Source of the DNA: Hydrogenobaculum sp. 3684
GTDB taxonomy: Bacteria; Aquificota; Aquificia; Aquificales; Aquificaceae
NCBI RefSeq assembly: GCF_000213785.1
Contig: NC_015557.1
Location: 496,001 to 560,000 of the forward strand
Length of the DNA stretch: 64,000 bases
Direction: 5' to 3'
Position numbers and translations under genes: made by a program. The notes beneath the pieces are model-generated. The model was not told the DNA's origin. It worked only from the letters and a program-made list of their open reading frames with translations, and ran no database searches. Of this stretch, positions 1-64,000 are shown piece by piece. The stretch's first letter is position 1; every line of letters starts with the position of its first letter.

Positions 1-1085
1 GGTATTGACATAGCAGAGATCAAGGTCATCCTAAGATCTGCTAAGAATATAAATATCACCAAAGATGTAAATATAATTGCATCTCTTAGAGCTTCAAACA
101 TGTTGTCGTTTGATAACTCTATTAGTCTTTTTTGAGAATCAGCTACTTGTATGTTTAGTTCTGGGAACTCGTTTCTTAATTTTGGCAAAAGCTTATAAAC
201 CGCATCTATAGTGGTAAGAGCAGCTCCTCCGTAAGGCCTTTGTATAGCTAAGGCTATAGCCTGATGCCCATTTGCTCTATACATGGATCTTGGGTCTTGG
301 ATAGCGTATTTGACGGTGGCGATATCTTTTAGGGCTATATTGGGTGTTATGTATATGTTTTTAATTTGATTTAAGCTCTTGGCTTCAGTTTTTAGCTTAA
401 ATACATATTGGGAGTTTTTGTTTAATATAATACCCATAGGTACATCTTTGTTGGCAAACTTAACAGCATCTATAACATCTGAAACGCTTAGATGATAAGA
501 GGCGAGCTTTATAGGGTCTATTTCTACATCTATCTCTTTTTGATAACCCCCAAACACATCTACGTTTGACACGACACCTGTTCTAAGAAGAGAGGGTTTT
601 AGATAGTTATCCGCTATATACCTTACGTCTGCAAGAGATAAGTTTGTACCCTTTTTAGGCCATACGCCTAATACTACCACCGGTGGGGTGTAAGAGGTGA
701 TGGGATATATGGCTGGTTCTTGGATATCTGAAGGAAGTAAGCTTCTTATCTTTGTGATAGAGTTTGCCACGTCTGTTTCTGCTTGGCCTATGCTTTTACC
801 GTAATGAAACTCTGCAGTGACCACAGAAAGCCCATCCTGAGAAGCAGAAAACACCCTTCTTACTCCATCTATAGTATAAAGCTCTCTTTCTATCACAGAA
901 CTAACGTGATCGGCTACATATTTAGCAGAAGCACCGGGTTCTATGGTAACCACTGCCACTTGAGGCCTATTGGAAGGTGGAAACAAATCCCTTGGGAGTT
1001 CAAAATATCCAATGATCCCAAGAAAAATGGCAACTATAAGAATGGCAAAAACTGCGTGAGGCTTTTTTATATAGTAGTTTATCAT
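1..1085 (-). CDS. RND efflux transporter (AcrB family), N-terminal part, cut by window edge
   Basis: Inner-membrane pump of a tripartite RND efflux system, which exports substrates using the proton gradient. About 361 N-terminal residues are visible; the gene runs off the left edge. The N-terminus has the first transmembrane helix (about residues 10-28) followed by the family pattern ELPRDLFPP, then a porter-domain stretch, and re-enters the membrane near the edge (IFLADLRMTLISAMSI). The start ATG overlaps the stop of the upstream adaptor gene by 4 nt (ATGA), so translation is coupled. It is the last visible gene of the operon that starts with arsR, so its substrate may be arsenite or another metal(loid), but substrate cannot be read from this part. 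Family is sure, substrate is inference. Confidence 0.9.
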   Translation of the reverse strand, partial: MINYYIKKPHAVFAILIVAIFLGIIGYFELPRDLFPPSNRPQVAVVTIEPGASAKYVADHVSSVIERELYTIDGVRRVFSASQDGLSVVTAEFHYGKSIGQAETDVANSITKIRSLLPSDIQEPAIYPITSYTPPVVVLGVWPKKGTNLSLADVRYIADNYLKPSLLRTGVVSNVDVFGGYQKEIDVEIDPIKLASYHLSVSDVIDAVKFANKDVPMGIILNKNSQYVFKLKTEAKSLNQIKNIYITPNIALKDIATVKYAIQDPRSMYRANGHQAIALAIQRPYGGAALTTIDAVYKLLPKLRNEFPELNIQVADSQKRLIELSNDNMFEALRDAIIFTSLVIFIFLADLRMTLISAMSI

Positions 1086-2251
1086 TTTGAGCCCTCTGTT
1101 AGGACTTTTTGTCCTTCTTGGATGGATAGCATCTCAGATCTATTTGCTATACCAAGTCTTACATTTGGAGGTATATCTTTTGTACAAAAATACTCGTCGT
1201 TTCTTGCAATTGGTGTAAAAGCTGCCCAGTGGACCTTGTTGTTTATTATCTCAAGAGCATAATAGCCTTTTGATGTATGATTCACTGCATTTTTTGGTAT
1301 AAGAGTAGCGCTACACTGGCCTTTTGTAAGCTCTGTCTTCACATACATATCTGGGATTGCACCTATGGTGTTTTGATCTAAATATAGTTTTATGCTTACC
1401 ATATTGTTTTGGGCTTTTGGTATGATAGTTTCTACTGTGGCATTTTGAGTTTTTCCATTTAGTTTTATGGTTTCTACATCACCTACTTTTACATAATTTA
1501 CAAAGTCTTGTGGCACATCCACATAAACCTCATATTTACCATCGGTGCCTTCCAAATCAAGGATTGGTTTTCCGGGTATAGCCAAATTCCCCTCTTTTAA
1601 ATAGCGCTTTGATACCACACCATCAAAAGGAGCTACAATGGTTGTATACTTTAGATCATCTTCTAAAGCCTTTATTTGATTGCCAATGCCCATCATTGTC
1701 TGTGAGAGCCCTTCTATTTGATTTATAGTAGCCTCATATTGGGACTTTGCCTCTTGATATAGATCTTGGGATTTTTCAAAAGCCTCTTCTGATATGGCAT
1801 CGTGATGATAAAGCACCGTGTCTCTTTCATATATCTTTTTTTGGTTTATATATTTGGTTTTTAAAGCTTCTAAATTCCTTTTTAAAGCCTCTTGTTGAAA
1901 AGCTATGGATGCTTGGTTATTTCTTAAAGCGTTTATATTAGAAACTATATTTGAGTCGTCTAATTTTACCAACAAATCTCCTTTTTTAACCTTTGTGCCT
2001 TCTTTAGCCACATAGAGGATATAAGCACTCACTCTCGATGCTATACTTGCCTCGTTTTTGGGTTCAAATTTACCCAAAAATGTTTCTTTATCAGCTATTG
2101 TTCCCTCTTGTGTCGTTGCCGTTTTTAATACGATGGGATATGCCTTTGCCGCTTCTTCATCTTCTATATACTCTTTCCTTTCTATAAAAGCGTAAATAGC
2201 TAAAACTATCACAAGAATAGCTATAACAATACCAACTGCTTTAGCTTTCAT
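1082..2251 (-). CDS. RND periplasmic adaptor (HlyD/AcrA family)
   Basis: Membrane fusion protein of 389 residues linking the inner-membrane RND pump to the TolC-like outer-membrane channel encoded next to it. An N-terminal membrane anchor lies at about residues 5-24, a biotinyl/lipoyl-like half-motif follows (SRVSAYILYVAKEGTKVKKG, residues about 72-91), then a coiled-coil hairpin at about 105-200 and a second lipoyl half (TTIVAPFDGVVSKRYLKEG). Length is normal for the family. It overlaps the genes on both sides by 4 nt, giving the common order outer-membrane protein, adaptor, pump. Expected to follow the ArsR-type operator upstream of the operon. Confidence 0.92.
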   Translation of the reverse strand: MKAKAVGIVIAILVIVLAIYAFIERKEYIEDEEAAKAYPIVLKTATTQEGTIADKETFLGKFEPKNEASIASRVSAYILYVAKEGTKVKKGDLLVKLDDSNIVSNINALRNNQASIAFQQEALKRNLEALKTKYINQKKIYERDTVLYHHDAISEEAFEKSQDLYQEAKSQYEATINQIEGLSQTMMGIGNQIKALEDDLKYTTIVAPFDGVVSKRYLKEGNLAIPGKPILDLEGTDGKYEVYVDVPQDFVNYVKVGDVETIKLNGKTQNATVETIIPKAQNNMVSIKLYLDQNTIGAIPDMYVKTELTKGQCSATLIPKNAVNHTSKGYYALEIINNKVHWAAFTPIARNDEYFCTKDIPPNVRLGIANRSEMLSIQEGQKVLTEGSK

Positions 2252-3531
2252 AACTTCTCTCCTAACACGTAATCCATATATTTTTGCATGAGATAAAGGG
2301 TATATTGATTTTTATACATATCTGCAAGTGTGTTGTAGCAGTTTGCTATCGCCAAAAGAGTATCATACATATCCCCAGCACCAGTTTTATACTTTAGTTC
2401 TTCTATCTTCATCACCTCTTCTGCGTAAGCAAGCGCTTTTTGAGAAGCTCTTAGGTTTTCTTTTGCGGAATTTAATTTTGAATAAGCATCTACCACCTCT
2501 TTTCTTATATCAAGGGCGGTTTGATCGTAGTCTTTTTTTGTATTTAGGTATTCTTTGTGAGTTGATAGTATATCAAAATACCTTTTCCCAAAATCAAATA
2601 TTGGCACAGATGCCATAAGGTTATAACTCCATTGAGGCTCTTCGGCACCACCACCTATGATTTTTGAATATGTGTAGTTAAAATAAATATTTGGTAGATA
2701 CGAGCTCTTAGCTAAGAAAAGCTTTCTTTTGGCAATATATTCGTTTTCTTTTGCCACTTTTAACTCATATCTGTTTTTTAGGGCTATATTTATAAGTTGT
2801 TCTAAATTTCCAAAATGTTCTTCTTTGTACTTGATAGGTTCAAAATGCCAATCTATGGATTTTAAACCTGTTAGCGTGTTTAAAGATGCTTTTACAGAGT
2901 TTATATCGTCTCTTATGGATTTTATACTGGCTTTGGTTAGAGCTAACTCATATTGGACTTTCATCAAATCCACCGGTGCAAACTTTCCAAGCTTTACTCC
3001 CAAAGACACATCTTGATAAAGCTTTTCTAAGGCTTTTAGCCTTTGCTGCTGAGCCATGAGATCTTTTTTTAGGATAATGCCGTTTATATATATAGAATAA
3101 ACGTTGAAAACGATTTGCCTTTTAGTAAGTTTATAGTTGTACTTTGCTATATTGCTTGCTAAATCAGATATTTTTATATTTTCTAAAAGCTTAAAACCAG
3201 TAAACAAAGGGATTGTATAAGATAAAGACAGCGTAGTCAAATTGTAAGCGCTTGGTGGTATTGAGCTTGGTGAAAGCGGAAGCTTTGGTACAAAGGGTAT
3301 GAGAAGCCTTGGAGTGTTAAATTTTGATGTATCGGCGTTTATATCTACCTCACCAAGTTTTGACACTATGGCTTTTTTGTGCTCTTGTTCTTTTATATAG
3401 ACGTTGTTTTTGGCTTTTTGGATAAAGGTATTGTGCTTTAAACTAAGATCTATAGCCTCTTTTAGGCTCAAAGAAAACCCGTTTACACTTAAGATAAGAC
3501 CAGATATAAAAATTTTAAGTTTCAAGTTCAT
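2248..3531 (-). CDS. TolC-family outer membrane efflux protein
   Basis: Outer-membrane channel of the tripartite efflux system, 427 residues, close to the usual TolC-family length. A signal peptide ends near residue 20 (MNLKLKIFISGLILSVNGFS). Long amphipathic helices in two internally similar halves are typical of the alpha-barrel (SLKEAIDLSLKHN near the start; YELKVAKENEYIAKRKLFLA in the second half). It overlaps arsC upstream by 17 nt and the adaptor downstream by 4 nt. It lies in the ars operon, so arsenic or a related metal is the likely inducer; the exported substrate is not shown by the sequence. Confidence 0.92.
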   Translation of the reverse strand: MNLKLKIFISGLILSVNGFSLSLKEAIDLSLKHNTFIQKAKNNVYIKEQEHKKAIVSKLGEVDINADTSKFNTPRLLIPFVPKLPLSPSSIPPSAYNLTTLSLSYTIPLFTGFKLLENIKISDLASNIAKYNYKLTKRQIVFNVYSIYINGIILKKDLMAQQQRLKALEKLYQDVSLGVKLGKFAPVDLMKVQYELALTKASIKSIRDDINSVKASLNTLTGLKSIDWHFEPIKYKEEHFGNLEQLINIALKNRYELKVAKENEYIAKRKLFLAKSSYLPNIYFNYTYSKIIGGGAEEPQWSYNLMASVPIFDFGKRYFDILSTHKEYLNTKKDYDQTALDIRKEVVDAYSKLNSAKENLRASQKALAYAEEVMKIEELKYKTGAGDMYDTLLAIANCYNTLADMYKNQYTLYLMQKYMDYVLGEKL

Positions 3532-3916
3532 ACAAAAAATCTTTTACCTTTTGTTTTATGATGTCTCTAACGCTTCTAAAAACGTTTATATCGTTTGTTT
3601 TGGCTGGGTCTTCTAAACCCCAGTGAAGATGTTTAACTCCTGGTATGTTTGGGCAAGCCTCTTCACCGCATAGTGTGATATATATATCAAGGTCTTTTAG
3701 AGGTATATCTTCCAAGGCTTTTGGATATTGAGAACTTATATCTATCCCATCTTCTTTCATTACCTCTATGGCCAAAGGATGTATTTGATCTTTTGGGTTC
3801 ATCCCAGCGGAGTATATGTTGTGTTTGGATTTTAAATCCTTTAAAAAATGCTTTGCATAGCCCTCTGCCATTTGGCTTCTACAAGAGTTTCCCACACATA
3901 TAAAAGCTATGTTCAT
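3515..3916 (-). CDS. arsC: Arsenate reductase, low-molecular-weight PTPase type
   Basis: Cytoplasmic arsenate reductase of 133 residues, reducing As(V) to As(III). The phosphatase-type P-loop C7-VGNSC-R13 (CX5R) is at the N-terminus; Cys83 and Cys88 (TLCGEEACP) sit where the thioredoxin-coupled enzymes carry their redox cysteines; a DP acid motif follows at 103-104 (LEDPAK). This favours the thioredoxin-linked ArsC class over plain tyrosine phosphatase, and thioredoxin and thioredoxin reductase are encoded at 48-49 kb. The start overlaps arsR by 4 nt and the end overlaps the TolC-like gene by 17 nt. Confidence 0.92.
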   Translation of the reverse strand: MNIAFICVGNSCRSQMAEGYAKHFLKDLKSKHNIYSAGMNPKDQIHPLAIEVMKEDGIDISSQYPKALEDIPLKDLDIYITLCGEEACPNIPGVKHLHWGLEDPAKTNDINVFRSVRDIIKQKVKDFLYELET

Positions 3917-4257
3917 GATCTTGGCCCCTCCTCTATGCTACAAGATAAATCCTCTACAAGTATGCCATGCAACATATCAACATTTATAGATTCTATTATA
4001 ACATCTTTTAAAAGCTCCAAAACTTGGTTTTCTTTGTTTATTGAATAATAAACCCATTTGCCTTGTTTTCTGGCTTTTAGTAAAGAAGCATCTTTTAAAA
4101 TCCTAAGATGAAAAGAGATATTTGGCTGAGATATGTTAAAATGCTTCATGAAACTACATACGCATATCTCTTCTTCTTTTAGTAACACACTTATTATCTC
4201 AAGCCTTATATCATCAGAAAGCGCATAAAATATGCGCCTTAGCTCTTCTTTTGTCAT
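3913..4257 (-). CDS. arsR: ArsR-family arsenite-responsive repressor
   Basis: Winged-helix repressor of 114 residues. The helix before the recognition region carries ICVC (Cys32, Cys34), the paired cysteines used by ArsR for As(III)/Sb(III) sensing, followed by the HTH segment MKHFNISQPNISFHLRILK and the wing (LKARKQGKWVYYSI). It probably represses its own operon through the 22-bp palindrome at 4564-4585. The start overlaps the upstream small gene by 4 nt and its end overlaps arsC by 4 nt. Family and metal-site assignment come from the visible cysteines. Confidence 0.93.
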   Translation of the reverse strand: MTKEELRRIFYALSDDIRLEIISVLLKEEEICVCSFMKHFNISQPNISFHLRILKDASLLKARKQGKWVYYSINKENQVLELLKDVIIESINVDMLHGILVEDLSCSIEEGPRS

Positions 4258-4532
4258 TTTACTATTACTTTGGATTTTTCCATAGAAGCTTTTATATCCT
4301 CTTCTGTCACATCGCCTTTTATCTCTATGCTAAGCTTGCCGTTTTCTTTCTTAAAATCCATAAAACTAACCTTGGCTTTCATTTCATTGCTCATACACTC
4401 ACATCTTCCTGCTTTGCAGTTTTCCACTATTTGCTCTACTTTGCTTGGATCCACATCTTCTACTATATCTATTTTAACACCTTCTTGGGTTTGTTTTACT
4501 TCGCTTACGTCTTTTAGCTTTTTGCCTTCCAT
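4254..4532 (-). CDS. Unrecognised 92-residue protein with a three-cysteine motif, first gene of the ars operon
   Basis: I do not recognise the family. The protein is small, highly charged and soluble (no membrane segment). The notable feature is C39-KAGR-C44-E-C46, a CX4CXC cluster followed by Met47; three closely placed thiols are the usual way proteins hold As(III). Two ATGs are possible: one at 4538 is only 2 nt from the GGAGG at 4545-4541, while the ATG at 4532 has 8-nt spacing, so the shorter form was chosen. It is the promoter-proximal gene, overlaps arsR by 4 nt and must be expressed with arsR-arsC. A role in binding or delivering arsenite (chaperone-like) is inference from motif and position. 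Confidence 0.8.
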   Translation of the reverse strand: MEGKKLKDVSEVKQTQEGVKIDIVEDVDPSKVEQIVENCKAGRCECMSNEMKAKVSFMDFKKENGKLSIEIKGDVTEEDIKASMEKSKVIVK

Positions 4533-4560
4533 AAACATTACCTCCTTTTAGGTTAGTATT

Positions 4561-4590
4561 TATTATATAAAAAATTTTTTATATATACAA
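4561..4590 (-). promoter_or_regulatory. ars operon promoter with ArsR operator in the spacer
   Basis: Reading the minus strand, TTGTAT (4590-4585), a 17-bp spacer and TATAAT (4567-4562) form a well-spaced sigma-70-type promoter. The spacer is occupied by a perfect 22-bp palindrome at 4564-4585 whose core is TATAAAAAATTTTTTATA. A repressor bound there would block RNA polymerase, as expected for ArsR autoregulation. Assignment of ArsR to this site is inference. Confidence 0.75.
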
Positions 4591-4630
4591 TGAGTTTTCT
4601 CATAGTAGTTTTATGCTTTTAATGGTAAAA

Positions 4631-4751
4631 TATAATCACCAGGAGATGGCGTTCTCCTTTAACCGCCTCCTTCAAAAGGGGGCTGATAACGCCTACAAGC
4701 TCTGAGATATTTTAGGAGGTTTTATGAACTATCCCGCAGCGCTTGTAGGCG
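4631..4751 (+). ncRNA. Fluoride riboswitch (crcB motif) 1 with expression platform
   Basis: A TATAAT box at 4631-4636 precedes a crcB-type fluoride aptamer at about 4641-4700. P1 hairpin GGAG/CTCC encloses GGCGTT (4648-4653), which pairs as a pseudoknot with AACGCC (4688-4693 region); the P3 stem GCCTCC (4665-4670) pairs with GGGGGC (4678-4683), followed by the conserved TGATAACGCCTAC. Downstream, GCTTGTAGGCG (4741-4751) is perfectly complementary to CGCCTACAAGC (4690-4700), the aptamer's 3' end, so the two folds are mutually exclusive. The competing hairpin would enclose the ribosome binding site and start of the leader ORF. This suggests a fluoride-ON switch for the 4795-7268 operon. Confidence 0.88.
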
Positions 4752-4792
4752 ACATTGAAGCTTTTACAATTAATATATGGAGGGGTATATAA
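4724..4792 (+). CDS. 22-codon leader ORF inside the riboswitch 1 expression platform
   Basis: A strong ribosome binding site AGGAGGT (4714-4720) is placed correctly for the ATG at 4724. The ORF begins MNYPAALVGDIEAF, ends in TAA at 4790-4792, and the next gene starts 3 nt later. Codons 7-10 contain the sequence that can pair with the riboswitch 3' end, so translating ribosomes would cover one arm of the alternative hairpin. It may be a true small protein or only a translated leader that couples initiation at the next gene. I cannot tell which. Confidence 0.55.
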   Translation: MNYPAALVGDIEAFTINIWRGI

Positions 4793-4794
4793 AG

Positions 4795-5535
4795 ATGGAA
4801 AAAGCTATTGAAAAATCTGTAGAATATGTGATGTCTAAGCTTTGTAGCGATGGCGGGTATTCGTTTTATAGACATATATATTTGGAAGAAACAAACATTT
4901 ACGATACTTACTATGCCATAAGAACGCTTATAATGTTTGGTAAAAGTATATCTGATAAAACTATCAGGTATATCCTAAACTCATTTTTAGAGGCTGATAC
5001 ACTTGAAAAATATTATTATTCTATTAGATGTATTGAGCTTTTAAAAGAAGATCCTAGAACATATAGAAAAGGCGTTGAGCTACACTTTGAGATATCAACC
5101 AAACAATTAGAAGATATAAACTTAGAACTTTTAAGGATACTGATGTTTAAAAGGATATCAGCATATTACGATATAGGATACTCTGAAGAAAAAACCAAGC
5201 ATTTTATAAGCTCTATAGATAAATCAGATATAAAAACGGTTTCTTTAATATACGCTATAACAGGTAATTTAGAAAAAGATATAGACCCTTATTTTGACAA
5301 GGATTTAGGCATAGTGCCAATCCCTAACTTAAAATATACAAACATTTCAACTCTTTATGCAGGTTATTGGCTTTTAAAAGCTCTAAACAGAGAATTAAAG
5401 TACATTTCAAAAGCAAAAGAGTTTGTACTTATGACCCAGGACAAATACGGCGCTTTTTCAGAAACCAAAGAAGCTCTACCAGATTTAAGATCAAACTACT
5501 GCGGTATTTTCATATTGAACATATTGAACCTATGA
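4795..5535 (+). CDS. Prenyltransferase/squalene-cyclase-like alpha-alpha toroid protein
   Basis: Protein of 246 residues with repeats resembling the prenyltransferase and squalene oxidase (alpha6-alpha6 toroid) superfamily: DGGYSFYRH near the N-terminus, TNIYDTYYAIRTL, and at the C-terminus DKYGAFSETKEALPD followed by RSNYCGIFIL, the pattern typical of protein prenyltransferase beta subunits. It is shorter than full cyclases (about 600 residues), so it may be a single-domain family member; no enzymatic residues can be assigned with confidence. An alternative ATG at 4777 is less likely because GGAGGGG (4779-4785) lies at proper distance from the ATG at 4795. It is the first main gene under the fluoride riboswitch, before cfa. 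Confidence 0.7.
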   Translation: MEKAIEKSVEYVMSKLCSDGGYSFYRHIYLEETNIYDTYYAIRTLIMFGKSISDKTIRYILNSFLEADTLEKYYYSIRCIELLKEDPRTYRKGVELHFEISTKQLEDINLELLRILMFKRISAYYDIGYSEEKTKHFISSIDKSDIKTVSLIYAITGNLEKDIDPYFDKDLGIVPIPNLKYTNISTLYAGYWLLKALNRELKYISKAKEFVLMTQDKYGAFSETKEALPDLRSNYCGIFILNILNL

Positions 5536-5546
5536 ATAAAGAAATA
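5520..5546 (+). repeat. 27-bp direct repeat, left copy (flanks cfa)
   Basis: The 27 bases here match 6865-6891 at 25 positions (CATATTGAACCTATG core). The left copy covers the end of the toroid gene (including its stop), and the right copy is the leader of the zinc-ribbon gene. The arrangement suggests that the segment between, containing cfa, was added to an older two-gene operon. Confidence 0.8.
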
Positions 5547-5661
5547 TAGAAAGTAGAATGATGATAATAAATATTTTAGGCAAAAGACGAGTGCAAAAAT
5601 TTTTGATGGGCTCAAGTGAGGCTTTATCTTATGTAAGAAAAATAAAAGGAGGAGGTTATAA

Positions 5662-6852
5662 ATGTTAGAATCTTTAATTCAGGAGATTGGTAAAAGGTTA
5701 GAAGAAGGACTATGCGTCGAGCTTCCAGACGGTAGAGTTCTCGGTAGTGGTAATTGCAAAGTTAAAATCAAAGATAAGAATGTTATATTAAACATACTAA
5801 AAGATCCTGAAATGGGCTTTGGAGAGGCATACATGAAAGGAGCCATAGAGATAGATGGAGATATTGAGAGATTTTTAGTGGCCTCCTTTAATTATCTTGA
5901 AGAAAATAAACTAAACAAAAATTTTAGAAATAGTTTATTTAGAAATATTCTTAGATATATTGGACTTCTGAAGTTTACTGAGGAAAAGGAAGTAAGAAGT
6001 CATTACGATCTTGGCAACGACTTTTATAAGCTTTGGCTTGATGATTCTATGACATATTCTTGTGCTTTCTTTACAGATGCACATCAGAGCTTAGAGATGG
6101 CGCAAAAGGAAAAAAGGAAGATTATATATGAAAAACTGCAACTTACCGAGGGGGATAAATTGTTGGATATAGGCTGTGGTTGGGGTGCCATAATTCTTGA
6201 AGCATCAAAACTATACAACATAGAAACTGTAGGTATAACAGTTTCAAAAAACCAATACGATTATATAAAATCAAAGATAGAAAACAATGGACTAAGTAGT
6301 AGAACAAGAGTTTATCTAATGCACTATGAAGATCTACCACGTCTTGGAGAGAAGTTTAACAAAATAGTTTCGGTAGGTATGTTTGAGCATGTAGGTAAAG
6401 GAAGACATAAAGACTTCTTTAAAATAGTACACAATACTATTGAAGAAAAAGGCCTTTTTCTTCTTCACACCATAGGAAAGGGTTTACCAGAAAGCCCGAG
6501 CAAGTGGATAAGAAAATACATATTTCCCGGAGGGTATGTACCTGCACTTACCGAAATAATTGAAGCAACCAAAGGGTTAGAATTCAACCTCATAGATATA
6601 GATGATTGGAGACTCCATTATTACAAGACGCTTCAAGAGTGGAGAAAAAGATTTTATAAGCATGCCGAAGAAGTTGTGAAAAAAAATGGCGAGGAGTTCT
6701 TCCGTATGTGGGACCTTTACTTAATAGGTTCTGCGGTATCGTTCCTAACCGGTTCCAATCATCTTTTTCAAATTCTTTTTTCTAAAGGTGTACTTAATGA
6801 ATACCCTGTTATAAAAAGACAATTCCTTAGCCCTATAACTGTTAATAAATAA
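5662..6852 (+). CDS. cfa: Cyclopropane-fatty-acyl-phospholipid synthase
   Basis: SAM-dependent enzyme of 396 residues that adds a methylene bridge across the double bond of unsaturated acyl chains in membrane phospholipids; acts at the inner face of the cytoplasmic membrane. Visible signatures: HYDLGNDFYKLWLDDSMTYS then Cys134 (residues 114-134; the conserved DPSMTYSC-type block), SAM-binding LDIGCGWGAI (168-177), and GMFEHVG further on. Length matches the family. A strong AAAGGAGGAGG precedes the ATG. It sits in the fluoride-riboswitch operon between the toroid and zinc-ribbon genes and is flanked by 27-bp direct repeats. Cyclopropanation is known to lower membrane proton permeability in acid stress; a role against HF entry is inference. 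Confidence 0.93.
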   Translation: MLESLIQEIGKRLEEGLCVELPDGRVLGSGNCKVKIKDKNVILNILKDPEMGFGEAYMKGAIEIDGDIERFLVASFNYLEENKLNKNFRNSLFRNILRYIGLLKFTEEKEVRSHYDLGNDFYKLWLDDSMTYSCAFFTDAHQSLEMAQKEKRKIIYEKLQLTEGDKLLDIGCGWGAIILEASKLYNIETVGITVSKNQYDYIKSKIENNGLSSRTRVYLMHYEDLPRLGEKFNKIVSVGMFEHVGKGRHKDFFKIVHNTIEEKGLFLLHTIGKGLPESPSKWIRKYIFPGGYVPALTEIIEATKGLEFNLIDIDDWRLHYYKTLQEWRKRFYKHAEEVVKKNGEEFFRMWDLYLIGSAVSFLTGSNHLFQILFSKGVLNEYPVIKRQFLSPITVNK

Positions 6853-6864
6853 GCTATGATTATT

Positions 6865-6891
6865 CATATTGAACCTATGGATAAAGGAATA
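6865..6891 (+). repeat. 27-bp direct repeat, right copy (flanks cfa)
   Basis: Second copy of the repeat at 5520-5546, with two mismatches. It sits directly before the zinc-ribbon gene and supplies its upstream leader, consistent with an insertion or duplication event that placed cfa between the two copies. Confidence 0.8.
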
Positions 6892-6896
6892 AAGCA

Positions 6897-7268
6897 ATGA
6901 AATGGTTTTGTCCTTATTGCTGGGCTGAACTAAAAGGGGATGAAAGGATATGCCCCAATTGCGGGAAAGATATCTATCATTTTACATCTCTTGATTTTGA
7001 TGAAAAACTCTTATATGGCCTTGATAACCCAACACCAGAAAATAGAATGCTTGTAATAGAAGTAATAGAAAAAAGAAAAAATCAAAAAGCTGTTCCTAAG
7101 CTTTGTAGTATGCTATCAGAAGAAAGAGACACCTACGAGCTAATGGCTATCGTTAAAGCCCTTTTGTCTATATCAAACAAAGAAGCTATAGATTGTCTTA
7201 AGCATCATAACTTTGATAAAAACGTCATACTAAGAAAGTTTTTAGAAGATCATCTTAATAAATATTAG
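6897..7268 (+). CDS. Zinc-ribbon protein with HEAT-like helical tail
   Basis: Small protein of 123 residues. The N-terminus is a zinc ribbon, CPYC (residues 5-8) and CPNC (19-22), followed by a helical region with HEAT-like pattern (NRMLVIEVIEKRKNQKAVPK, then AIVKALLSISNKEAIDCLKH). No enzymatic motif is visible, so it is probably a scaffold or adaptor; the exact function is unknown. It is the last gene of the fluoride-riboswitch operon, 44 nt after cfa, and its stop overlaps the convergent pyruvate kinase end by 4 nt. Confidence 0.75.
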   Translation: MKWFCPYCWAELKGDERICPNCGKDIYHFTSLDFDEKLLYGLDNPTPENRMLVIEVIEKRKNQKAVPKLCSMLSEERDTYELMAIVKALLSISNKEAIDCLKHHNFDKNVILRKFLEDHLNKY

Positions 7269-8698
7269 AGTTTTATAACCTCCAAAGAGTTACCAACGTC
7301 TTTATTTCTTTTAGAAGGTCCTCTAAGAAGCACTGCGTAAGTGTTTTGTAGGCTTTTATAAAGATTATCTCCAACGATGTTTTTTATATACTCTTTCCAA
7401 GCGTTTACACTGTATTTGTCGGTGGGAGGGTTTTGATCGTAAAAGCCAAAAACCCCGTAAGAGAACCCCAAATGTTTTTTCACCCTTTCATCACGTGTGA
7501 TACCAAGCACCCAGACAGGGAGTTTAAACTTGCTCATACGCCTTGCTGTAGTACCGCTGGTGGTGGGTACAATCATAAGAGATGCGTTTATATGCTTTGC
7601 CATGTTAAAAGCGTTGTATGCCATTATATCTTCTAAGGTGTTTAAAGTTGATAGCTCTTGTAAAAAAGCTTTGTAAATAGGGTTTTTGTCAAACTCTTTT
7701 TCAGCGCACGCTGCTATATTTGCCAACGTAGATACCACCAAATCTGGTTGTTTTCCTATCGCAGACTCTTCAGATACCATAATGCAATCTGTTCCATCCA
7801 ATATGGCGTTGGCAACATCTGAGGCTTCTGCCCTTGTGGGTCTTGGGCTTTCTACCATAGATTCAAGCATCTGGGTAGCTGTTATTACAGGTTTTCCAGC
7901 TAAGTTGGCTTTTTTGATGATATGTTTTTGGGTCATAGCTATACATTCTATAGGGGTTTCTATGCCAAGATCCCCTCTTGCCACCATGATACCATCTGAG
8001 GCTTCTAAAATCTCATCTATATTTTTTAAAGCCTGTGGTCTTTCTATTTTAGCTATTATAAAAGGATGATAATCTATGGTGTTGCAATACTCTTTTGCAT
8101 CTATTACATCTGATTGATCTTTTACAAAGGATACGCTTATAGCATCCATATCTATCTTTTTAGCAAAATCAATGCATCTTTTTTCATAATCACCGATGGC
8201 TTTTACCGGAAGGTCTACATTTGGTAAATTTACACCTTTGTGAGAAGAGATCTTACCAGCACTTAGGCTAACAGCGTACACCTTATCATCTTCTACTTTC
8301 TCCACCATTAGCTCTACGAAACCATCGTTCATGTATATACTATCACCTGCTTTCACATACTTACTAAAATCCTTAAAATTTATTGGTATTACTCCTTCTT
8401 GGGGCTTTTCTGATAAGATGAGAATATCTCCTTTCTTAATCTCCATCGGTTTGATATCCCCTATTCTTATCTTTGGTCCCGGTAAATCTCCCATTATCGT
8501 TACATCTTTGCCTACTATTTTTGAGGCTTTTCTTATATTTTCTACAACGCTTTTGTGCTCTTCAAAACTCCCATGAGCAAAGTTTATCCTTGCAATGTTC
8601 ATTCCATTTTCTATCATCTTTGTAAGAGTTTCAATCTCTTGTGAAGCTGGTCCTATGGTACATACGATCTTTGTTTTACTTTTTGAAAACTCTATCAT
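7265..8698 (-). CDS. pyk: Pyruvate kinase
   Basis: Glycolytic enzyme of 477 residues converting phosphoenolpyruvate and ADP to pyruvate and ATP. Signatures include KTKIVCTIGPAS at the N-terminus, GDLPGPKIRIG, IIAKIERPQAL, the catalytic MVARGDLGIE segment and the ATQMLESM block. Length is normal without the extra C-terminal PEP-utiliser domain. It starts 22 nt after the CLC gene, so it can be read from the fluoride-responsive crcB promoter, but TATAAT at 8717-8712 followed by GGAGGGGG suggests its own promoter too. Fluoride inhibits enolase, the enzyme that feeds pyruvate kinase, which gives a possible reason for the linkage (inference). Confidence 0.95.
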   Translation of the reverse strand: MIEFSKSKTKIVCTIGPASQEIETLTKMIENGMNIARINFAHGSFEEHKSVVENIRKASKIVGKDVTIMGDLPGPKIRIGDIKPMEIKKGDILILSEKPQEGVIPINFKDFSKYVKAGDSIYMNDGFVELMVEKVEDDKVYAVSLSAGKISSHKGVNLPNVDLPVKAIGDYEKRCIDFAKKIDMDAISVSFVKDQSDVIDAKEYCNTIDYHPFIIAKIERPQALKNIDEILEASDGIMVARGDLGIETPIECIAMTQKHIIKKANLAGKPVITATQMLESMVESPRPTRAEASDVANAILDGTDCIMVSEESAIGKQPDLVVSTLANIAACAEKEFDKNPIYKAFLQELSTLNTLEDIMAYNAFNMAKHINASLMIVPTTSGTTARRMSKFKLPVWVLGITRDERVKKHLGFSYGVFGFYDQNPPTDKYSVNAWKEYIKNIVGDNLYKSLQNTYAVLLRGPSKRNKDVGNSLEVIKL

Positions 8699-8720
8699 CT
8701 TACCCCCTCCTATTATAATT

Positions 8721-10109
8721 TTAAGCTAGGCTTTTGTAAGCGGGAGAATCTTCTCTTGTTTTTACTTGGGATTTGTATATAGAATAATCTCCAGAGACCA
8801 GGTAAGCTACCGCCACCGCCAACATACAAGCTGGTAAAAGCTGATAACTACCAGTCATCTCTACAACCATAAGAGTCACTGCCACAGGAGCCTTACCAGC
8901 AGCGCCAAACAAAGCCAACATACCAACTATTACAAAACCACCTATATGACTTGTATTCACCAAAGACGGAAAAAGCTGATGGTAAACAATACCAAGCCCC
9001 GCTCCTAAAAATCCACCTATAAAAAGCCCCGGTGCAAACACACCCCCAGAAGCTCCAGAACCTACCGTCAAAGATGTGGCTATTATTTTTATAAAAGCCA
9101 ACAAAACAAAGAATATAAAAAGAGGAATACCGTATGTATTAAACATACTAAACTTGGTATCTATAGCACCCTGAAGCCAACCGTAACCAGTTCCTAAAAC
9201 CTCCGGGAAAGCCATACCTATAATACCTGTTAAAAACATACCTATGACAGGTTTTAAATATATGTTTGTTTTTAGGCTTTTAAAAAGATTATCTTTAAAA
9301 TAATAAAATGTTCTTGCATATATGCGCCCAACGATTCCGCACACGATACCTAAGATTATATAAAGGGGCAATCTTAGAGGGTTAAAATTTTGTAGATAAT
9401 ACCCAAACACAGGCACAAAACCAACGATACTCCCAAATATAGAATATCCTACAGCAGAAGCCACAAGCCCAGGAAATATGATATCGGCTTGTAAATCAGA
9501 TTTATAAAGGATTTCAGCTCCTAAGATAGCACCACCTATGGGAGCTTTAAAGATAGTACCTATACCTGCTCCTATACCCACGGCCAACATCCTTTCCCTA
9601 TCTTTTTCGCTGAGCCCCAAAAGTCTTGCAAGCCAAGAGCCTATCCCTGCAGATATGAGCGCCGTAGGACCTTCTCTTCCAGCAGAACCCCCAGATCCTA
9701 TAGTAATAGCAGAAGCTATGGTCTTTATAAAAATTACCCTATCTCTTATAAAACCTTTTTTGTTGTGATAGGCATCTATTGCTGCATCGGTACCATGTCC
9801 CTCAGCCTCCGGAGCCCACTTAAACACTATGAATCCAGCTATAAAACCACCAAAAGCTATTACAATGGGTAATAGATAAACCAATCCTGGCTTAAAAATA
9901 AGGTTGTTTGTTTCCTCACCAGTGGGAGATGGTATATGATAATGAAGGATTTTGTTAAAAAATATAAACTCACAAAGCTTTAAACTATAATAAAAGAAAA
10001 GAGCACCAAGTCCAGATATAACACCGTTTATTAGTCCAAGTATAAACCACTTTAAAAAATAATCTTGCCTTGATATAAAACTACCTATCTTGTGGAATAT
10101 ATTATCCAT
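8721..10109 (-). CDS. CLC-type anion channel/antiporter in the fluoride operon
   Basis: Integral membrane protein of 462 residues with the CLC helices. Visible motifs: GSGGSAGREGP, carrying the gating glutamate, and GSGASGGVFAPGLF (the GxFxP segment). At the position of the usual GSGIP selectivity motif it reads GHGTD, so the canonical serine and proline are absent. Its location after crcB and two DUF190 genes suggests that it moves fluoride (some CLC proteins are F-/H+ antiporters), but it could also be a chloride antiporter; the residues visible here do not decide. It overlaps the preceding DUF190 gene by 8 nt. Confidence 0.88.
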   Translation of the reverse strand: MDNIFHKIGSFISRQDYFLKWFILGLINGVISGLGALFFYYSLKLCEFIFFNKILHYHIPSPTGEETNNLIFKPGLVYLLPIVIAFGGFIAGFIVFKWAPEAEGHGTDAAIDAYHNKKGFIRDRVIFIKTIASAITIGSGGSAGREGPTALISAGIGSWLARLLGLSEKDRERMLAVGIGAGIGTIFKAPIGGAILGAEILYKSDLQADIIFPGLVASAVGYSIFGSIVGFVPVFGYYLQNFNPLRLPLYIILGIVCGIVGRIYARTFYYFKDNLFKSLKTNIYLKPVIGMFLTGIIGMAFPEVLGTGYGWLQGAIDTKFSMFNTYGIPLFIFFVLLAFIKIIATSLTVGSGASGGVFAPGLFIGGFLGAGLGIVYHQLFPSLVNTSHIGGFVIVGMLALFGAAGKAPVAVTLMVVEMTGSYQLLPACMLAVAVAYLVSGDYSIYKSQVKTREDSPAYKSLA

Positions 10110-10401
10110 ACACTACCTCACAATCTGATATAACAATATGAATATTTTTGTCTTTTAGTCTGTCTACAAGAGTGTTTATTTTTTCATCTTCATCTACTAT
10201 CTCCATCTTCATACCCGGATTGTAAGATTCTACCTCTATATACTCGTTTGAAACCCGCCCAGAAGGCCCATAAGAATAAATTGACTCGTATATAGTGGCG
10301 CCTTTTATACCAATTTCTTCTAAAAGCCCATAGATATAATTTTTTACATTTTTATGCCCTATTTTATCTTGCTCTTTGTAGTATATTCTTAGCTTCTTCA
10401 T
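10102..10401 (-). CDS. DUF190 (PII-like) protein, copy 2
   Basis: Protein of 99 residues related to its neighbour 10398-10709 and to DUF190, a PII-like signalling fold often found beside crcB. The IKGATIYESIYSYGPSGRV segment matches the family's GATVxRGIEGFG block in a diverged form, and KMEIVDEDEKI matches the EIVDxEEKI block. It overlaps the genes on both sides (4 nt upstream, 8 nt downstream). Role in gating or sensing of the fluoride channel is inference. Confidence 0.82.
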   Translation of the reverse strand: MKKLRIYYKEQDKIGHKNVKNYIYGLLEEIGIKGATIYESIYSYGPSGRVSNEYIEVESYNPGMKMEIVDEDEKINTLVDRLKDKNIHIVISDCEVVYG

Positions 10402-10709
10402 CTTACTATCTCCACCTCTTCAAGGGTTATAAGACCTGTGTTTAGCTCTTGAAGTATATTTTTTAATACAGGTAATATTTTTTCTATATTCTCTTTTGTG
10501 TCTATGATTTCAATGGCTACTGGTTCATTCTTTTCAAATAAACCATGATGATGTATTTTATGGGATTTACCATAACCCTCTATAGCTCTAAACACCGTTG
10601 CACCGTGAATACCGTTTTCCATACAAACATGCTCTATGCTACTACACAAAGATTTACCCTTATACTTTATCCCATGCTCTATAAGTATTTGAAGAAGATA
10701 CCCTTTCAT
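10398..10709 (-). CDS. DUF190 (PII-like) protein, copy 1
   Basis: Protein of 103 residues with the DUF190 consensus clearly visible: GIHGATVFRAIEGYGKSHKI, then VAIEIIDTKENIEKILPVL and a GLITLEEVEIV end. These are PII-like cytoplasmic proteins thought to bind a small ligand; they commonly sit next to crcB. The gene overlaps crcB upstream by 4 nt and copy 2 downstream by 4 nt, so stoichiometry is likely coordinated. The two copies are diverged, so they may form a heteromer (inference). Confidence 0.9.
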   Translation of the reverse strand: MKGYLLQILIEHGIKYKGKSLCSSIEHVCMENGIHGATVFRAIEGYGKSHKIHHHGLFEKNEPVAIEIIDTKENIEKILPVLKNILQELNTGLITLEEVEIVR

Positions 10710-11074
10710 AACAAACCTCCCAAAAATCTACCAAGAGCCACAAATAAAAACCCAATTACGTTTGTGCCCACTATGTAATAAAAAGCTTTGAGATAATCTG
10801 CATTGTTTATAAGACCTATGCCTTCTAATGTAAATGTAGAAAATGTCGTATATCCACCAAGAAAGCCTGTTATAAGAAGAAGTCTTATGTTTGGAGGAGC
10901 ATCTATCACCTCAGTTAGGTATATGCTTAAAAACCCTATTAAAAACGCTCCCGTTGTATTTATCACCATTGTACCAAGAGGAAAGTTTGGCACAAACTTC
11001 TGAATAAAAATAGAGACCAGATACCTGGTCAAAGCACCTACACCACCACCTAAAAGAACCACTAAGTAGTTCAC
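10706..11074 (-). CDS. crcB: Fluoride channel CrcB/FluC
   Basis: Fluoride-specific channel of 122 residues and four transmembrane helices that works as a dual-topology dimer and lets cytoplasmic F- leave the cell. Visible motifs: GGGVGALTRY near the N-terminus, GTMVINTTGAFLIGF, and TGFLGGYTTFSTF, the Fluc signature. Only one crcB is present here, so a homodimer is expected. The start is GTG at 11074, with GAGGAGGT at 11085-11078 giving correct spacing; the ATG 4 nt earlier is followed at once by a stop. Expression is controlled by the fluoride riboswitch directly upstream. Confidence 0.96.
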   Translation of the reverse strand: MNYLVVLLGGGVGALTRYLVSIFIQKFVPNFPLGTMVINTTGAFLIGFLSIYLTEVIDAPPNIRLLLITGFLGGYTTFSTFTLEGIGLINNADYLKAFYYIVGTNVIGFLFVALGRFLGGLL

Positions 11075-11077
11075 ATC

Positions 11078-11172
11078 ACCTCCTCAAAATATAGAGTAGG
11101 TAGGCGTTATTAGCCTTATATGTGAGGCGGTTTTGATGCTTTTATGAGCATCAAGGAGAACGCCATCTCCTT
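11078..11172 (-). ncRNA. Fluoride riboswitch (crcB motif) 2, upstream of crcB
   Basis: On the minus strand, AAGGAG/CTCCTT form P1 around GGCGTT, an inserted hairpin (GATGC/GCATC) follows, then GCCT/AGGC form P3 and TAATAACGCCTAC completes the aptamer. Downstream, ACCTACTC (11101-11094) can pair with the ribosome binding site GAGGAGGT (11085-11078) with one mismatch, an 8-nt loop between them. That is a clear way to hide the SD when fluoride is absent. The whole 95-bp segment is identical to 17813-17907. Confidence 0.93.
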
Positions 11173-11179
11173 GGCTAAC

Positions 11180-11208
11180 ATTATACAAAATCACATACAT
11201 AAGTTCAA
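11180..11208 (-). promoter_or_regulatory. Promoter of the crcB operon
   Basis: On the minus strand TTGAAC (11208-11203), a 17-bp spacer and TATAAT (11185-11180) form a near-consensus promoter. Transcription would start at about 11173, exactly at the first base of the fluoride aptamer. Confidence 0.85.
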
Positions 11209-11225
11209 TGATCTTACTCAATTAA

Positions 11226-13085
11226 TCAAAGTTTAAAAACAATCAGTGCTATGACAAATATAGCTATGATATAAATAATGTAATAATGTAAATAACCATT
11301 CATAATTATGTTTGACACAATAGCGCTTAATCGTTTGAAAAAGCGTACCAAGAAATCGTATATAGCGTTTGATATATCGTAGGTTTCGACACTGGTTCTT
11401 AGTTCTTTCGTTCTATATATGCCTCTTAACACATACTCCACTATAAAAGAATAGCCTCTGGTATTGTAAACCTCGTTTTCTTTCAAAGGTAAACCTCCAA
11501 CCCAAGGTATGGTGGTTTTTACATTTTTGTTTTGGGCTTTTAGTATGATCAACAAACTTATCAAGAAAAATCCTACCACGATGAAAAACATGAAAGGCGA
11601 TATGACACCAAATATCGGTCTACTTGAGACAATAAGCGTAGGTTTAGGGACACCTAAAAGCCCATCCAAGAACTCTTCGTATCCAAGATATTTTATTATT
11701 AAAAACGATAAAACACCGCTTGTTATAATAAGAAAACTAAGTATATTTTCTGCCCATTTCATTGTAAAATCTTTAAACCTTTTTAGTTCAAAGTTTAGTT
11801 CACCAAGATCAGAAAATCCCACAAGCTTTTTCATACTAAAAGAACTAAGTCCCATCGCAAGAGCTATCAAAATACCGGCAAAAGTGATTATAAACTTCAA
11901 TAGAAAATCAGAAAACTTGTAAGATTGAAACAAGCTTTCAAGAAGCATCCACTCTGCTACAAAACCCACCAACGGAGGCACCGCACTAAAAGATAAACCG
12001 GATATAAGTAAGCCTATACCGGCGGGTTTGCTAATGTGCTTTAAAATACCCCTTACATCATCTATGGAATCTCTTCCAAGCATCTCTTTTGCATGCCCAA
12101 TGGTTAAAAACATCGTGGTTTTTGATAAAGAATGAGCTATTATGATGATGAGCGCTGTAAGGTAGGAAAATTTTGACAGCACCGTTAAATGGCTGTATTT
12201 CGCAAGTGCGCTCAGACCAACGGCTGTTAGTATCATGCCGTTGTTTTCTATAGTAGAATAAGCCGGTAGTGTTTTTAAATGGGTTTCTCTGGCCGCCTGT
12301 AAAGCACCCCAAAAAGCACTTATAGAACCTATTATTATTGCCAAAATCCCCAATACATAAGAATAATTATCGCTTAGAACCAATACCCTAAATACACCGT
12401 AGGCTCCTATAAGTGTTAATGGTACAGAAAGAATGGCGGCTATGTTTGAAGGGGCTTTAGGATAAACCAAAGGAACCCATATATGGGTTGGAACTCCGTC
12501 CATTTTCATAACAAATCCCAAAAACGCAAAAACCGCAAACAAAACGTTGTTGTATCCAGCTTTAAACAAAAACAAACCGTTTGAAGCTATTACTACAGCA
12601 AAACCCACAAACAAAAGAGCGTAAGAGACTTCAGAAAAAGCTAAAAAGATATAACCCTCTTTTTGGGTGTTTGGTCTTTCTAATATGCTGAAAAAAAGGA
12701 TTATGGTTACAAATTTAAAAGCGATAAGAAAACTTATAAAATCCGCTGCACAAAAAACAATAAGCATACTAAGCATCAGAAAGTTCATCAAAAAAGCCAT
12801 AGACTTTTTAAAAAGCTTACCAAAGTCTATAGAGTAAAAAGCCATCAAAGCAAAGCATATGTAAGCAATGATTATAAAAAACGATGATACTTTGTCTATG
12901 TTTATACCTAAACTAACGTTGTTGTATATATCCCATTGATGGTAAAATCCATCTTTGTACCCTTCAAAGCCAAGCACAACTGCAGATATAGCACCCAAAA
13001 CACCAAAGCTATAACTTATTGTTCTATTAAAAGAAAACACCATTCCCAAAAGGAAAAAAATTATCGCTAGTACAAATGCTAACAT
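11226..13085 (-). CDS. HyfB/NuoL-like antiporter-type subunit of an Ehr complex
   Basis: Polytopic membrane protein of 619 residues of the proton-conducting NuoL/M/N family (PF00361). The central pattern FVMKMDGVPTHIWVPLVYP and AHSLSKTTMFLTIGHAKEML identify it as the hydrogenase-4 component B type. The position where the family usually has W-E in the fifth helix reads F123-K124, so one ion-path glutamate seems to be replaced. It is the last gene of a six-gene operon (C-, E-, F-, G-, I-, B-like) and overlaps the I-like gene by 7 nt. It would form part of the ion-translocating membrane arm. Confidence 0.88.
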   Translation of the reverse strand: MLAFVLAIIFFLLGMVFSFNRTISYSFGVLGAISAVVLGFEGYKDGFYHQWDIYNNVSLGINIDKVSSFFIIIAYICFALMAFYSIDFGKLFKKSMAFLMNFLMLSMLIVFCAADFISFLIAFKFVTIILFFSILERPNTQKEGYIFLAFSEVSYALLFVGFAVVIASNGLFLFKAGYNNVLFAVFAFLGFVMKMDGVPTHIWVPLVYPKAPSNIAAILSVPLTLIGAYGVFRVLVLSDNYSYVLGILAIIIGSISAFWGALQAARETHLKTLPAYSTIENNGMILTAVGLSALAKYSHLTVLSKFSYLTALIIIIAHSLSKTTMFLTIGHAKEMLGRDSIDDVRGILKHISKPAGIGLLISGLSFSAVPPLVGFVAEWMLLESLFQSYKFSDFLLKFIITFAGILIALAMGLSSFSMKKLVGFSDLGELNFELKRFKDFTMKWAENILSFLIITSGVLSFLIIKYLGYEEFLDGLLGVPKPTLIVSSRPIFGVISPFMFFIVVGFFLISLLIILKAQNKNVKTTIPWVGGLPLKENEVYNTRGYSFIVEYVLRGIYRTKELRTSVETYDISNAIYDFLVRFFKRLSAIVSNIIMNGYLHYYIIYIIAIFVIALIVFKL

Positions 13086-13531
13086 ATCAAACCCCTTTTG
13101 GCTATCTCCACCAATTTTTTAAATATTTCCTCAGCTTCCAAATTTCCTTTCAAGCGTCCCACCAGGTTTGGCAAGTCAATATCAACGCCGTTTTCAAAAG
13201 TTTCATTTTCTATAAGAAGTACTCCAAAAGGCTCTGGCATCTGATTTATAGCCTCTTTAACTATCGGCAGCATTTTCTCTGTGGGTTTTGATAAGATAAT
13301 CAACAAATCCGCATGTCTTGGCGTATTTACAAAGAAAATGCCGTACCTGTGAATGTTGTATTTTGGAGACATAAGGCTGTAAAATTCTAAAAGGAGTTCT
13401 ACATCAGATCCAGCATCAATCACAAATACATGCAAAGATCTTCTGAAAGGGTTTCTGGGCTTAGAAGGAATGTCAAACTTGTATCTTTTGCTGTATCTTT
13501 TTGAAAGTCCGTAAATTGGCCAAAACAACAT
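13079..13531 (-). CDS. HyfI/NuoB-like small subunit without iron-sulfur ligands
   Basis: Protein of 150 residues related to the 20-kDa subunit of complex I and group 4 hydrogenases: RRSLHVFVIDAGS (31-42) and NTPRHADLLIIL (69-80) align with the family. The cluster motif normally reading GSCNGCD here reads GSDVELL (41-47), and the only cysteine in the protein is the last residue (150). All ligands for the [4Fe-4S] cluster are therefore missing. It probably has a structural role, tying the large-subunit homologue to the membrane arm. It starts 13 nt after the G-like gene. Confidence 0.87.
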   Translation of the reverse strand: MLFWPIYGLSKRYSKRYKFDIPSKPRNPFRRSLHVFVIDAGSDVELLLEFYSLMSPKYNIHRYGIFFVNTPRHADLLIILSKPTEKMLPIVKEAINQMPEPFGVLLIENETFENGVDIDLPNLVGRLKGNLEAEEIFKKLVEIAKRGLIC

Positions 13532-13544
13532 AATCTATCCTCCG

Positions 13545-14768
13545 CTATTTTGCCGCATCTGCGAAAAAGGCTCCAAAAGAGTCTATCGTAAAAGCAAAAT
13601 CTGTAAAAATTTGGCCCACCAAAGATGCTTCCATCGCTTTTATCAAAAACATGGAAGGCGTTGAAATATAGACGTATTTAATTTTATCTCCTAAAAGCTC
13701 AATATAATAATAAATTGCACCGCTTGGAGACTCAGCAAAGCCAATTGCCGTTCTTTTTTGATTATCCTTTTCAATTTTAATGTTTGTTTTGTTGTTTGAT
13801 GTTTTAAGCTTTTGGAAAAGCTTTTTTATAAGTTCCATAGATTGCATGATTTCCTCAGCTCTTACTATCATCCTTGAAAGAGAATCTCCGCCCTCATGCA
13901 CTATGCTATCAAAGCCCTCCAACAGCTCTTCGTAAACTCTGGTATCTAAAGATGCACCTATGGCTTTAAGAGCTGGCCCATCAAAATTGATAGATTCAAA
14001 ATCCTCCATTGTCAAAATACCTGTGTTGTGCAACCTATCTAAATAATTGTAGCTTTTTAAAGAAAACTGATAAAGCTTCGAAAACTCTTTTACTATGTCA
14101 TCAAGCTTTTTAACAAACTCTTCCATCTTATCTTTAGATATACCTTTGATTGTGCCAATAGTGTTTATATTTTTTAAAAATCTACTTCCAAAAAACGTTT
14201 TGTTTAAACTAAGTATTTCATCAAATAGATATATTAGATGATTTGTAAAAACCTTTTGGGCAGCAGCACCGCTAAGACGAGATATAACAAATATATGGTT
14301 AAATATACGCTCCACCTCAAGAAGTATAAGCCTCATAATCTTTGTGTTATCGTCTGGTGTTATACCAAATGCCTCTTCCACAGCCCTTGAAAACGCACAA
14401 GAATGAGAAAAGGAAAAGCTTGCACAAATTTGTTCTGATAGTTTTAAAGCCTCAAAGATATCTTTGTTTATCATCTTATTTTCTATAAATCTTGACTTGT
14501 AGGTATTGTCTATATAAACCTCTTTCATTCTCTCTCCGTAAGTGTATATATTAAAAACCACAGACTCAAACAATGCCCCAGCCGAAGGTCCAAGTCTAAA
14601 GTTAAAAAGCTCATCTTTGGTTTCTTTGGCTTTTATTAAACCTTTTTGCCAATTGTAAGCTTTAAAGTCTTTACTTTGAGAGCTATCCACAAAACCTACA
14701 AATGTTCCAGAGCTTACAAAAAGTTGCTCTTTGCCATCGATATTTACTATACCAAGAAGCCTTTTCAT
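13545..14768 (-). CDS. HyfG/HycE-like large subunit lacking the NiFe site
   Basis: Homologue of the group 4 NiFe-hydrogenase large subunit / NuoD, 407 residues. The region SEQICASFSFSHSCAFSRAV (111-130) aligns with the family's RICGxC...HSxAFCRAVE, but only the first cysteine (Cys115) remains; the second position is Phe118. At the C-terminus the DPCxxC motif is replaced by DSFGAF. Thus three of four NiFe-binding cysteines are gone, while the framework (LEVERIFNHIF, 150-160) is kept. This is the hallmark of energy-converting hydrogenase related (Ehr) complexes. Hydrogen chemistry is not expected. It overlaps the F-like gene by 4 nt. Confidence 0.87.
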   Translation of the reverse strand: MKRLLGIVNIDGKEQLFVSSGTFVGFVDSSQSKDFKAYNWQKGLIKAKETKDELFNFRLGPSAGALFESVVFNIYTYGERMKEVYIDNTYKSRFIENKMINKDIFEALKLSEQICASFSFSHSCAFSRAVEEAFGITPDDNTKIMRLILLEVERIFNHIFVISRLSGAAAQKVFTNHLIYLFDEILSLNKTFFGSRFLKNINTIGTIKGISKDKMEEFVKKLDDIVKEFSKLYQFSLKSYNYLDRLHNTGILTMEDFESINFDGPALKAIGASLDTRVYEELLEGFDSIVHEGGDSLSRMIVRAEEIMQSMELIKKLFQKLKTSNNKTNIKIEKDNQKRTAIGFAESPSGAIYYYIELLGDKIKYVYISTPSMFLIKAMEASLVGQIFTDFAFTIDSFGAFFADAAK

Positions 14769-16132
14769 TTTATAACTCCCTCAATAAACCTATAAAAGAT
14801 AGGAACTATAAGTATCACAAACGCAGCCAATGTTATAAATATTACCGGTACAAAGGTAAAAGGACTTTCTTTTGCAGAAGATACTGGTTTTGTCTCATCG
14901 TTAAATACCATGTTTATCACCCTGTAGTTTATAAACAAAAATCCACACATCAAAAAGAAAAATAAAGCAACTCCTACAATCCAACCATAATAGTTTATAG
15001 TTTTTGATACTATTAAAAGCTCACCAAAAAATGTGGCAAAAGGTGGTGTGCCTGTAACCGCAAGCGCACCAAAGAACAAAAATAAACCAGTTTTCGGCAT
15101 AATCTTAATAAGCCCTTTAACATCTTCGATCTTTCTTGTTTTAAGTTCATGAAGCATGTTGCCTGTTAACATAAACACGCCGGATTTGGCAAAAGCGTGA
15201 GTGAATATCAAAACGATAGTACCAAACAAAGCGTAAGAGCCCAAACTTACGCCTATCAACGAAAGACCCATATTTTCAACAGATGAATAGGCAAACAGCC
15301 TTTTGTACAACCTTTGATTTAAAGTCATGATACTACCAGTCATAACGCTTAAAAAGCCTAAAACAAATGCAAATTTTGATAAAGATGGATCTTGATAAAC
15401 TTCAAAAAACCTTATCAAAGGATACAAGGATACAGGCAGTAAAACAGCGCTAAATATAGCACTTATAGGAGCTGGAGCTTTCCCATGGGCGTCCGGAAGC
15501 CATGTATACATAGGGAAAATACCAATCTTTGTCCCATAGCCTATCACAAGCAACATCCCGCTAAGGAAAAACAAGCTACCTTGATTTTGTCGGCTTAAAA
15601 GATCTGTTATAGATAACGTATGGGCTGATGAGTACAAAAAGAGCGTCCCCACAAGGCCAATTGTAAGGCCCACAGATACTATCATGATGTATCTCCAGGC
15701 TGCTTCAAGAGCTGCTATATCATTTTCTGAGGCCACAAGTAAAGCTGTGGCAAAAGTAGTAGCCTCTATGGAAACCCAAAAAAGACCAAAATTGTTTAAA
15801 GTCACACTAAAAAGCATGATACCAACAAATATATCCAGGAGTGAAAAATATTGACAAGATTTTACAAGATGTCCATGAGAATGTTCTAAATATCCTATTG
15901 AAAATATCACTACACCAAGATAAACAGAAGATATCATGAGCAGAAAAATCTTTGATAAGCTATCCACATAAAAGAATGCGGTAAATCTATCTGGCTCAAA
16001 CAATAGAAAGATTGAAAACACCAAAGCCAAAAAACTAGCCAAAACCGATGCTTCTTTGTGCTTACTTCTAAAAAGACTAAAACTTAAAATAGCACCAAGC
16101 GTTGCAGATATAGAAGGCAATAAATATATCAT
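14765..16132 (-). CDS. HyfF/NuoN-like antiporter-type subunit of an Ehr complex
   Basis: Membrane protein of 455 residues with about 14 helices, NuoL/M/N family. The residues used for proton transfer are retained: NFGLFWVSIEATTFATALL with Glu123, GYGTKIGIFPMYTWLPDAH with Lys202, and THAFAKSGVF further on. It therefore looks able to move ions even though the associated redox subunits lack metal ligands. It overlaps both neighbours by 4 nt in the operon driven by fluoride riboswitch 3. Confidence 0.9.
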   Translation of the reverse strand: MIYLLPSISATLGAILSFSLFRSKHKEASVLASFLALVFSIFLLFEPDRFTAFFYVDSLSKIFLLMISSVYLGVVIFSIGYLEHSHGHLVKSCQYFSLLDIFVGIMLFSVTLNNFGLFWVSIEATTFATALLVASENDIAALEAAWRYIMIVSVGLTIGLVGTLFLYSSAHTLSITDLLSRQNQGSLFFLSGMLLVIGYGTKIGIFPMYTWLPDAHGKAPAPISAIFSAVLLPVSLYPLIRFFEVYQDPSLSKFAFVLGFLSVMTGSIMTLNQRLYKRLFAYSSVENMGLSLIGVSLGSYALFGTIVLIFTHAFAKSGVFMLTGNMLHELKTRKIEDVKGLIKIMPKTGLFLFFGALAVTGTPPFATFFGELLIVSKTINYYGWIVGVALFFFLMCGFLFINYRVINMVFNDETKPVSSAKESPFTFVPVIFITLAAFVILIVPIFYRFIEGVIK

Positions 16133-16752
16133 CCTAAAAGTTCCTCCTCTTTTTCTATATCTTCATCCCTTACCCTCATTAAAAGACCGGCCACCACCAC
16201 AACACCCAAAACATCCAAGATAATACCAGCTTCTACTATAAAAGGCAGTTCACTAAAGAGAAAAGAAAGCAAGAACATAGAATTTTCCATCACAAGATAA
16301 CCAATTAATTGTGAATAAGCGTTAGAACGAGAGACTATTAAAAAAGCACCTTGAAGCATAAGGGTAATAGGGATAGAAACCAAAGATTGACCATATCCGG
16401 CCAAAATCAAATAATATACAAGGTATCCAAACACAGCCAAAAGCAAAGATATAAGTATAGAAAGACCTGTGCTAATCCTATGTTTATTTTCCCTTGCTCT
16501 ATATATTTGCTTTCTTATAGTATTACCCAAATACAAAGGCATTGCTATAGCTCTTGTTATAATTGTCAGTAAAGCTAGTATAATGAGGGCTGTAAAACCG
16601 TGAAAAACCCCAGCCCACAACAAAAAGATACCTAAAATCCAAGACTGCACAGAAAATGTTTTGATATTGCTTATAGTATAAGCTTGCCATTGCATAAAAA
16701 TAGAAAGTATAATTTCCCAAAAACCCACCAGCGCAAATATCTCCTTTTCCAT
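16129..16752 (-). CDS. HyfE-like (NuoK-type) membrane subunit
   Basis: Membrane protein of 207 residues with six or so helices, matching hydrogenase-4 component E by length, position and pattern (FQ/W-rich N-terminal helices, then AYSQLIGYLVMENSMFLLSF, which is the NuoK-like Q(x)GxxxxENxxFL segment with its glutamate retained). The C-terminus is acidic. It starts 1 nt after the C-like gene and overlaps the F-like gene by 4 nt. No redox cofactor is expected in this subunit. Confidence 0.85.
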   Translation of the reverse strand: MEKEIFALVGFWEIILSIFMQWQAYTISNIKTFSVQSWILGIFLLWAGVFHGFTALIILALLTIITRAIAMPLYLGNTIRKQIYRARENKHRISTGLSILISLLLAVFGYLVYYLILAGYGQSLVSIPITLMLQGAFLIVSRSNAYSQLIGYLVMENSMFLLSFLFSELPFIVEAGIILDVLGVVVVAGLLMRVRDEDIEKEEELLG

Positions 16753-16753
16753 A

Positions 16754-17707
16754 TTAGCCTCCGTTTACCACGTAGAACACCACCATTGCCATCAATGCAA
16801 AGCTAAAAGCTATGAGAATATAATCAAAGATCTTAAACAATCTGTACTTGGAGACTATGTTGTTTATAATAGCAAAGATAGCCAAGAGTAAAATAATCTT
16901 TAGAAAGTTTATAAACATATAGAGAACTATAGCCAATATGTTAAATTTCATAGGTACAAAAAACGGCAATGTGAATACGTTAAGAAAAACATTCATTAGA
17001 AGAAAAGATTTTATGTAGCTTCCCAACTTTAAAAGTGCCAGCTCCCTGCCAGAGTACTCTAAACTCATAAGACTATCGATAGAGCCAAACTCGTTGGGCG
17101 TATGGCTTTCAATGGGAAGCTGTCCAGTTTCTATTATAAGCACCAGGAAAAACGCAACGCCTACAAAAAGGTGTACCAAAGAGAAAAACCAACTGGTAGA
17201 TGTTTGTAAAATATTGTTTATTACATATGGATTGTTGGTACCCGATATAACACCAAACATTATAAATATTAGAAGGATAATGGGTTCTGTAAAAATACCT
17301 ATACTTGAGGCCCTTGAAGCACCCAATATTGAATAGCTGTTTCTGGAGTCTAAAGAAGCCAACTTCAAAAAAGTAGAAGCTGCACCAAACACCAACCCAC
17401 CACCTACAAAATCCACCACAGGTCCAAAAAGCAAAGGAAAGGCTGTTATTATAGGCAATACCAGCGTCAGAAATAAATACATTCCAAAAGTAATGTAAGG
17501 AACGTAGGAGAAAAAACCTGAAGCAGTTTTTGGATAAATGCTTTGCTTTCTAAAAAACTTAAAAAGATTGTAATACTCTTGGAATATAGAAGGTCCACGC
17601 CTTGAAGAAAGCCTCTCATCAAACACATGAAGTATGCCAACGGCCAAAGGAGCCAGGGCAAAAACATACAAAAGCTGTAATATGCTTAAGAAAAACAGAT
17701 TAAGCAT
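16754..17707 (-). CDS. HyfC/NuoH-like membrane subunit
   Basis: Membrane subunit of 317 residues related to HycD/HyfC and NuoH, which connects the peripheral arm to the membrane arm. The typical RRGPSIFQEYYNLFKFFRK loop (36-54 region) and IETGQLPIESHTPNEFGS loop with conserved glutamates are visible. It is the first large gene of the Ehr operon. No good ribosome binding site precedes its ATG; it starts 5 nt after the stop of a 30-codon ORF, so it is probably translated by coupling to that ORF. Confidence 0.9.
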   Translation of the reverse strand: MLNLFFLSILQLLYVFALAPLAVGILHVFDERLSSRRGPSIFQEYYNLFKFFRKQSIYPKTASGFFSYVPYITFGMYLFLTLVLPIITAFPLLFGPVVDFVGGGLVFGAASTFLKLASLDSRNSYSILGASRASSIGIFTEPIILLIFIMFGVISGTNNPYVINNILQTSTSWFFSLVHLFVGVAFFLVLIIETGQLPIESHTPNEFGSIDSLMSLEYSGRELALLKLGSYIKSFLLMNVFLNVFTLPFFVPMKFNILAIVLYMFINFLKIILLLAIFAIINNIVSKYRLFKIFDYILIAFSFALMAMVVFYVVNGG

Positions 17708-17712
17708 AAAAC

Positions 17713-17805
17713 TTATAAACTATTAAACAATGATACAAAGATAAAAAGAACCTTTAATCGTTCCCACCCAAGAACAACTTTCTTTACTCTCACAGGGCTA
17801 ACCAT
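17713..17805 (-). CDS. 30-codon leader ORF between fluoride riboswitch 3 and the Ehr operon
   Basis: An ATG at 17805 lies 7 nt after the strong GAGGAGGT (17820-17813) that forms the 3' end of the riboswitch segment. The ORF starts MVSPVRVKKVVLGWERLK, continues with a hydrophobic stretch (VLFIFVSLF) and stops 5 nt before the HyfC-like ATG, which lacks its own SD. It may encode a basic single-helix peptide or serve as a coupling leader. Since the riboswitch controls this SD, the whole complex depends on translation of this ORF. Confidence 0.65.
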   Translation of the reverse strand: MVSPVRVKKVVLGWERLKVLFIFVSLFNSL

Positions 17806-17812
17806 ACACCTT

Positions 17813-17907
17813 ACCTCCTCAAAATATAGAGTAGGTAGGCGTTATTAGCCTTATATGTGAGGCGGTTTTGATGCTTTTATGAGCATCAAGGAGAACGCCA
17901 TCTCCTT
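17813..17907 (-). ncRNA. Fluoride riboswitch (crcB motif) 3, upstream of the Ehr operon
   Basis: Exact 95-bp copy of the segment 11078-11172, including the aptamer and the SD GAGGAGGT (17820-17813). ACCTACTC (17836-17829) can pair with this SD as in the crcB copy. A TATAAT at 17925-17920 would start the transcript at the aptamer's first bases; the -35 region is weak. The perfect identity implies recent duplication or gene conversion, and places the hydrogenase-like operon in the same fluoride response as crcB. Confidence 0.92.
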
Positions 17908-17965
17908 AAACCTGAGGTTATTATAACAAAACATCTAAATGCTTTCTATGATAGGTATCATTATA

Positions 17966-17983
17966 TATAAAAAATTTTTTATA
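17966..17983. promoter_or_regulatory. 18-bp palindrome identical to the ars operator core
   Basis: TATAAAAAATTTTTTATA is a perfect palindrome located between the divergent Ehr-operon and murC promoters. The same 18 bases form the core of the palindrome in the ars promoter (4566-4583). It may bind the same ArsR-type repressor, or be an AT-rich UP-like or curved element; the sequence alone does not decide. Confidence 0.45.
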
Positions 17984-18009
17984 CAAAATTGTTTATTTTG
18001 TGTTGGTGC

Positions 18010-18015
18010 TATAAT
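18010..18015 (+). promoter_or_regulatory. -10 box of murC, predicts a leaderless mRNA
   Basis: TATAAT ends 7 nt before the murC ATG at 18023 and there is no SD sequence, so the mRNA should begin at or within a base or two of the start codon. Confidence 0.6.
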
Positions 18016-18022
18016 ATAACAA

Positions 18023-19372
18023 ATGTTTAGAGAAAAATTTAGAAAGTTTCATTTTATAGGTATTGGTGGTATAGGTATGAGCGGTATCGCTAAGATACTG
18101 CTTGATATGGGTTATGAGGTATCTGGCTCCGATGTTAGAGAAAACGATGTTATAAAGGAACTAAAAGAAAAAGGAGCCACCGTCTACATAGGACATGATG
18201 CTAAAAATGTGATAGGAAAGGAAGTAGTAGTTTATTCTTCTGCTATATCAAATGTAAACGAAGAGCTTTTAAAAGCCAAAGAGCTTGGACTTCAGGTGAT
18301 ATCAAGAGGGGATATGTTGGCAGATTTGTTTAGAATGAAAGAGGGGATAGCCATATCTGGATCTCACGGCAAAACCACCACCACATCCATGATTTCTCAT
18401 ATATCACATATAGCTGGACTAGATCCTACTGTTTTAATAGGTGGTATCTTACAGACCTTTGGTTCAAACGCAGTACTTGGAAAAAGCGAGCTTTTGATAT
18501 CTGAGGCCGATGAGTCTGACGGATCTTTTTTAAAACTAAACTCTGTTATAAACGTAGTTACCAACATAGACAAAGAGCATATTGGATATTACAAAGATTA
18601 CGAAGATATAAAAGAAGCCTTTGTAAATTTTATAAACAACGTACCTTTTTACGGGGCATCGGTGGTAAATATAGACGATACCGGTGTTAGATCTATATTA
18701 TCAAAAATACATAAAAAGATCATCACTTACGGGATAGAATCTGGGGATTTTCAAGCTAAAAATATAGTTTTTAACAGCGACAACACCCGTTTTGATGTAT
18801 TTTACAAAGGTATAAAACTAAACACAATAGAGCTTCAAATCCCAGGTATCCACAACGTTTACAACGCACTTGCTTCAATAGCCGTTTCAACGCTTATGGA
18901 AATAGAACAACCTGTTATAAGAGAAGCTCTTAAAAGCTTTAAAAACGCCAAAAGAAGGATTGAATTTGTAGGTGAAAAAAACACAAACCTCATCTACGAT
19001 GATTACGGACATCATCCAACGGAGATAAAAAGCGTTTACGAAGCACTAAAATCAAAATATAAAGATAAAAATATAGTAGTGGTATTCCAACCGCATAGAT
19101 ATTCAAGAACTTACTATCTTATAGACGATTTTGTAGATCTTTTTAAAAGCTTAGATAAGGTATTCTTACTTGATATATACGGGGCTTCTGAGGAAAACAC
19201 GTTTGGTATTTCTTCTTTAGATATGATAAACAAAGTATCAAAAGAAGAGTGTATATATATACCATCAAAAGAAGAGCTTTTTGATAGGCTTGATGAACTA
19301 AAAGATAGCGTCATTGTATTTATGGGGGCTGGTTCTATAGGCCAATGGTCTCATGAGTATGCAAAGACGTAA
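18023..19372 (+). CDS. murC: UDP-N-acetylmuramate--L-alanine ligase
   Basis: Cytoplasmic Mur ligase of 449 residues adding L-alanine to UDP-MurNAc in peptidoglycan synthesis. Visible: the Rossmann-type HFIGIGGIGMSGIA at the N-terminus, the ATP-binding GSHGKTTTTSM, SEADESDGSFL, NIDKEHIGYY and the C-terminal DDYGHHPTEI block, all typical of MurC. Length is normal. The gene has no SD and probably a leaderless transcript. The following glycosyltransferase starts 20 nt before its stop. Confidence 0.96.
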   Translation: MFREKFRKFHFIGIGGIGMSGIAKILLDMGYEVSGSDVRENDVIKELKEKGATVYIGHDAKNVIGKEVVVYSSAISNVNEELLKAKELGLQVISRGDMLADLFRMKEGIAISGSHGKTTTTSMISHISHIAGLDPTVLIGGILQTFGSNAVLGKSELLISEADESDGSFLKLNSVINVVTNIDKEHIGYYKDYEDIKEAFVNFINNVPFYGASVVNIDDTGVRSILSKIHKKIITYGIESGDFQAKNIVFNSDNTRFDVFYKGIKLNTIELQIPGIHNVYNALASIAVSTLMEIEQPVIREALKSFKNAKRRIEFVGEKNTNLIYDDYGHHPTEIKSVYEALKSKYKDKNIVVVFQPHRYSRTYYLIDDFVDLFKSLDKVFLLDIYGASEENTFGISSLDMINKVSKEECIYIPSKEELFDRLDELKDSVIVFMGAGSIGQWSHEYAKT

Positions 19373-20126
19373 AATATCTTTTGTAATTCTTACAAAAAAC
19401 GAAGAAAAAAACATAAAAAGAGCCATAGAAAGCATAAAAGATGTAGCAGATGAGATACTTGTAATAGATTCAGGTTCTACTGACAAAACCATAGATATTG
19501 CAAAATCTTACGGCGCCAACGTTATATTTAACGAATGGATAAGCTATCCATCACAGGTAAACTTTGGTATATCAAAAGCCAAAAACGATATTGTTTTTAT
19601 CTTAGATGCCGATGAAGAACTATCGGATGAGCTTAAAAACTCTTTGGAGTATTTTTTATCATCAGATTATGAGATAGGGATAATAACAAGACGTACATTT
19701 TATATGGGAGATTTTTTAAAACATATATGGAACGATGAAAAGCTTATAAGGGTTTTTAAAAAAGATGTTTGTAAATATAGCGGTGATCTTCATGAAAAGG
19801 TCATATGCAACCACAACAAATATTATGAGCTAAAAGGCTATTTAAACCACTATTCTTTTAAAAGCCTAAAAGATCAGTTTGAAAGAACGCTAAAATACGC
19901 TCAGACAAGTGCCGATATCATGTGTAAAAACAACAAGCCCTTTCATATCTACAATCTTATCCTAAACCCCTTTTGGATTTTTTTTAAATTTTTTATATTA
20001 AAAGCTGGATACAAAGAAGGTATAAAAGGTTTTATCATAGCTTTTTCTGGTATGTTTTATGTATTTATGAAATACGCTTTTTTATACGAATGCCAAAAAT
20101 CCAAAGAAAAAGAGCTTTGGAAATAA
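19353..20126 (+). CDS. Family 2 glycosyltransferase (LPS core, WaaE/KdtX-like)
   Basis: Cytoplasmic, membrane-associated glycosyltransferase of 257 residues. The N-terminal GT-A fold reads ISFVILTKNEEKNIKRAIES, VIDSGSTDKTIDIA and FILDADEELSDEL (DxD-type), then a DLHEKVI segment, which together match the LPS-core beta-glucosyltransferase WaaE/KdtX group. The C-terminal hydrophobic stretch (about 205-240) may dock it to the membrane. It overlaps murC by 20 nt, so envelope genes are co-expressed. Exact sugar and acceptor are not determinable. Confidence 0.88.
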   Translation: MSMQRRKISFVILTKNEEKNIKRAIESIKDVADEILVIDSGSTDKTIDIAKSYGANVIFNEWISYPSQVNFGISKAKNDIVFILDADEELSDELKNSLEYFLSSDYEIGIITRRTFYMGDFLKHIWNDEKLIRVFKKDVCKYSGDLHEKVICNHNKYYELKGYLNHYSFKSLKDQFERTLKYAQTSADIMCKNNKPFHIYNLILNPFWIFFKFFILKAGYKEGIKGFIIAFSGMFYVFMKYAFLYECQKSKEKELWK

Positions 20127-20128
20127 AT

Positions 20129-21172
20129 TTACTTACCAAATACGCTTTTTACTATGCCAAAGATAGATTTGTTGTTTTCTTCTTGGTCTAATTTTCTTAG
20201 CTCTTCTATTAGTTTTTGCTGTTTTTTAGATAGTTGTTTTGGTATTTGGATTTTAATATGAAAAATGAGGTTGCCGTTTTGAAAGCCAAGCCCTGGAATT
20301 ACTTTCTGAGAACCACATTCGGCACCGGGTTGTATAAACACATCAAGATCTTTGCCATCTATCCATCTAAACTTTATGTTTGCTCCTAAAACCGCATCTG
20401 CGTAGCTAATAGGAAGTTCTACATGTATGTCGTTTCCAATTTTTTTGTAAATCTCATGATCTTTTATAAAAACTCTTAAGTACAAATCACCGGGTTCTCT
20501 GTTACCAAAGCCAGCATGCCCTTTACCAATAACTTTCAGTATATCCCCGTCGTTAGTCTGAGGAGGGATCTGTACTATGATTTTTGATTTTCTTGCTATT
20601 CTTTTTCTTCCAAGGCACGTGCTGCAGGCATTTTTTATTATATAGCCTCTTCCTCTACATACTGAACAAGGTCTTGGAAATGCAAATATACCGCTTACCC
20701 TTTTGCCAGTGCCTTCGCAAGCTTCACATACAACTTTATCTGGTTCACCTACATATCCTTTTGCATTACAATCAGGACATGGAATCCATTTCTCGTACTC
20801 TACCTCTTTTGATGCACCAAGATAGGCTTCTTCTAACGTTAAAAAAATTTTAAGCTTTATATCTTCACCTTTTTTTGGCTTTTGCTCTTTTTCTCCGTTA
20901 AATATTGAGTTTATAAACTCCTGAATATATTCTGTAAAATTCCTAATTTTATTTTCGTCGGGGTTTATAAGAAGGCTGTCGTATTCAGCTCTTTTTTCTT
21001 TATCGCTTAAAACGCTGTAAGCTTCATTTATCTCCTTAAAAAGCTCTTCATAATCCTTGTTAACATCTGGGTGATACTCTTTGGCTAATTGTCTGTAAGC
21101 TGCTTTTATCTCTTGTTCTGTGGCATCTCTTTTTACGCCCAATATAGCGTAGTAATCTTTAAGCTTTGCCAT
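20129..21172 (-). CDS. dnaJ: Chaperone DnaJ
   Basis: Co-chaperone of 347 residues stimulating DnaK ATPase. The J domain carries the HPD tripeptide ([10 protein letters not shown], about residues 31-40). Four CxxCxGxG-like zinc motifs follow ([32 protein letters not shown]), then the substrate-binding beta domains. The usual glycine/phenylalanine-rich linker is absent or replaced by a charged segment, so it is on the short side for a type I DnaJ. It overlaps the flgJ-like gene by 14 nt. Confidence 0.94.
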
Positions 21173-21521
21173 TTATTTTGTTGCCAATTTCTTGGTTTAA
21201 TAAATTTGTTTGATGTTGATCCTTTATCTCCTGTTCTACAGCTTTTTCTATAAACTTGCCAAACCCAACACCTCCAGCTTCACTTAATACTTTAGCTATA
21301 TTTTGAAAAAACATATCCTGATACGTGTTTGCTTGAAAATCATTTTCGCTCGCAAAAGATTTGTAAGCTTCTTTTAATATCTCTTCCAAGAAAAAAGCCT
21401 CAAATTGCTCGGAGGCCTTTTTAATTTTCTCTTTGCTGTTTAGATTGGAAAACTCATTTGCAAAGTTTTCAGGAGGAAGCAAATAATTTGGGTTTACAAG
21501 ATTTGGTTTAGAATCTGTCAT
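21159..21521 (-). CDS. flgJ: FlgJ-like flagellar rod-assembly protein (no muramidase domain)
   Basis: Protein of 120 residues matching the N-terminal rod-binding domain of Flg[21 protein letters not shown], then a central region ending [20 protein letters not shown]. The C-terminal glucosaminidase domain found in proteobacterial FlgJ is absent, as in many other phyla where the two functions are split. It lies 12 nt after flgI, as in flagellar operons, and overlaps dnaJ by 14 nt. Confidence 0.82.
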
Positions 21522-21533
21522 GTTTCATCTCCT

Positions 21534-22577
21534 TTACTCTACTTCTACTTTTGCATGAATAGCCCCTTGGGCTGCCATAGCTTCTATTATGTTTATTATA
21601 TCTGATGGTTTTGCTCCAACGCTGTTTAAAGAACTAACAAGCTGTCTTAACGTTGGGGCTTTTACAAAAAATATGCTATGCTTCTTAGTATTGTTCGCAT
21701 TGTTTGTATTGTTTGAGTTGTTTGCTTGCTGTGGATTAGCTGGAGCTTGTCTTACTTCTACAGATATATTACCAGAAGCCACAGCCACAGGCGATATCCT
21801 TATATCTCCTCCCATTACTATAGTACCTGTCCTGCTATCTATTATGATTTTAGACGGATTATGAACATGGACGTTTAAATCTCCTATCATCGATAGAAAA
21901 TCAACGGCGTTGTATGGGGGTAATTTTACCCTTACTGTATCGCTATCTATTGCCACAGCTGTCCCGTATCCAAACTTGTTGTTTATAGCATCTTGTATAG
22001 CGTTTGCAGTATTAAAGCTTGGATAGTTTAGATATAAATCTATATATTTTTTTGGCATTGTAAAAGGTAAACTTCTTTCTAAGGTAGCACCATCCGGAAT
22101 ATACCCGCTGTTTAAATTTTGATTTGTGGCGTTACCACCACCTCCTGCTGTTATTATTTGCCCTTGGGCTAAGGCATAAACTCTACCATCTGGTCCCTTT
22201 AGTGGAGTCATAAGAAGTACACCGCCTTGTAAACTTTTGGCATCACCTATGGAAGAGACGGTGACGTCCAAAGGAGTACCCGCTTTTGCATACGGTGGGA
22301 CTTTTGCAGTAACCATTACCGCTGCCACATTTTTTGTGGTCATTTGGTTTATCTGGGCTGGCGTAAAATTTATGCCCATTCTCGATAATACATTTACCAA
22401 TGAGTTTACCGTAAATATAGTAGCTTTGCTGTCTCCTGTACCGTTTAAACCGCTTACTATACCATAACCTATTAACACGTTGCTTCTGTTTCCTTCAAAT
22501 GTCACTATGTCTCTTATTTTTACTGCAAAAGATAAATTTATTAATAACAAAAGCCACAAAACTCTTTTCATAAGCAT
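21534..22577 (-). CDS. flgI: Flagellar P-ring protein FlgI
   Basis: Periplasmic P-ring protein of 347 residues surrounding the flagellar rod. A signal peptide covers about residues 1-18 (VLWLLLLINLSFA). Conserved FlgI segments: NVLIGYGIVSGLNGTGDS, GMPPYAKAGTPLDVTV-like KVPPYAKAGTPLDVTVSSIG, LQGGVLLMTPLKG and the C-terminal DIINIIEAMAAQGAIHA. A low-complexity Asn-rich insert (about 283-297) is unusual. Two in-frame ATGs (codons 1 and 3) could serve as the start. P-ring presence implies a diderm envelope. Confidence 0.96.
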   Translation of the reverse strand: MLMKRVLWLLLLINLSFAVKIRDIVTFEGNRSNVLIGYGIVSGLNGTGDSKATIFTVNSLVNVLSRMGINFTPAQINQMTTKNVAAVMVTAKVPPYAKAGTPLDVTVSSIGDAKSLQGGVLLMTPLKGPDGRVYALAQGQIITAGGGGNATNQNLNSGYIPDGATLERSLPFTMPKKYIDLYLNYPSFNTANAIQDAINNKFGYGTAVAIDSDTVRVKLPPYNAVDFLSMIGDLNVHVHNPSKIIIDSRTGTIVMGGDIRISPVAVASGNISVEVRQAPANPQQANNSNNTNNANNTKKHSIFFVKAPTLRQLVSSLNSVGAKPSDIINIIEAMAAQGAIHAKVEVE

Positions 22578-22634
22578 AAATTTATATAAGAAATATTATA
22601 AGTCAATAGGAGGCAAAAGCCTCCTACATAAAAA

Positions 22635-23750
22635 TTAGAAATATCTACCAGTGCTTGGGTTTAAGAAATCAGGATAAGCTTTTTCCATATCGTAATCAAA
22701 CATCTGCTCTCTTATGTTGGATAGATCTGATTTGTTTGGTTGGAAAGGAAAACTTCTTAGGTTTGTAGGCGAGCTGTCTCCAAAAGGTCTATTGCAAGCC
22801 ACTTCTGTGGTTTTACCTCTGCATCCTGCTGTCATAAACGGTTTACCACTAGCAAACAATTCTTCAAACAAATCCTTTTTTATACCAAAATCTATAACTT
22901 GGCCTTTTTCGTTAAACTTCATATCCTCATATCTACCGTATTCGTTGTCTATAATATATCTTGCCATTTGTACTCTTCTATATTGAGGAGCTGGACAGGG
23001 TTTTTCGTTTTCCATCAAAGAACCCTCTTCTGGCCAGAAAGAGAACAAGTGCGTTCTAGCCCCTAAGTCTCTTACCTTTTGTATGCGTTCTATCATTTCT
23101 TGCTCTGTTTCTCCTAGACCTACCACTAAGTGGCATCCGGCGAACCCATCTCCCATAACTTCAGCTGACCATTCAAGCACTTTCCAGAAATAGTCAAATT
23201 TATGAGGACTATTTAGAGATTTTCCCCTTATTTTTTCAAAAAGCTCTGGTGTAGCACAGTCTAGGGCTACCGTTACGGTATCTGCCCCTAATTTTTTATA
23301 GTCCTCTATATCTTGATATCTAGTACCAGTGGCATTTATAAGAAGAGAAACAAATATTTTATCTCCAAGCTCATACAATACCTTTTCTAAAACAGTTTTT
23401 GTATCTCTTATGGAACGAGGATGTGTTATTTGAGCTATGCATAACCTTTCTACGTGTCCTACTTGCTTGGCCTTTTCCAATATATCATCTAGTTTGATGG
23501 TAGGCCATTCGACTCTTATGAAATTTCTCTTTGAAAATTCTTCTTCTCTGGCTTTTTGAAGACCACAGTAAGCACAGTTGGCATGACATCCAGAAGGATA
23601 AGTAAGAAGTGTATTTATACAACTTAATTTTGCATTCCTATAAAATGTTCCCGGCACTAAACCAAGCGTCATGGCTGCTGCCATGCTTATCTGAAGATAT
23701 TCTGGACTTTCTTTTTGAGTGGTCAACGTATCTAAAAGAACTTTGTTCAT
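22635..23750 (-). CDS. BioB/lipoyl-synthase-like radical SAM enzyme
   Basis: Radical SAM protein of 371 residues. The [4Fe-4S] motif is GCHANCAYCGL (CX3CX2C, about residues 54-61), and the C-terminal part holds further conserved cysteines (TAGCRGKTTEVACNRPFG) that could bind an auxiliary cluster, as in sulfur-inserting enzymes. The general layout resembles biotin synthase and the split lipoyl synthases LipS1/LipS2 described in archaea and sulfur-oxidising bacteria. I favour a lipoate-type role but the sequence alone does not prove it. It has its own GGAGG and a TATAAT-type promoter, and is monocistronic between nadB and flgI. Confidence 0.75.
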   Translation of the reverse strand: MNKVLLDTLTTQKESPEYLQISMAAAMTLGLVPGTFYRNAKLSCINTLLTYPSGCHANCAYCGLQKAREEEFSKRNFIRVEWPTIKLDDILEKAKQVGHVERLCIAQITHPRSIRDTKTVLEKVLYELGDKIFVSLLINATGTRYQDIEDYKKLGADTVTVALDCATPELFEKIRGKSLNSPHKFDYFWKVLEWSAEVMGDGFAGCHLVVGLGETEQEMIERIQKVRDLGARTHLFSFWPEEGSLMENEKPCPAPQYRRVQMARYIIDNEYGRYEDMKFNEKGQVIDFGIKKDLFEELFASGKPFMTAGCRGKTTEVACNRPFGDSSPTNLRSFPFQPNKSDLSNIREQMFDYDMEKAYPDFLNPSTGRYF

Positions 23751-23840
23751 AAATAACCTCCTACTTAGTCTAACAATATAATTATAATGGTATATAGCTT
23801 TTATATATATAAGATTTTCTTATGGCAAAAGCAAAATAAG

Positions 23841-25376
23841 TTAATCAAGTAAATTCTCCAACGAATCTTCTAAACATATTTTCGTATTATACCTATATTC
23901 ATCTTTTTCATAAGGAAAATCAGACCTAAAATGACAGCCTCTACTCTCTCTTCTTTTTAAGGCCCCTTGTAAAGTAGCGTAAGCTGACAAACTCACATCA
24001 AATATGACTTTATTTTTCTTTGTGGGCTTTGCCTCTATACAAAACTTTATAATCTCTCTTATCTTTTTAATGGCATAAAGAAGTCCCGCCTCTGTTCTTT
24101 CAAGACCAGCGTACTGCCACATCGTATTTTTTATTGTTTCAAAATATTGTTGGCAATCTGTATCTTTTGCTGTTGATCTTTGGTTTTTTGCTTTTAAAAG
24201 CTTAAAAGATCTTTTTGATAAAGCTATAGAATAAGCTGCCCTGTATCCAAAAACAACCCCTTCCAAAAGAGAGTTTGAGGCTAGTCTATTGGCTCCATGT
24301 ACTCTTGTGCTAGCTACTTCTCCTATGGCGTAAACACCATCTACGGTAGTTTCACCGTTCTCATCCGTTCTTATGCCACCTATATAATAGTGGGCTGCCG
24401 GTGTAATAGGAACAAGATCTTTGTACGGATCTAATCCATGCTCTATGAGAAAATTATATATAGTAGGAAATCTTGTTTTTATATCTACTTTAAGATTTCT
24501 CATATCAAGATAAACTTTGTTTCCTTTTAGCATCTCTCTATATATAGCCCTTGCCACCACATCACGAGGTTCTAGCTCGTTTACAAATCTTTCGTTGTTT
24601 TGATTTACCAGTATTGCACCTTCTCCCCTTACAGCTTCAGATATAAGGAGATTTGTATTTTCAAACACGGTAGGGTGAAATTGAACAAACTCGGGATTTT
24701 CTATTAAAAATCCTCTTCTTAGGGCTATTCCTATTACATCTGCCCTTGTTTTAAGGGGGTTTGACGTGTGAGAATACATAGAGGCTGCCCCGCCTGTGGC
24801 TAAAACTAAAAACCTTGATTTCCAAAAAACAAGCTCATCATTTTGTTCTACTATGCAACCTACCAAGGCGTTATCTTTTGTTATAATTTCTAAAAGCTCT
24901 CCTTCTAATATCCTTATATTTAACTCTTTGGCTTTCTTAAAAAGTGCTTCGTATATAGCTTTGCCAGTATAATCTTTTACTTTTAAAACTCTTTTGTAAG
25001 AATGGCCGCCTTCTATTGTGGTTTCAAAACTACCATCTTCTCTCTTGTCAAAATTAACACCGTAAAGCTCTAAATCCACTATGCGATTTGGACCTTCTTG
25101 AGCTAAAATCTCTATATTTTTTACATCTCCTAAGTTTCTCCCAGCCCTTAGCGTATCTAAAACATGCCAAGCAGTAGAATCTTCTTTGGATACAACGGCT
25201 GCTATTCCACCTTGAGAGTAGTAGGTGTTTCCAATGCCTCTTGTTATAATCACTGGGTCTAGTTTTAAGTTTTTAAGAGTAATGGCACAAAAAAGACCAG
25301 CTATACCACTCCCTATTACTATTATATCCGCTTCTTTGTTTGGTATAAAATCCGTATCAAAGTCAATATAATACAT
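23841..25376 (-). CDS. nadB: L-aspartate oxidase
   Basis: FAD enzyme of 511 residues converting L-aspartate to iminoaspartate, first step of NAD biosynthesis. Visible: FAD-binding IIVIGSGIAGLFCAI, YSQGGIAAV, the FHPTVF segment, ITPAAHYYIGGI and HGANRLASNSLLEG, all in the order of NadB, which is distinct from the succinate dehydrogenase flavoprotein at 60.4 kb by its lack of the covalent-FAD histidine. The C-terminal helical domain ends with RRESRGCHFRSDFP. It overlaps yvcK by 14 nt. Confidence 0.95.
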   Translation of the reverse strand: MYYIDFDTDFIPNKEADIIVIGSGIAGLFCAITLKNLKLDPVIITRGIGNTYYSQGGIAAVVSKEDSTAWHVLDTLRAGRNLGDVKNIEILAQEGPNRIVDLELYGVNFDKREDGSFETTIEGGHSYKRVLKVKDYTGKAIYEALFKKAKELNIRILEGELLEIITKDNALVGCIVEQNDELVFWKSRFLVLATGGAASMYSHTSNPLKTRADVIGIALRRGFLIENPEFVQFHPTVFENTNLLISEAVRGEGAILVNQNNERFVNELEPRDVVARAIYREMLKGNKVYLDMRNLKVDIKTRFPTIYNFLIEHGLDPYKDLVPITPAAHYYIGGIRTDENGETTVDGVYAIGEVASTRVHGANRLASNSLLEGVVFGYRAAYSIALSKRSFKLLKAKNQRSTAKDTDCQQYFETIKNTMWQYAGLERTEAGLLYAIKKIREIIKFCIEAKPTKKNKVIFDVSLSAYATLQGALKRRESRGCHFRSDFPYEKDEYRYNTKICLEDSLENLLD

Positions 25377-26337
25377 ACTTTCCCATCACCTGTTCTAATA
25401 AATTTGTTAATTTAATGGGGTCGTGTCTTACAAAAGATATATTTTCACTTATTAGATCTTCTGCATATACATCTATATTTTCTTTAGATATTTTTGCCAC
25501 ATCAGGTACAACTGGCTCTTGACCAGTAGCTATATACTTTTTCAAAATATCGTTTGGGGGCATCTTTGTATTTACTATTGCTACATCTATGCACTCTATT
25601 TGTGTAAATCTTTTAAACATGTTAATATGGTCATAAGCTGTATAATCATCTGTTTCTCCTGGTTGTGTCATGACGTTGCATATAAATATTTTTTTAGCTG
25701 GGGAGTTTTTTACGCTTTCTCTTATTTCTTTGATAAGAAGGTTTGGCACTATACTGGTATACAAACTACCAGGCCCAAATATTACAAAATCCGCACTTTC
25801 TATAGCCGCTATAGCCTCTATAGGTACAAAAGGATTTTCTGGTTCTATCCAGATATCTACTATATGGGCTTTTTTCTGCTTTCCGTAGTTTGTTATGTCT
25901 TCTTCGTTTTTTACTATAACTCCATCGCTAAACTTTGCCACAAGATCAACGCTATCTGTAGTGGAGGGTATAATACTTCCTTTCGTGTCCAATATCTTTG
26001 AAGTTAGCTTTATGGCCTCCACGAAGCTACCAGTTATTTCTGTAAGAGCCGTAAGAAATAAATTTCCAAATGCGTGATTCTCTAATCCTTCCCCTTTTAG
26101 TCTATGCTGAAAAAGTTTTTTCATTATCTCTTCGTGCTCTGATAAAGCCACTATACAGTTTCTTATATCCCCAGGAGCTGGTATGTTGTATATTTTCCTT
26201 AGCTTACCAGTGCTTCCACCACTATCTGCTACAGTAACTATAGCGTATAAATTATCTACAGTTCTTCCTACAAGTCTCTTAAGACCAGATAAAAGGCTTG
26301 ATAATCCGGTGCCTCCTCCTATGGCCACTATATTCAT
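25363..26337 (-). CDS. yvcK: YvcK/CofD-like gluconeogenesis factor
   Basis: Protein of 324 residues of the YvcK family, needed for growth on gluconeogenic carbon sources and for cell shape in Bacillus; binds UDP-sugars in that system. The signature MNIVAIGGGTGLSSLLSGLK, then VTVADSGGSTGKLR and PAPGDIRNCIVALS, and FGPGSLYTSIVPNLL are visible. Sequence alone leaves the true activity open. It overlaps mtnA by 4 nt and nadB by 14 nt in a compact four-gene operon. Confidence 0.92.
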   Translation of the reverse strand: MNIVAIGGGTGLSSLLSGLKRLVGRTVDNLYAIVTVADSGGSTGKLRKIYNIPAPGDIRNCIVALSEHEEIMKKLFQHRLKGEGLENHAFGNLFLTALTEITGSFVEAIKLTSKILDTKGSIIPSTTDSVDLVAKFSDGVIVKNEEDITNYGKQKKAHIVDIWIEPENPFVPIEAIAAIESADFVIFGPGSLYTSIVPNLLIKEIRESVKNSPAKKIFICNVMTQPGETDDYTAYDHINMFKRFTQIECIDVAIVNTKMPPNDILKKYIATGQEPVVPDVAKISKENIDVYAEDLISENISFVRHDPIKLTNLLEQVMGKYVLY

Positions 26338-27326
26338 ATTTGCTCCTTAAAGCTTTTTAAACTCTCAACATAAGGATAATATGCTATCCCCTTCTCTGTT
26401 ATTATAGCACTGATGTTTTGAGCTGGCGTTATATCAAAAGAATAGTTTATAGCTTCAGAATCTATAGGACCCACAAAAACATCTTTACATTTTAAAACTT
26501 CTTCTTTTGATCTTTCTTCTATAGGTATGTCTTTAAAAGACCCTGCGTTGAAATCTATTGTAGAAGTTGGAGCTACTACGTAAAAGGGAATGTTATAAGC
26601 TTTACAAGCCAAAGAGAGCATAAAAGTACCTATTTTGTTGGCTGTATCCCCGTTTGAAGCTATCCTATCTGCACCTACAAAAACAGCCTTTACTATGCCT
26701 CTTGATATAAGAAAAGGGGCTGAAGAATCCACTATTATTTTATAAGGTATATTTGATTTTAAAAGCTCAAAAGCAGTAAGCCTTGAACCCTGTAAATAAG
26801 GTCTTGTTTCATCCACTAAAACATAATCTATTTTACCCTGTTTGTAAAGCTCTTTTATAACACCAAGTGCTGTTCCTACACCAGCAGTAGCTAAAGCTCC
26901 GGTGTTGCAGTGTGTTAGTACAACAGATTTTTCTTTTATCAAAGAAGCCCCAAACTCTGACATTCTTTTATTTGCTTGTATATCTTCTTGCTCTATGTTT
27001 TTTGCCTCTTCTAAAAGATCTTTGTTTTCAAAATAAGCTTGTTTCATTCTTTTTAAAGCCCAAAACAAATTTACAGCGGTAGGTCTTGTATTTGATAATA
27101 TATCGTAAACCTTTTCCACATCTAAGCCTTCTTTTATACCAATATAAAATCCATATGCTGCCACACAACCTATAGCAGGTGCCCCTCTTACAAGCATGGC
27201 CTTTATAGCATAAGCCACATCCTCTACATTTTTTGCTTCAAAATAAACTTCTTCATGGGGAAGCTTTCTTTGGTCTAATATGTAGAGTATATCGTCTTTA
27301 AAATAAAAACTTTTTAACTCTAACAT
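26334..27326 (-). CDS. mtnA: Methylthioribose-1-phosphate isomerase
   Basis: Methionine-salvage enzyme of 330 residues isomerising 5-methylthioribose-1-phosphate to the ribulose form. Typical segments: LDQRKLPHEEVY, MLVRGAPAIGCVAAYG, LTHCNTGALATAGVGTALGV with the conserved cysteine, DETRPYLQGSRLTAFEL and VGADRIASNGDTANKIGT. The family overlaps with eIF2B-like proteins, but these blocks are specific for MtnA. It overlaps thrB by 7 nt and yvcK by 4 nt. No other methionine-salvage gene is in the window. Confidence 0.95.
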   Translation of the reverse strand: MLELKSFYFKDDILYILDQRKLPHEEVYFEAKNVEDVAYAIKAMLVRGAPAIGCVAAYGFYIGIKEGLDVEKVYDILSNTRPTAVNLFWALKRMKQAYFENKDLLEEAKNIEQEDIQANKRMSEFGASLIKEKSVVLTHCNTGALATAGVGTALGVIKELYKQGKIDYVLVDETRPYLQGSRLTAFELLKSNIPYKIIVDSSAPFLISRGIVKAVFVGADRIASNGDTANKIGTFMLSLACKAYNIPFYVVAPTSTIDFNAGSFKDIPIEERSKEEVLKCKDVFVGPIDSEAINYSFDITPAQNISAIITEKGIAYYPYVESLKSFKEQI

Positions 27327-28201
27327 ACTCTTGCTCCTTCTTTATCTACCGAAAGTATTTTATAAGTACCATCAACACCCTTTGATTTCAAAAACTCTAC
27401 ACAGGTTTTGCCGATAATCTCTTCATTTTCTAATGCAAAGATACCTATAGTGCTACCAGAACCGCTTATAAAAACTGCCTTTGCACCTCTATCGTAAGCT
27501 ATTTTTTCTATATTGTCGTAAAATGGTATCAAGCTTTTTCTATAAGGTTGATGAAGCTTGTCTTTCACAGCTTCTTTTAAAAGCTCAAAACGTTTTAAAA
27601 CAAGAGAGCTAAGCAGTAGATTTGATCTTTGTATGTTATAAATTGCGTCCTTTATATCTATTTTAGCTGGAAGTATCTTTCTTGCTTCTTCTGTGGATAT
27701 CTTTATGTCTGGTATAATAGCTATTATTTTTAGCTCTTCTGGAAAATCTATTGTATTAAAAAATGTTTGTTCTTCATCTTTTAAGCATACGTTAAACCCA
27801 CCTACCAAAGCTGGAACTAAATTATCAGGATGAGGTTCAAATTCGTAAGCTATTTTAAAAATATCTCTATAAGAAAGTTCTTTCTCATACAACAAACTAA
27901 AGGTTTTTATCGCTCCTATTATAGCACTACTGCTACTACCAAGCCCCCTTGAAAAAGGTATTTCAGTTTTTATCGTAATACTAACAGGCATTTCTTCTTC
28001 GTTAAAAATTTCTATACATCTTTTATACACTTTTAAAAAAAGATTTTCTTCTGGTTTTATATCTAAATCTATAAAAGATATAGAAAATGTTCTTGAGCTT
28101 TTAACATGAAAAACATTGTAAAGATTGACTGCCAGACCAAACGTATCAAAGCCAGCCCCTAAATTGCTCATAGAAGCCGGGACTTTTAGTATAAACTCCA
28201 T
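27320..28201 (-). CDS. thrB: Homoserine kinase
   Basis: GHMP-family kinase of 293 residues phosphorylating L-homoserine in threonine synthesis. N-terminal VPASMSNLGAGFDTFGLAV and the ATP-binding FSRGLGSSSSAIIGA, then HPDNLVPALVGGF and the C-terminal VFISGSGSTIGIFA motif are all visible. It is the first gene of the thrB-mtnA-yvcK-nadB operon; a TAATAT box lies 6 nt upstream of the ATG without an SD, so it may be leaderless. Threonine synthase is encoded separately at 52.4 kb. Confidence 0.95.
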   Translation of the reverse strand: MEFILKVPASMSNLGAGFDTFGLAVNLYNVFHVKSSRTFSISFIDLDIKPEENLFLKVYKRCIEIFNEEEMPVSITIKTEIPFSRGLGSSSSAIIGAIKTFSLLYEKELSYRDIFKIAYEFEPHPDNLVPALVGGFNVCLKDEEQTFFNTIDFPEELKIIAIIPDIKISTEEARKILPAKIDIKDAIYNIQRSNLLLSSLVLKRFELLKEAVKDKLHQPYRKSLIPFYDNIEKIAYDRGAKAVFISGSGSTIGIFALENEEIIGKTCVEFLKSKGVDGTYKILSVDKEGARVC

Positions 28202-28238
28202 CTTAAAATATTAACATATAAAACATTTTTATTCAATG

Positions 28239-28313
28239 AAATAAACAGTCATTTTTAATATTAGTATATATTTATATACTTTTATAAATATATTTTACAC
28301 AATAAATAAACAG
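28239..28313 (+). promoter_or_regulatory. Divergent regulatory region with repeated AAATAAACAG sites
   Basis: The 170-bp AT-rich gap between thrB and the sulfide operon contains AAATAAACAG twice (28239-28248 and 28304-28313), each followed by a CATTT-like stretch. Such spaced direct repeats suggest a regulator-binding region for the sulfide genes. No regulator gene is adjacent; the claim rests on the repeats only. Confidence 0.35.
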
Positions 28314-28371
28314 CATTTATTGAATAGTTAAGTCTTAGTTATAAAATTAAATAAAAAGACAGGAGGAAGTT

Positions 28372-28767
28372 ATGGGAAAATTAGCTTTCGTAATATCCAC
28401 TCAAGTTCATGAGAAAATTCAATTGGCCGCTATGATGGCCTCAATACACGCTACTGTAGGTGGAGAAGTTTTATTTTTTGTCTCCATGAACGGTGTTTTG
28501 GCTTTTCAAAAAGGTAAAGAGCTAAAAGACAGAATTATACCTGAGGGAGAATTTTCTAAACTTATGCTGAGTAAAAACGTTCCTAATTTTATAAATATAT
28601 TAAAACAAATAAAGATGCTTGGAGATGTAAAAATATACGCATGCTCTATGGCAATGGATGTTTTAGGATGGCATATGGAAGATTTGGAAGAGGGTTTGTT
28701 TGACGATGTTATAGGCCTTACATCTTTTTTTGATATGGCTGAAGATGCAAAAATTATTTTTGTATAA
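28372..28767 (+). CDS. DsrE-like sulfur-relay protein
   Basis: Protein of 131 residues of the DsrE/DsrF-like family, cytoplasmic sulfur-transfer proteins. It starts with the typical [23 protein letters not shown] strand-helix and has a conserved cysteine in [15 protein letters not shown], the site where persulfide would form. AGGAGGAAG precedes the ATG. It is the first gene of the dsrE-tusA-sqr-DUF1641 operon and is separated from tusA by 10 nt. Partner order suggests it passes sulfane sulfur produced by sulfide oxidation. Confidence 0.85.
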
Positions 28768-28777
28768 GGAGGTTCAA

Positions 28778-29005
28778 ATGGCTGATAAGGTGATTGACGC
28801 CAGAGGAAGTTTTTGTCCGGGGCCCTTGATGGAGCTTATAGCCGCTATAAAGTCAAATCCCGTAGGCACTACTATAGAAGTATTATCTACCGACAAGGGA
28901 TCGGCAAAAGATATACCAGATTGGGTAAAAAAAGTAGGGCATGAGCTTGTGGGTGTAGAAGAAAAAGATGGATATTGGTCCATCGTCGTAAAAAAAACCA
29001 AGTAA
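28778..29005 (+). CDS. tusA: TusA-family sulfur carrier
   Basis: Small sulfur carrier of 75 residues. The motif [17 protein letters not shown] carries the persulfide-forming Cys13 in the CPxP context that defines TusA. An in-frame upstream ATG at 28730 lies inside dsrE; the ATG at 28778 was chosen because AAGGAGGT lies 5-6 nt before it. TusA accepts sulfur from, or hands it to, the DsrE-like protein; in sulfur oxidisers the final acceptor is often the sHdr or Dsr system, neither of which is in this window. Confidence 0.92.
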
Positions 29006-29026
29006 GCTAAAAAGGAGGTAAAGCAT

Positions 29027-30172
29027 ATGGCGAAGCACGTTGTAATAGTAGGTGGTGGAGTAGCTGGCACAATAATAGCTAATCTTTTGGCAAGAGGCTT
29101 AAAAGAGGAGCTCTCAAAGGCTGAAGTGGTTATAACCATGGTCAGCAAAGACGATAAGCATGTTTACCAACCGGGGTTTTTATATGTGCTCTTTGATAAA
29201 ATGAGACCAGATGAGCTTATGAGAGACCAAAGAAGCTTGTTGGCTCCTTCTATCATCTTCCACCACGATACTGTAGTAGGTATAGATCCAAAAGCTTGTG
29301 AAGTACATACGGAAAAAGGCAAAAAGCTAAAGTATGACTACCTTGTGATAGCCACAGGCTCAAGACCTATGCCAGAACTAATACCAGGGCTTAAAGAACA
29401 CGGAAATATGTTTTACACGTTAGAAAGCGCAATAGAGTTAAGAGAAAAACTCAGAAAGTTTGAAAAAGGTAGAATAGCAATAGCTATGGGAGTACCTCAC
29501 AAATGTCCAGTGGCTCCTTTTGAAGTAACGTTCATGCTTGACGATTATTTTAATAAGAAAGGTATTAGGGATAAAGTAGAAATATATTACACCTATCCTA
29601 TAGGCAGAATACACACATTAGAGCCAGTAGCCCAGTGGGGTGTGCCAGAGTTTGAAAGAAGAGGCATAAAATATGAAACGCTGTTTAACATGGAAAAAGT
29701 GGAAGCTCATAATGGTACTATAGCCGTTCATAGTGCAGAGGGCTCTACCGTTGAGTGCGATTTATTGATTACAATTCCACCCCACAGAGGAGCCCAAGCC
29801 ATTATAGATTCTGGTATTTCAAACGATGGCTGGGTACCAACGAATAGATACAGCCTAAAATATGAAGGTTACGAAAACGTTTACGTAGCTGGGGATACTA
29901 CCAATTTACCTATTTCAAAAGCAGGCTCTACCGCTCACTTTGAATCTGATGTGGTGGCTGACAACCTCATAGCTGAAATAAAAGAAGGTCATCCAGCCAG
30001 AGACTACGACGGTAAAGTCATGTGCTTTATAGAAACAGGTTTTGATAAAGGTACTTATATACACTTTAACTATACCACTCCACCAAGTCCTATGCCACCA
30101 TCCAAAATGATACACTGGTTGAAGTTAGGATATAACCGTATGTATTGGTTAACTGCAAGAGGTGTCTTGTAA
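29027..30172 (+). CDS. sqr: Sulfide:quinone oxidoreductase
   Basis: FAD enzyme of 381 residues, membrane-associated, oxidising sulfide to polysulfide or sulfane sulfur and passing electrons to quinone. Visible: VVIVGGGVAGTIIANLL (FAD), YLVIATGSRP, the catalytic cysteines Cys160 (HKCPVAPFE) and Cys333 (VMCFIETG), and VYVAGDTTNLPISKAGSTAH. The third cysteine found in some SQR types is absent, which suggests a type with two active cysteines. A strong AAAGGAGGT precedes the ATG. Neighbouring dsrE and tusA fit sulfide oxidation. Confidence 0.9.
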   Translation: MAKHVVIVGGGVAGTIIANLLARGLKEELSKAEVVITMVSKDDKHVYQPGFLYVLFDKMRPDELMRDQRSLLAPSIIFHHDTVVGIDPKACEVHTEKGKKLKYDYLVIATGSRPMPELIPGLKEHGNMFYTLESAIELREKLRKFEKGRIAIAMGVPHKCPVAPFEVTFMLDDYFNKKGIRDKVEIYYTYPIGRIHTLEPVAQWGVPEFERRGIKYETLFNMEKVEAHNGTIAVHSAEGSTVECDLLITIPPHRGAQAIIDSGISNDGWVPTNRYSLKYEGYENVYVAGDTTNLPISKAGSTAHFESDVVADNLIAEIKEGHPARDYDGKVMCFIETGFDKGTYIHFNYTTPPSPMPPSKMIHWLKLGYNRMYWLTARGVL

Positions 30173-30183
30173 GGAGGGATTTT

Positions 30184-31044
30184 ATGGAAGAGGTATTGGG
30201 AGTAGCTACAAACGCTTTGACAGACTCAATGGTGGAAAGGCTTGTAAGCAGTGTATCCACCATAGCAGAGTTATCTGATGCAATAGCCTCTTCTAAACTC
30301 CTCAATACGATAGACAAGCTATCCAAAAACGCCGAAACCTTAGAATCTTCTTTGGATGCTGTATTTGGGCTTTTATCGGCTATAAATACAATGAACAACG
30401 CTTTTACCGATTCTATGTTAGAAAGACTTACAGCTAGCTTGTCAAAAATCGTGGAGCTTACAGATTATATATCAAATTCCCAGCTTATGGAGGTTATAGA
30501 AAAAATAGCTAAAAACGCAGATGCCCTAAATAAATCTATAGACGCCATAATAAGCTTTTCCAATACTTTGGCGGTGATTGATAACGCTTTTACCGATTCT
30601 ATGTTAGAAAGACTTGTCTCTTTTATGGCAGAACTGGGTGAGCTCACAGACGAGGTTAGATTGGCTGAGTTAAAATCTATGATACCAATGTTGACCACTT
30701 TGGCTAAAGACGGAGGCATGGAAGCTCTTATAGATACTGCAAAAGCACTCGTTGCCGTAAGAAATGCCCTCTCTGATTCTATGCTTGAAAGGGTGGCATC
30801 CGTTGTGGTGGATACTATAGACTACTTTGCTTCTTTAAGAGCCCAAAGTATAGGTAGTTATTTGCTTGAATCTATCAATCAAACCACCAAGGAGTTTTCA
30901 CAGAAAGAACAAAAACCAAGCGTATTTGGTGTCTTAAAAGAACTAAAAGACCCTCAAACACTGCAAAGCATTATGTTTGTGCTAGCTCTTATAAAGAATA
31001 TGCCTCAAGGGCTTGCCAAAGCTACCGGATGTAAAACTTGCTAA
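30184..31044 (+). CDS. DUF1641 protein with four tandem repeats
   Basis: Protein of 286 residues of the DUF1641 family, commonly found after SQR. Four tandem units, each with NA(F/L)(T/S)DSM(L/V)ER, start near residues 10, 80, 140 and 198; helical, no membrane segment obvious except a hydrophobic C-terminal part. It ends with a CKTC tail. Most family members are shorter, so repeat expansion is likely. ATG at 30184 was chosen because AAGGAGGG lies just upstream. A role in anchoring or regulating SQR is inference. Confidence 0.78.
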   Translation: MEEVLGVATNALTDSMVERLVSSVSTIAELSDAIASSKLLNTIDKLSKNAETLESSLDAVFGLLSAINTMNNAFTDSMLERLTASLSKIVELTDYISNSQLMEVIEKIAKNADALNKSIDAIISFSNTLAVIDNAFTDSMLERLVSFMAELGELTDEVRLAELKSMIPMLTTLAKDGGMEALIDTAKALVAVRNALSDSMLERVASVVVDTIDYFASLRAQSIGSYLLESINQTTKEFSQKEQKPSVFGVLKELKDPQTLQSIMFVLALIKNMPQGLAKATGCKTC

Positions 31045-31057
31045 TAATATTTTAAAC

Positions 31058-31078
31058 ACCGTCCCTCTAAGGGACGGT
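31058..31078. terminator. Hairpin terminator between the sulfide operon and the peroxiredoxin gene
   Basis: ACCGTCCCT (31058-31066) and AGGGACGGT (31070-31078) form a 9-bp stem with a 3-nt loop, between two convergent genes. Short T-rich runs on both sides suggest it works in both directions, more weakly on the plus strand. Confidence 0.75.
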
Positions 31079-31088
31079 ATATGAGTTT

Positions 31089-31691
31089 TTAAGAGTTCAA
31101 AGCCTCGTAGACTTTACCTACCAAAGCTTCTGATGGTTTTAAGGTTTTAGCACCTTCTTGCCACTTTGCAGGGCATGCTTCATCTGGATGGCTCATAAGA
31201 TATATATTTGCTTTTATTTTTCTTAATAGCTCATCAGCGTTTCTTCCTACGTTATAGAAGTTTACCTCTGATGCTACCAACTTACCATCTGGATTTATAA
31301 TAAAAGTACCTCTTAATGCAAGTCCGGTGTTTTCATCATACACTGCAAAAAGCCTTGAAACCTTACCAGTAGGATCTGCTCCCATTTGGAATTTTATGCC
31401 TTCTAAAAGCTTTTCATCCCTGGCCCAAGCTAAATGTACATACTTTGTATCTGTGCTAACAGATACCAATTCTACACCACTTTTTTCCAGCTCATCTTGG
31501 ATGTTCTTAAGGTCGGCAAGCTCTGTGGGACATACAAACGTGTAATCTGCTGGATAAAAGAAAAGCACAGTCCATTTTTTGTTTGCCTTAGCCTCTGCTA
31601 AGCTAAATTTTCCGAAGGATCCGGTCTTTGGATTGTAGGTCTCCATTTCAAAATCTGGCACCATCATACCAACATGAACATGTTCTGACAT
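31089..31691 (-). CDS. ahpC: Peroxiredoxin (AhpC/Prx1 type)
   Basis: Typical 2-Cys peroxiredoxin of 200 residues that reduces peroxides. The peroxidatic cysteine is in FYPADYTFVCPTEL and the resolving cysteine in HPDEACPAKW near the C-terminus; RGTFIINPDGKL is also present. Cytoplasmic. It has its own promoter region with a perfect 8-1-8 palindrome (31714-31730) that resembles PerR/Fur boxes, and GGAGGTAAG as SD. No AhpF is adjacent; reduction may go through the thioredoxin system at 48 kb. Confidence 0.95.
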   Translation of the reverse strand: MSEHVHVGMMVPDFEMETYNPKTGSFGKFSLAEAKANKKWTVLFFYPADYTFVCPTELADLKNIQDELEKSGVELVSVSTDTKYVHLAWARDEKLLEGIKFQMGADPTGKVSRLFAVYDENTGLALRGTFIINPDGKLVASEVNFYNVGRNADELLRKIKANIYLMSHPDEACPAKWQEGAKTLKPSEALVGKVYEALNS

Positions 31692-31713
31692 ATTCTTACC
31701 TCCTAAATAAGAT

Positions 31714-31730
31714 TTATTATTAAATAATAA
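31714..31730. promoter_or_regulatory. PerR/Fur-like palindrome upstream of ahpC
   Basis: TTATTATT-A-AATAATAA is a perfect 17-bp inverted repeat with the spacing of PerR/Fur boxes, 22 nt upstream of the ahpC ATG and overlapping the probable -10. The Fur-family protein at 44.7 kb is a candidate binder (inference). Confidence 0.55.
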
Positions 31731-31757
31731 TAATTTTAAATTATAAAAACAATGATA

Positions 31758-31901
31758 TTAATCAAATTCATCCTTTTTCTCAACGTTTTCTTTCTTTAAG
31801 CTTTTAATAAAAACAAAGCCTATTATGCCAAAAAACAATAAAAAAGCCCATACAATATTTATTAGAAACAACTTTGAATTTCCAGACAGATTTTGTATCA
31901 T
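31758..31901 (-). CDS. 47-residue single-pass membrane protein, coupled to pilT
   Basis: Small ORF whose ATG overlaps the pilT stop (ATGA), so it is translated by coupling. The sequence has one transmembrane segment (about residues 12-31: [20 protein letters not shown]) and a charged C-terminus ([12 protein letters not shown]). No family is recognised. It is followed by the ahpC promoter. The hydrophobic profile and start overlap support a real gene rather than chance. Confidence 0.65.
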
Positions 31902-32971
31902 GTTATACCTTGCATCTTTAATACCATGTCCTGAGGTTTGGATGCATGTAAAAGTGCTGTTTCTTTCGATATAATACCTTTGTTATATAGCTCCAACAAA
32001 TGCGTATCAAAATCCTGTGTACCATATGCTGCTTTGTTGCGCCTTAAAAGCTCTGGTATTTCATCTAACCTTGTAGGATCTAACAATATATCTTTTACAG
32101 CACCTACATTTAGAAGAATTTCTATCGCTGGAATTACTCCAGGTTTATCAACTCTTGGCAAAAGCCTTTGGCTAAAAATAGCTACAAGAGAGCCCGCTAA
32201 CATGAGCTTTATTTGTTCTCTCATCTCCAGTGGAAACATACCTATAAATCTATTTATAGTTTCTTTTGCATCTATTGTATGAAGCGTAGAAAAAACAAGG
32301 TGCCCGGTTTCAGCGGCTTGAAGAGCTATTAGAGCGGTTTCTGTGTCCCTTATTTCACCTACAAGTATTACATCCGGGTCCTCTCTTAAAGCAGCTCTTA
32401 AACCAGTGGAAAAAGACATGGTATCAAGCCCAACTTCTCTTTGGACTACGAAAGATTTTTTATCTTTATAAACGTATTCTATCGGATCTTCTATGGTTAT
32501 AATTGTTCTATCGTAAACCTCGTTTATCCTATCTATTAACGAAGCAAGTGTTGTAGATTTACCACTGCCAGTAGGCCCAGTCACCAGTATAATACCTTTT
32601 GTATACTTTAGTACAACATCTTGCATTACCTTTGGCAGGTTTATCTCTTCTGGGTGAGGTATAAAGTTTGATAACACCCTTAGAGCTATGGCAGTATGTC
32701 CTTTTTGCTTGTATATGTTTACCCTATATCTTGAAAAATCTGTTTCATATGATATGTCTATTTCTCCTTTTTCTTGAAATTCGTTTAGCTTGGCTGGGTA
32801 CTTTTTTGTAAGCTCCTGCACAATATTTTGCATATCCTGTTCTGTGATTGCTTGTAAAGACTCCTCTTGATATAGTTTTTTGTGGGATCTAAAAAACGGT
32901 TTTTCACCTACTTTTAGGTGAATATCCGAGGCCGAAGCTTCTTTGGCTTTTGACAATATTTCTAAAAGCAT
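31898..32971 (-). CDS. pilT: Type IV pilus retraction ATPase PilT
   Basis: Hexameric ATPase of 357 residues that retracts type IV pili. Visible: the N-terminal [11 protein letters not shown], Walker [14 protein letters not shown], the Asp-box [26 protein letters not shown] and [14 protein letters not shown], all PilT-like. The C-terminus lacks long extensions. TATAAT (32983-32978) ends 6 nt before the ATG and no SD exists, so a leaderless mRNA is predicted. The small membrane ORF overlaps its stop. Confidence 0.95.
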
Positions 32972-32977
32972 ATGAAT

Positions 32978-32983
32978 ATTATA
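32978..32983 (-). promoter_or_regulatory. -10 box of pilT, predicts a leaderless mRNA
   Basis: TATAAT on the minus strand with 6 nt to the pilT start codon. The region lies between the xer stop and pilT, without an SD. Confidence 0.6.
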
Positions 32984-32991
32984 TCATAGCG

Positions 32992-33870
32992 TTAATTATT
33001 GCCAAAAAGCTTATTTACAAGTTCTTGAGCCCTTTTTTGTGAAAATTTATAGTATGTATCTATTGTGGTTTTAATATCAGAATGCCCAACAAACTCTTTT
33101 ACAATCTCTGCTGAGAATCCGTAGTTTACAAGGTTTGTAATATAAGTATGCCGAAAGCTATGAATACTAAAATCTATCTCTAATCTTTTTGATAGTCTAT
33201 CTGTGTAAACTTGTAAAACCCCTCTTTTAACCCTAAAATTATCTTCAAAGTTTTTTATCCACTCGTATATTTGGAGCCCAATCTCTATTGTTTTATCCTT
33301 GTTAAAGCTTATAACTGGAGTTATGCGTGGTTTGTTCCTTTTCGTCATATTAGCGTCTAGTCTTATCCAAAGAATATTTGACTTATCTAAAAAAAAGTTA
33401 TCTGGTCTTAATTTTTCAAATTCTATAAGCCTTATACCACTGTTTAGAAAAAGGTTATATATCTTATAGTATTTAGTGCCTTTTACCGCTTTAAATATTT
33501 TCTCTAATTCGTCCTCAGATAGAGCTTTAGGTGGATATTTTTGTTTTTTCATATTTAAATCTTCTCTAACTTCTTCTATGGCTTTTAATATATCGTTGTA
33601 ATTTTCCTCAGATAAAATATTTCTTCTATAAGCAAATTTGATATAGTGCTTCAAAGCACTAAAAATAGCCAACATCGTTTGTGGAGACAAAGACGCATAG
33701 TCTACAAACCGATATATATCATTTGATATTATACTTGATAGACCTTCATCGGTTTCTATGTTTTTAGAAACAACATGCGAAAACGTTTTTATATGATTTA
33801 TATAAGAATTTCTTGTAAAAGCGCTCCTTGTTCTCTCTAAATGTTTTATCCAAGCATCTATGATCCTCAT
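32992..33870 (-). CDS. Tyrosine recombinase (Xer/integrase family)
   Basis: Site-specific recombinase of 292 residues with an N-terminal SAM-like core-binding domain and the catalytic domain. Catalytic residues visible: Arg in SGIRLIEF, HSFRHTY (HxxR), and GHSDIKTTIDTYY with the final tyrosine nucleophile. It overlaps the end of mdh by 4 nt (ATGA), so it lies in a metabolic operon rather than a mobile element; no attachment site or other phage gene is visible. It could be the sole Xer protein for chromosome dimer resolution, but an acquired integrase is also possible. Confidence 0.9.
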   Translation of the reverse strand: MRIIDAWIKHLERTRSAFTRNSYINHIKTFSHVVSKNIETDEGLSSIISNDIYRFVDYASLSPQTMLAIFSALKHYIKFAYRRNILSEENYNDILKAIEEVREDLNMKKQKYPPKALSEDELEKIFKAVKGTKYYKIYNLFLNSGIRLIEFEKLRPDNFFLDKSNILWIRLDANMTKRNKPRITPVISFNKDKTIEIGLQIYEWIKNFEDNFRVKRGVLQVYTDRLSKRLEIDFSIHSFRHTYITNLVNYGFSAEIVKEFVGHSDIKTTIDTYYKFSQKRAQELVNKLFGNN

Positions 33871-34865
33871 ATATACTTGCTTACAAATTCATCTGCTATG
33901 GCTATATTTTTCTTTACCGATGCTACAGATTTCTTCCAAAGCTCTCTTTCAAAATCTGTCATTGGTACTTTCACAATTTTCTCAACTCCATTTTCCCCAA
34001 GCTTTACAGGTACACCCACACACAAATTTTCAACTTCATAATATTTAGAAGTTTCTTCATCTAAAAGTACAGAACAAGTCAAAACCCTTTTTGCGTTTAA
34101 CGCCACAGATTCTATCATCTCCACTACTGAAGCCGCCGGGGCATGATAGGCGGAAGTACCCATATAATCTACTATCTCACCGCCTCCAAACCTAGTTCTC
34201 TCTACTAACTCTTTTATCTTTTTTTCATCGATTAAAGTTGATATAGGTATGCCGCCTACGTTTGAAACGCTTACTAAAGGTACCATCTCGTCTCCATGAC
34301 CACCTATTACGTAAGCATGTACATCCTTTGGAGATACGTTTAACTCTAAAGATATAAATGTTCTAAACCTTGAAGAGTCTAGTACACCAGCCATTCCTAT
34401 TACTCTTTTTCTATCGAATCCAAGCAATTTGTATACCGCATAAGTCATTATATCTACAGGATTCGTAACAACTATCACTATAGAATTTTTAGCGTATTTT
34501 TTAATCTGCTCTGATATCGTATTCATTATAGATATGTTTATACCAAGAAGATCATCCCTAGACATGCCGGGTTTTCTAGGAAACCCGGCCGTTATTACCA
34601 CTATGTCAGAGCCTTCTAACGCTTCGTAACCGTTTCCGTTTTGATCTACTACAAAACCACTTATATCTGCATCTATTCCAAGAGCACATGCCATTTGTAG
34701 CATGTCTAGGGCTTTGCCTTTCACATGAGCGTAAAGTTTCTCTCCATCTTTCTTTGGTAAATCAAAAAGCCTTATGTTTACGGCACCTTTAAGCACCAGA
34801 AGAGATGCTATGTGCTCTCCTACGTTCCCTGCACCTATAATGGAAACAGTTTTCTTGTGCCCCAT
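33867..34865 (-). CDS. mdh: Malate dehydrogenase
   Basis: NAD(P)-dependent malate/lactate dehydrogenase family, 332 residues. Visible: VSIIGAGNVGEHIASLLVL, VITAGFPRKPGMSRDDLL (Arg in the mobile loop favours malate), NIVTNPVD-like VVTNPVDIMTY and GGHGDEMVPL with the catalytic histidine. In a reverse TCA cycle it reduces oxaloacetate to malate. It follows acn by 2 nt and overlaps the recombinase gene by 4 nt. Length is slightly above the usual 310 because of an extended segment around residues 55-75. Confidence 0.94.
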   Translation of the reverse strand: MGHKKTVSIIGAGNVGEHIASLLVLKGAVNIRLFDLPKKDGEKLYAHVKGKALDMLQMACALGIDADISGFVVDQNGNGYEALEGSDIVVITAGFPRKPGMSRDDLLGINISIMNTISEQIKKYAKNSIVIVVTNPVDIMTYAVYKLLGFDRKRVIGMAGVLDSSRFRTFISLELNVSPKDVHAYVIGGHGDEMVPLVSVSNVGGIPISTLIDEKKIKELVERTRFGGGEIVDYMGTSAYHAPAASVVEMIESVALNAKRVLTCSVLLDEETSKYYEVENLCVGVPVKLGENGVEKIVKVPMTDFERELWKKSVASVKKNIAIADEFVSKYI

Positions 34866-34867
34866 GT

Positions 34868-36835
34868 TTATCTCCTATTTTTGGATTTTATATATCTTAA
34901 AAGCCCACCACCAAGAAGTATTTCCTTTTGTTTTGGCGTTAGGTTGTAAGTGACTTCTATCTCTTCACCGGTAGTTAGGTTTCTTACTTTCACAGGCTTA
35001 TTTTCTTCTATGGATTTTCTTATATCTAATATTTCTATCTCGTCGTTAAGTGAAAACTTATCATAATCGCTTTTGTTAATAAACTCCAGAGGTGCTATAC
35101 CAAAATTAACAAGATTAGCATGATGTATCCTTGCAAAGGATTTGGCTATAACAGCTCTAACACCTAAAAATCTAGGTGCTAAAGCAGCATGTTCTCTAGA
35201 AGACCCTTGTCCATAGTTCTCACCACCTATTATAACGCTGTCGTACCCTTGTTCTTTGTTTTGTTTTGTGCGTTTAACAAATTCAGGATCCACAAGATAA
35301 TAAACATATTCAGATATAGCGTATATGTTTGAACGAAGAGGTAATATTTGAGCTCCAGCAGGCATAATATGATCTGTGGTTATGTTGTCTGTAACTTTTA
35401 TGGCTACTTTAGCTTTTACGTTGTCTCCAAAAGGATCAAAGTCTGGAAGAGGCTTTATGTTCGGTCCTCTATATATCTCTACTTTCTTTGCTTCTTCTTC
35501 TGGTAGGGGTGGTATTATAGCTTCATCTCCATAGGGAAATCTCTCTGGCATTTCTACTTTTTTATACTGTATATTTCTTTCCTTAGCCAACTTCCTTGGA
35601 TCTTTTATAACACCAGCTATGGCAGAGGCAGTACATACTTCTGGAGAAGCCAAATACACTTTTGCATCCTTTGTACCAGAGCGTCCTTCAAAGTTTCTAT
35701 TAAAACTTCTAACAGATACTCCGTTAGAAGGTGGTGCATATCCCATACCAATACAAGGACCGCATCCACTTTCTAATATTCTAGCTCCAGCCTTCAAGAA
35801 ATCTAACAATATACCTGTTTGAGCTGCATACTCTAAAGCCTGTTTTGAACCAGGAGAAACGGCAAATATAGTATCATCGTTTACCTTTTGTCCTTTTAAA
35901 AGCAGCGATGCTCTTGTTAAATCAGCAAAGGAGGAGTTGGTACAAGAACCTATAGCCACTTGATCTACTGGAATGCCTTCTACTTCACTAACTTTTTTTA
36001 CATTGTCTGGTGAATGAGGACATGCTATCAATGGTTCTAACTCAGAAAGGTTTATAGTTATTACCTCGTCATACTCTACATCTTTATCCGGTAGTATTTC
36101 AATAAAATCTGATTCTCTTCCTTGGGCTTTTAAAAATAACCTCGTTTGCTCATCAGACGGAAATATCGATGTAGTAGCTCCAAGCTCAGCTCCCATGTTT
36201 GTAATAGTTGCTCTTTCTGGGACTGTTAACGTTTTTACACCCTCACCAAAATATTCAAAGATTTTACCAACACCACCTTTTACCGTTAATCTTCTTAAAA
36301 GCTCCAAAATGATATCTTTTGCACTTACCCACTCTTGCAGTGACCCTATTAGTTCAACACCCACTATTTTAGGCATTTTTAAAGTAAATGGCTCCCCAGC
36401 TATAGCAGCTGCTACATCAAGACCACCAGCACCTATAGCTATCATCCCCACACCACCGCTTGTTGGAGTGTGAGAATCAGAGCCTATTAGAGTTTTACCA
36501 GGTTTTGCAAACCTTTCCACATGCACTTGGTGACATATACCATTGCCTGGTTTTGATAGATAAAGACCATACCTTTTGGCAACACTTATAAGGTATTTGT
36601 GGTCATCTGGATTTTTAAAATCCGTTTGAAGCATGTTGTGATCTATATAGCTAACAGACAATTCTGTCTTTGCTCTGTCTACACCCATAGCTTCAAACTG
36701 CAAATAAGCCATCGTACCTGTGGCATCTTGGGTGAGGGTTTGATCTATCTTTATAGCTATCTCTTCACCGGGTATAAGCTTCCCACTTACCAAATGATTT
36801 TCTAAGATTTTATAAGCTACTGTACCTTTTGCCAT
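34868..36835 (-). CDS. acn: Aconitate hydratase
   Basis: [4Fe-4S] aconitase of 655 residues, citrate/isocitrate isomerisation in the (reverse) TCA cycle. Conserved blocks: SDSHTPTSGGVGMIAIG, QVAIGSCTNSSF with the first cluster cysteine, ESGCGPCIGMG with the other two, SFNRNFEGRSG and the swivel-domain IIGGENYGQGSSREH. The length matches the mitochondrial-like/small class rather than AcnA (about 900). The SD GGAGG lies 13 nt from the ATG. Neighbouring mdh supports a TCA operon. Confidence 0.96.
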   Translation of the reverse strand: MAKGTVAYKILENHLVSGKLIPGEEIAIKIDQTLTQDATGTMAYLQFEAMGVDRAKTELSVSYIDHNMLQTDFKNPDDHKYLISVAKRYGLYLSKPGNGICHQVHVERFAKPGKTLIGSDSHTPTSGGVGMIAIGAGGLDVAAAIAGEPFTLKMPKIVGVELIGSLQEWVSAKDIILELLRRLTVKGGVGKIFEYFGEGVKTLTVPERATITNMGAELGATTSIFPSDEQTRLFLKAQGRESDFIEILPDKDVEYDEVITINLSELEPLIACPHSPDNVKKVSEVEGIPVDQVAIGSCTNSSFADLTRASLLLKGQKVNDDTIFAVSPGSKQALEYAAQTGILLDFLKAGARILESGCGPCIGMGYAPPSNGVSVRSFNRNFEGRSGTKDAKVYLASPEVCTASAIAGVIKDPRKLAKERNIQYKKVEMPERFPYGDEAIIPPLPEEEAKKVEIYRGPNIKPLPDFDPFGDNVKAKVAIKVTDNITTDHIMPAGAQILPLRSNIYAISEYVYYLVDPEFVKRTKQNKEQGYDSVIIGGENYGQGSSREHAALAPRFLGVRAVIAKSFARIHHANLVNFGIAPLEFINKSDYDKFSLNDEIEILDIRKSIEENKPVKVRNLTTGEEIEVTYNLTPKQKEILLGGGLLRYIKSKNRR

Positions 36836-36853
36836 GGGCTATATCAGTCCTCC

Positions 36854-37999
36854 TTAATCCATATCTTCTTTTGCTAACATGTTTGACTTGTCGCTTGAGA
36901 CGTTGTTATCCACATCAAAAAACCTTGAACTCAATTTTTCTATAACTTTTGGTAAAGTAGTATATTCCATTTCTTCGCTTGGTAATCTATGTGGTTCAAA
37001 AATACCTTGTCTTCTTAATATGTTTGCTATATCAGAAGCTACTTTTCTAGCATAGTCATAAGCTTTATCTTTAAACATATCCCTTGGACCTACCAACATA
37101 CCGTTGGCTATTTGAAAACCTGCAGCTATTACCCTTGGTGGACCATCAAATCTTGATGGTGTTGCGTCCTCAAAGCCAACGGGCATAATTGGTCCATTGT
37201 GAGACCCTCTCATCCACCCCTCTACTATCCAAGGCCTTGCAAAAGGTTCTAAGGCTTCACCCACAGCTGGAAAACCGCTTTGAGTACGTACAATCATTAC
37301 TGGGTCATCTTTTCCTACGTACTGACCAGCTATTAAAGACAACTTTTGAATAGATGCCACTGCAGCTATTTCACCGTCTATATTTCTATGCACCTCTTTA
37401 ACCACATACTTTGATGCTGAGCTGATAAGAGCCAAAAGATCGTAAAGTTCTGATGGAGTGTTTAGTTTAACGGCTTTTCCAGTATAAACGTCCAACACAG
37501 TAAAGGTAAAACCTTCGTGCATTTTTGGATCTATAACAAGACCAGCTGTATTCATGGGACTGGCAAACATCTCGTAAAGAGCCAAGTTCCAAGCGCTAGG
37601 CGACGTTTTATCTGCGAAATATACTATCACTGGTTCTGATGGCCTTTCCTCAAACTCCATTTCAGCAACACCAGGACCTAAGCCTTTTATATTTCCGCTA
37701 AAAGCATCTGTTAAAAGATCTTGACCTGCGCCGTATAGTTTAAGCTTTTTTGCAACTTCAGTGCCAGCGCTGAAAGCATCCCATGCTAATTTGTGTATTT
37801 TCTCACTATCAACACCGTGTTGGTGAGTCATCACAAGAGCTATATCATCACCACAGGTAAGTACCTTTAGGTCTATAATTAAATCTCCTATAAACTTTCT
37901 AGCATATTCTTCTGTGGTTTTTACCACATCTGGATGGGTGCAAGAATGGCCCACATATCCTCCGATATCTGCTTTGATAACGCTTAAAGTTATTTTCAT
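36854..37999 (-). CDS. fbp: Fructose-1,6-bisphosphate aldolase/phosphatase (type V)
   Basis: Bifunctional gluconeogenic enzyme of 381 residues, the archaeal/thermophile type that first condenses triose phosphates and then hydrolyses the FBP formed. Signatures: MKITLSVIKADIGGYVGHS with the N-terminal metal ligand, VMTHQHGVDSEKIH, LTDAFSGNIKGLGPGV, and WNLALYEMFASPMNTAGL. Dependent on Mg2+. It precedes acn by 18 nt, thus central carbon genes are expressed together; fits autotrophy through the reverse TCA cycle. Confidence 0.95.
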   Translation of the reverse strand: MKITLSVIKADIGGYVGHSCTHPDVVKTTEEYARKFIGDLIIDLKVLTCGDDIALVMTHQHGVDSEKIHKLAWDAFSAGTEVAKKLKLYGAGQDLLTDAFSGNIKGLGPGVAEMEFEERPSEPVIVYFADKTSPSAWNLALYEMFASPMNTAGLVIDPKMHEGFTFTVLDVYTGKAVKLNTPSELYDLLALISSASKYVVKEVHRNIDGEIAAVASIQKLSLIAGQYVGKDDPVMIVRTQSGFPAVGEALEPFARPWIVEGWMRGSHNGPIMPVGFEDATPSRFDGPPRVIAAGFQIANGMLVGPRDMFKDKAYDYARKVASDIANILRRQGIFEPHRLPSEEMEYTTLPKVIEKLSSRFFDVDNNVSSDKSNMLAKEDMD

Positions 38000-38069
38000 G
38001 GCTTTCCTCCTTAAAGGTTTATTACATATATTTTAATATAATTTTCTAGCTTTTAAATAAGAAATTTTA

Positions 38070-38075
38070 TATAAT
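38070..38075 (+). promoter_or_regulatory. -10 box of psiE-like gene, predicts a leaderless mRNA
   Basis: TATAAT ends 6 nt before the ATG at 38082 and no SD sequence is present. Confidence 0.6.
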
Positions 38076-38081
38076 AGTTTT

Positions 38082-38609
38082 ATGAAAAGCCTAAAAACTC
38101 TTTATAAAGCATACAGATCTTTGCTGGAACCGCACAAACTACACGATAAGCTTGGAGATTTGTTTGAATTCTTTGAAGATGCTATCATAGTATCTCTGAC
38201 ACTTTTACTATTTTATTTAAGCATCCTTGCCATCGTAGATATCGGGCGATATATGATATATGAAAAATATTCATTTTCTAAGATACTTCCAAAATTTACG
38301 TATCTTTTTATTCTAGCAGAGCTTTTTAGGCTTATGATAGTATATTTGAAAGAAAGACGCCTTGATACAGCGCTTATTATAAAAACAACCATCATAGCTG
38401 TATTAAGAGAGCTTTTGATAAGGGCTCCTTATATGCATTTAGATGATTACATCGGCATTAGCATACTACTTTCAGTCTTAGCGCTTATGTATTACTTGCC
38501 TAGATATTTCTTTTTTAAAGACATGAGAAAAGGGTATTATAAACGTTTTAAAGTATATAAAAAAGGTAAAAATTGTATAATTAAACCAGAACCTTTGGAA
38601 GAAGGATAA
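38082..38609 (+). CDS. PsiE-like membrane protein
   Basis: Protein of 175 residues resembling the phosphate-starvation-inducible PsiE family: four transmembrane helices (about 27-55, 72-88, 102-118, 122-140) with a conserved ELFRLMIVYLKERRLDTALI segment, then a basic C-terminal tail. The cellular role of PsiE is unknown. It is a single gene with a leaderless-type promoter and ends 4 nt before a convergent lipoprotein gene. Confidence 0.8.
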   Translation: MKSLKTLYKAYRSLLEPHKLHDKLGDLFEFFEDAIIVSLTLLLFYLSILAIVDIGRYMIYEKYSFSKILPKFTYLFILAELFRLMIVYLKERRLDTALIIKTTIIAVLRELLIRAPYMHLDDYIGISILLSVLALMYYLPRYFFFKDMRKGYYKRFKVYKKGKNCIIKPEPLEEG

Positions 38610-38613
38610 TAAA

Positions 38614-39036
38614 CTAAAATCCCCCTTTTGAGAATTCTGCCTTATAAATTTTATCATTCTTATCTACCCAAAAATTTGCATAAAATTTTCTCTCTTCAAC
38701 TTCCGGCGGAAAACAATCCTCAGCTCCAAAATAATAAGAATAACCAGCGCAAGTGGATGGATATACGTATCTTCTTACAAATATATAACTAAATATGCGA
38801 GAACCATTTTTTAGCTTGACAACGCTTGACGGCGGACCAAACTCTTCGATAAGCTTGCTTAAATTAGCACCTACTAATGAGTTTACTCTATATGAAAGAT
38901 AATGAGCATAAGCATTTGTAGTACTTGCGCAAGAAGATAAAAATATTGAAAAGCCTATCAATAAAGCCCAGGCGGCTCTATAAATTCCTCTTCTAATTCT
39001 TTTGAACTTCTTGGTATCTTTATTGAACTTAACCAT
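38614..39036 (-). CDS. Putative lipoprotein of unknown function
   Basis: Protein of 140 residues with a lipobox LSSC (Cys36) at the end of a hydrophobic stretch (AAWALLIGFSIFLSSC) after a long basic N-region. The mature part has LSKLIEEFGPPSSVVKLKNG, a pattern like SmpA/BamE or OmlA-type small lipoproteins, but the match is weak. It starts 79 nt inside the upstream MFS gene, an unusually long overlap. Probably outer-membrane anchored. Function unknown. Confidence 0.72.
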   Translation of the reverse strand: MVKFNKDTKKFKRIRRGIYRAAWALLIGFSIFLSSCASTTNAYAHYLSYRVNSLVGANLSKLIEEFGPPSSVVKLKNGSRIFSYIFVRRYVYPSTCAGYSYYFGAEDCFPPEVEERKFYANFWVDKNDKIYKAEFSKGGF

Positions 39037-40181
39037 TTATAAGTTAATATAAGCCAAATTGCCCCTATTGCAACATCAACTATAGACATAGTTTTTGGGC
39101 TTGTAAGAAAAATACCACCAAAAACACCTCCTAAAAAAGCACCAACAAACTGATTCATATTGTAAAAGCCCATAGAAAGTCCTCTTAGATCTTTATGGGT
39201 TAACTTCGTCAAAAGAGATGGCATAATAGGTTCTAACAAGAAAAATCCGATAAAGAAAAACATTATCAACAAAACACCAGCTAACACTCCTCTAAATATA
39301 AAAAACAATGTAAAACCAACAATCAACGAAAAAATTGCCGTTAGAAAAACCTCCTTCATCTTAGCTTTTCTTTCTGCAACTATGGTGGCTGGCACCATTA
39401 TAACTAAGGCTAAAAATACAGTAGGAAGATAAACTATCCAGTGGTGGGATTTTGGAAAACCATGTTTTATAAAATAAATTGGAACCACTGTAAATACGGA
39501 AACCAAGAAGTAGTGAGCTACAGTCACTGATGTATTTAACATTATTTGATTTTTATCCTTCATAAGGGTTAAGATATTTTTCAAAGATGGATTTATCTCT
39601 CTGTCTTTGGCGTGTACTTTTGGTTCTTTTATGAAAACCAATATATAAACCATTGCTATAAAAGATAAAATACCTGTTATATAAAACATAGCAGGTACGC
39701 CGATGTAGTGAGCCATAATAGGTGCTACTACTATAGAAAAGGCAAAAACCATACCTATTGCTGCACCTATATGAGCAAAAGCTTGTGTTCTTACTTCTTC
39801 TCGGGTAAGGTCTGCCGCTAAAGAAGACAAAGCCGAAGAAACAGCTCCAAACCCTTGGACAAATCTAGCCAATACTAATTCTATAGCCGTATGAGCAAAA
39901 CCTGCCCAAAAGCTTCCAAGCACATAAGTTAACATACCTATTGTTATTATGGGTTTTCTACCGTATTTATCAGATAGATAACCAAATGGAATTTGTAAAA
40001 ACGCTTGGGCAAAACCATAAGTACCAAACGCCAATCCCACAAGCAAAGGTGTAGAACCAGGCAAGCCCTTTGCATAAGGGGATAAAACTGGTAAAAGCAA
40101 GAAAAGCCCCAACATTCTAACGGCTATAGCAAACGTTATCCCTAATACCGATTTCTGTTCTTCTTTAGTAAAACCTTTCAT
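38958..40181 (-). CDS. Major facilitator superfamily transporter
   Basis: Inner-membrane transporter of 407 residues with 12 predicted helices. MFS signatures: GYLSDKYGRKPIITIGML (loop 2-3), RFVQGFGAVSSAL and a repeated motif in the second half (MGFYNMNQFVGAFLGGV). Similar to drug/H+ antiporters of the DHA1 group; substrate unknown. A 17-bp Fur-like palindrome overlaps the -35 region, and TATAAT lies 8 nt upstream of the ATG, giving at most a 1-2 nt leader. Confidence 0.9.
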   Translation of the reverse strand: MKGFTKEEQKSVLGITFAIAVRMLGLFLLLPVLSPYAKGLPGSTPLLVGLAFGTYGFAQAFLQIPFGYLSDKYGRKPIITIGMLTYVLGSFWAGFAHTAIELVLARFVQGFGAVSSALSSLAADLTREEVRTQAFAHIGAAIGMVFAFSIVVAPIMAHYIGVPAMFYITGILSFIAMVYILVFIKEPKVHAKDREINPSLKNILTLMKDKNQIMLNTSVTVAHYFLVSVFTVVPIYFIKHGFPKSHHWIVYLPTVFLALVIMVPATIVAERKAKMKEVFLTAIFSLIVGFTLFFIFRGVLAGVLLIMFFFIGFFLLEPIMPSLLTKLTHKDLRGLSMGFYNMNQFVGAFLGGVFGGIFLTSPKTMSIVDVAIGAIWLILTYKWLSSIKIPRSSKELEEEFIEPPGLY

Positions 40182-40189
40182 ATGAGGAT

Positions 40190-40220
40190 ATTATAATAAC
40201 AAATTATAAAAATTTTATAA
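40190..40220 (-). promoter_or_regulatory. MFS promoter with Fur/PerR-like palindrome
   Basis: TATAAT (40195-40190) on the minus strand; the perfect 8-1-8 inverted repeat TTATAAAA-A-TTTTATAA (40204-40220) overlaps the -35 position. It resembles the palindrome upstream of ahpC and could be the operator of a Fur-family regulator. Confidence 0.5.
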
Positions 40221-40292
40221 TAAATGATACCAATCATCTACTTTTAAAAGTTGTGCAAACTTTTTTATTTTATGTTATTATATTTTTAATTA

Positions 40293-40364
40293 AGGTGAGT
40301 AGCTCAGTGGGAGAGCGACGCCCTTACAAGGCGTAGGTCGCAGGTTCGACCCCTGTCTCACCTA
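40293..40364 (+). tRNA. tRNA-Val (anticodon TAC)
   Basis: Acceptor AGGTGAG pairs with CTCACCT; D arm GCTC/GAGC; anticodon stem ACGCC/GGCGT with loop CTTACAA (anticodon TAC); T arm GCAGG/CCTGT around TTCGACC. Discriminator A at 40364; CCA is not encoded. Confidence 0.97.
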
Positions 40365-40387
40365 TTTTAATAAAAAAGGGGAAACAT

Positions 40388-41263
40388 ATGGAAGTGAGAA
40401 AAGCCGTTATACCTTCTGCTGGGTGGGGTACAAGATTTTTACCGGCTACCAAAGCAATGCCAAAAGAGATGTTCCCCATCATAGACAAACCTGTTATACA
40501 GTTTATTGTGGAAGAGCTTCTGGCAAGCGATATAGAAAATATTGTTTTTGTTACAGGAAGACATAAAAGACCTTTAGAGCACCATTTTGATGTAAATACA
40601 GATTTAGAGATTTTTCTCGAGAAAAACAACAAGAAAGAGTTGCTTGAAAACATAAGAACAGTTTCTCACCTTATAAATCCAATATATATAAGACAAAAAG
40701 AGCAACTTGGCCTTGGACATGCCGTCTTAACAGCTGAGCCTGTAGTAGGTGCAGAGCCTTTCATTGTCTCTCTTGGCGATATAGTAATTCAAACGGATGT
40801 AAACATTATCTCTGAAATGAAAAATCTTTACAAAAAATTTGGAAAAAGCATAGTAGCAGTTTACGAAGTTCCAAGAGAAGAAGTGTATAAATACGGTATA
40901 GTATCTGGAAAAGAAATAGAAGATGATATATTTCTAATAGAAAATATGGTAGAAAAACCAGATATAGAAACAGCTCCTTCAAACCTTGCTATTTTAGGAA
41001 GGTATCTTTTTACACCCACTATTTTTGAAAAGCTCAAAAATACAAAACCAGGCAAAGGTGGGGAAATACAGCTTACAGATGCTATGAAAATGCTATTAGA
41101 AGATGAGGCAGTTTACGCTTACAAAGTTAAAGCAAGGGTATATGACACAGGAAATAAGCTTGATTATTTAAAAACTATAGTTGAATTTGCTTTACAAAGA
41201 GAGGATTTAAAAGACGAGTTTTTTGGCTTTTTAGAAGATATAGTAAAAAATAATGGCTTATAA
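40388..41263 (+). CDS. galU: UTP--glucose-1-phosphate uridylyltransferase
   Basis: Nucleotidyltransferase of 291 residues forming UDP-glucose from UTP and glucose-1-phosphate. Visible: [45 protein letters not shown] and [14 protein letters not shown], all GalU-specific. UDP-glucose feeds polysaccharide and LPS synthesis. The glgB gene overlaps its end by 11 nt, so the two form an operon downstream of tRNA-Val. Confidence 0.96.
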
Positions 41264-43145
41264 ATACAATTACGATATAAGCCTTTTAACCGACGAAGAT
41301 TTGTATCTTTTCAACGAAGGGACACATTATCATCTTTATGAAAAGCTTGGGGCCCATGTGCTTGAAGGTGGAGTATACTTTGCCGTGTGGGCTCCAAATG
41401 CCAAAGAAGTTTATGTAGAAGGTAGTTTTAACTTTTGGAATAAAAAAGAATACCCTTTAAGACCTAAAGGAAGCTCTGGCATATGGGAAATTTTTATAGA
41501 AGATCTTAAAAGCTATGAACTTTATAAGTATTACATAGTCTCAAACTTTGGATACGAGCTAGAAAAAAGAGATCCATTCGCTTTTTACACAGAAGTCCCA
41601 CCAAAAAGTGCCGGCATCATTTACGATATATCTGGCTATCAATGGAAAGATGAATCATGGCTTTTAAAAAGAAAAAACTCAAACCACTACAAAGAACCCA
41701 TAAGCATATACGAAGTACATCTTGGCTCTTGGAGAAGGACGTTAGAAAACGGATTTTTATCTTATAAGGATATAGCCCATCAGCTTGTAGAGTATGTAAA
41801 AGATATGGGATTTACCCATGTAGAGTTTTTACCCATTATGGAACATCCTTTTTACGGGTCTTGGGGATATCAAACGCTTTCTTACTTTGCTCCGACATCT
41901 AGATATGGAGAGCCAAAAGATTTTATGTATCTTGTGGATTTTCTGCACCAAAACGATATAGGAGTAATACTTGATTGGGTACCATCTCATTTTGCCACAG
42001 ACGATTATGGACTTTCTTTCTTTGACGGGACTCATCTTTACGAGCACATGGACAAAAGAAAAGGATATCACCCAGATTGGGGAAGCTATATATTTAACTA
42101 TGGAAGACATGAGGTTAGAGCGTTTTTAATAAGTAGTGCCAACTTTTGGTTTGACAAATATCATGTAGATGGTATAAGAGTAGATGCCGTTGCCTCCATG
42201 CTTTATCTTGATTATTCAAGAAAAGAAGGCGAATGGGAACCAAATATTTACGGTGGTAAAGAAAATTTAGAAGCTATTGATTTTCTGAGGAAACTAAATG
42301 AAACAGTATATATCTTTAATCCTGGGATATTTACAGTAGCAGAAGAATCCACCGCTTGGCCCATGGTTACAAAACCTACTTACATAGGTGGGCTTGGATT
42401 TGGTTTCAAATGGGATATGGGCTGGATGCATGATACTTTGAGATATTTTTCCAAAGACCCAATACATAGAAAATATCATCAACAAGATATAACGTTTAGA
42501 ATGCTTTACGCTTTTAACGAAAACTTCATATTACCGCTCTCTCACGATGAGGTGGTGCATGGAAAAGGTTCTTTGATAGGAAAAATGCCCGGTGATTACT
42601 GGCAAAAATTTGCAAATTTAAGACTTTTACTGTCTTATATGTATGGAAGTCCTGGCAAAAAGCTTCTTTTTATGGGTAGTGAGTTTGGCCAATTTGATGA
42701 ATGGAATCACGATAAAAGCTTGGACTGGCATCTTTTAGAGTTTGATTCGCATAAAGGTATACAAAATTTGGTAAGAGATTTAAATAAAATTTACAAAAAC
42801 GAAACAGCTTTACATGAATTAGATCACGATCCAGAAGGTTTTGAATGGATTGATTTTCAAGACGTAGAGCAATCTATTTTTTCATTTTTAAGAAAAGCCA
42901 AAAACGGTGATTTCGTAATCTGTATTTTTAACGCTACTCCTGTTCCAAGACATGATTATAAAATAGGTGTTCCAAAACCAGGTTTTTATAAAGAAATATT
43001 AAATTCAGACTCTATCTACTATTGGGGTTCTAACGTCGGAAATGCTGGACTCATAGAAGCGCATGCTGAACCTTGGCATAAGTTTAACTTTTCCATAAGC
43101 TTAACGCTTCCACCGTTAGGAGCGCTATTTTTAAAATTAGCTTAA
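41253..43145 (+). CDS. glgB: 1,4-alpha-glucan branching enzyme
   Basis: Glycogen branching enzyme of 630 residues (GH13). An N-terminal CBM48-like domain precedes the TIM barrel. Catalytic segments: [17 protein letters not shown] with the nucleophile Asp, [11 protein letters not shown] with the acid/base Glu, and [13 protein letters not shown] with the third Asp. The length is typical of GlgB lacking the extra N1 domain. It is coupled to galU. No glgA/glgC is visible in the window. Confidence 0.96.
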
Positions 43146-43185
43146 TTTTATATAGATTTTATATTGATGTTATAAAATATTCCCA

Positions 43186-43317
43186 ATGGGAAATCTTGGT
43201 TTTCTTCATTTTGAGGGTTTAGGAGCGGTTATATTGGTTATTATAGTAATAGCTGTGGCTGGAGCTCTTTATTTATCTTATAAGCTTGATAAGGGTGAAG
43301 AAGAGGAGATAGACTAA
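43186..43317 (+). CDS. 43-residue single-pass membrane protein
   Basis: ORF beginning MGNLGFLHFEGLGAVILVII and ending in an acidic tail (KGEEEEID), with one strong transmembrane segment (about 13-32). TAAAAT ends 7 nt upstream of the ATG and there is no SD, the same leaderless layout as other genes here. The stop overlaps the convergent ftsY end by 4 nt. Function unknown; hydrophobicity and charge pattern resemble small CcoQ/CydX-like accessory peptides, without real family evidence. Confidence 0.6.
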   Translation: MGNLGFLHFEGLGAVILVIIVIAVAGALYLSYKLDKGEEEEID

Positions 43318-44705
43318 CTAAGTAGAGCGTCTACAAACGTTTCTGGATCAAAAGGATCCAAATCTTCCATTCTTTCGCCATCTGCTGTCATATATATTGG
43401 TAATGCTAAATCCTTACATATAGAGATAACGCTTCCACCTTTGGATGTACCGTCTAGTTTCGTTATCACCAAACCGTTTATATCTACAGCCTCTTTGAAT
43501 ATCTTTGCTTGAGATATAGAGTTTTGGCCTATAGTAGAATCTATAACTAGCAAAGCTTTCTGAGGAGCTTTTTCATAAGCTTTTTGAATAGACTTTTTAA
43601 TTTTTCTAAGCTCATTTATAAGTGGTTCTTTCGTATGTAGCCTTCCTGCCGTATCTATAATTACCACATCATAACCTTCTTCCAAACCTTTTTTAGTAGC
43701 TTCAAAGGCCACCGATGCAGGATCAGCGCCTTCTTGTTTTTTAACTATATCCACTTGAGCCCTCTGAGCCCATACTTCTAATTGCTCTATTGCAGCTGCT
43801 CTAAAGGTATCCGCTGCTCCAAGAAGCACTTTCTTATTTTGAGCCTTGTATATGCTAGCCAGTTTTCCGATCGTAGTGGTTTTACCAGACCCATTAACCC
43901 CTAAAAACAATATAACAAACGGTTTTTCTTTTTCATTTAAAAGCTCAAAAAATAAATCTTTGTTACCACAATTTTTTATAATGCTTAAAAGCTCTTCTTT
44001 CAAAAGTGGTTTAAGCTGTTCTGCTGTCTGTAAATTGCGTTTTATGGCTTCCGTTTTAAGGTTTTCTACAATATTTAACACAAGCTTAACGTTTATATCC
44101 GCTCTTATTAACTTCTCCTCTAATTCCTCAAAAAGCTCTTCATCTATTTTTCTATTTATAAAAATAGTATTTAATAAAATGATATCTTTTGTTTTTTTGA
44201 GGGTTTTGCTTATTTTTTCAAAGAGACTTTCTTTTGGTATATCTACTATTCCTAATATCTTTTTGAGGTCAAACAAAAGCTCTTCTACTTCTTTTTTCTT
44301 ATCGTAAGGAACTATCTGATAAGCTCTATTGATAAATTCTAAAGCCTTCTGGTAATCTCCTATGTGCTTATATAAAAGCCCAATTTTATAAAGGCTGTTA
44401 AAATCTCCTATTTTTAGATATTCCTCTATAGCTTTTGTGATATATCCAGATTCTTCGTATACCAAAGCCCTTTCTGGAGCTGTACCCACATCTTTATACT
44501 TTTCTATAAGCGTATAGGCTTTGTAATATTCGTTATTTTTTAAGTATAAATCAAATAGTATTTTTCTTAGTTCTTCGTTGTCTTTAAAGTTTTCTAATAT
44601 AGATTCTGCTTTAGAGGTTTTACCGCTTTTTATAAGCTCTAGTATAGCTTCTTTAGACCCTTCCTCTGCCTTTTTCTCAGTATCGGACTTTTTCCAAAAA
44701 AACAT
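43314..44705 (-). CDS. ftsY: Signal recognition particle receptor FtsY with TPR-like N-terminus
   Basis: SRP receptor GTPase of 463 residues. The NG domain occupies about 160-463: P-loop GVNGSGKTT (269-277), DTFRAAAIEQL, DTAGRLHTKEPL and TKLDGTSKGG. Instead of the usual acidic A domain, residues about 20-150 look like tetratricopeptide-type helical repeats (GDFNSLYKIGLLYKHIGDYQ, then KALEFINRAYQIVPYDK). The promoter is TTGATA-17 bp-TAGAAT with 6 nt to the ATG, a leaderless design. Confidence 0.93.
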   Translation of the reverse strand: MFFWKKSDTEKKAEEGSKEAILELIKSGKTSKAESILENFKDNEELRKILFDLYLKNNEYYKAYTLIEKYKDVGTAPERALVYEESGYITKAIEEYLKIGDFNSLYKIGLLYKHIGDYQKALEFINRAYQIVPYDKKKEVEELLFDLKKILGIVDIPKESLFEKISKTLKKTKDIILLNTIFINRKIDEELFEELEEKLIRADINVKLVLNIVENLKTEAIKRNLQTAEQLKPLLKEELLSIIKNCGNKDLFFELLNEKEKPFVILFLGVNGSGKTTTIGKLASIYKAQNKKVLLGAADTFRAAAIEQLEVWAQRAQVDIVKKQEGADPASVAFEATKKGLEEGYDVVIIDTAGRLHTKEPLINELRKIKKSIQKAYEKAPQKALLVIDSTIGQNSISQAKIFKEAVDINGLVITKLDGTSKGGSVISICKDLALPIYMTADGERMEDLDPFDPETFVDALLS

Positions 44706-44711
44706 ATCTAT

Positions 44712-44740
44712 ATTCTATATGAAAGTAAAATCTTTATCAA
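44712..44740 (-). promoter_or_regulatory. ftsY promoter, leaderless type
   Basis: TTGATA (44740-44735), 17-bp spacer and TAGAAT (44717-44712) on the minus strand, with only 6 nt to the start codon and no SD. Confidence 0.65.
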
Positions 44741-45160
44741 CTAATTTGCTTTTACATTTATGCAGTTTTTACATACTCCGTAGAGAAAAACCTCTACACT
44801 GGTAGTTCTGGCTATATTATCATTTTTAACACTGCTTAAATCTATAGACACAGGTTCCATATCGTAGATGCTACCACAGTGCTCACATACAAAATGAGAA
44901 TGGGGCTCCATATTTGGGTCAAAATAGGTTTTATCTTCTAAGTAAATAGTCTTTGCTAATCCTATATCTACCAATGTATTGAGGGTATTGTATACTGTAG
45001 ACAAAGATATATATGGAAATCTTTCCTTTACCATACCATAAAGAGCCTCGGCACTAGGATGCTCCTTTGAATTTAAAAATAAATCCAAAACATACTCTCT
45101 CTGTGGAGTTATTTTATATCCTAATTCTCTAAGCTTACTAATTGCAAACGCTTTCTTCAT
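44741..45160 (-). CDS. Fur-family metalloregulator (PerR/Fur-like)
   Basis: DNA-binding regulator of 139 residues. The winged helix contains ISLSTVYNTLNTLVDIGLAK, the Fur recognition helix; HSHFVCEHCGSIYD holds the regulatory histidines and the first CxxC, and CKNC at the C-terminus is the second, so the structural zinc site is complete. It may be PerR (peroxide) or Fur (iron); the ahpC-associated palindrome favours PerR. A palindrome ATAAATTTAAATTTAT (45171-45186) at its own -10 suggests autoregulation. Confidence 0.9.
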   Translation of the reverse strand: MKKAFAISKLRELGYKITPQREYVLDLFLNSKEHPSAEALYGMVKERFPYISLSTVYNTLNTLVDIGLAKTIYLEDKTYFDPNMEPHSHFVCEHCGSIYDMEPVSIDLSSVKNDNIARTTSVEVFLYGVCKNCINVKAN

Positions 45161-45167
45161 AAGAAAG

Positions 45168-45186
45168 AATATAAATTTAAATTTAT
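45168..45186 (-). promoter_or_regulatory. -10 box and palindrome upstream of the Fur-family gene
   Basis: TATATT (45173-45168) ends 7 nt before the start codon, without an SD. It overlaps the 16-bp palindrome at 45171-45186, a plausible autoregulatory operator. Confidence 0.5.
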
Positions 45187-45267
45187 TATTAAAAATGATT
45201 TAAAACATTAAAATATTAGAAAACGAACACAAAATAGCCATTTTCATTTATAATATTAAGATTGCTA

Positions 45268-45341
45268 GTCTCCGTAGCTCAGTAGGATAGAGCGCGAGAT
45301 TCCTAATCTCGAGGCCGGCGGTTCGACTCCGCCCGGAGACG
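45268..45341 (+). tRNA. tRNA-Arg (anticodon CCT)
   Basis: Acceptor GTCTCCG/CGGAGAC, D arm GCTC/GAGC, anticodon stem CGAGA/TCTCG with loop TTCCTAA (anticodon CCT), T arm GGCGG/CCGCC around TTCGACT. Discriminator G at 45341; CCA not encoded. Confidence 0.97.
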
Positions 45342-45439
45342 TATAAAAACTACCGCTATAAAATTTCTATCCTCCTCATTACTTCAACTATTAAAAACCA
45401 AAAATAACATCTATTTTAAATTTACCTCAAATATTTCAC

Positions 45440-45468
45440 TTGATTTCACGAAAAATATGTGATAAAAT
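45440..45468 (+). promoter_or_regulatory. Promoter of the TonB-dependent receptor gene
   Basis: TTGATT (45440-45445), 17-bp spacer and TAAAAT (45463-45468), 34 nt before the ATG; a direct repeat TTTCAC around the -35 might be an operator half-site. Confidence 0.6.
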
Positions 45469-45501
45469 AAAATATGATTTAAAGCTAATGGAGGATAGGA
45501 A

Positions 45502-47565
45502 ATGGTAAAGAGAGCGCTTCTTAGTCTTTGTGTTTTCTCATCTATTGGTCTTGCACAAGATTTTTCAAGTATCTTCTTACTAAAACCTTTAGAAATAATT
45601 GGTAGTTCAAAAGGTTTTGAGGCTTTTAAAAGCAGCAAAACACTCCAAAGAAAAAGCAGTGTGGATTTAGCACAAGCTCTTGACAATCAAGTTGGTATAT
45701 TTAACTATTCCAAAGGTCCTATTGCAAACGATATAGTTTTAGATGGTCTAAACAGAGACAATATAAACGTTTTGATAGATGGGGCGAGGCTCTACGGAGC
45801 ATGTCCAAGTAGGATGGATGTACCAGCTTTTCATATACCTCTAAACTTTCTCCAGGGGATAAAAATCGTATATGGTCCTTACGATGTAACGCATCAAGGT
45901 TCTATGGGTGGCTTGGTAGACGTCAAAACCATATATCCAAAACTTGGATTTCACTCAAATTTATCGTTTAATGCAAACTCTTACGGATTTGTAAATCCAA
46001 ACGTAGAGGCCTCTTACAACAACGGCAAGTTTTACTTTGTAGCAGGGTATTCTTTCAAAACCGCCCAACCTTACAAAGACGCTCACGGTGTCAAAATCAC
46101 AGATTATATACCAAACGAGTATAAATCTAAACCAACCCATGATTTTAACATAAACTCTTACATGACTAAATTTGGCTTTACACCCACCACAAATACAGAT
46201 ATAGGTTTAGAGTATATAAAGCAAAGCGCCAACAACGTGCTGTATCCATTTCTTACTATGGATGCCATATACGATAGATCAAATATTGTTAATTTTCACA
46301 TAGACAAAGAAAACATCTCAAAGGATATCAAAAGTATAAACTTCAAAACTTACTATACAGACGTATATCATCTTATGACAAACCAATATAGAGCTAGTTC
46401 TATGTACATGGCCACCTACGCCCGCACAAAAACCTACGGTTCTTCTATTTCCACAGATGTATTTGATACCACCTTTGGGCTTGATTTTTATAGAAGGGAT
46501 TGGTATGTATTAAATCAAACATCAATGAGCATGAGTCCTCCCTTCATAATCCCAGATGTATTTATTACAAACATAGGTGCTTTTGCTAAAAAAGATTTTA
46601 ATGCTTTTAAAAGCCTAAAAATAAACATAGGCCTTAGAATAGACAATACAAAATCATCACCAGACGGTTCTTTGGTGAAAAAAGACACAAGTATGAAAAA
46701 TTTATACACTTCACTTTATGGAGCATCACCACAAGACAAAGAAGATACATACCTAAGTGGTTATATAAAGCTTAATAAAGCCATTAACCAAAACAACAAT
46801 TTTTACGTTGGCTTTGGACATACTGTAAGAGTACCAGATCCAGAAGAAAGGTACATATATTTTGATTTTGTAAACATGGGGATGGGCAGCAGTATGAGCA
46901 GCAATAGTTATTGGATAGGAAATCCAAACCTAAAACCAGCCCAAAACAACGAGTTTGATATAGGATTTTCCTCTAATTACAACAAATTTTCTATGAACCT
47001 CGATCTTTATTATAGATATATATACGATTATATAACCATAACACAATTTTCTAACTTTTCTAACCCAAATATCCCAAAAGGAAAGATAAACGAATATTGG
47101 AATACAAACGCCTATATGAACGGTGCCAATCTAAGCGCTAAATATTTTATAACAGATACTCTTAGCGTATCATCAGAAACCTCGTACGTTAGAGGCTATC
47201 AAATAACAAATCAAGCTAAGCACATCACAAGCCCAAATCTACCAGATATACCACCTCTTAGAGAAGTCTTGGCGCTAAAATACGACAACAAAACATACTT
47301 TGGTAAGATAGAAACCATCTTAGCAAGCACTCAGGATAAAGTAAACACAGATTTAAACGAGAAAAAAGTACCAGGATATGGTTTGGTAAATGTATCTGGT
47401 GGGATAAATCTTAAAAACGGCATATCGGTGGTGCTTGGGGTTGATAACCTTCTAAATCAAGAGTATTACATGTATAACGATTATTACTCAAATCCTTTCA
47501 ATACAGGAGTAAATTTACCAGAACCAGGACGCACGTTTTATATAAATGCTCAATATAGTTTCTAA
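45502..47565 (+). CDS. TonB-dependent outer-membrane receptor, OprC/NosA-like copper receptor
   Basis: Outer-membrane barrel receptor of 687 residues with signal peptide (about 1-18), plug domain and 22-strand barrel ending in an aromatic F. The plug carries YGACPSRMDVPAF; Cys101 and Met105 form the CxxxM motif, and YHLM (His290, Met292) the HxM motif of the Pseudomonas copper receptor OprC. Several Met-rich loops (SMSMSPPF, MGMGSSMSSNS) also suit copper binding. The TonB box is not obvious. Assignment as a copper importer follows from these two motifs; other substrates remain possible. Confidence 0.85.
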   Translation: MVKRALLSLCVFSSIGLAQDFSSIFLLKPLEIIGSSKGFEAFKSSKTLQRKSSVDLAQALDNQVGIFNYSKGPIANDIVLDGLNRDNINVLIDGARLYGACPSRMDVPAFHIPLNFLQGIKIVYGPYDVTHQGSMGGLVDVKTIYPKLGFHSNLSFNANSYGFVNPNVEASYNNGKFYFVAGYSFKTAQPYKDAHGVKITDYIPNEYKSKPTHDFNINSYMTKFGFTPTTNTDIGLEYIKQSANNVLYPFLTMDAIYDRSNIVNFHIDKENISKDIKSINFKTYYTDVYHLMTNQYRASSMYMATYARTKTYGSSISTDVFDTTFGLDFYRRDWYVLNQTSMSMSPPFIIPDVFITNIGAFAKKDFNAFKSLKINIGLRIDNTKSSPDGSLVKKDTSMKNLYTSLYGASPQDKEDTYLSGYIKLNKAINQNNNFYVGFGHTVRVPDPEERYIYFDFVNMGMGSSMSSNSYWIGNPNLKPAQNNEFDIGFSSNYNKFSMNLDLYYRYIYDYITITQFSNFSNPNIPKGKINEYWNTNAYMNGANLSAKYFITDTLSVSSETSYVRGYQITNQAKHITSPNLPDIPPLREVLALKYDNKTYFGKIETILASTQDKVNTDLNEKKVPGYGLVNVSGGINLKNGISVVLGVDNLLNQEYYMYNDYYSNPFNTGVNLPEPGRTFYINAQYSF

Positions 47566-47599
47566 TCTAGATGACCGCTTTTTGTCAATTCCTAAAACA

Positions 47600-47644
47600 G
47601 CCTCCGGAAAACGCTTTGTCCATCCATAACTACCTTCCGGAGGC
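47600..47644 (+). terminator. Hairpin after the copper-receptor gene, probable terminator
   Basis: GCCTCCGGAA (47600-47609) and TTCCGGAGGC (47635-47644) form a 10-bp GC-rich stem with a 25-nt loop, followed by CCTCCTTTTATT. The large loop and modest T run make it less typical than a normal terminator. Confidence 0.55.
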
Positions 47645-47726
47645 CCTCCTTTTATTGAGCTTTTAATATGATTTGGAAAATATATATTCAAGTTATAATA
47701 AACCATTGTGTATAACAAAATTAGTT

Positions 47727-47732
47727 TATAAT
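47727..47732 (+). promoter_or_regulatory. -10 box upstream of the ArsR-like gene
   Basis: TATAAT ends 9 nt before the ATG at 47742. No SD is seen, so the mRNA leader is at most a few bases. Confidence 0.5.
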
Positions 47733-47741
47733 ATTTTTGTT

Positions 47742-48053
47742 ATGAGTATAGAAGTAGACAAAGAAGAAACCTTGGTAGATATAGCCGAGTTTTTAAAAGC
47801 TTTAGGGCATCCCATTAGGCTTAAAATAGTGGAATTATTGATAGAACATAAACAGTGTGTAAAAAACCTTGGAGATGTGCTAGGTATCCCACAGCCAAAT
47901 ATATCTCAGCACCTTGCCATACTTCGCTCAAAAGGTATTGTAGGATGGAAAAGAGAAGGAGCTATAATATGTTATTTTATCAAGGACAAAAGAGCAATAG
48001 AAGTTTATAATTTATTGTGTAAGGAGGTTCAAGATGGCACAAAATGTTGTTGA
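47742..48053 (+). CDS. ArsR-family regulator, possible persulfide/redox sensor
   Basis: Winged-helix protein of 103 residues; HTH segment NLGDVLGIPQPNISQHLAIL. Cysteines at 39, 77, 93 and a CC tail. Cys39 in the second helix and Cys93 in the last helix sit where SqrR/BigR-type sensors hold their reactive pair, while the ArsR CxC metal site is absent. ATG at 47742 is preferred over an upstream in-frame start at 47673, which lies before the promoter. It overlaps trxA by 20 nt, so it likely regulates the thioredoxin operon, possibly also sulfide genes (inference). Confidence 0.82.
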   Translation: MSIEVDKEETLVDIAEFLKALGHPIRLKIVELLIEHKQCVKNLGDVLGIPQPNISQHLAILRSKGIVGWKREGAIICYFIKDKRAIEVYNLLCKEVQDGTKCC

Positions 48054-48360
48054 ACTTACAGACGCTAACTGGGAAAGTGAGGTCATAAACTCCTCAGTTC
48101 CAGTTTTGGTTGATTTTTGGGCACCTTGGTGTGGACCCTGCAGAATCATAGCCCCAGTCGTTGAGAAACTAGCCGGTGAGTTTGCTGGCCAAATAAAGGT
48201 AGGTAAGCTAAACACAGACGATAACCCAGGTGTATCCATGAGATACGGTATAAGAGCTATACCTACTATAATGATGTTTAAAAATGGCGAAGTAGTAGAC
48301 ACAAGAGTAGGTGTCCAACCAGAAGATAGCTTAAGAAAGATGATCAAAAACAATTTATGA
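48034..48360 (+). CDS. trxA: Thioredoxin
   Basis: Cytoplasmic dithiol reductant of 108 residues with the active site FWAPWCGPCR and the cis-proline RAIPTIMMFKNGE. AAGGAGGTTC just upstream inside the arsR-like gene gives a good SD. It overlaps the regulator by 20 nt and trxB by 4 nt. It can serve ArsC and the peroxiredoxin encoded elsewhere in the window (inference). Confidence 0.96.
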   Translation: MAQNVVELTDANWESEVINSSVPVLVDFWAPWCGPCRIIAPVVEKLAGEFAGQIKVGKLNTDDNPGVSMRYGIRAIPTIMMFKNGEVVDTRVGVQPEDSLRKMIKNNL

Positions 48361-49295
48361 TAAACACTCATAAAATTTACGATTGCATAATAATTGGTGG
48401 AGGTCCGGCCGGTCTTACAGCCGGGCTTTATTGTGCTAGAGCGAAGATGGATGTAATACTTTTGGAAAAATCAACACTTGGTGGCCAAATAGCTATAACG
48501 GATTTAGTAGAAAACTATCCTGGGTTTCCAGAAGGTATAAGCGGCAAAGAACTTACAAGCAAATTCAAAGATCAAGCTGAAAGATTTGGTCTTAAAATCC
48601 ATAGGCAAGGTGTGATATCTGTGAAAAACGACGATAATAATATTAAAATCCTTCAACTTGACAATGGATCAGAGTTAAGAGCGAAAACCGTCATAATTGC
48701 CACTGGTGCCCGTATGAGGACCCTTGACGTACCAGGCGAGAAAGAATTTTTAAATAGAGGTGTATCTTATTGCGCTACTTGTGATGGTGCTCTTTTTGAG
48801 GATGTACCAATAGCTGTTGTCGGCGGTGGTGATTCTGCAACGCAAGAAGCGATCTTTTTAACACGCTTTGCCTCAAAAGTTTACCTAATACACAGAAGAG
48901 ATAAACTAAGGGCAAAACCACTTCTTCAAGACAGAGTTTTCTCTAATCCAAAAATAGAGTTTGTACCAAACAAAGTGGTAAAAGCCATCCAAGGTAGCGA
49001 TTTTGTTAATTCTTTATTGTTGGAAGATACTAAAACCGGTGAACATTCTATCTTATCCGTAGATGGTGTCTTTATATTTATAGGTATGATACCGGCCACA
49101 GATATAGTAAAAGATTTGGTAGAGTTAGATGAGTATGGATATATAAAGGTTAACGACAATATGGAAACTTCAGTACCAGGCATATTCGCTGCTGGGGATT
49201 GTAGAAGTGGTCAAACAGGTCAAGTTGTCGTTGCTGCTGGAGAGGGTTGCATAGCCGCAATGTCCGCTGAAAGATATCTACAAAATTCCGAATAA
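48357..49295 (+). CDS. trxB: Thioredoxin reductase
   Basis: FAD/NADPH flavoenzyme of 312 residues reducing thioredoxin. Visible: CIIIGGGPAGLTAGLYCARA, the redox CATC in VSYCATCDGALFED, the NADPH-binding VVGGGDSATQEA and GIFAAGDCRSGQTGQV. Standard length. It overlaps trxA by 4 nt, completing an arsR-like/trxA/trxB unit. A PilZ gene follows 6 nt later. Confidence 0.95.
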   Translation: MINTHKIYDCIIIGGGPAGLTAGLYCARAKMDVILLEKSTLGGQIAITDLVENYPGFPEGISGKELTSKFKDQAERFGLKIHRQGVISVKNDDNNIKILQLDNGSELRAKTVIIATGARMRTLDVPGEKEFLNRGVSYCATCDGALFEDVPIAVVGGGDSATQEAIFLTRFASKVYLIHRRDKLRAKPLLQDRVFSNPKIEFVPNKVVKAIQGSDFVNSLLLEDTKTGEHSILSVDGVFIFIGMIPATDIVKDLVELDEYGYIKVNDNMETSVPGIFAAGDCRSGQTGQVVVAAGEGCIAAMSAERYLQNSE

Positions 49296-49301
49296 GATTT
49301 A

Positions 49302-50360
49302 ATGAATACTTTACAACAGGCGGTAAATATATGGTATAGCAGTTCCAACACTACAAATATAATAATAGTTTTATGGATGCTTTTAACTGTTATATTTTTA
49401 TTTTTTTTAATACCATATTTGATAGTAGAAATTAAAAAAAGAAACAAAATAAAAGAAGATTTTTTCAAAAAAGCCAAAGAATATGGACTAACAGAGTTGG
49501 AAGCTGAATTGTTGTGGAAATATTCTAAAGATTATAGATGGAACATATCTTTAGTTTTTAATAATAAAAAGGTTTTTGAAATAATAGCATCAAAGATCTT
49601 AAAAAACGATACATCTCTTGCGGATATTATAACCCAATTAAGACATAAGCTTGGTTTTGAAAAAGTGCCATGGTTCTTACCTATATCTAGCACAAAAGAC
49701 ATAGAGCTATATCAAAGCGGAAAGATTTTGTTTAACGAAAGACAATACGACGCTGTTGTATGGGATAAAGACGAAAAATATATCTATCTAGCACTTTACA
49801 ACATAAACAAAAGCCCTATCAAGATAGGAGATGTTATAACGTTTAGTTTTATCACTCAAGACTACGTTCAAACATCTTTTACTTCAAAAGTTGTTGGAAT
49901 ATCTCAAGATTCTGGTAGAATTTTGTACAAGTTAGAGCATTCAGATAAAGTTACAAGGACACCTATCAGGGACGCAGTAAGAATTGAGTTGAGTTTAAAA
50001 GCACATATATACATTCCTACATCCGAAGAACTGGAAGCTTATGAAAAAGAAAAGATTTTACCAGAACCAGAAGAAGATAATCTTATAGAAGGAGTGATAA
50101 AGGATTTGAGTATAGGAGGAACAAGGTTTTGCACCAGTAAATCTTTGCCAGATCTTCAGAAGGTATTTGTAAAGTTCCATATATACAATAAAGATTTGAT
50201 AATATTTGGTACCATAAGAAATAAATTTGATGCTATAGACCATTTTTGTTATGGTATAAAATTTGAAAGTCTAACAAAAGAGCAAGAAGAGGATATAAGA
50301 AGCTACATAATAGAGCAACAAAGACTTTTAGTTAAATCTTACAAGTTAGGTGAGTTATGA
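49302..50360 (+). CDS. PilZ-domain protein with N-terminal membrane helix
   Basis: Protein of 352 residues, c-di-GMP effector candidate. One transmembrane segment at about residues 19-41 is followed by a cytoplasmic region and a C-terminal PilZ domain (about 225-345). The c-di-GMP ligands are visible: RTPIR (RxxxR) and DLSIGG (D/NxSxxG). Its N-terminal part (FFKKAKEYGLTELEAELLWK) resembles the YcgR-N-like helices of other Aquificales PilZ proteins. It overlaps the next gene by 4 nt. With flagellar motAB and pilT in the window, motility control is a reasonable guess. Confidence 0.85.
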   Translation: MNTLQQAVNIWYSSSNTTNIIIVLWMLLTVIFLFFLIPYLIVEIKKRNKIKEDFFKKAKEYGLTELEAELLWKYSKDYRWNISLVFNNKKVFEIIASKILKNDTSLADIITQLRHKLGFEKVPWFLPISSTKDIELYQSGKILFNERQYDAVVWDKDEKYIYLALYNINKSPIKIGDVITFSFITQDYVQTSFTSKVVGISQDSGRILYKLEHSDKVTRTPIRDAVRIELSLKAHIYIPTSEELEAYEKEKILPEPEEDNLIEGVIKDLSIGGTRFCTSKSLPDLQKVFVKFHIYNKDLIIFGTIRNKFDAIDHFCYGIKFESLTKEQEEDIRSYIIEQQRLLVKSYKLGEL

Positions 50361-51175
50361 ATGTAAAAAAACACGTTGTATTGATAGGCGTTGGTAACAT
50401 GGGCAATAAATACCTAAACGTACTAAAGCAATTAACCAATGATATTATACTTTGTGATAGAGATGTTAATAAAATATTAGATAAAGGATTTCCCTATGTA
50501 TGCGATATAGGTGATTTAAATTCATCTATTTCTAAGGCTATCATAGCAACAGACCCTACTCAACATGTAAATATAGCAAAAATGTTGTTAAAAACTGGAG
50601 CTGATATACTTATAGAAAAACCACCAGCCACATCTTATGAAGAGTTTATGAGCTTATCAGAATTCAAGAATAAAATATGGATATCAGAAATTGAAAGATT
50701 CTCGCTTTGCATAAAAGAATTTCCAAAACACATAAAGCCAAAATACATAGAGATCAAAAGACTAAACAAAGGAAGAGGTTATATAAATCCTATATGGGAT
50801 TTAGCTTGGCATGATCTCTACAATCTATTGTATTTGTTTGGAGATGTTACAATAGAAAACGTTAGAGTTGGACACGTCTGGGAGCTAACAGGAAAAGTAA
50901 ACAATGAAACACCGTTTCAGCTGCAAGTAGCTTGGAATCACCATTTTATAGATAGGAGTTGGACTGTTCATACCAACAAAGGAAGCATCTTTATGAATTT
51001 TGCAGATGAAGAAATTATTTTAGAGGATGGGACTTCCTATACGAGAAAAGATGGCAACAAGCTTATGGATATGTTAGAGCAGTTTTTAGATGGCTTAGAA
51101 GATGAATCTTTTGATAGAGCAGCTAAAATATTAAAAATGTTAGATAATATAAAAGATGAAATTGGTAGTATATAA
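50357..51175 (+). CDS. GFO/IDH/MocA-like NAD(P)-binding oxidoreductase
   Basis: Protein of 272 residues with an N-terminal Rossmann fold (VVLIGVGNMGNKYLNVL) and the EKPPA segment typical of the GFO/IDH/MocA family. The C-terminal domain has WDLAWHDLYNLLYLFG, with the conserved histidine seen in MviM-like enzymes. It is shorter than usual for the family (about 330). Substrate unknown. It overlaps PilZ by 4 nt and the RNase G gene by 20 nt. Confidence 0.8.
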   Translation: MNVKKHVVLIGVGNMGNKYLNVLKQLTNDIILCDRDVNKILDKGFPYVCDIGDLNSSISKAIIATDPTQHVNIAKMLLKTGADILIEKPPATSYEEFMSLSEFKNKIWISEIERFSLCIKEFPKHIKPKYIEIKRLNKGRGYINPIWDLAWHDLYNLLYLFGDVTIENVRVGHVWELTGKVNNETPFQLQVAWNHHFIDRSWTVHTNKGSIFMNFADEEIILEDGTSYTRKDGNKLMDMLEQFLDGLEDESFDRAAKILKMLDNIKDEIGSI

Positions 51176-52310
51176 AAAGAATGATTTAATATTTTCAATG
51201 CTTTTTAAAAGTAACGAACTTTTAGATATTAAAGTAGACAACATAAACGATCCTGAATATAGCTCATCTATTTTTTTAGGTAAGATAAAATCTATCGCAA
51301 ACGGAGTAGAAGGATATTTTGTTGATATAGGTTTAAAAAAAGATGGATATCTGCCTTTCAAAGAAGCTGATAAAGAATATAAAATAGGAGATTATGTTGT
51401 TGTTCAAGTAAAAAAAGAACCATCCAAATTTAAAGGAGCTAAATTAACCACCAAACTCTCTTTTAAAGGAAAGTACATAATATATTATGAGGCTGATAAA
51501 TCTGTAAAAACCTCACATCTTTTTGATGAGAATTTTAAAAGCGATTACGTTGACAAAGTTTATAGGCTTTTAAGAGAAAAAGAATCTGTAATTATTAGGA
51601 CTCAAGCTAAAAATGTAGACATATCGAAAATAGAACAAGAGTTGGAATTTTATAGGAAAAAAGCAAAGCTCATAAGAGACATATCTCACAAAGCTATTAT
51701 GCAATTAGAACCTAAAGAGCCATGCTATATATCAATGATAAAAGATTATGTTGGTGGTATAGAGAAAATTGTAGTATCCGATATAGAAATTTATAACAAC
51801 ATAGTGAGTTTCATATTGGCAAACGATTTAAATATAAACGTCGAAATGATTATTGATAAAGAGAAGTTAGAAAACTTATACGAAGTAGAAAAGCACATCA
51901 ACAGGCTTTTAAGCAAGTATGTATGGTTAGAAAGCGGTGGTTTTTTAGTAATAGAAGAAACGGAGGCTATGACTACAATAGATGTAAATAGCGGTAAAAA
52001 TACCTGTGATTGTATAGAATCAAGCTCTTACTCCACAAACTTGGAAGCAGCCAAAGAAATACCAAGACAAATAAAGCTTAGAAATTTAGGTGGTATCATA
52101 ATGATAGATTTTATTTTTATGAAAGATCAAGCCCATAGAAAAGAGGTGCTTGATGTATTGAAAAATGGCTTTTCAAAAGACAACGTCCAAACCACAGTCT
52201 ATGGATATACGGCTCTTGGGCTTATGGAGATAGCAAGAAAAAAAACTGGAAGAAGCTTGTTCCAAACCATAAAAGCATCTAAACAAGAAAATATACCAAG
52301 CGCTGTATGA
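51156..52310 (+). CDS. rng: Short RNase G/E-family endoribonuclease
   Basis: RNase E/G catalytic protein of 384 residues. The S1 RNA-binding domain (FLGKIKSIANGVEGYFVDIG) and the DNase I-like catalytic core are present, with the catalytic aspartates in TTIDVNSGK and GGIIMIDFIFM, and NLEAAKEIPRQIKLRNLGG. The protein stops just where the zinc-link (CPxC) and small domain normally follow (ends GRSLFQTIK plus a short tail), so it is about 80-100 residues shorter than typical RNase G. It overlaps the oxidoreductase by 20 nt. Confidence 0.88.
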   Translation: MKLVVYKKNDLIFSMLFKSNELLDIKVDNINDPEYSSSIFLGKIKSIANGVEGYFVDIGLKKDGYLPFKEADKEYKIGDYVVVQVKKEPSKFKGAKLTTKLSFKGKYIIYYEADKSVKTSHLFDENFKSDYVDKVYRLLREKESVIIRTQAKNVDISKIEQELEFYRKKAKLIRDISHKAIMQLEPKEPCYISMIKDYVGGIEKIVVSDIEIYNNIVSFILANDLNINVEMIIDKEKLENLYEVEKHINRLLSKYVWLESGGFLVIEETEAMTTIDVNSGKNTCDCIESSSYSTNLEAAKEIPRQIKLRNLGGIIMIDFIFMKDQAHRKEVLDVLKNGFSKDNVQTTVYGYTALGLMEIARKKTGRSLFQTIKASKQENIPSAV

Positions 52311-52356
52311 AAGAGTTATAATAATTATTTATCACATTTTTGGAGGTTTTTAAGAA

Positions 52357-53595
52357 ATGGCAAAACTCAAAGGACTAAAGTGTAGAGAATGCAAGCGTGA
52401 GTATCCCATCGAGCCAATACACGTTTGTGAGTTTTGTTTTGGTCCTTTGGAAGTAAATTATGACTATGATTATATTAAAAGCACAATAAGCAAAGAAAGT
52501 ATATCAAAAGGCCCAAAAAGTTTATGGAGATACATAGATTTACTACCTGTAGAAAATCCAACCGTTGGCCTAACCGCTGGTTTTACCCCTCTTAAAAAAG
52601 CTGATAAACTTGGAAAAATACTTGGTCTTAACAATTTATATATAAAAGATGATTCGGTAAACCATCCAACACTTTCTTTTAAAGATAGAGTTGTATCTGT
52701 AGCTTTATCAAAAGCAAAAGAATTTGGTTTTGATACTGGGGCTTGCGCATCCACCGGCAATTTGGCAAATTCTGTAGCAGCTCATTGCGCTCAATCAGAT
52801 CTAAATTGCTACGTTTTTATACCAGCAAATCTTGAATCCCAAAAAATTATAGGTAGTCTTGTTTTCAATCCTACAGTGGTGGCAGTAAATGGAAACTACG
52901 ACGATGTAAACAGGCTATGCTCAGAAATTGCCAACGATTTAGGATGGGCTTTTGTAAATATAAATATAAGACCATACTATGCAGAAGGCTCAAAAACCCT
53001 TGCTTTTGAAACAATAGAACAGCTTGGCTGGATTGCTCCAGATGCCATAGTGGCTCCAGCGGCAAGCGGTTCACTTATAACAAAGATATACAAGGGAATA
53101 GAGGAATTTTACAAAGTAGGTCTAATAGATAAATATAACACTAGGGTATACGGGGCTCAAGCCTTAGGATGTTCACCGATAGCCCAAGCTTTTAAAGAAG
53201 GGCTTGATTTTGTAAAACCAGTAAAACCAAATACCATAGCGAAATCAATAGCTATTGGAAATCCAGCAGATGGTATTTATGCTCTTGATGTAGTAAGAAA
53301 AACTGGTGGTATTTGGGAAACAGCAGATGACAACGAAATAATAGAAGGTATGAAGCTTTTAGCTCAAACAGAAGGGATATTTACAGAAACAGCAGGTGGT
53401 ACCACTATAGCTGTATTGAAAAAACTAGCTCAACAAGGGCAATTCAAGCCAGATGAAATTGTAGTAGCATATATTACTGGTAATGGCTATAAGACTATGG
53501 AAGTGTTGGAAGGAAAATTAAGCGAGACAATACATATAAATCCAACGCTTAAGGAATTTAAAGAGGTAGTCTTAAAAAGGACTAAAGGAGTTTAA
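52357..53595 (+). CDS. thrC: Threonine synthase
   Basis: PLP enzyme of 412 residues converting O-phosphohomoserine to threonine. The N-terminus has a zinc-ribbon-like CRECKREYPIEPIHVCEFC; the PLP lysine is in HPTLSFKDRV, and ACASTGNLANSVAAHCA binds the cofactor phosphate. Its partner homoserine kinase (thrB) is encoded at 27-28 kb. Good SD (TTGGAGGT). A 32-codon ORF follows after 1 nt. Confidence 0.95.
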   Translation: MAKLKGLKCRECKREYPIEPIHVCEFCFGPLEVNYDYDYIKSTISKESISKGPKSLWRYIDLLPVENPTVGLTAGFTPLKKADKLGKILGLNNLYIKDDSVNHPTLSFKDRVVSVALSKAKEFGFDTGACASTGNLANSVAAHCAQSDLNCYVFIPANLESQKIIGSLVFNPTVVAVNGNYDDVNRLCSEIANDLGWAFVNINIRPYYAEGSKTLAFETIEQLGWIAPDAIVAPAASGSLITKIYKGIEEFYKVGLIDKYNTRVYGAQALGCSPIAQAFKEGLDFVKPVKPNTIAKSIAIGNPADGIYALDVVRKTGGIWETADDNEIIEGMKLLAQTEGIFTETAGGTTIAVLKKLAQQGQFKPDEIVVAYITGNGYKTMEVLEGKLSETIHINPTLKEFKEVVLKRTKGV

Positions 53596-53596
53596 T

Positions 53597-53695
53597 ATGG
53601 AAAAAGGAATGAGTGCTGTTGACCTTGTTACTACAATAATAGTGCTTGGAGTTATTGTAGCTGGTATCATAGTTCTACTCACAGCGGCATTTTAA
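53597..53695 (+). CDS. 32-residue single-pass membrane peptide
   Basis: AGGAG lies upstream of the ATG, which is 1 nt after the thrC stop. The ORF starts MEKGMSAVDLVTTIIVLGVI and is almost wholly hydrophobic from residue 8 on (one helix). The next gene starts at 53700, 4 nt after its stop. No family is recognised. Tight packing between two genes supports it being translated. Confidence 0.6.
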   Translation: MEKGMSAVDLVTTIIVLGVIVAGIIVLLTAAF

Positions 53696-53699
53696 GTAT

Positions 53700-54476
53700 G
53701 TGAAAAACCTAATAAACTTTGTATTGGACTTTTTTAGATTAAAGATACTCTATCATGCCGGTGCTTTATCTTTTAGTTTTATTATGGCGATAGTGCCCCT
53801 TATACTTGGGACTGGTTTTTTTCTACATATGTTTTTAGAAAATAAAATAGACAATTATATATATCACTTTAGCGCTGTGTTTCCAGATTTTACAAATAAA
53901 ATAATAAAAGACATATCCTATTTAGAGCAAAAGAGGTTAAAAGCAGGTATTATAGGAGCTTTGGTATCTCTATATTTTTCTACTGGATTTATAAAAGATT
54001 TAGATTATGCCATAGCGTTGATGTGGGATAAAAAAGAGGCAAAACGCATAGAGTTTATGTATTTCTTGTACCTAATGTTTTTCGTTGTAGTATTTACTGG
54101 TGGTTCTGTTTATTTGTTTTATATAAGCTTGGTGTTCAAACATCTTAACCTACCTTTGGAATTTACTAAAAATCTCAGCTATTTACTGTTTTTTACAGTA
54201 TTTTTTTATTCTGTATACAGCATTTTTATACCAAGCAAGAATATTCGTAAAATTTATGTACTTGCAGTATCCGCTGTAGAATCCTTAGCTTTGTTGCTTT
54301 TAAAATATATAATAACAGTATACATATCACACTTACTTATTAAAAGCATAGTTTACGCATCGCTTTGGTTAATAATAGCTTTCTTGATATGGATAGATTG
54401 GTTAATGGCATCCTTGCTTTTGGGAGCCAGAGCTTTATTTTATATTCATAAAAGCCTTGCAAACAATTTATATTAA
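53700..54476 (+). CDS. YihY/BrkB-family membrane protein
   Basis: Polytopic membrane protein of 258 residues related to YihY (once called RNase BN). The N-terminal AGALSFSFIMAIVPLILGTG resembles the conserved AAALSFYTLLALPPLL segment; about six helices follow, with WDKKEAKRIEF in a cytoplasmic loop. GTG start at 53700 was chosen as the ATG two bases earlier meets a stop at once. The function of the family is unknown. flgM's sigma-28 promoter begins at its stop codon. Confidence 0.82.
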   Translation: MKNLINFVLDFFRLKILYHAGALSFSFIMAIVPLILGTGFFLHMFLENKIDNYIYHFSAVFPDFTNKIIKDISYLEQKRLKAGIIGALVSLYFSTGFIKDLDYAIALMWDKKEAKRIEFMYFLYLMFFVVVFTGGSVYLFYISLVFKHLNLPLEFTKNLSYLLFFTVFFYSVYSIFIPSKNIRKIYVLAVSAVESLALLLLKYIITVYISHLLIKSIVYASLWLIIAFLIWIDWLMASLLLGARALFYIHKSLANNLY

Positions 54477-54500
54477 AATATTTTAATTATATTCCGATAT
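54474..54500 (+). promoter_or_regulatory. Sigma-28 (FliA) promoter of flgM
   Basis: TAAA (54474-54477), 15-nt spacer and TCCGATAT (54493-54500) closely match the flagellar sigma-28 consensus TAAA-N15-GCCGATAA. It lies 17 nt upstream of flgM. The motA promoter has the same two boxes. Confidence 0.8.
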
Positions 54501-54517
54501 TTACATAGAGGTGTTAT

Positions 54518-54820
54518 ATGAGTAGGATAGAAGGAGATATCACTAGAAACGCTGGGCTAGATACTTCTATTGCAAAGAAAGATAAAGTGCAAAAACAAAG
54601 CATTAGTGTTGGAGCCGAAGAGGTTACACCACAAGAAAACAGTGAGCAGGCTTACAAAGTAGAACTATCATCTATAGCCAAAAATATAAATTCAAACTCC
54701 GACGAAAATATAAAAGATATGTCAAAGAAGATTGAAGAGATAAAAGCCAAAATTGCTAACGGTTCTTATGAGATAGATACTAAAAAGATAGTAGAAGGTT
54801 TATTAAAATATTTTAGTTAA
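54518..54820 (+). CDS. flgM: Anti-sigma-28 factor FlgM
   Basis: Small cytoplasmic protein of 100 residues that binds and inhibits the flagellar sigma factor FliA until it is exported through the hook-basal body. N-terminal part is disordered and polar; the C-terminal helices contain KVELSSIAKNINS and KKIEEIKAKIANGSYEIDTK, ending with KIVEGLLKYF, the FlgM signature. Its promoter is a sigma-28 one, giving the usual feedback loop. tRNA-Val follows 4 nt downstream. Confidence 0.9.
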   Translation: MSRIEGDITRNAGLDTSIAKKDKVQKQSISVGAEEVTPQENSEQAYKVELSSIAKNINSNSDENIKDMSKKIEEIKAKIANGSYEIDTKKIVEGLLKYFS

Positions 54821-54824
54821 TTAA

Positions 54825-54897
54825 GGGCGATTAGCTCAGCTGGGAGAGCGCCATCCTCACACGGTGGAGGCCACAGGTTCGAGCCCTGTATCGCCCA
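54825..54897 (+). tRNA. tRNA-Val (anticodon CAC)
   Basis: Acceptor GGGCGAT/ATCGCCC, D arm GCTC/GAGC, anticodon stem CCATC/GGTGG with loop CTCACAC (anticodon CAC), T arm ACAGG/CCTGT around TTCGAGC. Discriminator A at 54897, CCA not encoded. The convergent CLC gene ends 3 nt after it. Confidence 0.96.
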
Positions 54898-54900
54898 TTG

Positions 54901-56328
54901 TTAGTCATCTTTATGAGGATAATGTAAAACTCTTACATATATTTCTGGTATATGAAAACCTTGTTTTTCTAGTTTAAATGTATCTATACTATAATGTATT
55001 ATCATACGCCTTACACCAAAAGCTACACCAGCAGCTATCATCGACGGGACCACCACTCTATAATCTCTTGTCATTTCAAAACTCATAACTACAGCGGTAA
55101 TAGGAGCGCTTACCGTAGAACTAAGCATCGCTGCAATACCAACTACACCAGACGATACCATATTGATGGGAATGTGTGGATCTATTTGCTTAGCCAAAAG
55201 CCCAATACCCCCACCCAACGTAGCACCCATAAAAATACCAGGAGAAAACACACCACCAGAGCCACCAGAACCAAGAGAAACACCAGTTAAGAGAAGCTTC
55301 ATGAAGAATAAAAATATTAAAAACCAAGCATTTTTTATAGCTTGACTTAACACATCTTGAACGGTAGAATATCCTATACCTTGTACGTAGTAGTGCCCTG
55401 TAAAATGCATAAACATAACAGCACAAAAACCCACTATAGTCATACCTATAAAATGCCTTATGTAAGGGTTTTTTGAGATTTTAATAAAAACTGTTTCAGA
55501 ATAATATACCCAATATACATACATAGCACCGCCTATACCAACCAAGATACCCAAAAGTGTATAAAATGCTATAGCTTCAAAAGGTATGGCCTTTAGAGAA
55601 GGTATTACAAACTTGGTATTTTCCACTATAAAAGAAGGTTTATTGCCCCACCAAAGTCTACTCACATAGCCTGCAACTCCAGCAGATATTATAGCTGGAA
55701 TTATGGTCCTTACGCTTGCTTCTGGGGATATAACCTCCAAAGCATAAACCACGCCTGCCAAAGGAGTGTTGAAAGCAGCCCCTATGCCACCGCCAGCACC
55801 AGAAGCTATAAGTGTATATATCTGCCAATATTCTAAATTAAATATTTGCCCTAGCGTAGAACCTATTACACCACCTATTTGTACTATAGGGCCTTCTCTA
55901 CCCACAGATCCACCAGAACCAATCGATATCGAAGAAGCCAATATTCTCGCCCCTATTATCCTAGGCCTTAATTTACCTTTTCTATAGTAAATCGCATATA
56001 AAACCTCTGGCGTCCCAAAACCTTTTGCTTCTATAGCATAGTTTTGGACTATATAAACTACTACCATACCAACCAAAGGTGGTACAAACATCACAAACCA
56101 TCCAAGGGGGCTTGGTAAACTATGTTTATCGGCATTATAAAAAATATCTATCCTCTGATAGAAGAAAAGATTGTGGAAAAATGCTATCATAGATCTAAAA
56201 ACTATAGCACCTATACCGCCCAACAACCCTGTTAAAAACGACAACAGCAACATGTGAATGGGTACTTCATGGTTTAATGTAATAAAATCCAAAAATTTTT
56301 CCCAATAGGTCTTTAGCTTTTCAACCAT
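54901..56328 (-). CDS. CLC-type chloride channel/antiporter
   Basis: Membrane protein of 475 residues of the CLC family. GSGGSVGREGP contains the gating glutamate and GSGGSGGVFSPGIF the GxFxP segment; the selectivity motif reads GFGTP, keeping the proline but not the serine of GSGIP. It is a paralogue of the CLC protein in the fluoride operon (8721-10109), which reads GHGTD there. No riboswitch is seen upstream, so it is probably a chloride/proton exchanger; important for pH balance in an acidophile (inference). Confidence 0.92.
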   Translation of the reverse strand: MVEKLKTYWEKFLDFITLNHEVPIHMLLLSFLTGLLGGIGAIVFRSMIAFFHNLFFYQRIDIFYNADKHSLPSPLGWFVMFVPPLVGMVVVYIVQNYAIEAKGFGTPEVLYAIYYRKGKLRPRIIGARILASSISIGSGGSVGREGPIVQIGGVIGSTLGQIFNLEYWQIYTLIASGAGGGIGAAFNTPLAGVVYALEVISPEASVRTIIPAIISAGVAGYVSRLWWGNKPSFIVENTKFVIPSLKAIPFEAIAFYTLLGILVGIGGAMYVYWVYYSETVFIKISKNPYIRHFIGMTIVGFCAVMFMHFTGHYYVQGIGYSTVQDVLSQAIKNAWFLIFLFFMKLLLTGVSLGSGGSGGVFSPGIFMGATLGGGIGLLAKQIDPHIPINMVSSGVVGIAAMLSSTVSAPITAVVMSFEMTRDYRVVVPSMIAAGVAFGVRRMIIHYSIDTFKLEKQGFHIPEIYVRVLHYPHKDD

Positions 56329-56353
56329 AAAAAATTATTTTACCATTTTAGTG

Positions 56354-56359
56354 TATAAT
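56354..56359 (+). promoter_or_regulatory. -10 box of the carboxylase gene, predicts a leaderless mRNA
   Basis: TATAAT ends 6 nt before the ATG at 56366. A GTG at 56351 in the same frame would place translation start upstream of the transcription start and is rejected. Confidence 0.65.
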
Positions 56360-56365
56360 AGTGAT

Positions 56366-58225
56366 ATGGAGAAATTATACTTTACCGACGTTAGTCTAAG
56401 AGACGGTATCCAGAGCCTTTTAGCTACAAGAGTACGAACAGAAGACATGCTTCCTACGTTAGAAATATTGGATAAATGTGGATTTTGGTCTTTGGAAGTG
56501 TGGGGTGGCGCTACATTTGATGTGTGTCTTAGGTATCTAAAAGAAGATCCATGGGAACGTTTAAAACAATTTAAAAACATCGCAAAAAATACCAAACTTG
56601 AAATGCTGTTAAGAGGCCAAAATATCGTAGGCTATAGGAATTATCCAGACGACGTTGTGGAGGCTTTTGTTAAAAAATCTTACGACAATGGAATAGAAGT
56701 TTTTAGAATTTTTGATGCTTTAAACGATGTTAGAAACATGAGAAAAGCCATAGAAACTGCCAAAAGCTTAAATGCTATAGTAAAAGGAGTGTTATCGTAT
56801 ACAACAAGTCCAGTCCATACCGTCGAATACTACGTAAAAATAGCAAAAGATTTAGTAGATATGGGTATAGATATAATTTCTATAAAAGATCAAGCCGGCA
56901 TATTAACTCCAAAAATGGCTTTTGATTTGGTAAAAGCTCTAAAACAAGAATTTAAGCTTCCTATACACGTACATACACAAACCACTGCAGAACTTGCTAA
57001 CATGGCCCAGCTTAAAGCCTTAGAAGCTGGAGCAACTATGTTTGATACGGCTTTTTATAGCTTGGCATCTCAGACTTCCCATCCGTCTGGAGAAACAATG
57101 ATACATGTTTTTAAGGAATTTGGCTATCAAATAGATGTAAACCAAGCACTTTATGAAGAAGCTGGCAATGTTTTTAGAGAGGTTAGAAAAAAGTATAAAA
57201 AATACGACACACTACCTCCTTATCCAGACGTATCCGTATTAACACACCAAGTACCAGGTGGTATGATTAGTAACTTTATAAGTCAGCTCAAAGAACAAAA
57301 CTTAGAAGATAAATTGGAAGAAGTGTTAAAAGAGGTAGCTAGAGTTAGAGAAGACTTAGGATACCCTCCTCTTGTGACACCTACAAGTCAAATGGTGGGG
57401 TCTCAAGCTTTTCTAAACGTAGTAAATAAAGAAAGATATAAGGTTGTCACGAAAGAAATAAAAGATTATGTGAAAGGTTTATATGGAAAACCACCAGCCC
57501 CTATAAAACCAGAAATTATGGAATTGATATTAAAAGACGAAAAAGATAAAGTCTATTTTGATATAAGACCAGCCGACCTTCTTCAAAATGAATTAGATGA
57601 AATAAGAAAAGAAGCCTACTATGCAGGCGCAAGAAATGAAGAAGACGTACTTTCTTACGCCATATTACCAGTAGTAGCTAAAGAGTTTTTCGAATGGCGA
57701 GAAAAATTTGAAAAAGGCTTGGTACAAAAAGAAATAGAGTATACATATAGCGATTGCAACGAAAACGTGCCTGTTGAATTTAACATAGCCGTTCATGGTG
57801 AGCAGTTTAATATAAAAATAGTTGGTAGAGAAGGTATGTCAAAAGATAGAAAGCTCTTCTTCATAAGAATAAACGATCAATTAGAAGAAGTTACCGTTGA
57901 ACCAATAAAAGAAATAACAGTTTCCCAACAAAAATTTAGCAGTGTTGATATACCAGAAGGAACATCTGTAAAACCAAAAAGGCCAAAAGCCCAGGACATA
58001 GGCGATATATCTTCAAACATCTCAGGTAAGGTTGTGGATATAAAGGTAAGCATAGGCGATAAGGTAAAAGAAGGCGATACGCTTTTAATAGTAGAAGCTA
58101 TGAAGATGGAAAATGAGATAAAAAGCACAATAGATGGGCAAGTAGAAGAAATTCTGGTAGAAATAGGAGAAGTTATAAATCCCGGTGAAGTGCTTATAAG
58201 ATTAAAACCAGAATTTGATGCTTAA
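56366..58225 (+). CDS. pycB: Biotin-dependent carboxylase large subunit (pyruvate or 2-oxoglutarate carboxylase)
   Basis: Protein of 619 residues with a carboxyltransferase TIM barrel (TDVSLRDGIQSLLATRVRTE; IISIKDQAGIL with the carbamylated lysine) and a C-terminal biotinyl domain (VEAMKMENEI). It accepts CO2 from the biotin carboxylase subunit, which is not in this window. In Aquificales two homologues exist, pyruvate carboxylase B and 2-oxoglutarate carboxylase CfiA; sequence read by eye does not distinguish them. Either serves autotrophic carbon fixation. hisG overlaps its end by 8 nt. Confidence 0.9.
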   Translation: MEKLYFTDVSLRDGIQSLLATRVRTEDMLPTLEILDKCGFWSLEVWGGATFDVCLRYLKEDPWERLKQFKNIAKNTKLEMLLRGQNIVGYRNYPDDVVEAFVKKSYDNGIEVFRIFDALNDVRNMRKAIETAKSLNAIVKGVLSYTTSPVHTVEYYVKIAKDLVDMGIDIISIKDQAGILTPKMAFDLVKALKQEFKLPIHVHTQTTAELANMAQLKALEAGATMFDTAFYSLASQTSHPSGETMIHVFKEFGYQIDVNQALYEEAGNVFREVRKKYKKYDTLPPYPDVSVLTHQVPGGMISNFISQLKEQNLEDKLEEVLKEVARVREDLGYPPLVTPTSQMVGSQAFLNVVNKERYKVVTKEIKDYVKGLYGKPPAPIKPEIMELILKDEKDKVYFDIRPADLLQNELDEIRKEAYYAGARNEEDVLSYAILPVVAKEFFEWREKFEKGLVQKEIEYTYSDCNENVPVEFNIAVHGEQFNIKIVGREGMSKDRKLFFIRINDQLEEVTVEPIKEITVSQQKFSSVDIPEGTSVKPKRPKAQDIGDISSNISGKVVDIKVSIGDKVKEGDTLLIVEAMKMENEIKSTIDGQVEEILVEIGEVINPGEVLIRLKPEFDA

Positions 58226-58832
58226 AATAGCAATACCAAAAGGAAGACTGCTAGAAGAAGTTTCAGATTTGCTTGTTAAGAGCGATATAATACCTTTTAA
58301 AATTGAAGAAAGTAGAAAACTAATAGTTGATATAGATTACTTCAGATTTTTAATAGTAAAACCATCAGATGTAGCCACATACGTAGAGCAAGGAGCGGCA
58401 GATATAGGAGTGGTAGGGTTAGATGTGATGAAAGAAGAACCAAAAGAAGTATATGAAATTTTAGATTTGGAAAACATAGGTAAATGTAGTATGGTAGTGG
58501 CCGGAAAACCAGAAAAAATTGAAGATTACAAAATACTTCATTTTACAAAAGTAGCTACAAAGTATGTAAATATAGCCAGAAGCTTCTTTGAAGACAAAGA
58601 CGTTTCTATAAACATTATAAAATTAAACGGTTCGGTAGAAATAGCTCCCATAATAGGGCTAAGCGATTATATAGTTGATATAACTCAAACAGGGAAAACA
58701 TTAAAAGAAAATGGTCTCGTAGTGATGGAAAAAATATTTGATTCATATGCAAAGATAATATGCAACAAAGCAGCTTTTAGAATAAAAAAATATGATATAT
58801 TTAAAATATTGGATAAATTATCCGATATTTAG
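58218..58832 (+). CDS. hisG: ATP phosphoribosyltransferase, short form
   Basis: First enzyme of histidine synthesis, 204 residues, HisG_S type, which needs the HisZ regulatory subunit (not in window). Conserved: LKIAIPKGRLLEEV, AADIGVVGLDVMKE and the PRPP-binding NGSVEIAPIIGLSDYIVDI. ATG at 58218 overlaps the carboxylase stop by 8 nt; an upstream TTG is possible but adds one residue only. The motA sigma-28 promoter lies inside its 3' end. Confidence 0.94.
   Translation: MLKIAIPKGRLLEEVSDLLVKSDIIPFKIEESRKLIVDIDYFRFLIVKPSDVATYVEQGAADIGVVGLDVMKEEPKEVYEILDLENIGKCSMVVAGKPEKIEDYKILHFTKVATKYVNIARSFFEDKDVSINIIKLNGSVEIAPIIGLSDYIVDITQTGKTLKENGLVVMEKIFDSYAKIICNKAAFRIKKYDIFKILDKLSDI
58802..58828 (+). 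promoter_or_regulatory. Sigma-28 (FliA) promoter of motAB
   Basis: TAAA (58802-58805), 15-nt spacer, TCCGATAT (58821-58828), inside the last codons of hisG and 13 nt before the motA ATG. It matches the flgM promoter in both boxes and the spacing. Confidence 0.8.
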
Positions 58833-58841
58833 GTATAGTGT

Positions 58842-59576
58842 ATGGATATATTCTCTATTATAGGTTTTTTGGCTTTTGGTACACTTTTGTTAGGAGCTTT
58901 CTTAGATGGGGCTCATCTAGCAATTTTAATACAGCCTCCTGCTTTCTTAATAGTAGTACCATCTACCCTTTTGGGAGTGCTTGGTTCCGTGCCAGCTGGC
59001 AAGATAGGTTATATAATAAAAGCCCTAAAAATGGTCTTTAGCGGAAGCATAGTAAACCCAGAAAAAACGAAGGAAGAGATATTGGAAATAGCTAACAAAG
59101 CTCGTAAAGAGGGTATACTGAGTCTTGAGTCTAGTATAGACGAAATAAAAGATCCTCTTATAAAAAGAGGCGTTGAGCTCATGGTACTTGGCATGGATGA
59201 AGAATCAATAGTTTCTATATTAGAAGCAGAACTTACAAAAGAAGAGGAAGAACTAAAGATAGGAGTAGAGTATTGGAAAACTTGTTCAGAAACTTCACCT
59301 ACTATGGGTCTAACCGGAGCTGTTTTTGGATTGATGCACGCTTTAACACAGCTAAACGACCCAAATAAGTTAGCTGAAGGTATATCCACAGCCTTTGTGG
59401 CTACCGTTTATGGCATCACTAGCTCTTATCTTATTTTTGGACCATGGGGTAGAAAATCAAAGGCAAAACTTGACATGATAGTTATGGCTGGTTATATGAC
59501 AATAGAGGGTATCAGGCTTATAGCAAAAGGTGAAAACCCAAGACTTATAGAAGAAAAGCTTAATGCTTATGCGTGA
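58842..59576 (+). CDS. motA: Flagellar motor stator protein MotA
   Basis: Inner-membrane stator subunit of 244 residues with four helices; the cytoplasmic loop carries the charged residues that contact FliG. Conserved: GAFLDGAHLAILIQPPAFLIV, and SPTMGLTGAVFGLMHAL with the proline near the ion path. The sequence lies right after hisG and has its own sigma-28 promoter. MotB follows with an overlap of 4 nt (GTGA). Confidence 0.95.
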   Translation: MDIFSIIGFLAFGTLLLGAFLDGAHLAILIQPPAFLIVVPSTLLGVLGSVPAGKIGYIIKALKMVFSGSIVNPEKTKEEILEIANKARKEGILSLESSIDEIKDPLIKRGVELMVLGMDEESIVSILEAELTKEEEELKIGVEYWKTCSETSPTMGLTGAVFGLMHALTQLNDPNKLAEGISTAFVATVYGITSSYLIFGPWGRKSKAKLDMIVMAGYMTIEGIRLIAKGENPRLIEEKLNAYA

Positions 59577-60397
59577 TAAATATGGCTAAAAAACAAAAAT
59601 GTCCGGAAGAAGCTTCTGAAAGATGGGCTATACCATACGCTGATTTTTTAACACTTCTTTTAGCTCTTTTCATTGCTTTATACGCAATAATGAGAGGAGC
59701 TAAAGCTATACCAATATATGCAGAGGCTTTTGCAAAAGCTATGGGCATGAGGATACTTCCATTTGAACAAACGCTCCCAACTCAAATATTACCACAACCA
59801 GTACTTCCAAGGGTTCAACTAACACAAAAAGGGACATATATAAATATGCAGTTGAAAAGAATAGAGCAAATGCTGAAAAAACAAGGCTTAGAAGGTAAGT
59901 TCAAAGTTAAACTTGTGCCTCAGGGTATCAAGCTAATACTTCAAGACACTATATTGTTTAAAAGCGGTAGCGCTGATATAGAACCTAAGTATTATCCATT
60001 GCTTGATTCTATATACAAAATAATTTCGAGCTTGCCAAATCCCATAGAAATAGATGGATACACAGACAACACTCCTATACATACACCTATATTTCCCTCA
60101 AACTGGGAACTGTCTACCGATAGAGCGGCTTCTGTTGCTAAGTACTTCATATCTAAAGGTTTTGATCCATCAAAGATAAAGATCGCTGGGTATGGCAAGT
60201 ACCATCCATTGGTACCAAACACAACACCAGAAAATAAAGCTATGAACAGAAGGGTTGAAATAACAATACTTAATATAAAAGGAAGTGAACTTACCACGCT
60301 TGCACAATATGAAAATCCAAACAACAAATGGGAACAAATAGAAAGAAACTGGGGCATCATCCCGAATGCTCAAAATTCCAATAACCAATCTCGGTAA
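59573..60397 (+). CDS. motB: Flagellar motor stator protein MotB
   Basis: Stator subunit of 274 residues. One membrane helix near the N-terminus contains the ion-binding aspartate (PYADFLTLLLALFIALYA); a periplasmic OmpA-like domain binds peptidoglycan (DGYTDNTPIHTP, GKYHPLVPNTTPENKAMNRR). GTG at 59573 overlaps the motA stop; an ATG at 59582 is an equal option, as neither has a clear SD. Ion type (H+ or Na+) cannot be told; H+ is likely. Confidence 0.95.
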   Translation: MINMAKKQKCPEEASERWAIPYADFLTLLLALFIALYAIMRGAKAIPIYAEAFAKAMGMRILPFEQTLPTQILPQPVLPRVQLTQKGTYINMQLKRIEQMLKKQGLEGKFKVKLVPQGIKLILQDTILFKSGSADIEPKYYPLLDSIYKIISSLPNPIEIDGYTDNTPIHTPIFPSNWELSTDRAASVAKYFISKGFDPSKIKIAGYGKYHPLVPNTTPENKAMNRRVEITILNIKGSELTTLAQYENPNNKWEQIERNWGIIPNAQNSNNQSR

Positions 60398-60414
60398 ATT
60401 TTTGGTTTTTCATA

Positions 60415-60420
60415 TATAAT
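60415..60420 (+). promoter_or_regulatory. -10 box of the flavoprotein gene, predicts a leaderless mRNA
   Basis: TATAAT ends 6 nt before the ATG at 60427. No SD is visible. Confidence 0.65.
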
Positions 60421-60426
60421 ATTTAT

Positions 60427-62127
60427 ATGCTAAAGTACGATATCGTTGTAATAGGCGGCGGTGGTGCTGGATTAATGGCTGCCATAGAAGCTTCTAAAGA
60501 TAAAAACATAAAAATAGCGGTTGTTTCTAAAGTTTTCCCAACTAGGTCTCATACCAGTGCCGCTCAAGGTGGTATGAACGCTAGCATAGGAGTAGCTGAT
60601 CCAAACGATTCACCAGAAAAACATGCTTTTGATACAATAAAAGGTGCCGATTTTTTAGCAGACCAACAAGCTGTCTTGTTTATGTGTAAGAATGCTCCAG
60701 ACGTGATATACGAGTTAGATAGAATGGGTGTCCCTTTTTCAAGGACAAGCGACGGTAAAATAGCTCAAAGGCCTTTTGGAGGAGCTTCTTTTCCAAGAAC
60801 CGTTTATTCCGCGGATAGAACAGGCCACGTACTTCTACATACACTATTTGAACAAGCAATGTCAAAAGAAAATATAGATTTCTTCAACGAGTATTTTTTG
60901 CTTGACTTAGACATACAAGATGATACTTTGCAAGGTATTGAGATTTTAAATATAAAAGATTCAACGGTTTTATATGTAAAAACAAAAGTAGCCATATTAG
61001 CTGGGGGTGGCTTTGCAAGGATATACTGGCATAGAAGCACCAACGCCTCTGGTAACACCGGAGATTTGCAAGCGGTAGCTTTAAGAAAAGGTCTGGCTCT
61101 AAAAGATATGGAATTTATCCAATTTCATCCAACGGGTCTTGCCAAAACTGGTATACTTCTTTCAGAGGCATCGAGGGGAGAAGGTGGATACCTTTTAAAT
61201 GTTAAGGGTGAAAGGTTTATGGAGAAATATTCTCCAAATAAAATGGAGTTAGCCCCAAGAGATATAGTATCAAGATCGATAGAACTTGAAATAAAGAGCG
61301 GTCTTGGTGTAGGAGAAGGAACATCTGCATATGTGTATTTGGACCTAAGACATTTGGGAGAAGAAAAAATAAATGAACGATTACCTCAGGTAAGGCAATT
61401 AGCCATCGATTTTGAAGGCGTAGACCCTGTAAAAGCTCCGATACCCATAAGACCTACAGCTCATTATTGCATGGGGGGTATAGATGTTGTTGATTTTAAA
61501 AGCTCCCAAACAAGTGTAAAAGGGCTTTTAGCTATAGGAGAGTGTGCTTGCGTATCAGTACACGGCGCCAACAGGTTAGGAGGTAATTCCCTTACTGAGC
61601 TTGTGGTGTTTGGAAAATACGCTGGTGAATATGCACGTGAATATGCAAAAAATTCCGATTTTTCAAATAAAAATCCTGTAATAAACTCTGAAGCTTATAT
61701 AAACTCTTTGATGCAAAGAGAAGGAAATGTTAAACTGTACGAAGTAAGAAATAAAATGGGGGAAATAACATGGTTTAACATGGGTATATTTAGGACGGAA
61801 AGCTCTTTGAAAGAAGCTTATGAAGAACTCACAAAACTATTGGATATGTGGTATTATATACCAGTTTCAGACAAATCAAGAATATTTAATACAAATCTTA
61901 TTGAGCTTTTAGAGTTAAGAAATATGCTTGAATTATCAAGAGCGGTAGCTTTATGCGCTTTAAACAGAAGAGAATCAAGAGGTGGGCATTGGAGAGAAGA
62001 TTACAAGGAAAGAGACGATGAGAAGTTTTTAAAACATTCGCTGGTACAATATAAAAATGGTGAGCTTAACTTAAGCTACAAAGAGGTAGACACAAGTATT
62101 TACAAACCAGAGGAGAGGAAATATTAA
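60427..62127 (+). CDS. sdhA: Succinate dehydrogenase/fumarate reductase flavoprotein subunit
   Basis: FAD subunit of 566 residues interconverting succinate and fumarate. Visible: VVIGGGGAGLMAAIEA, RSHTSAAQGGMNA with the His for covalent FAD, MEFIQFHPTG, PTAHYCMGGIDV with active-site residues and HGANRLGGNSL. The iron-sulfur and membrane subunits are not adjacent; instead bamA follows with a 1-nt overlap. In a reverse TCA cycle the enzyme would work as fumarate reductase; direction is inference. Confidence 0.95.
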   Translation: MLKYDIVVIGGGGAGLMAAIEASKDKNIKIAVVSKVFPTRSHTSAAQGGMNASIGVADPNDSPEKHAFDTIKGADFLADQQAVLFMCKNAPDVIYELDRMGVPFSRTSDGKIAQRPFGGASFPRTVYSADRTGHVLLHTLFEQAMSKENIDFFNEYFLLDLDIQDDTLQGIEILNIKDSTVLYVKTKVAILAGGGFARIYWHRSTNASGNTGDLQAVALRKGLALKDMEFIQFHPTGLAKTGILLSEASRGEGGYLLNVKGERFMEKYSPNKMELAPRDIVSRSIELEIKSGLGVGEGTSAYVYLDLRHLGEEKINERLPQVRQLAIDFEGVDPVKAPIPIRPTAHYCMGGIDVVDFKSSQTSVKGLLAIGECACVSVHGANRLGGNSLTELVVFGKYAGEYAREYAKNSDFSNKNPVINSEAYINSLMQREGNVKLYEVRNKMGEITWFNMGIFRTESSLKEAYEELTKLLDMWYYIPVSDKSRIFNTNLIELLELRNMLELSRAVALCALNRRESRGGHWREDYKERDDEKFLKHSLVQYKNGELNLSYKEVDTSIYKPEERKY

Positions 62128-64000
62128 TGAAAAAAGTATTTTTATTTATATTGCTGTTAGTATCTTTTGGCTTTTCCCAAACTATATCAAAAATAGAAGT
62201 TGTTGGAAACAAATATATACAATCAGGTCTCATTAAAGGGTTTATGAAGCTGCACCCAGGTATGCAATTTTCTCAAACTATGCTGGATGAGGATATAAAA
62301 AGGTTATATGAAACTGGATATTTCAAAAATATAGCAGTAAAAGAAATAAAAAAGGACGATCATGTAAAACTTATATACATTGTACAAGATTTGCCAATTA
62401 TATATCGTATAGAATTTAAAGGCAACAAAAGACTGAGCTCTAAAGACCTTGCCAGAAAACTTGGCATAGAAACGGAGGTAGGAAAATTTGGATTAAATCA
62501 AGCTACTAGAGGTTTAACGCCATCTTCCAGCATAAATGAGAAGATAGAAATTATAAAACAATTCCAATTAGGAAAAGTCTTAAGCGAAGAACAAATCCAC
62601 GAGCTTATAAACCGTATCAAAAAAGCCTATGAAGAAGCTGGATACTCTCATGTGGGTGTAACCTATAAGATAATACCAGTTAAAGGGGCATCAAGACTGG
62701 TGTTTTATATAAAGGAAACAAAACCTACCTATGTGAGTGACATTCATTTTATAGGTAACAAGACTTTTAGCGACGGTAGGCTCTTGGACCATATGAAAAC
62801 GCAACCCTTTAGTCTCTTGGCTTTTAGATGGCACCCCCCTTTCAACAAACATATACTCATGGATGATATAAAGAGATTGAAAAAATTTTATGAAAATGAA
62901 GGTTTTTTTGAAGTCCAAATAAACAAACCCATTATTAAAAAACATGGACACTGGGTAAATATAACCATCAAAATAAACGAAGGGCCAAGGTATAAAATAG
63001 GTAAGATAGTTTTCAAAGGAAACAAAATGTATTCTGAAGATGAACTTTTAGATAAAATAATACAGCACAGAGATAGCAAAAGGTATTATAAAAAATCTAT
63101 AATAAAACTTATAGAAAAAAGAATATATGATAAATACGGCAAGATAGGTTTCATCAATGAATACACCAGCGTAAAAAAGAAACCAGATTTTAAAAATAAA
63201 ACTGTGAATTTAGTTTTTCATGTTTACGAAGGTGGTCCAGTATACGCTGGTAAAATCCATATACGAGGAAATTACGAAACAAGAGACTATGTTATAAGAA
63301 GAGAAATGAGGGTACAAGAATACGACCTTATTACAAGACACGAACTAAGTAGATCAAAGGACCGTATAATGAACTTAGGCTACTACGACAACGTACAAAT
63401 AGTACCAGTGCCAAAACCAGATAACTTTGATGATATATATACAAAAATCCAAGAAAGATATACAGGTCAGTTCTCAGTGGGTCTTGGCTACAATCAGGTA
63501 ACTGGTCTTGCTGGATTTGCATCCATTAGGAAAGGTAATTTCCTAGGTACCGGTGATATAGCTGGCGTATCTTTATCATACGGTGCTAATTATCAAAACG
63601 ACTCAATAAGCTATACACACAAATGGTTGTTTAACAAACCTATAGATGTAACTGGATCACTATACGATACAAAGATCTACTATGTAGACTACACTGTGCA
63701 AAGAGTTGGTTTTGACTTAACCTTTACGAAAGAATTTGGTGAATATTGGTATGCAAGCTTAGGCACAAGCATACAAAAAGTAACGTATTCTGACATATCA
63801 TCTTCTGCTCCGCCGGTAATCCAATCTCAAGCGGGCACTTGGCAAGCAAGAAAGTTAATATTTTCGGTTTCTCATAATACCACAGATTACTATTTGTTCC
63901 CTTCAAAGGGATCTATTCAATCTTTAACATACACAATTGCTTTACCGGTGCTTGGTGGTAGTGAAAAATTCCAGAAAATTGTGCTTTCAAACGCAAACTT
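62127..64000 (+). CDS. bamA: Outer-membrane assembly factor BamA (Omp85), C-terminus cut by window edge
   Basis: Omp85 family protein, 624 codons visible before the window ends. Signal peptide at about 1-18 (FLFILLLVSFGFSQ), then POTRA domains with repeated family patterns (ISKIEVVGNKYIQSGLIKGF; YRIEFKGNKRLSSKDLARKL; VSDIHFIGNKTFSDGRLLDH; YKIGKIVFKGNKMYSEDELL; YAGKIHIRGNYETRDYVIRR), five in all, and the start of the barrel (GQFSVGLGYNQVTGL). It inserts outer-membrane proteins. Its presence together with FlgI and LPS genes confirms a diderm envelope. Only the end of the barrel is missing. Confidence 0.95.
   Translation, partial: MKKVFLFILLLVSFGFSQTISKIEVVGNKYIQSGLIKGFMKLHPGMQFSQTMLDEDIKRLYETGYFKNIAVKEIKKDDHVKLIYIVQDLPIIYRIEFKGNKRLSSKDLARKLGIETEVGKFGLNQATRGLTPSSSINEKIEIIKQFQLGKVLSEEQIHELINRIKKAYEEAGYSHVGVTYKIIPVKGASRLVFYIKETKPTYVSDIHFIGNKTFSDGRLLDHMKTQPFSLLAFRWHPPFNKHILMDDIKRLKKFYENEGFFEVQINKPIIKKHGHWVNITIKINEGPRYKIGKIVFKGNKMYSEDELLDKIIQHRDSKRYYKKSIIKLIEKRIYDKYGKIGFINEYTSVKKKPDFKNKTVNLVFHVYEGGPVYAGKIHIRGNYETRDYVIRREMRVQEYDLITRHELSRSKDRIMNLGYYDNVQIVPVPKPDNFDDIYTKIQERYTGQFSVGLGYNQVTGLAGFASIRKGNFLGTGDIAGVSLSYGANYQNDSISYTHKWLFNKPIDVTGSLYDTKIYYVDYTVQRVGFDLTFTKEFGEYWYASLGTSIQKVTYSDISSSAPPVIQSQAGTWQARKLIFSVSHNTTDYYLFPSKGSIQSLTYTIALPVLGGSEKFQKIVLSNAN

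Follow-up and report, generated by a model that had tools for sequence, protein, structure and literature searches.

A fluoride riboswitch-linked family of Ehr-type complexes and its member lacking cofactor ligands in Hydrogenobaculum sp. 3684

Organization of the operon and its riboswitch

The window, which denotes the whole 64,000-nucleotide stretch analyzed here from the hot-spring bacterium Hydrogenobaculum sp. 3684, carries a six-gene operon in the order C-E-F-G-I-B, located entirely on the minus strand behind a fluoride riboswitch (RF01734). The first gene (16754–17707) encodes a HyfC/HycD/NuoH-like membrane anchor (NADHdh PF00146, 2e-26; phmmer to HycD 7z0s_D, 3e-32), followed by a HyfE-like membrane subunit (16129–16752; NF008556, hydrogenase-4 membrane subunit, 6e-12) and a HyfF-like antiporter subunit (14765–16132; Proton_antipo_M PF00361, 1e-53). 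The HyfG/NuoD-like large subunit (13545–14768; Complex1_49kDa, 2e-22, and NiFeSe_Hases, 5e-10) precedes the HyfI/NuoB-like small subunit (13079–13531; NuoB subfamily, 9e-12), and the operon ends with a HyfB-like antiporter subunit bearing a C-terminal extension (11226–13085; PF00361, 3e-25; HycC 7z0s_C, 9e-27). Pfam and NCBIfam profiles agree on these identities, and the six subunits named in an earlier sequence-only reading of this DNA are thereby confirmed. All six frames are open, neighboring genes overlap or stand close together, and the GC content of the operon is in line with that of the host. The ORF and Pfam reading detected neither a formate dehydrogenase nor a ferredoxin subunit in the operon.

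The riboswitch aptamer spans 17829–17914 on the minus strand and matches RF01734 at 52.6 bits, above the gathering score of 34 (E 1e-11), which bears out the fluoride control element proposed by the sequence-only reading. A promoter-like match to a TATAAT −10 element of its transcript ends at about 17920. Folding and sequence suggest that sequestration of the Shine-Dalgarno competes with the predicted pseudoknot. Between the riboswitch and hyfC lies a leader ORF of 30 codons (17713–17805, minus strand), MVSPVRVKKVVLGWERLKVLFIFVSLFNSL, with a strong Shine-Dalgarno. Its stop stands barely 5' of the hyfC start, and translational coupling is possible; at the related locus L063, a short leader ORF overlaps hyfC.

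The adjoining minus-strand transcription unit encodes a CrcB/Fluc fluoride channel (10706–11074; PF02537, 5e-29), two DUF190 proteins (10102–10709; PF02641, 2e-25 and 9e-15), and a CLC anion transporter (8721–10109; PF00654, 1e-91). The CLC protein was considered as a fluoride-type CLC and rejected, as its signature is GSGGS...GREGP, not that of CLC-F. This unit has its own fluoride riboswitch (11094–11179, minus strand; RF01734, 52.7 bits) and its own TATAAT (11180–11208). The operon riboswitch is an exact duplicate of the crcB riboswitch: a 95-bp direct repeat comprising the riboswitch and Shine-Dalgarno flanks the operon, with a left copy at 17813–17907 that is 100% identical to the right copy at 11078–11172. 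Since the operon lies between identical copies of the crcB riboswitch, co-control with crcB is expected. A sibling genome (G032) shows the empty site with a single copy of the repeat, and the operon is found in one of the five genomes of the genus. The exact duplication had escaped the first reading of the sequence, as had the HyfB substitution described below.

Loss of cofactor ligands in HyfG and HyfI

Three of the four NiFe cysteines are gone from the window HyfG, and only Cys115 remains. Cys115 and Phe118 align with the two N-terminal NiFe cysteines, and with the true hydrogenases L047 and L062 as references, the DPCxxC cysteines align with Phe401 and Asp404. The loss itself, including Cys115 and Phe118, had been recognized from the letters, but the second motif had been placed in another register (Phe398 and Phe401). 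HyfI carries GSDVELL and lacks all four cluster cysteines, as previously read, its sole Cys being the last residue. It also lacks the ferredoxin domain that is fused in most relatives. Of 54 family-invariant HyfI residues, 27 are retained; the window lineage departs from many such positions. The six window proteins contain seven Cys in total, too few for any iron–sulfur cluster.

The predicted folds are nevertheless recognizable. AlphaFold2 modeled HyfG with a pLDDT of 84, except for about 48 N-terminal residues that were not folded with confidence, and the top Foldseek match is HycE (7z0s_E, TMq 0.76). HyfI was modeled with a pLDDT of 83, and its top match is HycG (7z0s_G). These predictions drew on the window and genome loci. 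The models suggest that HyfG and HyfI retain their folds despite the loss of cofactors. Judging from these ligand positions, redox chemistry by the window complex is very unlikely.

A fluoride-linked Ehr family

The sequence-only reading treated the complex as a single oddity; instead, at least 362 relatives were matched by a motif search with HyfI, the small subunit, in which the riboswitch was not used for selection. A genome scan with the window HyfG as the single query gave no matches, and an alignment of HyfI was required. The examined set comprises 80 loci and four plasmid loci, and the riboswitch was scanned for with a purpose-built covariance model, subsets being confirmed with the official Rfam model. 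A fluoride riboswitch precedes hyfC at 60 of the 66 family loci having upstream DNA, versus none of 16 ordinary Ehr/Hyf loci; an Alicyclobacillus plasmid locus (L052) with a lone hyfG by a riboswitch was not counted toward the linkage, as no other subunits were found. Genes for CrcB, DUF190, enolase, pyrophosphatase, or CLC also occur at 52 of 84 family loci versus none of eight control loci, and the complex also occurs alongside numerous riboswitches in high-resistance islands. The association with fluoride is genuine and is seen in more than one phylum.

The window operon shares the definition of this clade, with the order C-E-F-G-I-B and a riboswitch 5' of hyfC, as well as its markers (HyfC His179 and a small residue at position 133; HRxGIFF in HyfI). 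In the protein tree, it groups with the clade, which is split from 11 controls with 100/100 support; the window branch is long (2.6). NiFe ligands are retained in none of 82 family large subunits. The iron–sulfur ligands fall into three grades: Proteobacteria and Acidobacteria keep all, the Proteobacterial members retaining N2 and two ferredoxin-like cluster motifs; Actinobacteria keep a part, with one ferredoxin motif remaining; and the window and its close relative L063 keep none. The survey of riboswitch-linked operons and their cysteine status that the earlier reading called for yields a pattern in which iron–sulfur ligands were shed in steps, with the riboswitch remaining in place. Its claim of no redox chemistry holds as very probable for the window member and cannot be asserted family-wide, because Proteobacterial members keep iron–sulfur ligands. 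L063 is approximately 50–68% identical to the window, with the same cofactor loss, its own riboswitch, and open frames, apart from a single break in hyfF on a contig of low coverage. That so divergent a locus is equally cofactor-less indicates that the reduced form has persisted. By comparison of sequences, the window complex has been reduced furthest among the members of this large and widespread family. No description of this family was found in the literature searched; subscription papers may mention one.

Charged residues of the membrane arm

Across the family, the residues of the proton path hardly vary, and the window complex keeps them, except for one substitution in HyfB. HyfC retains Asp99, Asp120, Arg132, Glu141, Glu193, Glu206, Glu217, and Lys233, together with the family-specific His179, and HyfE retains Glu156 and Glu174. 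In HyfF, Glu123 and Lys202, whose retention had been noted earlier and is confirmed by the alignment, are accompanied by Asp214, His216, Lys277, Glu286, His312, Lys316, and Glu371. HyfB retains Lys194, Glu280, His318, Lys322, and Glu378, while position 124, the TM5 glutamate, is Lys in the window (codon AAA) and Glu in 82 of 82 family members and 12 of 12 controls. His179 of HyfC is present in 66 of 67 family members and in none of 12 controls. The E-channel residue equivalent to HycD-Glu130 is Ala, Ser, Thr, or Val in 66 of 67 family HyfC proteins and Glu in 12 of 12 controls. The absence of the TM5 glutamate from the window HyfB, together with this replacement in HyfC, indicates that the proton path is modified.

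Comparison with known systems

Ehr complexes are defined as group-4-like complexes without Ni/Fe-coordinating residues (PMC6349859), and by this definition the window complex is, on its sequence, of the Ehr type, as the sequence-only reading had supposed. It shares antiporter-like and NuoH-like membrane subunits with Ehr complexes, including a paralogue in the same genome (L042, HyfG approximately 29% identical), which have the same subunit types and a large subunit without NiFe ligands. Ordinary Ehr loci differ in being mostly ordered B-C-E-F-G-I or split into several operons, in having neither a fluoride riboswitch nor nearby fluoride genes, and in lying on the other side of the 100/100 branch. 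The N2-type [4Fe-4S] cysteines, which stand outside the published definition, are present in 13 of the 14 Ehr loci used as controls (the exception is L051) and absent from the window HyfI. Descent from the Aquificota Hyf/Ehr paralogues was considered and rejected, since they share only some 29% identity and fall outside the clade.

Formate hydrogenlyase and hydrogenase-4 provide the nearest solved structure (E. coli FHL-1, PDB 7z0s) for HyfB and HyfC and, by fold, for HyfG and HyfI. Compared with these [NiFe] group 4a enzymes, the window complex lacks the four-Cys NiFe site and the clusters. "Formate hydrogenlyase" has been named as a fluoride-riboswitch target since 2010 (PMC2864571; repeated in PMC11139923), which bears out a statement in the sequence-only reading. 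This listed target is probably the fluoride-linked Ehr family; the listing implies a redox enzyme, whereas the hydrogenase site is missing from every fluoride-linked member examined. Mrp Na+/H+ antiporters likewise possess antiporter-like subunits with Glu/Lys pairs, but the operon has no MrpB/C/E/F/G-like ORF, and NuoH-, NuoD-, and NuoB-like subunits are present in their place. The DAB inorganic-carbon complex (DabA/DabB) offers a precedent in which a NuoL-like subunit works with the proton motive force and no redox partner (PMC13144422); the window complex differs in having no DabA and six complex I-type subunits.

Proposed function and alternative explanations

Family membership, the riboswitch link, the NiFe and iron–sulfur losses, and the conservation of membrane-arm charges all emerge from the comparisons above. 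As the hydrogenase metal site is absent family-wide and the genes lie behind a fluoride switch, ion movement in fluoride stress is more probable than hydrogen production. Fluoride behaves as a weak acid that reduces cytoplasmic pH and the proton motive force, and Na+/H+ antiporters rank next after F− exporters among fluoride-riboswitch classes (PMC11139923). We propose, with a probability of roughly one half, that the window operon specifies a complex that is induced by fluoride, carries no cofactors, translocates ions without redox chemistry, and takes care of the H+ brought by HF. Cytoplasmic fluoride would dock the pseudoknot strand of the aptamer, thereby freeing the Shine-Dalgarno and turning translation on. 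The six proteins would assemble into an L-shaped complex free of redox centers, in which the membrane arm, comprising the HyfC E-channel and the HyfF and HyfB antiporter-like units, may move H+, most likely in exchange with a cation or by relay along the proton motive force. This movement would deal with H+ from entering and dissociating HF and restore pH and potential, on both of which F− exit via CrcB depends. Instead of carrying electrons, HyfG and HyfI may cap the complex for docking, gating, or coupling. A lone membrane arm with no energy input could be a leak. This weighs against the proposal, as do the modified proton path, the cluster motifs kept by many family members, in which electron transfer may matter, and the long branch of the window lineage with its departures from many family-invariant residues. 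We hold as somewhat less probable the broader reading that the whole family of complex I relatives was recruited for fluoride stress as a gradient-driven, non-redox system, the window form being a metal-free transporter that possibly carries fluoride.

The complex might itself export fluoride, by F−/H+ antiport or HF extrusion through a rebuilt HyfC/HyfG cavity and the antiporter subunits. The fluoride control, the F− exporter genes at the same loci, the HyfC changes specific to the family (His179 and loss of the HycD-Glu130 equivalent), and the high-resistance islands are in line with this idea. We consider it unlikely, since CrcB, encoded near many family loci and in the adjoining unit of the window, already provides a route for F− exit, and no known F− site is recognizable in the subunits. 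Moreover, halide transport is not known from any complex I relative.

Less likely still, the family would consist of redox enzymes that serve, under fluoride stress, as a diverted module for electron input or output, and the window member would be what remains of one after degeneration or a change to a regulatory role. N2 and two ferredoxin-like motifs are present in Proteobacterial members; redox coupling is assumed in published Ehr proposals (PMC6349859), and a review on fluoride interprets the link in terms of formate hydrogenlyase metabolism (PMC11139923). This explanation conflicts with the family-wide absence of the NiFe site, with the annotated plasmid loci, in which no dehydrogenase gene adjoins the operon, and with whole clades that lost cluster ligands, yet keep the riboswitch and membrane residues. 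It appears improbable that the operon of the window is a passenger that arrived recently, is decaying, or has no function. Its presence in a single genome of the genus, the recent exact repeat on both flanks, HyfB E124K, and the many altered HyfI positions would fit such a history, but the six tightly packed or overlapping open frames, the retention of most conserved charged residues, the host-like GC content, and the shared cofactor loss of the divergent L063 with its own riboswitch argue against it.

Implications

Ehr complexes have had no proven function, and the fluoride-linked family supplies fluoride as their probable inducer, together with a role that can be tested. The "formate hydrogenlyase" entry among fluoride-riboswitch targets, unexplained since 2010, now probably corresponds to one family without the hydrogenase site, some members also lacking clusters, which corrects the view in the fluoride literature that these genes mark a turn of metabolism toward formate and H2. 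The family offers a natural experiment in which the complex I membrane arm is uncoupled from electron transfer. If the non-redox reading holds family-wide, its extreme form in the window would be a metal-free, complex-I-shaped ion transporter.

Operon architecture and riboswitches

The six minus-strand ORFs (11226–17707) lie between murC and crcB in the order C-E-F-G-I-B, with ends that overlap or almost touch, in the complete, 1.55-Mb genome of this member of the Aquificota. The sequence-only reading had described them as HyfC-, E-, F-, G-, I- and B-like, assignments with which protein-family searches agree. A whole-genome scan identified three fluoride riboswitches (RF01734) in total, all inside the window: one ahead of hyfC, one ahead of crcB, and a third at 4633–4702 (+). 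Downstream of the third are two genes, one prenyltransferase-like and one for a cyclopropane-fatty-acid (CFA) synthase (riboswitch and genes, 4633–6852, +), and a fluoride riboswitch is also located immediately upstream of a CFA synthase gene at four comparison loci (L078, L091, L093, and L144). This recurrence may reflect a membrane made less permeable to HF or H+. The CLC transporter of the crcB unit (8721–10109) carries the chloride-type motifs GSGGS and GREGP rather than the CLC-F signature, despite the fluoride riboswitch upstream. The CLC gene is followed by a same-strand pyruvate kinase gene (7265–8698) that, like enolase elsewhere, may belong to the fluoride unit.

Loss of the metal sites

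In HyfG, C115 is the only NiFe cysteine kept, the other three positions being F118, F401, and D404. The sequence-only reading had correctly recognized C115 as the sole survivor, but its C-terminal register was shifted by three; its claim of a small subunit devoid of cluster cysteines holds, as HyfI carries GSDVELL in place of the GSCNGCE of its relatives, lacks the PGCPP stretch, and contains a single cysteine at the extreme C-terminal end. Structure prediction indicates that the NuoB and NuoD folds of HyfI and HyfG persist; the best solved matches are the formate hydrogenlyase (FHL) subunits HycG and HycE. All six proteins together hold seven cysteines. Given this count and the lost NiFe and cluster ligands, redox centers appear to be absent, and, unless unusual ligands are involved, the sequence excludes electron transfer through clusters.

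A riboswitch-linked family with graded cluster loss

Plasmid homologs in Mycobacterium branderi, Burkholderia, and Caballeronia share the gene order C-E-F-G-I-B, adjoin enolase, DUF190, pyrophosphatase, CrcB or CLC genes, and have a fluoride riboswitch upstream of hyfC; in M. branderi, a NUDIX gene sits between the two. An alignment of five HyfI sequences, searched against one genome per species, yielded 384 sites, 362 of which were confirmed; the best 80 of these were read and, with four plasmid loci, make up 84 family loci. Riboswitches were scored with a covariance model made from Rfam-confirmed switches. A riboswitch was found at hyfC in 60 of the 66 family loci with enough upstream DNA, a share that may be biased upward by the riboswitch-linked HyfI seeds, the search itself being protein-only. 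Two of the remaining six have sub-threshold matches at hyfC. The same model detected no riboswitch in 16 Ehr/Hyf control loci, and official Rfam scoring placed seven of eight diverse family loci above the gathering score upstream of hyfC. This association argues for fluoride regulation of the complex.

Four loci (L085, L119, L077, and L138) contain two side-by-side copies of the complex genes, and dynamin-family GTPase genes occur near the complex in 16 of the 84 (e.g., L053, 242–2347; L056; L066; L121). On an Alicyclobacillus plasmid (L052, 8411–10113), a fluoride riboswitch precedes a solitary HyfG-like gene, with the other complex genes absent from the 19 kb read.

None of the 82 family large subunits has the NiFe ligands. 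The small subunits fall into three grades: GSCNGCE, PGCPP, and a fused two-cluster ferredoxin domain in Proteobacteria and Acidobacteria; GSDGSEE, PGSPP, and one remaining CxxCxxC in Actinobacteria; and, in the window and its closest relative (L063), no cluster ligands and no ferredoxin domain. A HyfC+HyfF+HyfG tree separates the family from 11 controls (support 100/100) and groups the window/L063 pair with the cluster-poor members (98/93), but its branch is long and its exact placement therefore unsure. The loss of N2 within the family requires at least two changes or, without regain, three losses.

Conservation of the ion path

The charged residues of the membrane arm are near-invariant in the family alignment: E123, K202, H216, K277, E286, H312, and K316 in HyfF; E124, K194, E280, H318, K322, and E378 in HyfB; E141, E193 (Asp in 10 of 67), E206, E217, R132, and K233 in HyfC; and E156 and E174 in HyfE. 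The window retains all but HyfB E124, a TM5 glutamate replaced by lysine (AAA, 12714–12716) in the window only, with Glu in 82 of 82 relatives. In E. coli FHL, the E135A mutation at the matching position of HycC caused no significant drop in H2 production (PMC9474812). HyfC has a family-specific His179 and no longer has the E-channel glutamate that corresponds to HycD Glu130. Given these near-invariant charges and HyfC changes, the ion path is conserved, yet not identical to that of FHL.

Gain or loss of the operon at the riboswitch

A sibling genome with flanks 95–97% identical to the window lacks the operon, and one riboswitch links its murC side straight to crcB. In the window, an exact 95-bp repeat comprising the riboswitch and its Shine-Dalgarno sequence occurs on both sides of the operon (11078–11172 and 17813–17907). 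The sibling copy differs from it by one base and one 3-base indel, and the left repeat copy retains the promoter side common to both genomes. Recombination either brought the operon in at the riboswitch or, acting between the repeats, removed it from the sibling; in both cases, the riboswitch would provide the homologous sequence by which a resistance operon is gained or lost. L063 has its own, different fluoride riboswitch, so fluoride control is retained even though the window operon carries the switch sequence of its host. Its hyfF (3443–4819) is interrupted by a frameshift, likely an assembly error as contig coverage is only about 1.5x. The other Aquificota genomes examined contain no close homolog, the best being at most about 30% identical.

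Fluoride load and proposed function

A link between the fluoride riboswitch and "formate hydrogen lyase" is already in print (PMC2864571) and was given a metabolic interpretation (PMC11139923). Previously described Ehr complexes have no proven function (PMC6349859), and a pH role was proposed for an Ehr of an acidophile (PMC6688271). As far as the open literature shows, four points appear new: the fluoride-linked members constitute a single family, no examined member has a hydrogenase site, clusters are lost in grades, and the window encodes a putatively metal-free form.

In the bacterial family containing Ancylobacter, 63 of 150 genomes have an above-cut-off fluoride riboswitch, mostly one each; among 29 new loci read from this search, crcB was near the switch in 21 and hyfC in none. 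In the complex-bearing genomes checked to date, the number of riboswitches ranges from 1 to 24. Ancylobacter dichloromethanicus (L066, G137) has 24 matches, 23 of them on one 73-kb contig (C49) that also bears the complex, crcB, DUF190, and enolase and is a large fluoride-resistance island; another genome of that family (G163) has 20. Our impression, from few genomes, is thus that the complex is an add-on for heavy fluoride exposure and not a basic part.

The riboswitch at hyfC would act as a translational ON switch. Folding predictions pair the Shine-Dalgarno sequence with the stretch after the aptamer in a hairpin that also takes in the pseudoknot strand; L063 shows this best. Translation may in addition be coupled to hyfC by way of a leader ORF. 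Having entered in the form of HF, fluoride acidifies the cell and decreases the pmf, and Na+/H+ antiporters are one of the leading classes among fluoride riboswitch targets (PMC11139923). The complex would move H+ or exchange H+ for a cation. Our impression is that acidophiles, which face the highest HF load, account for many of the loci, judging by names such as Acidiphilium, Acidimicrobiaceae, Aciditerrimonas, and Acidobacteria. In acidophiles, F- exit via CrcB channels would moreover be hampered by a reversed or weak membrane potential; because of this hindrance, a converter of ion gradients would be useful to them.
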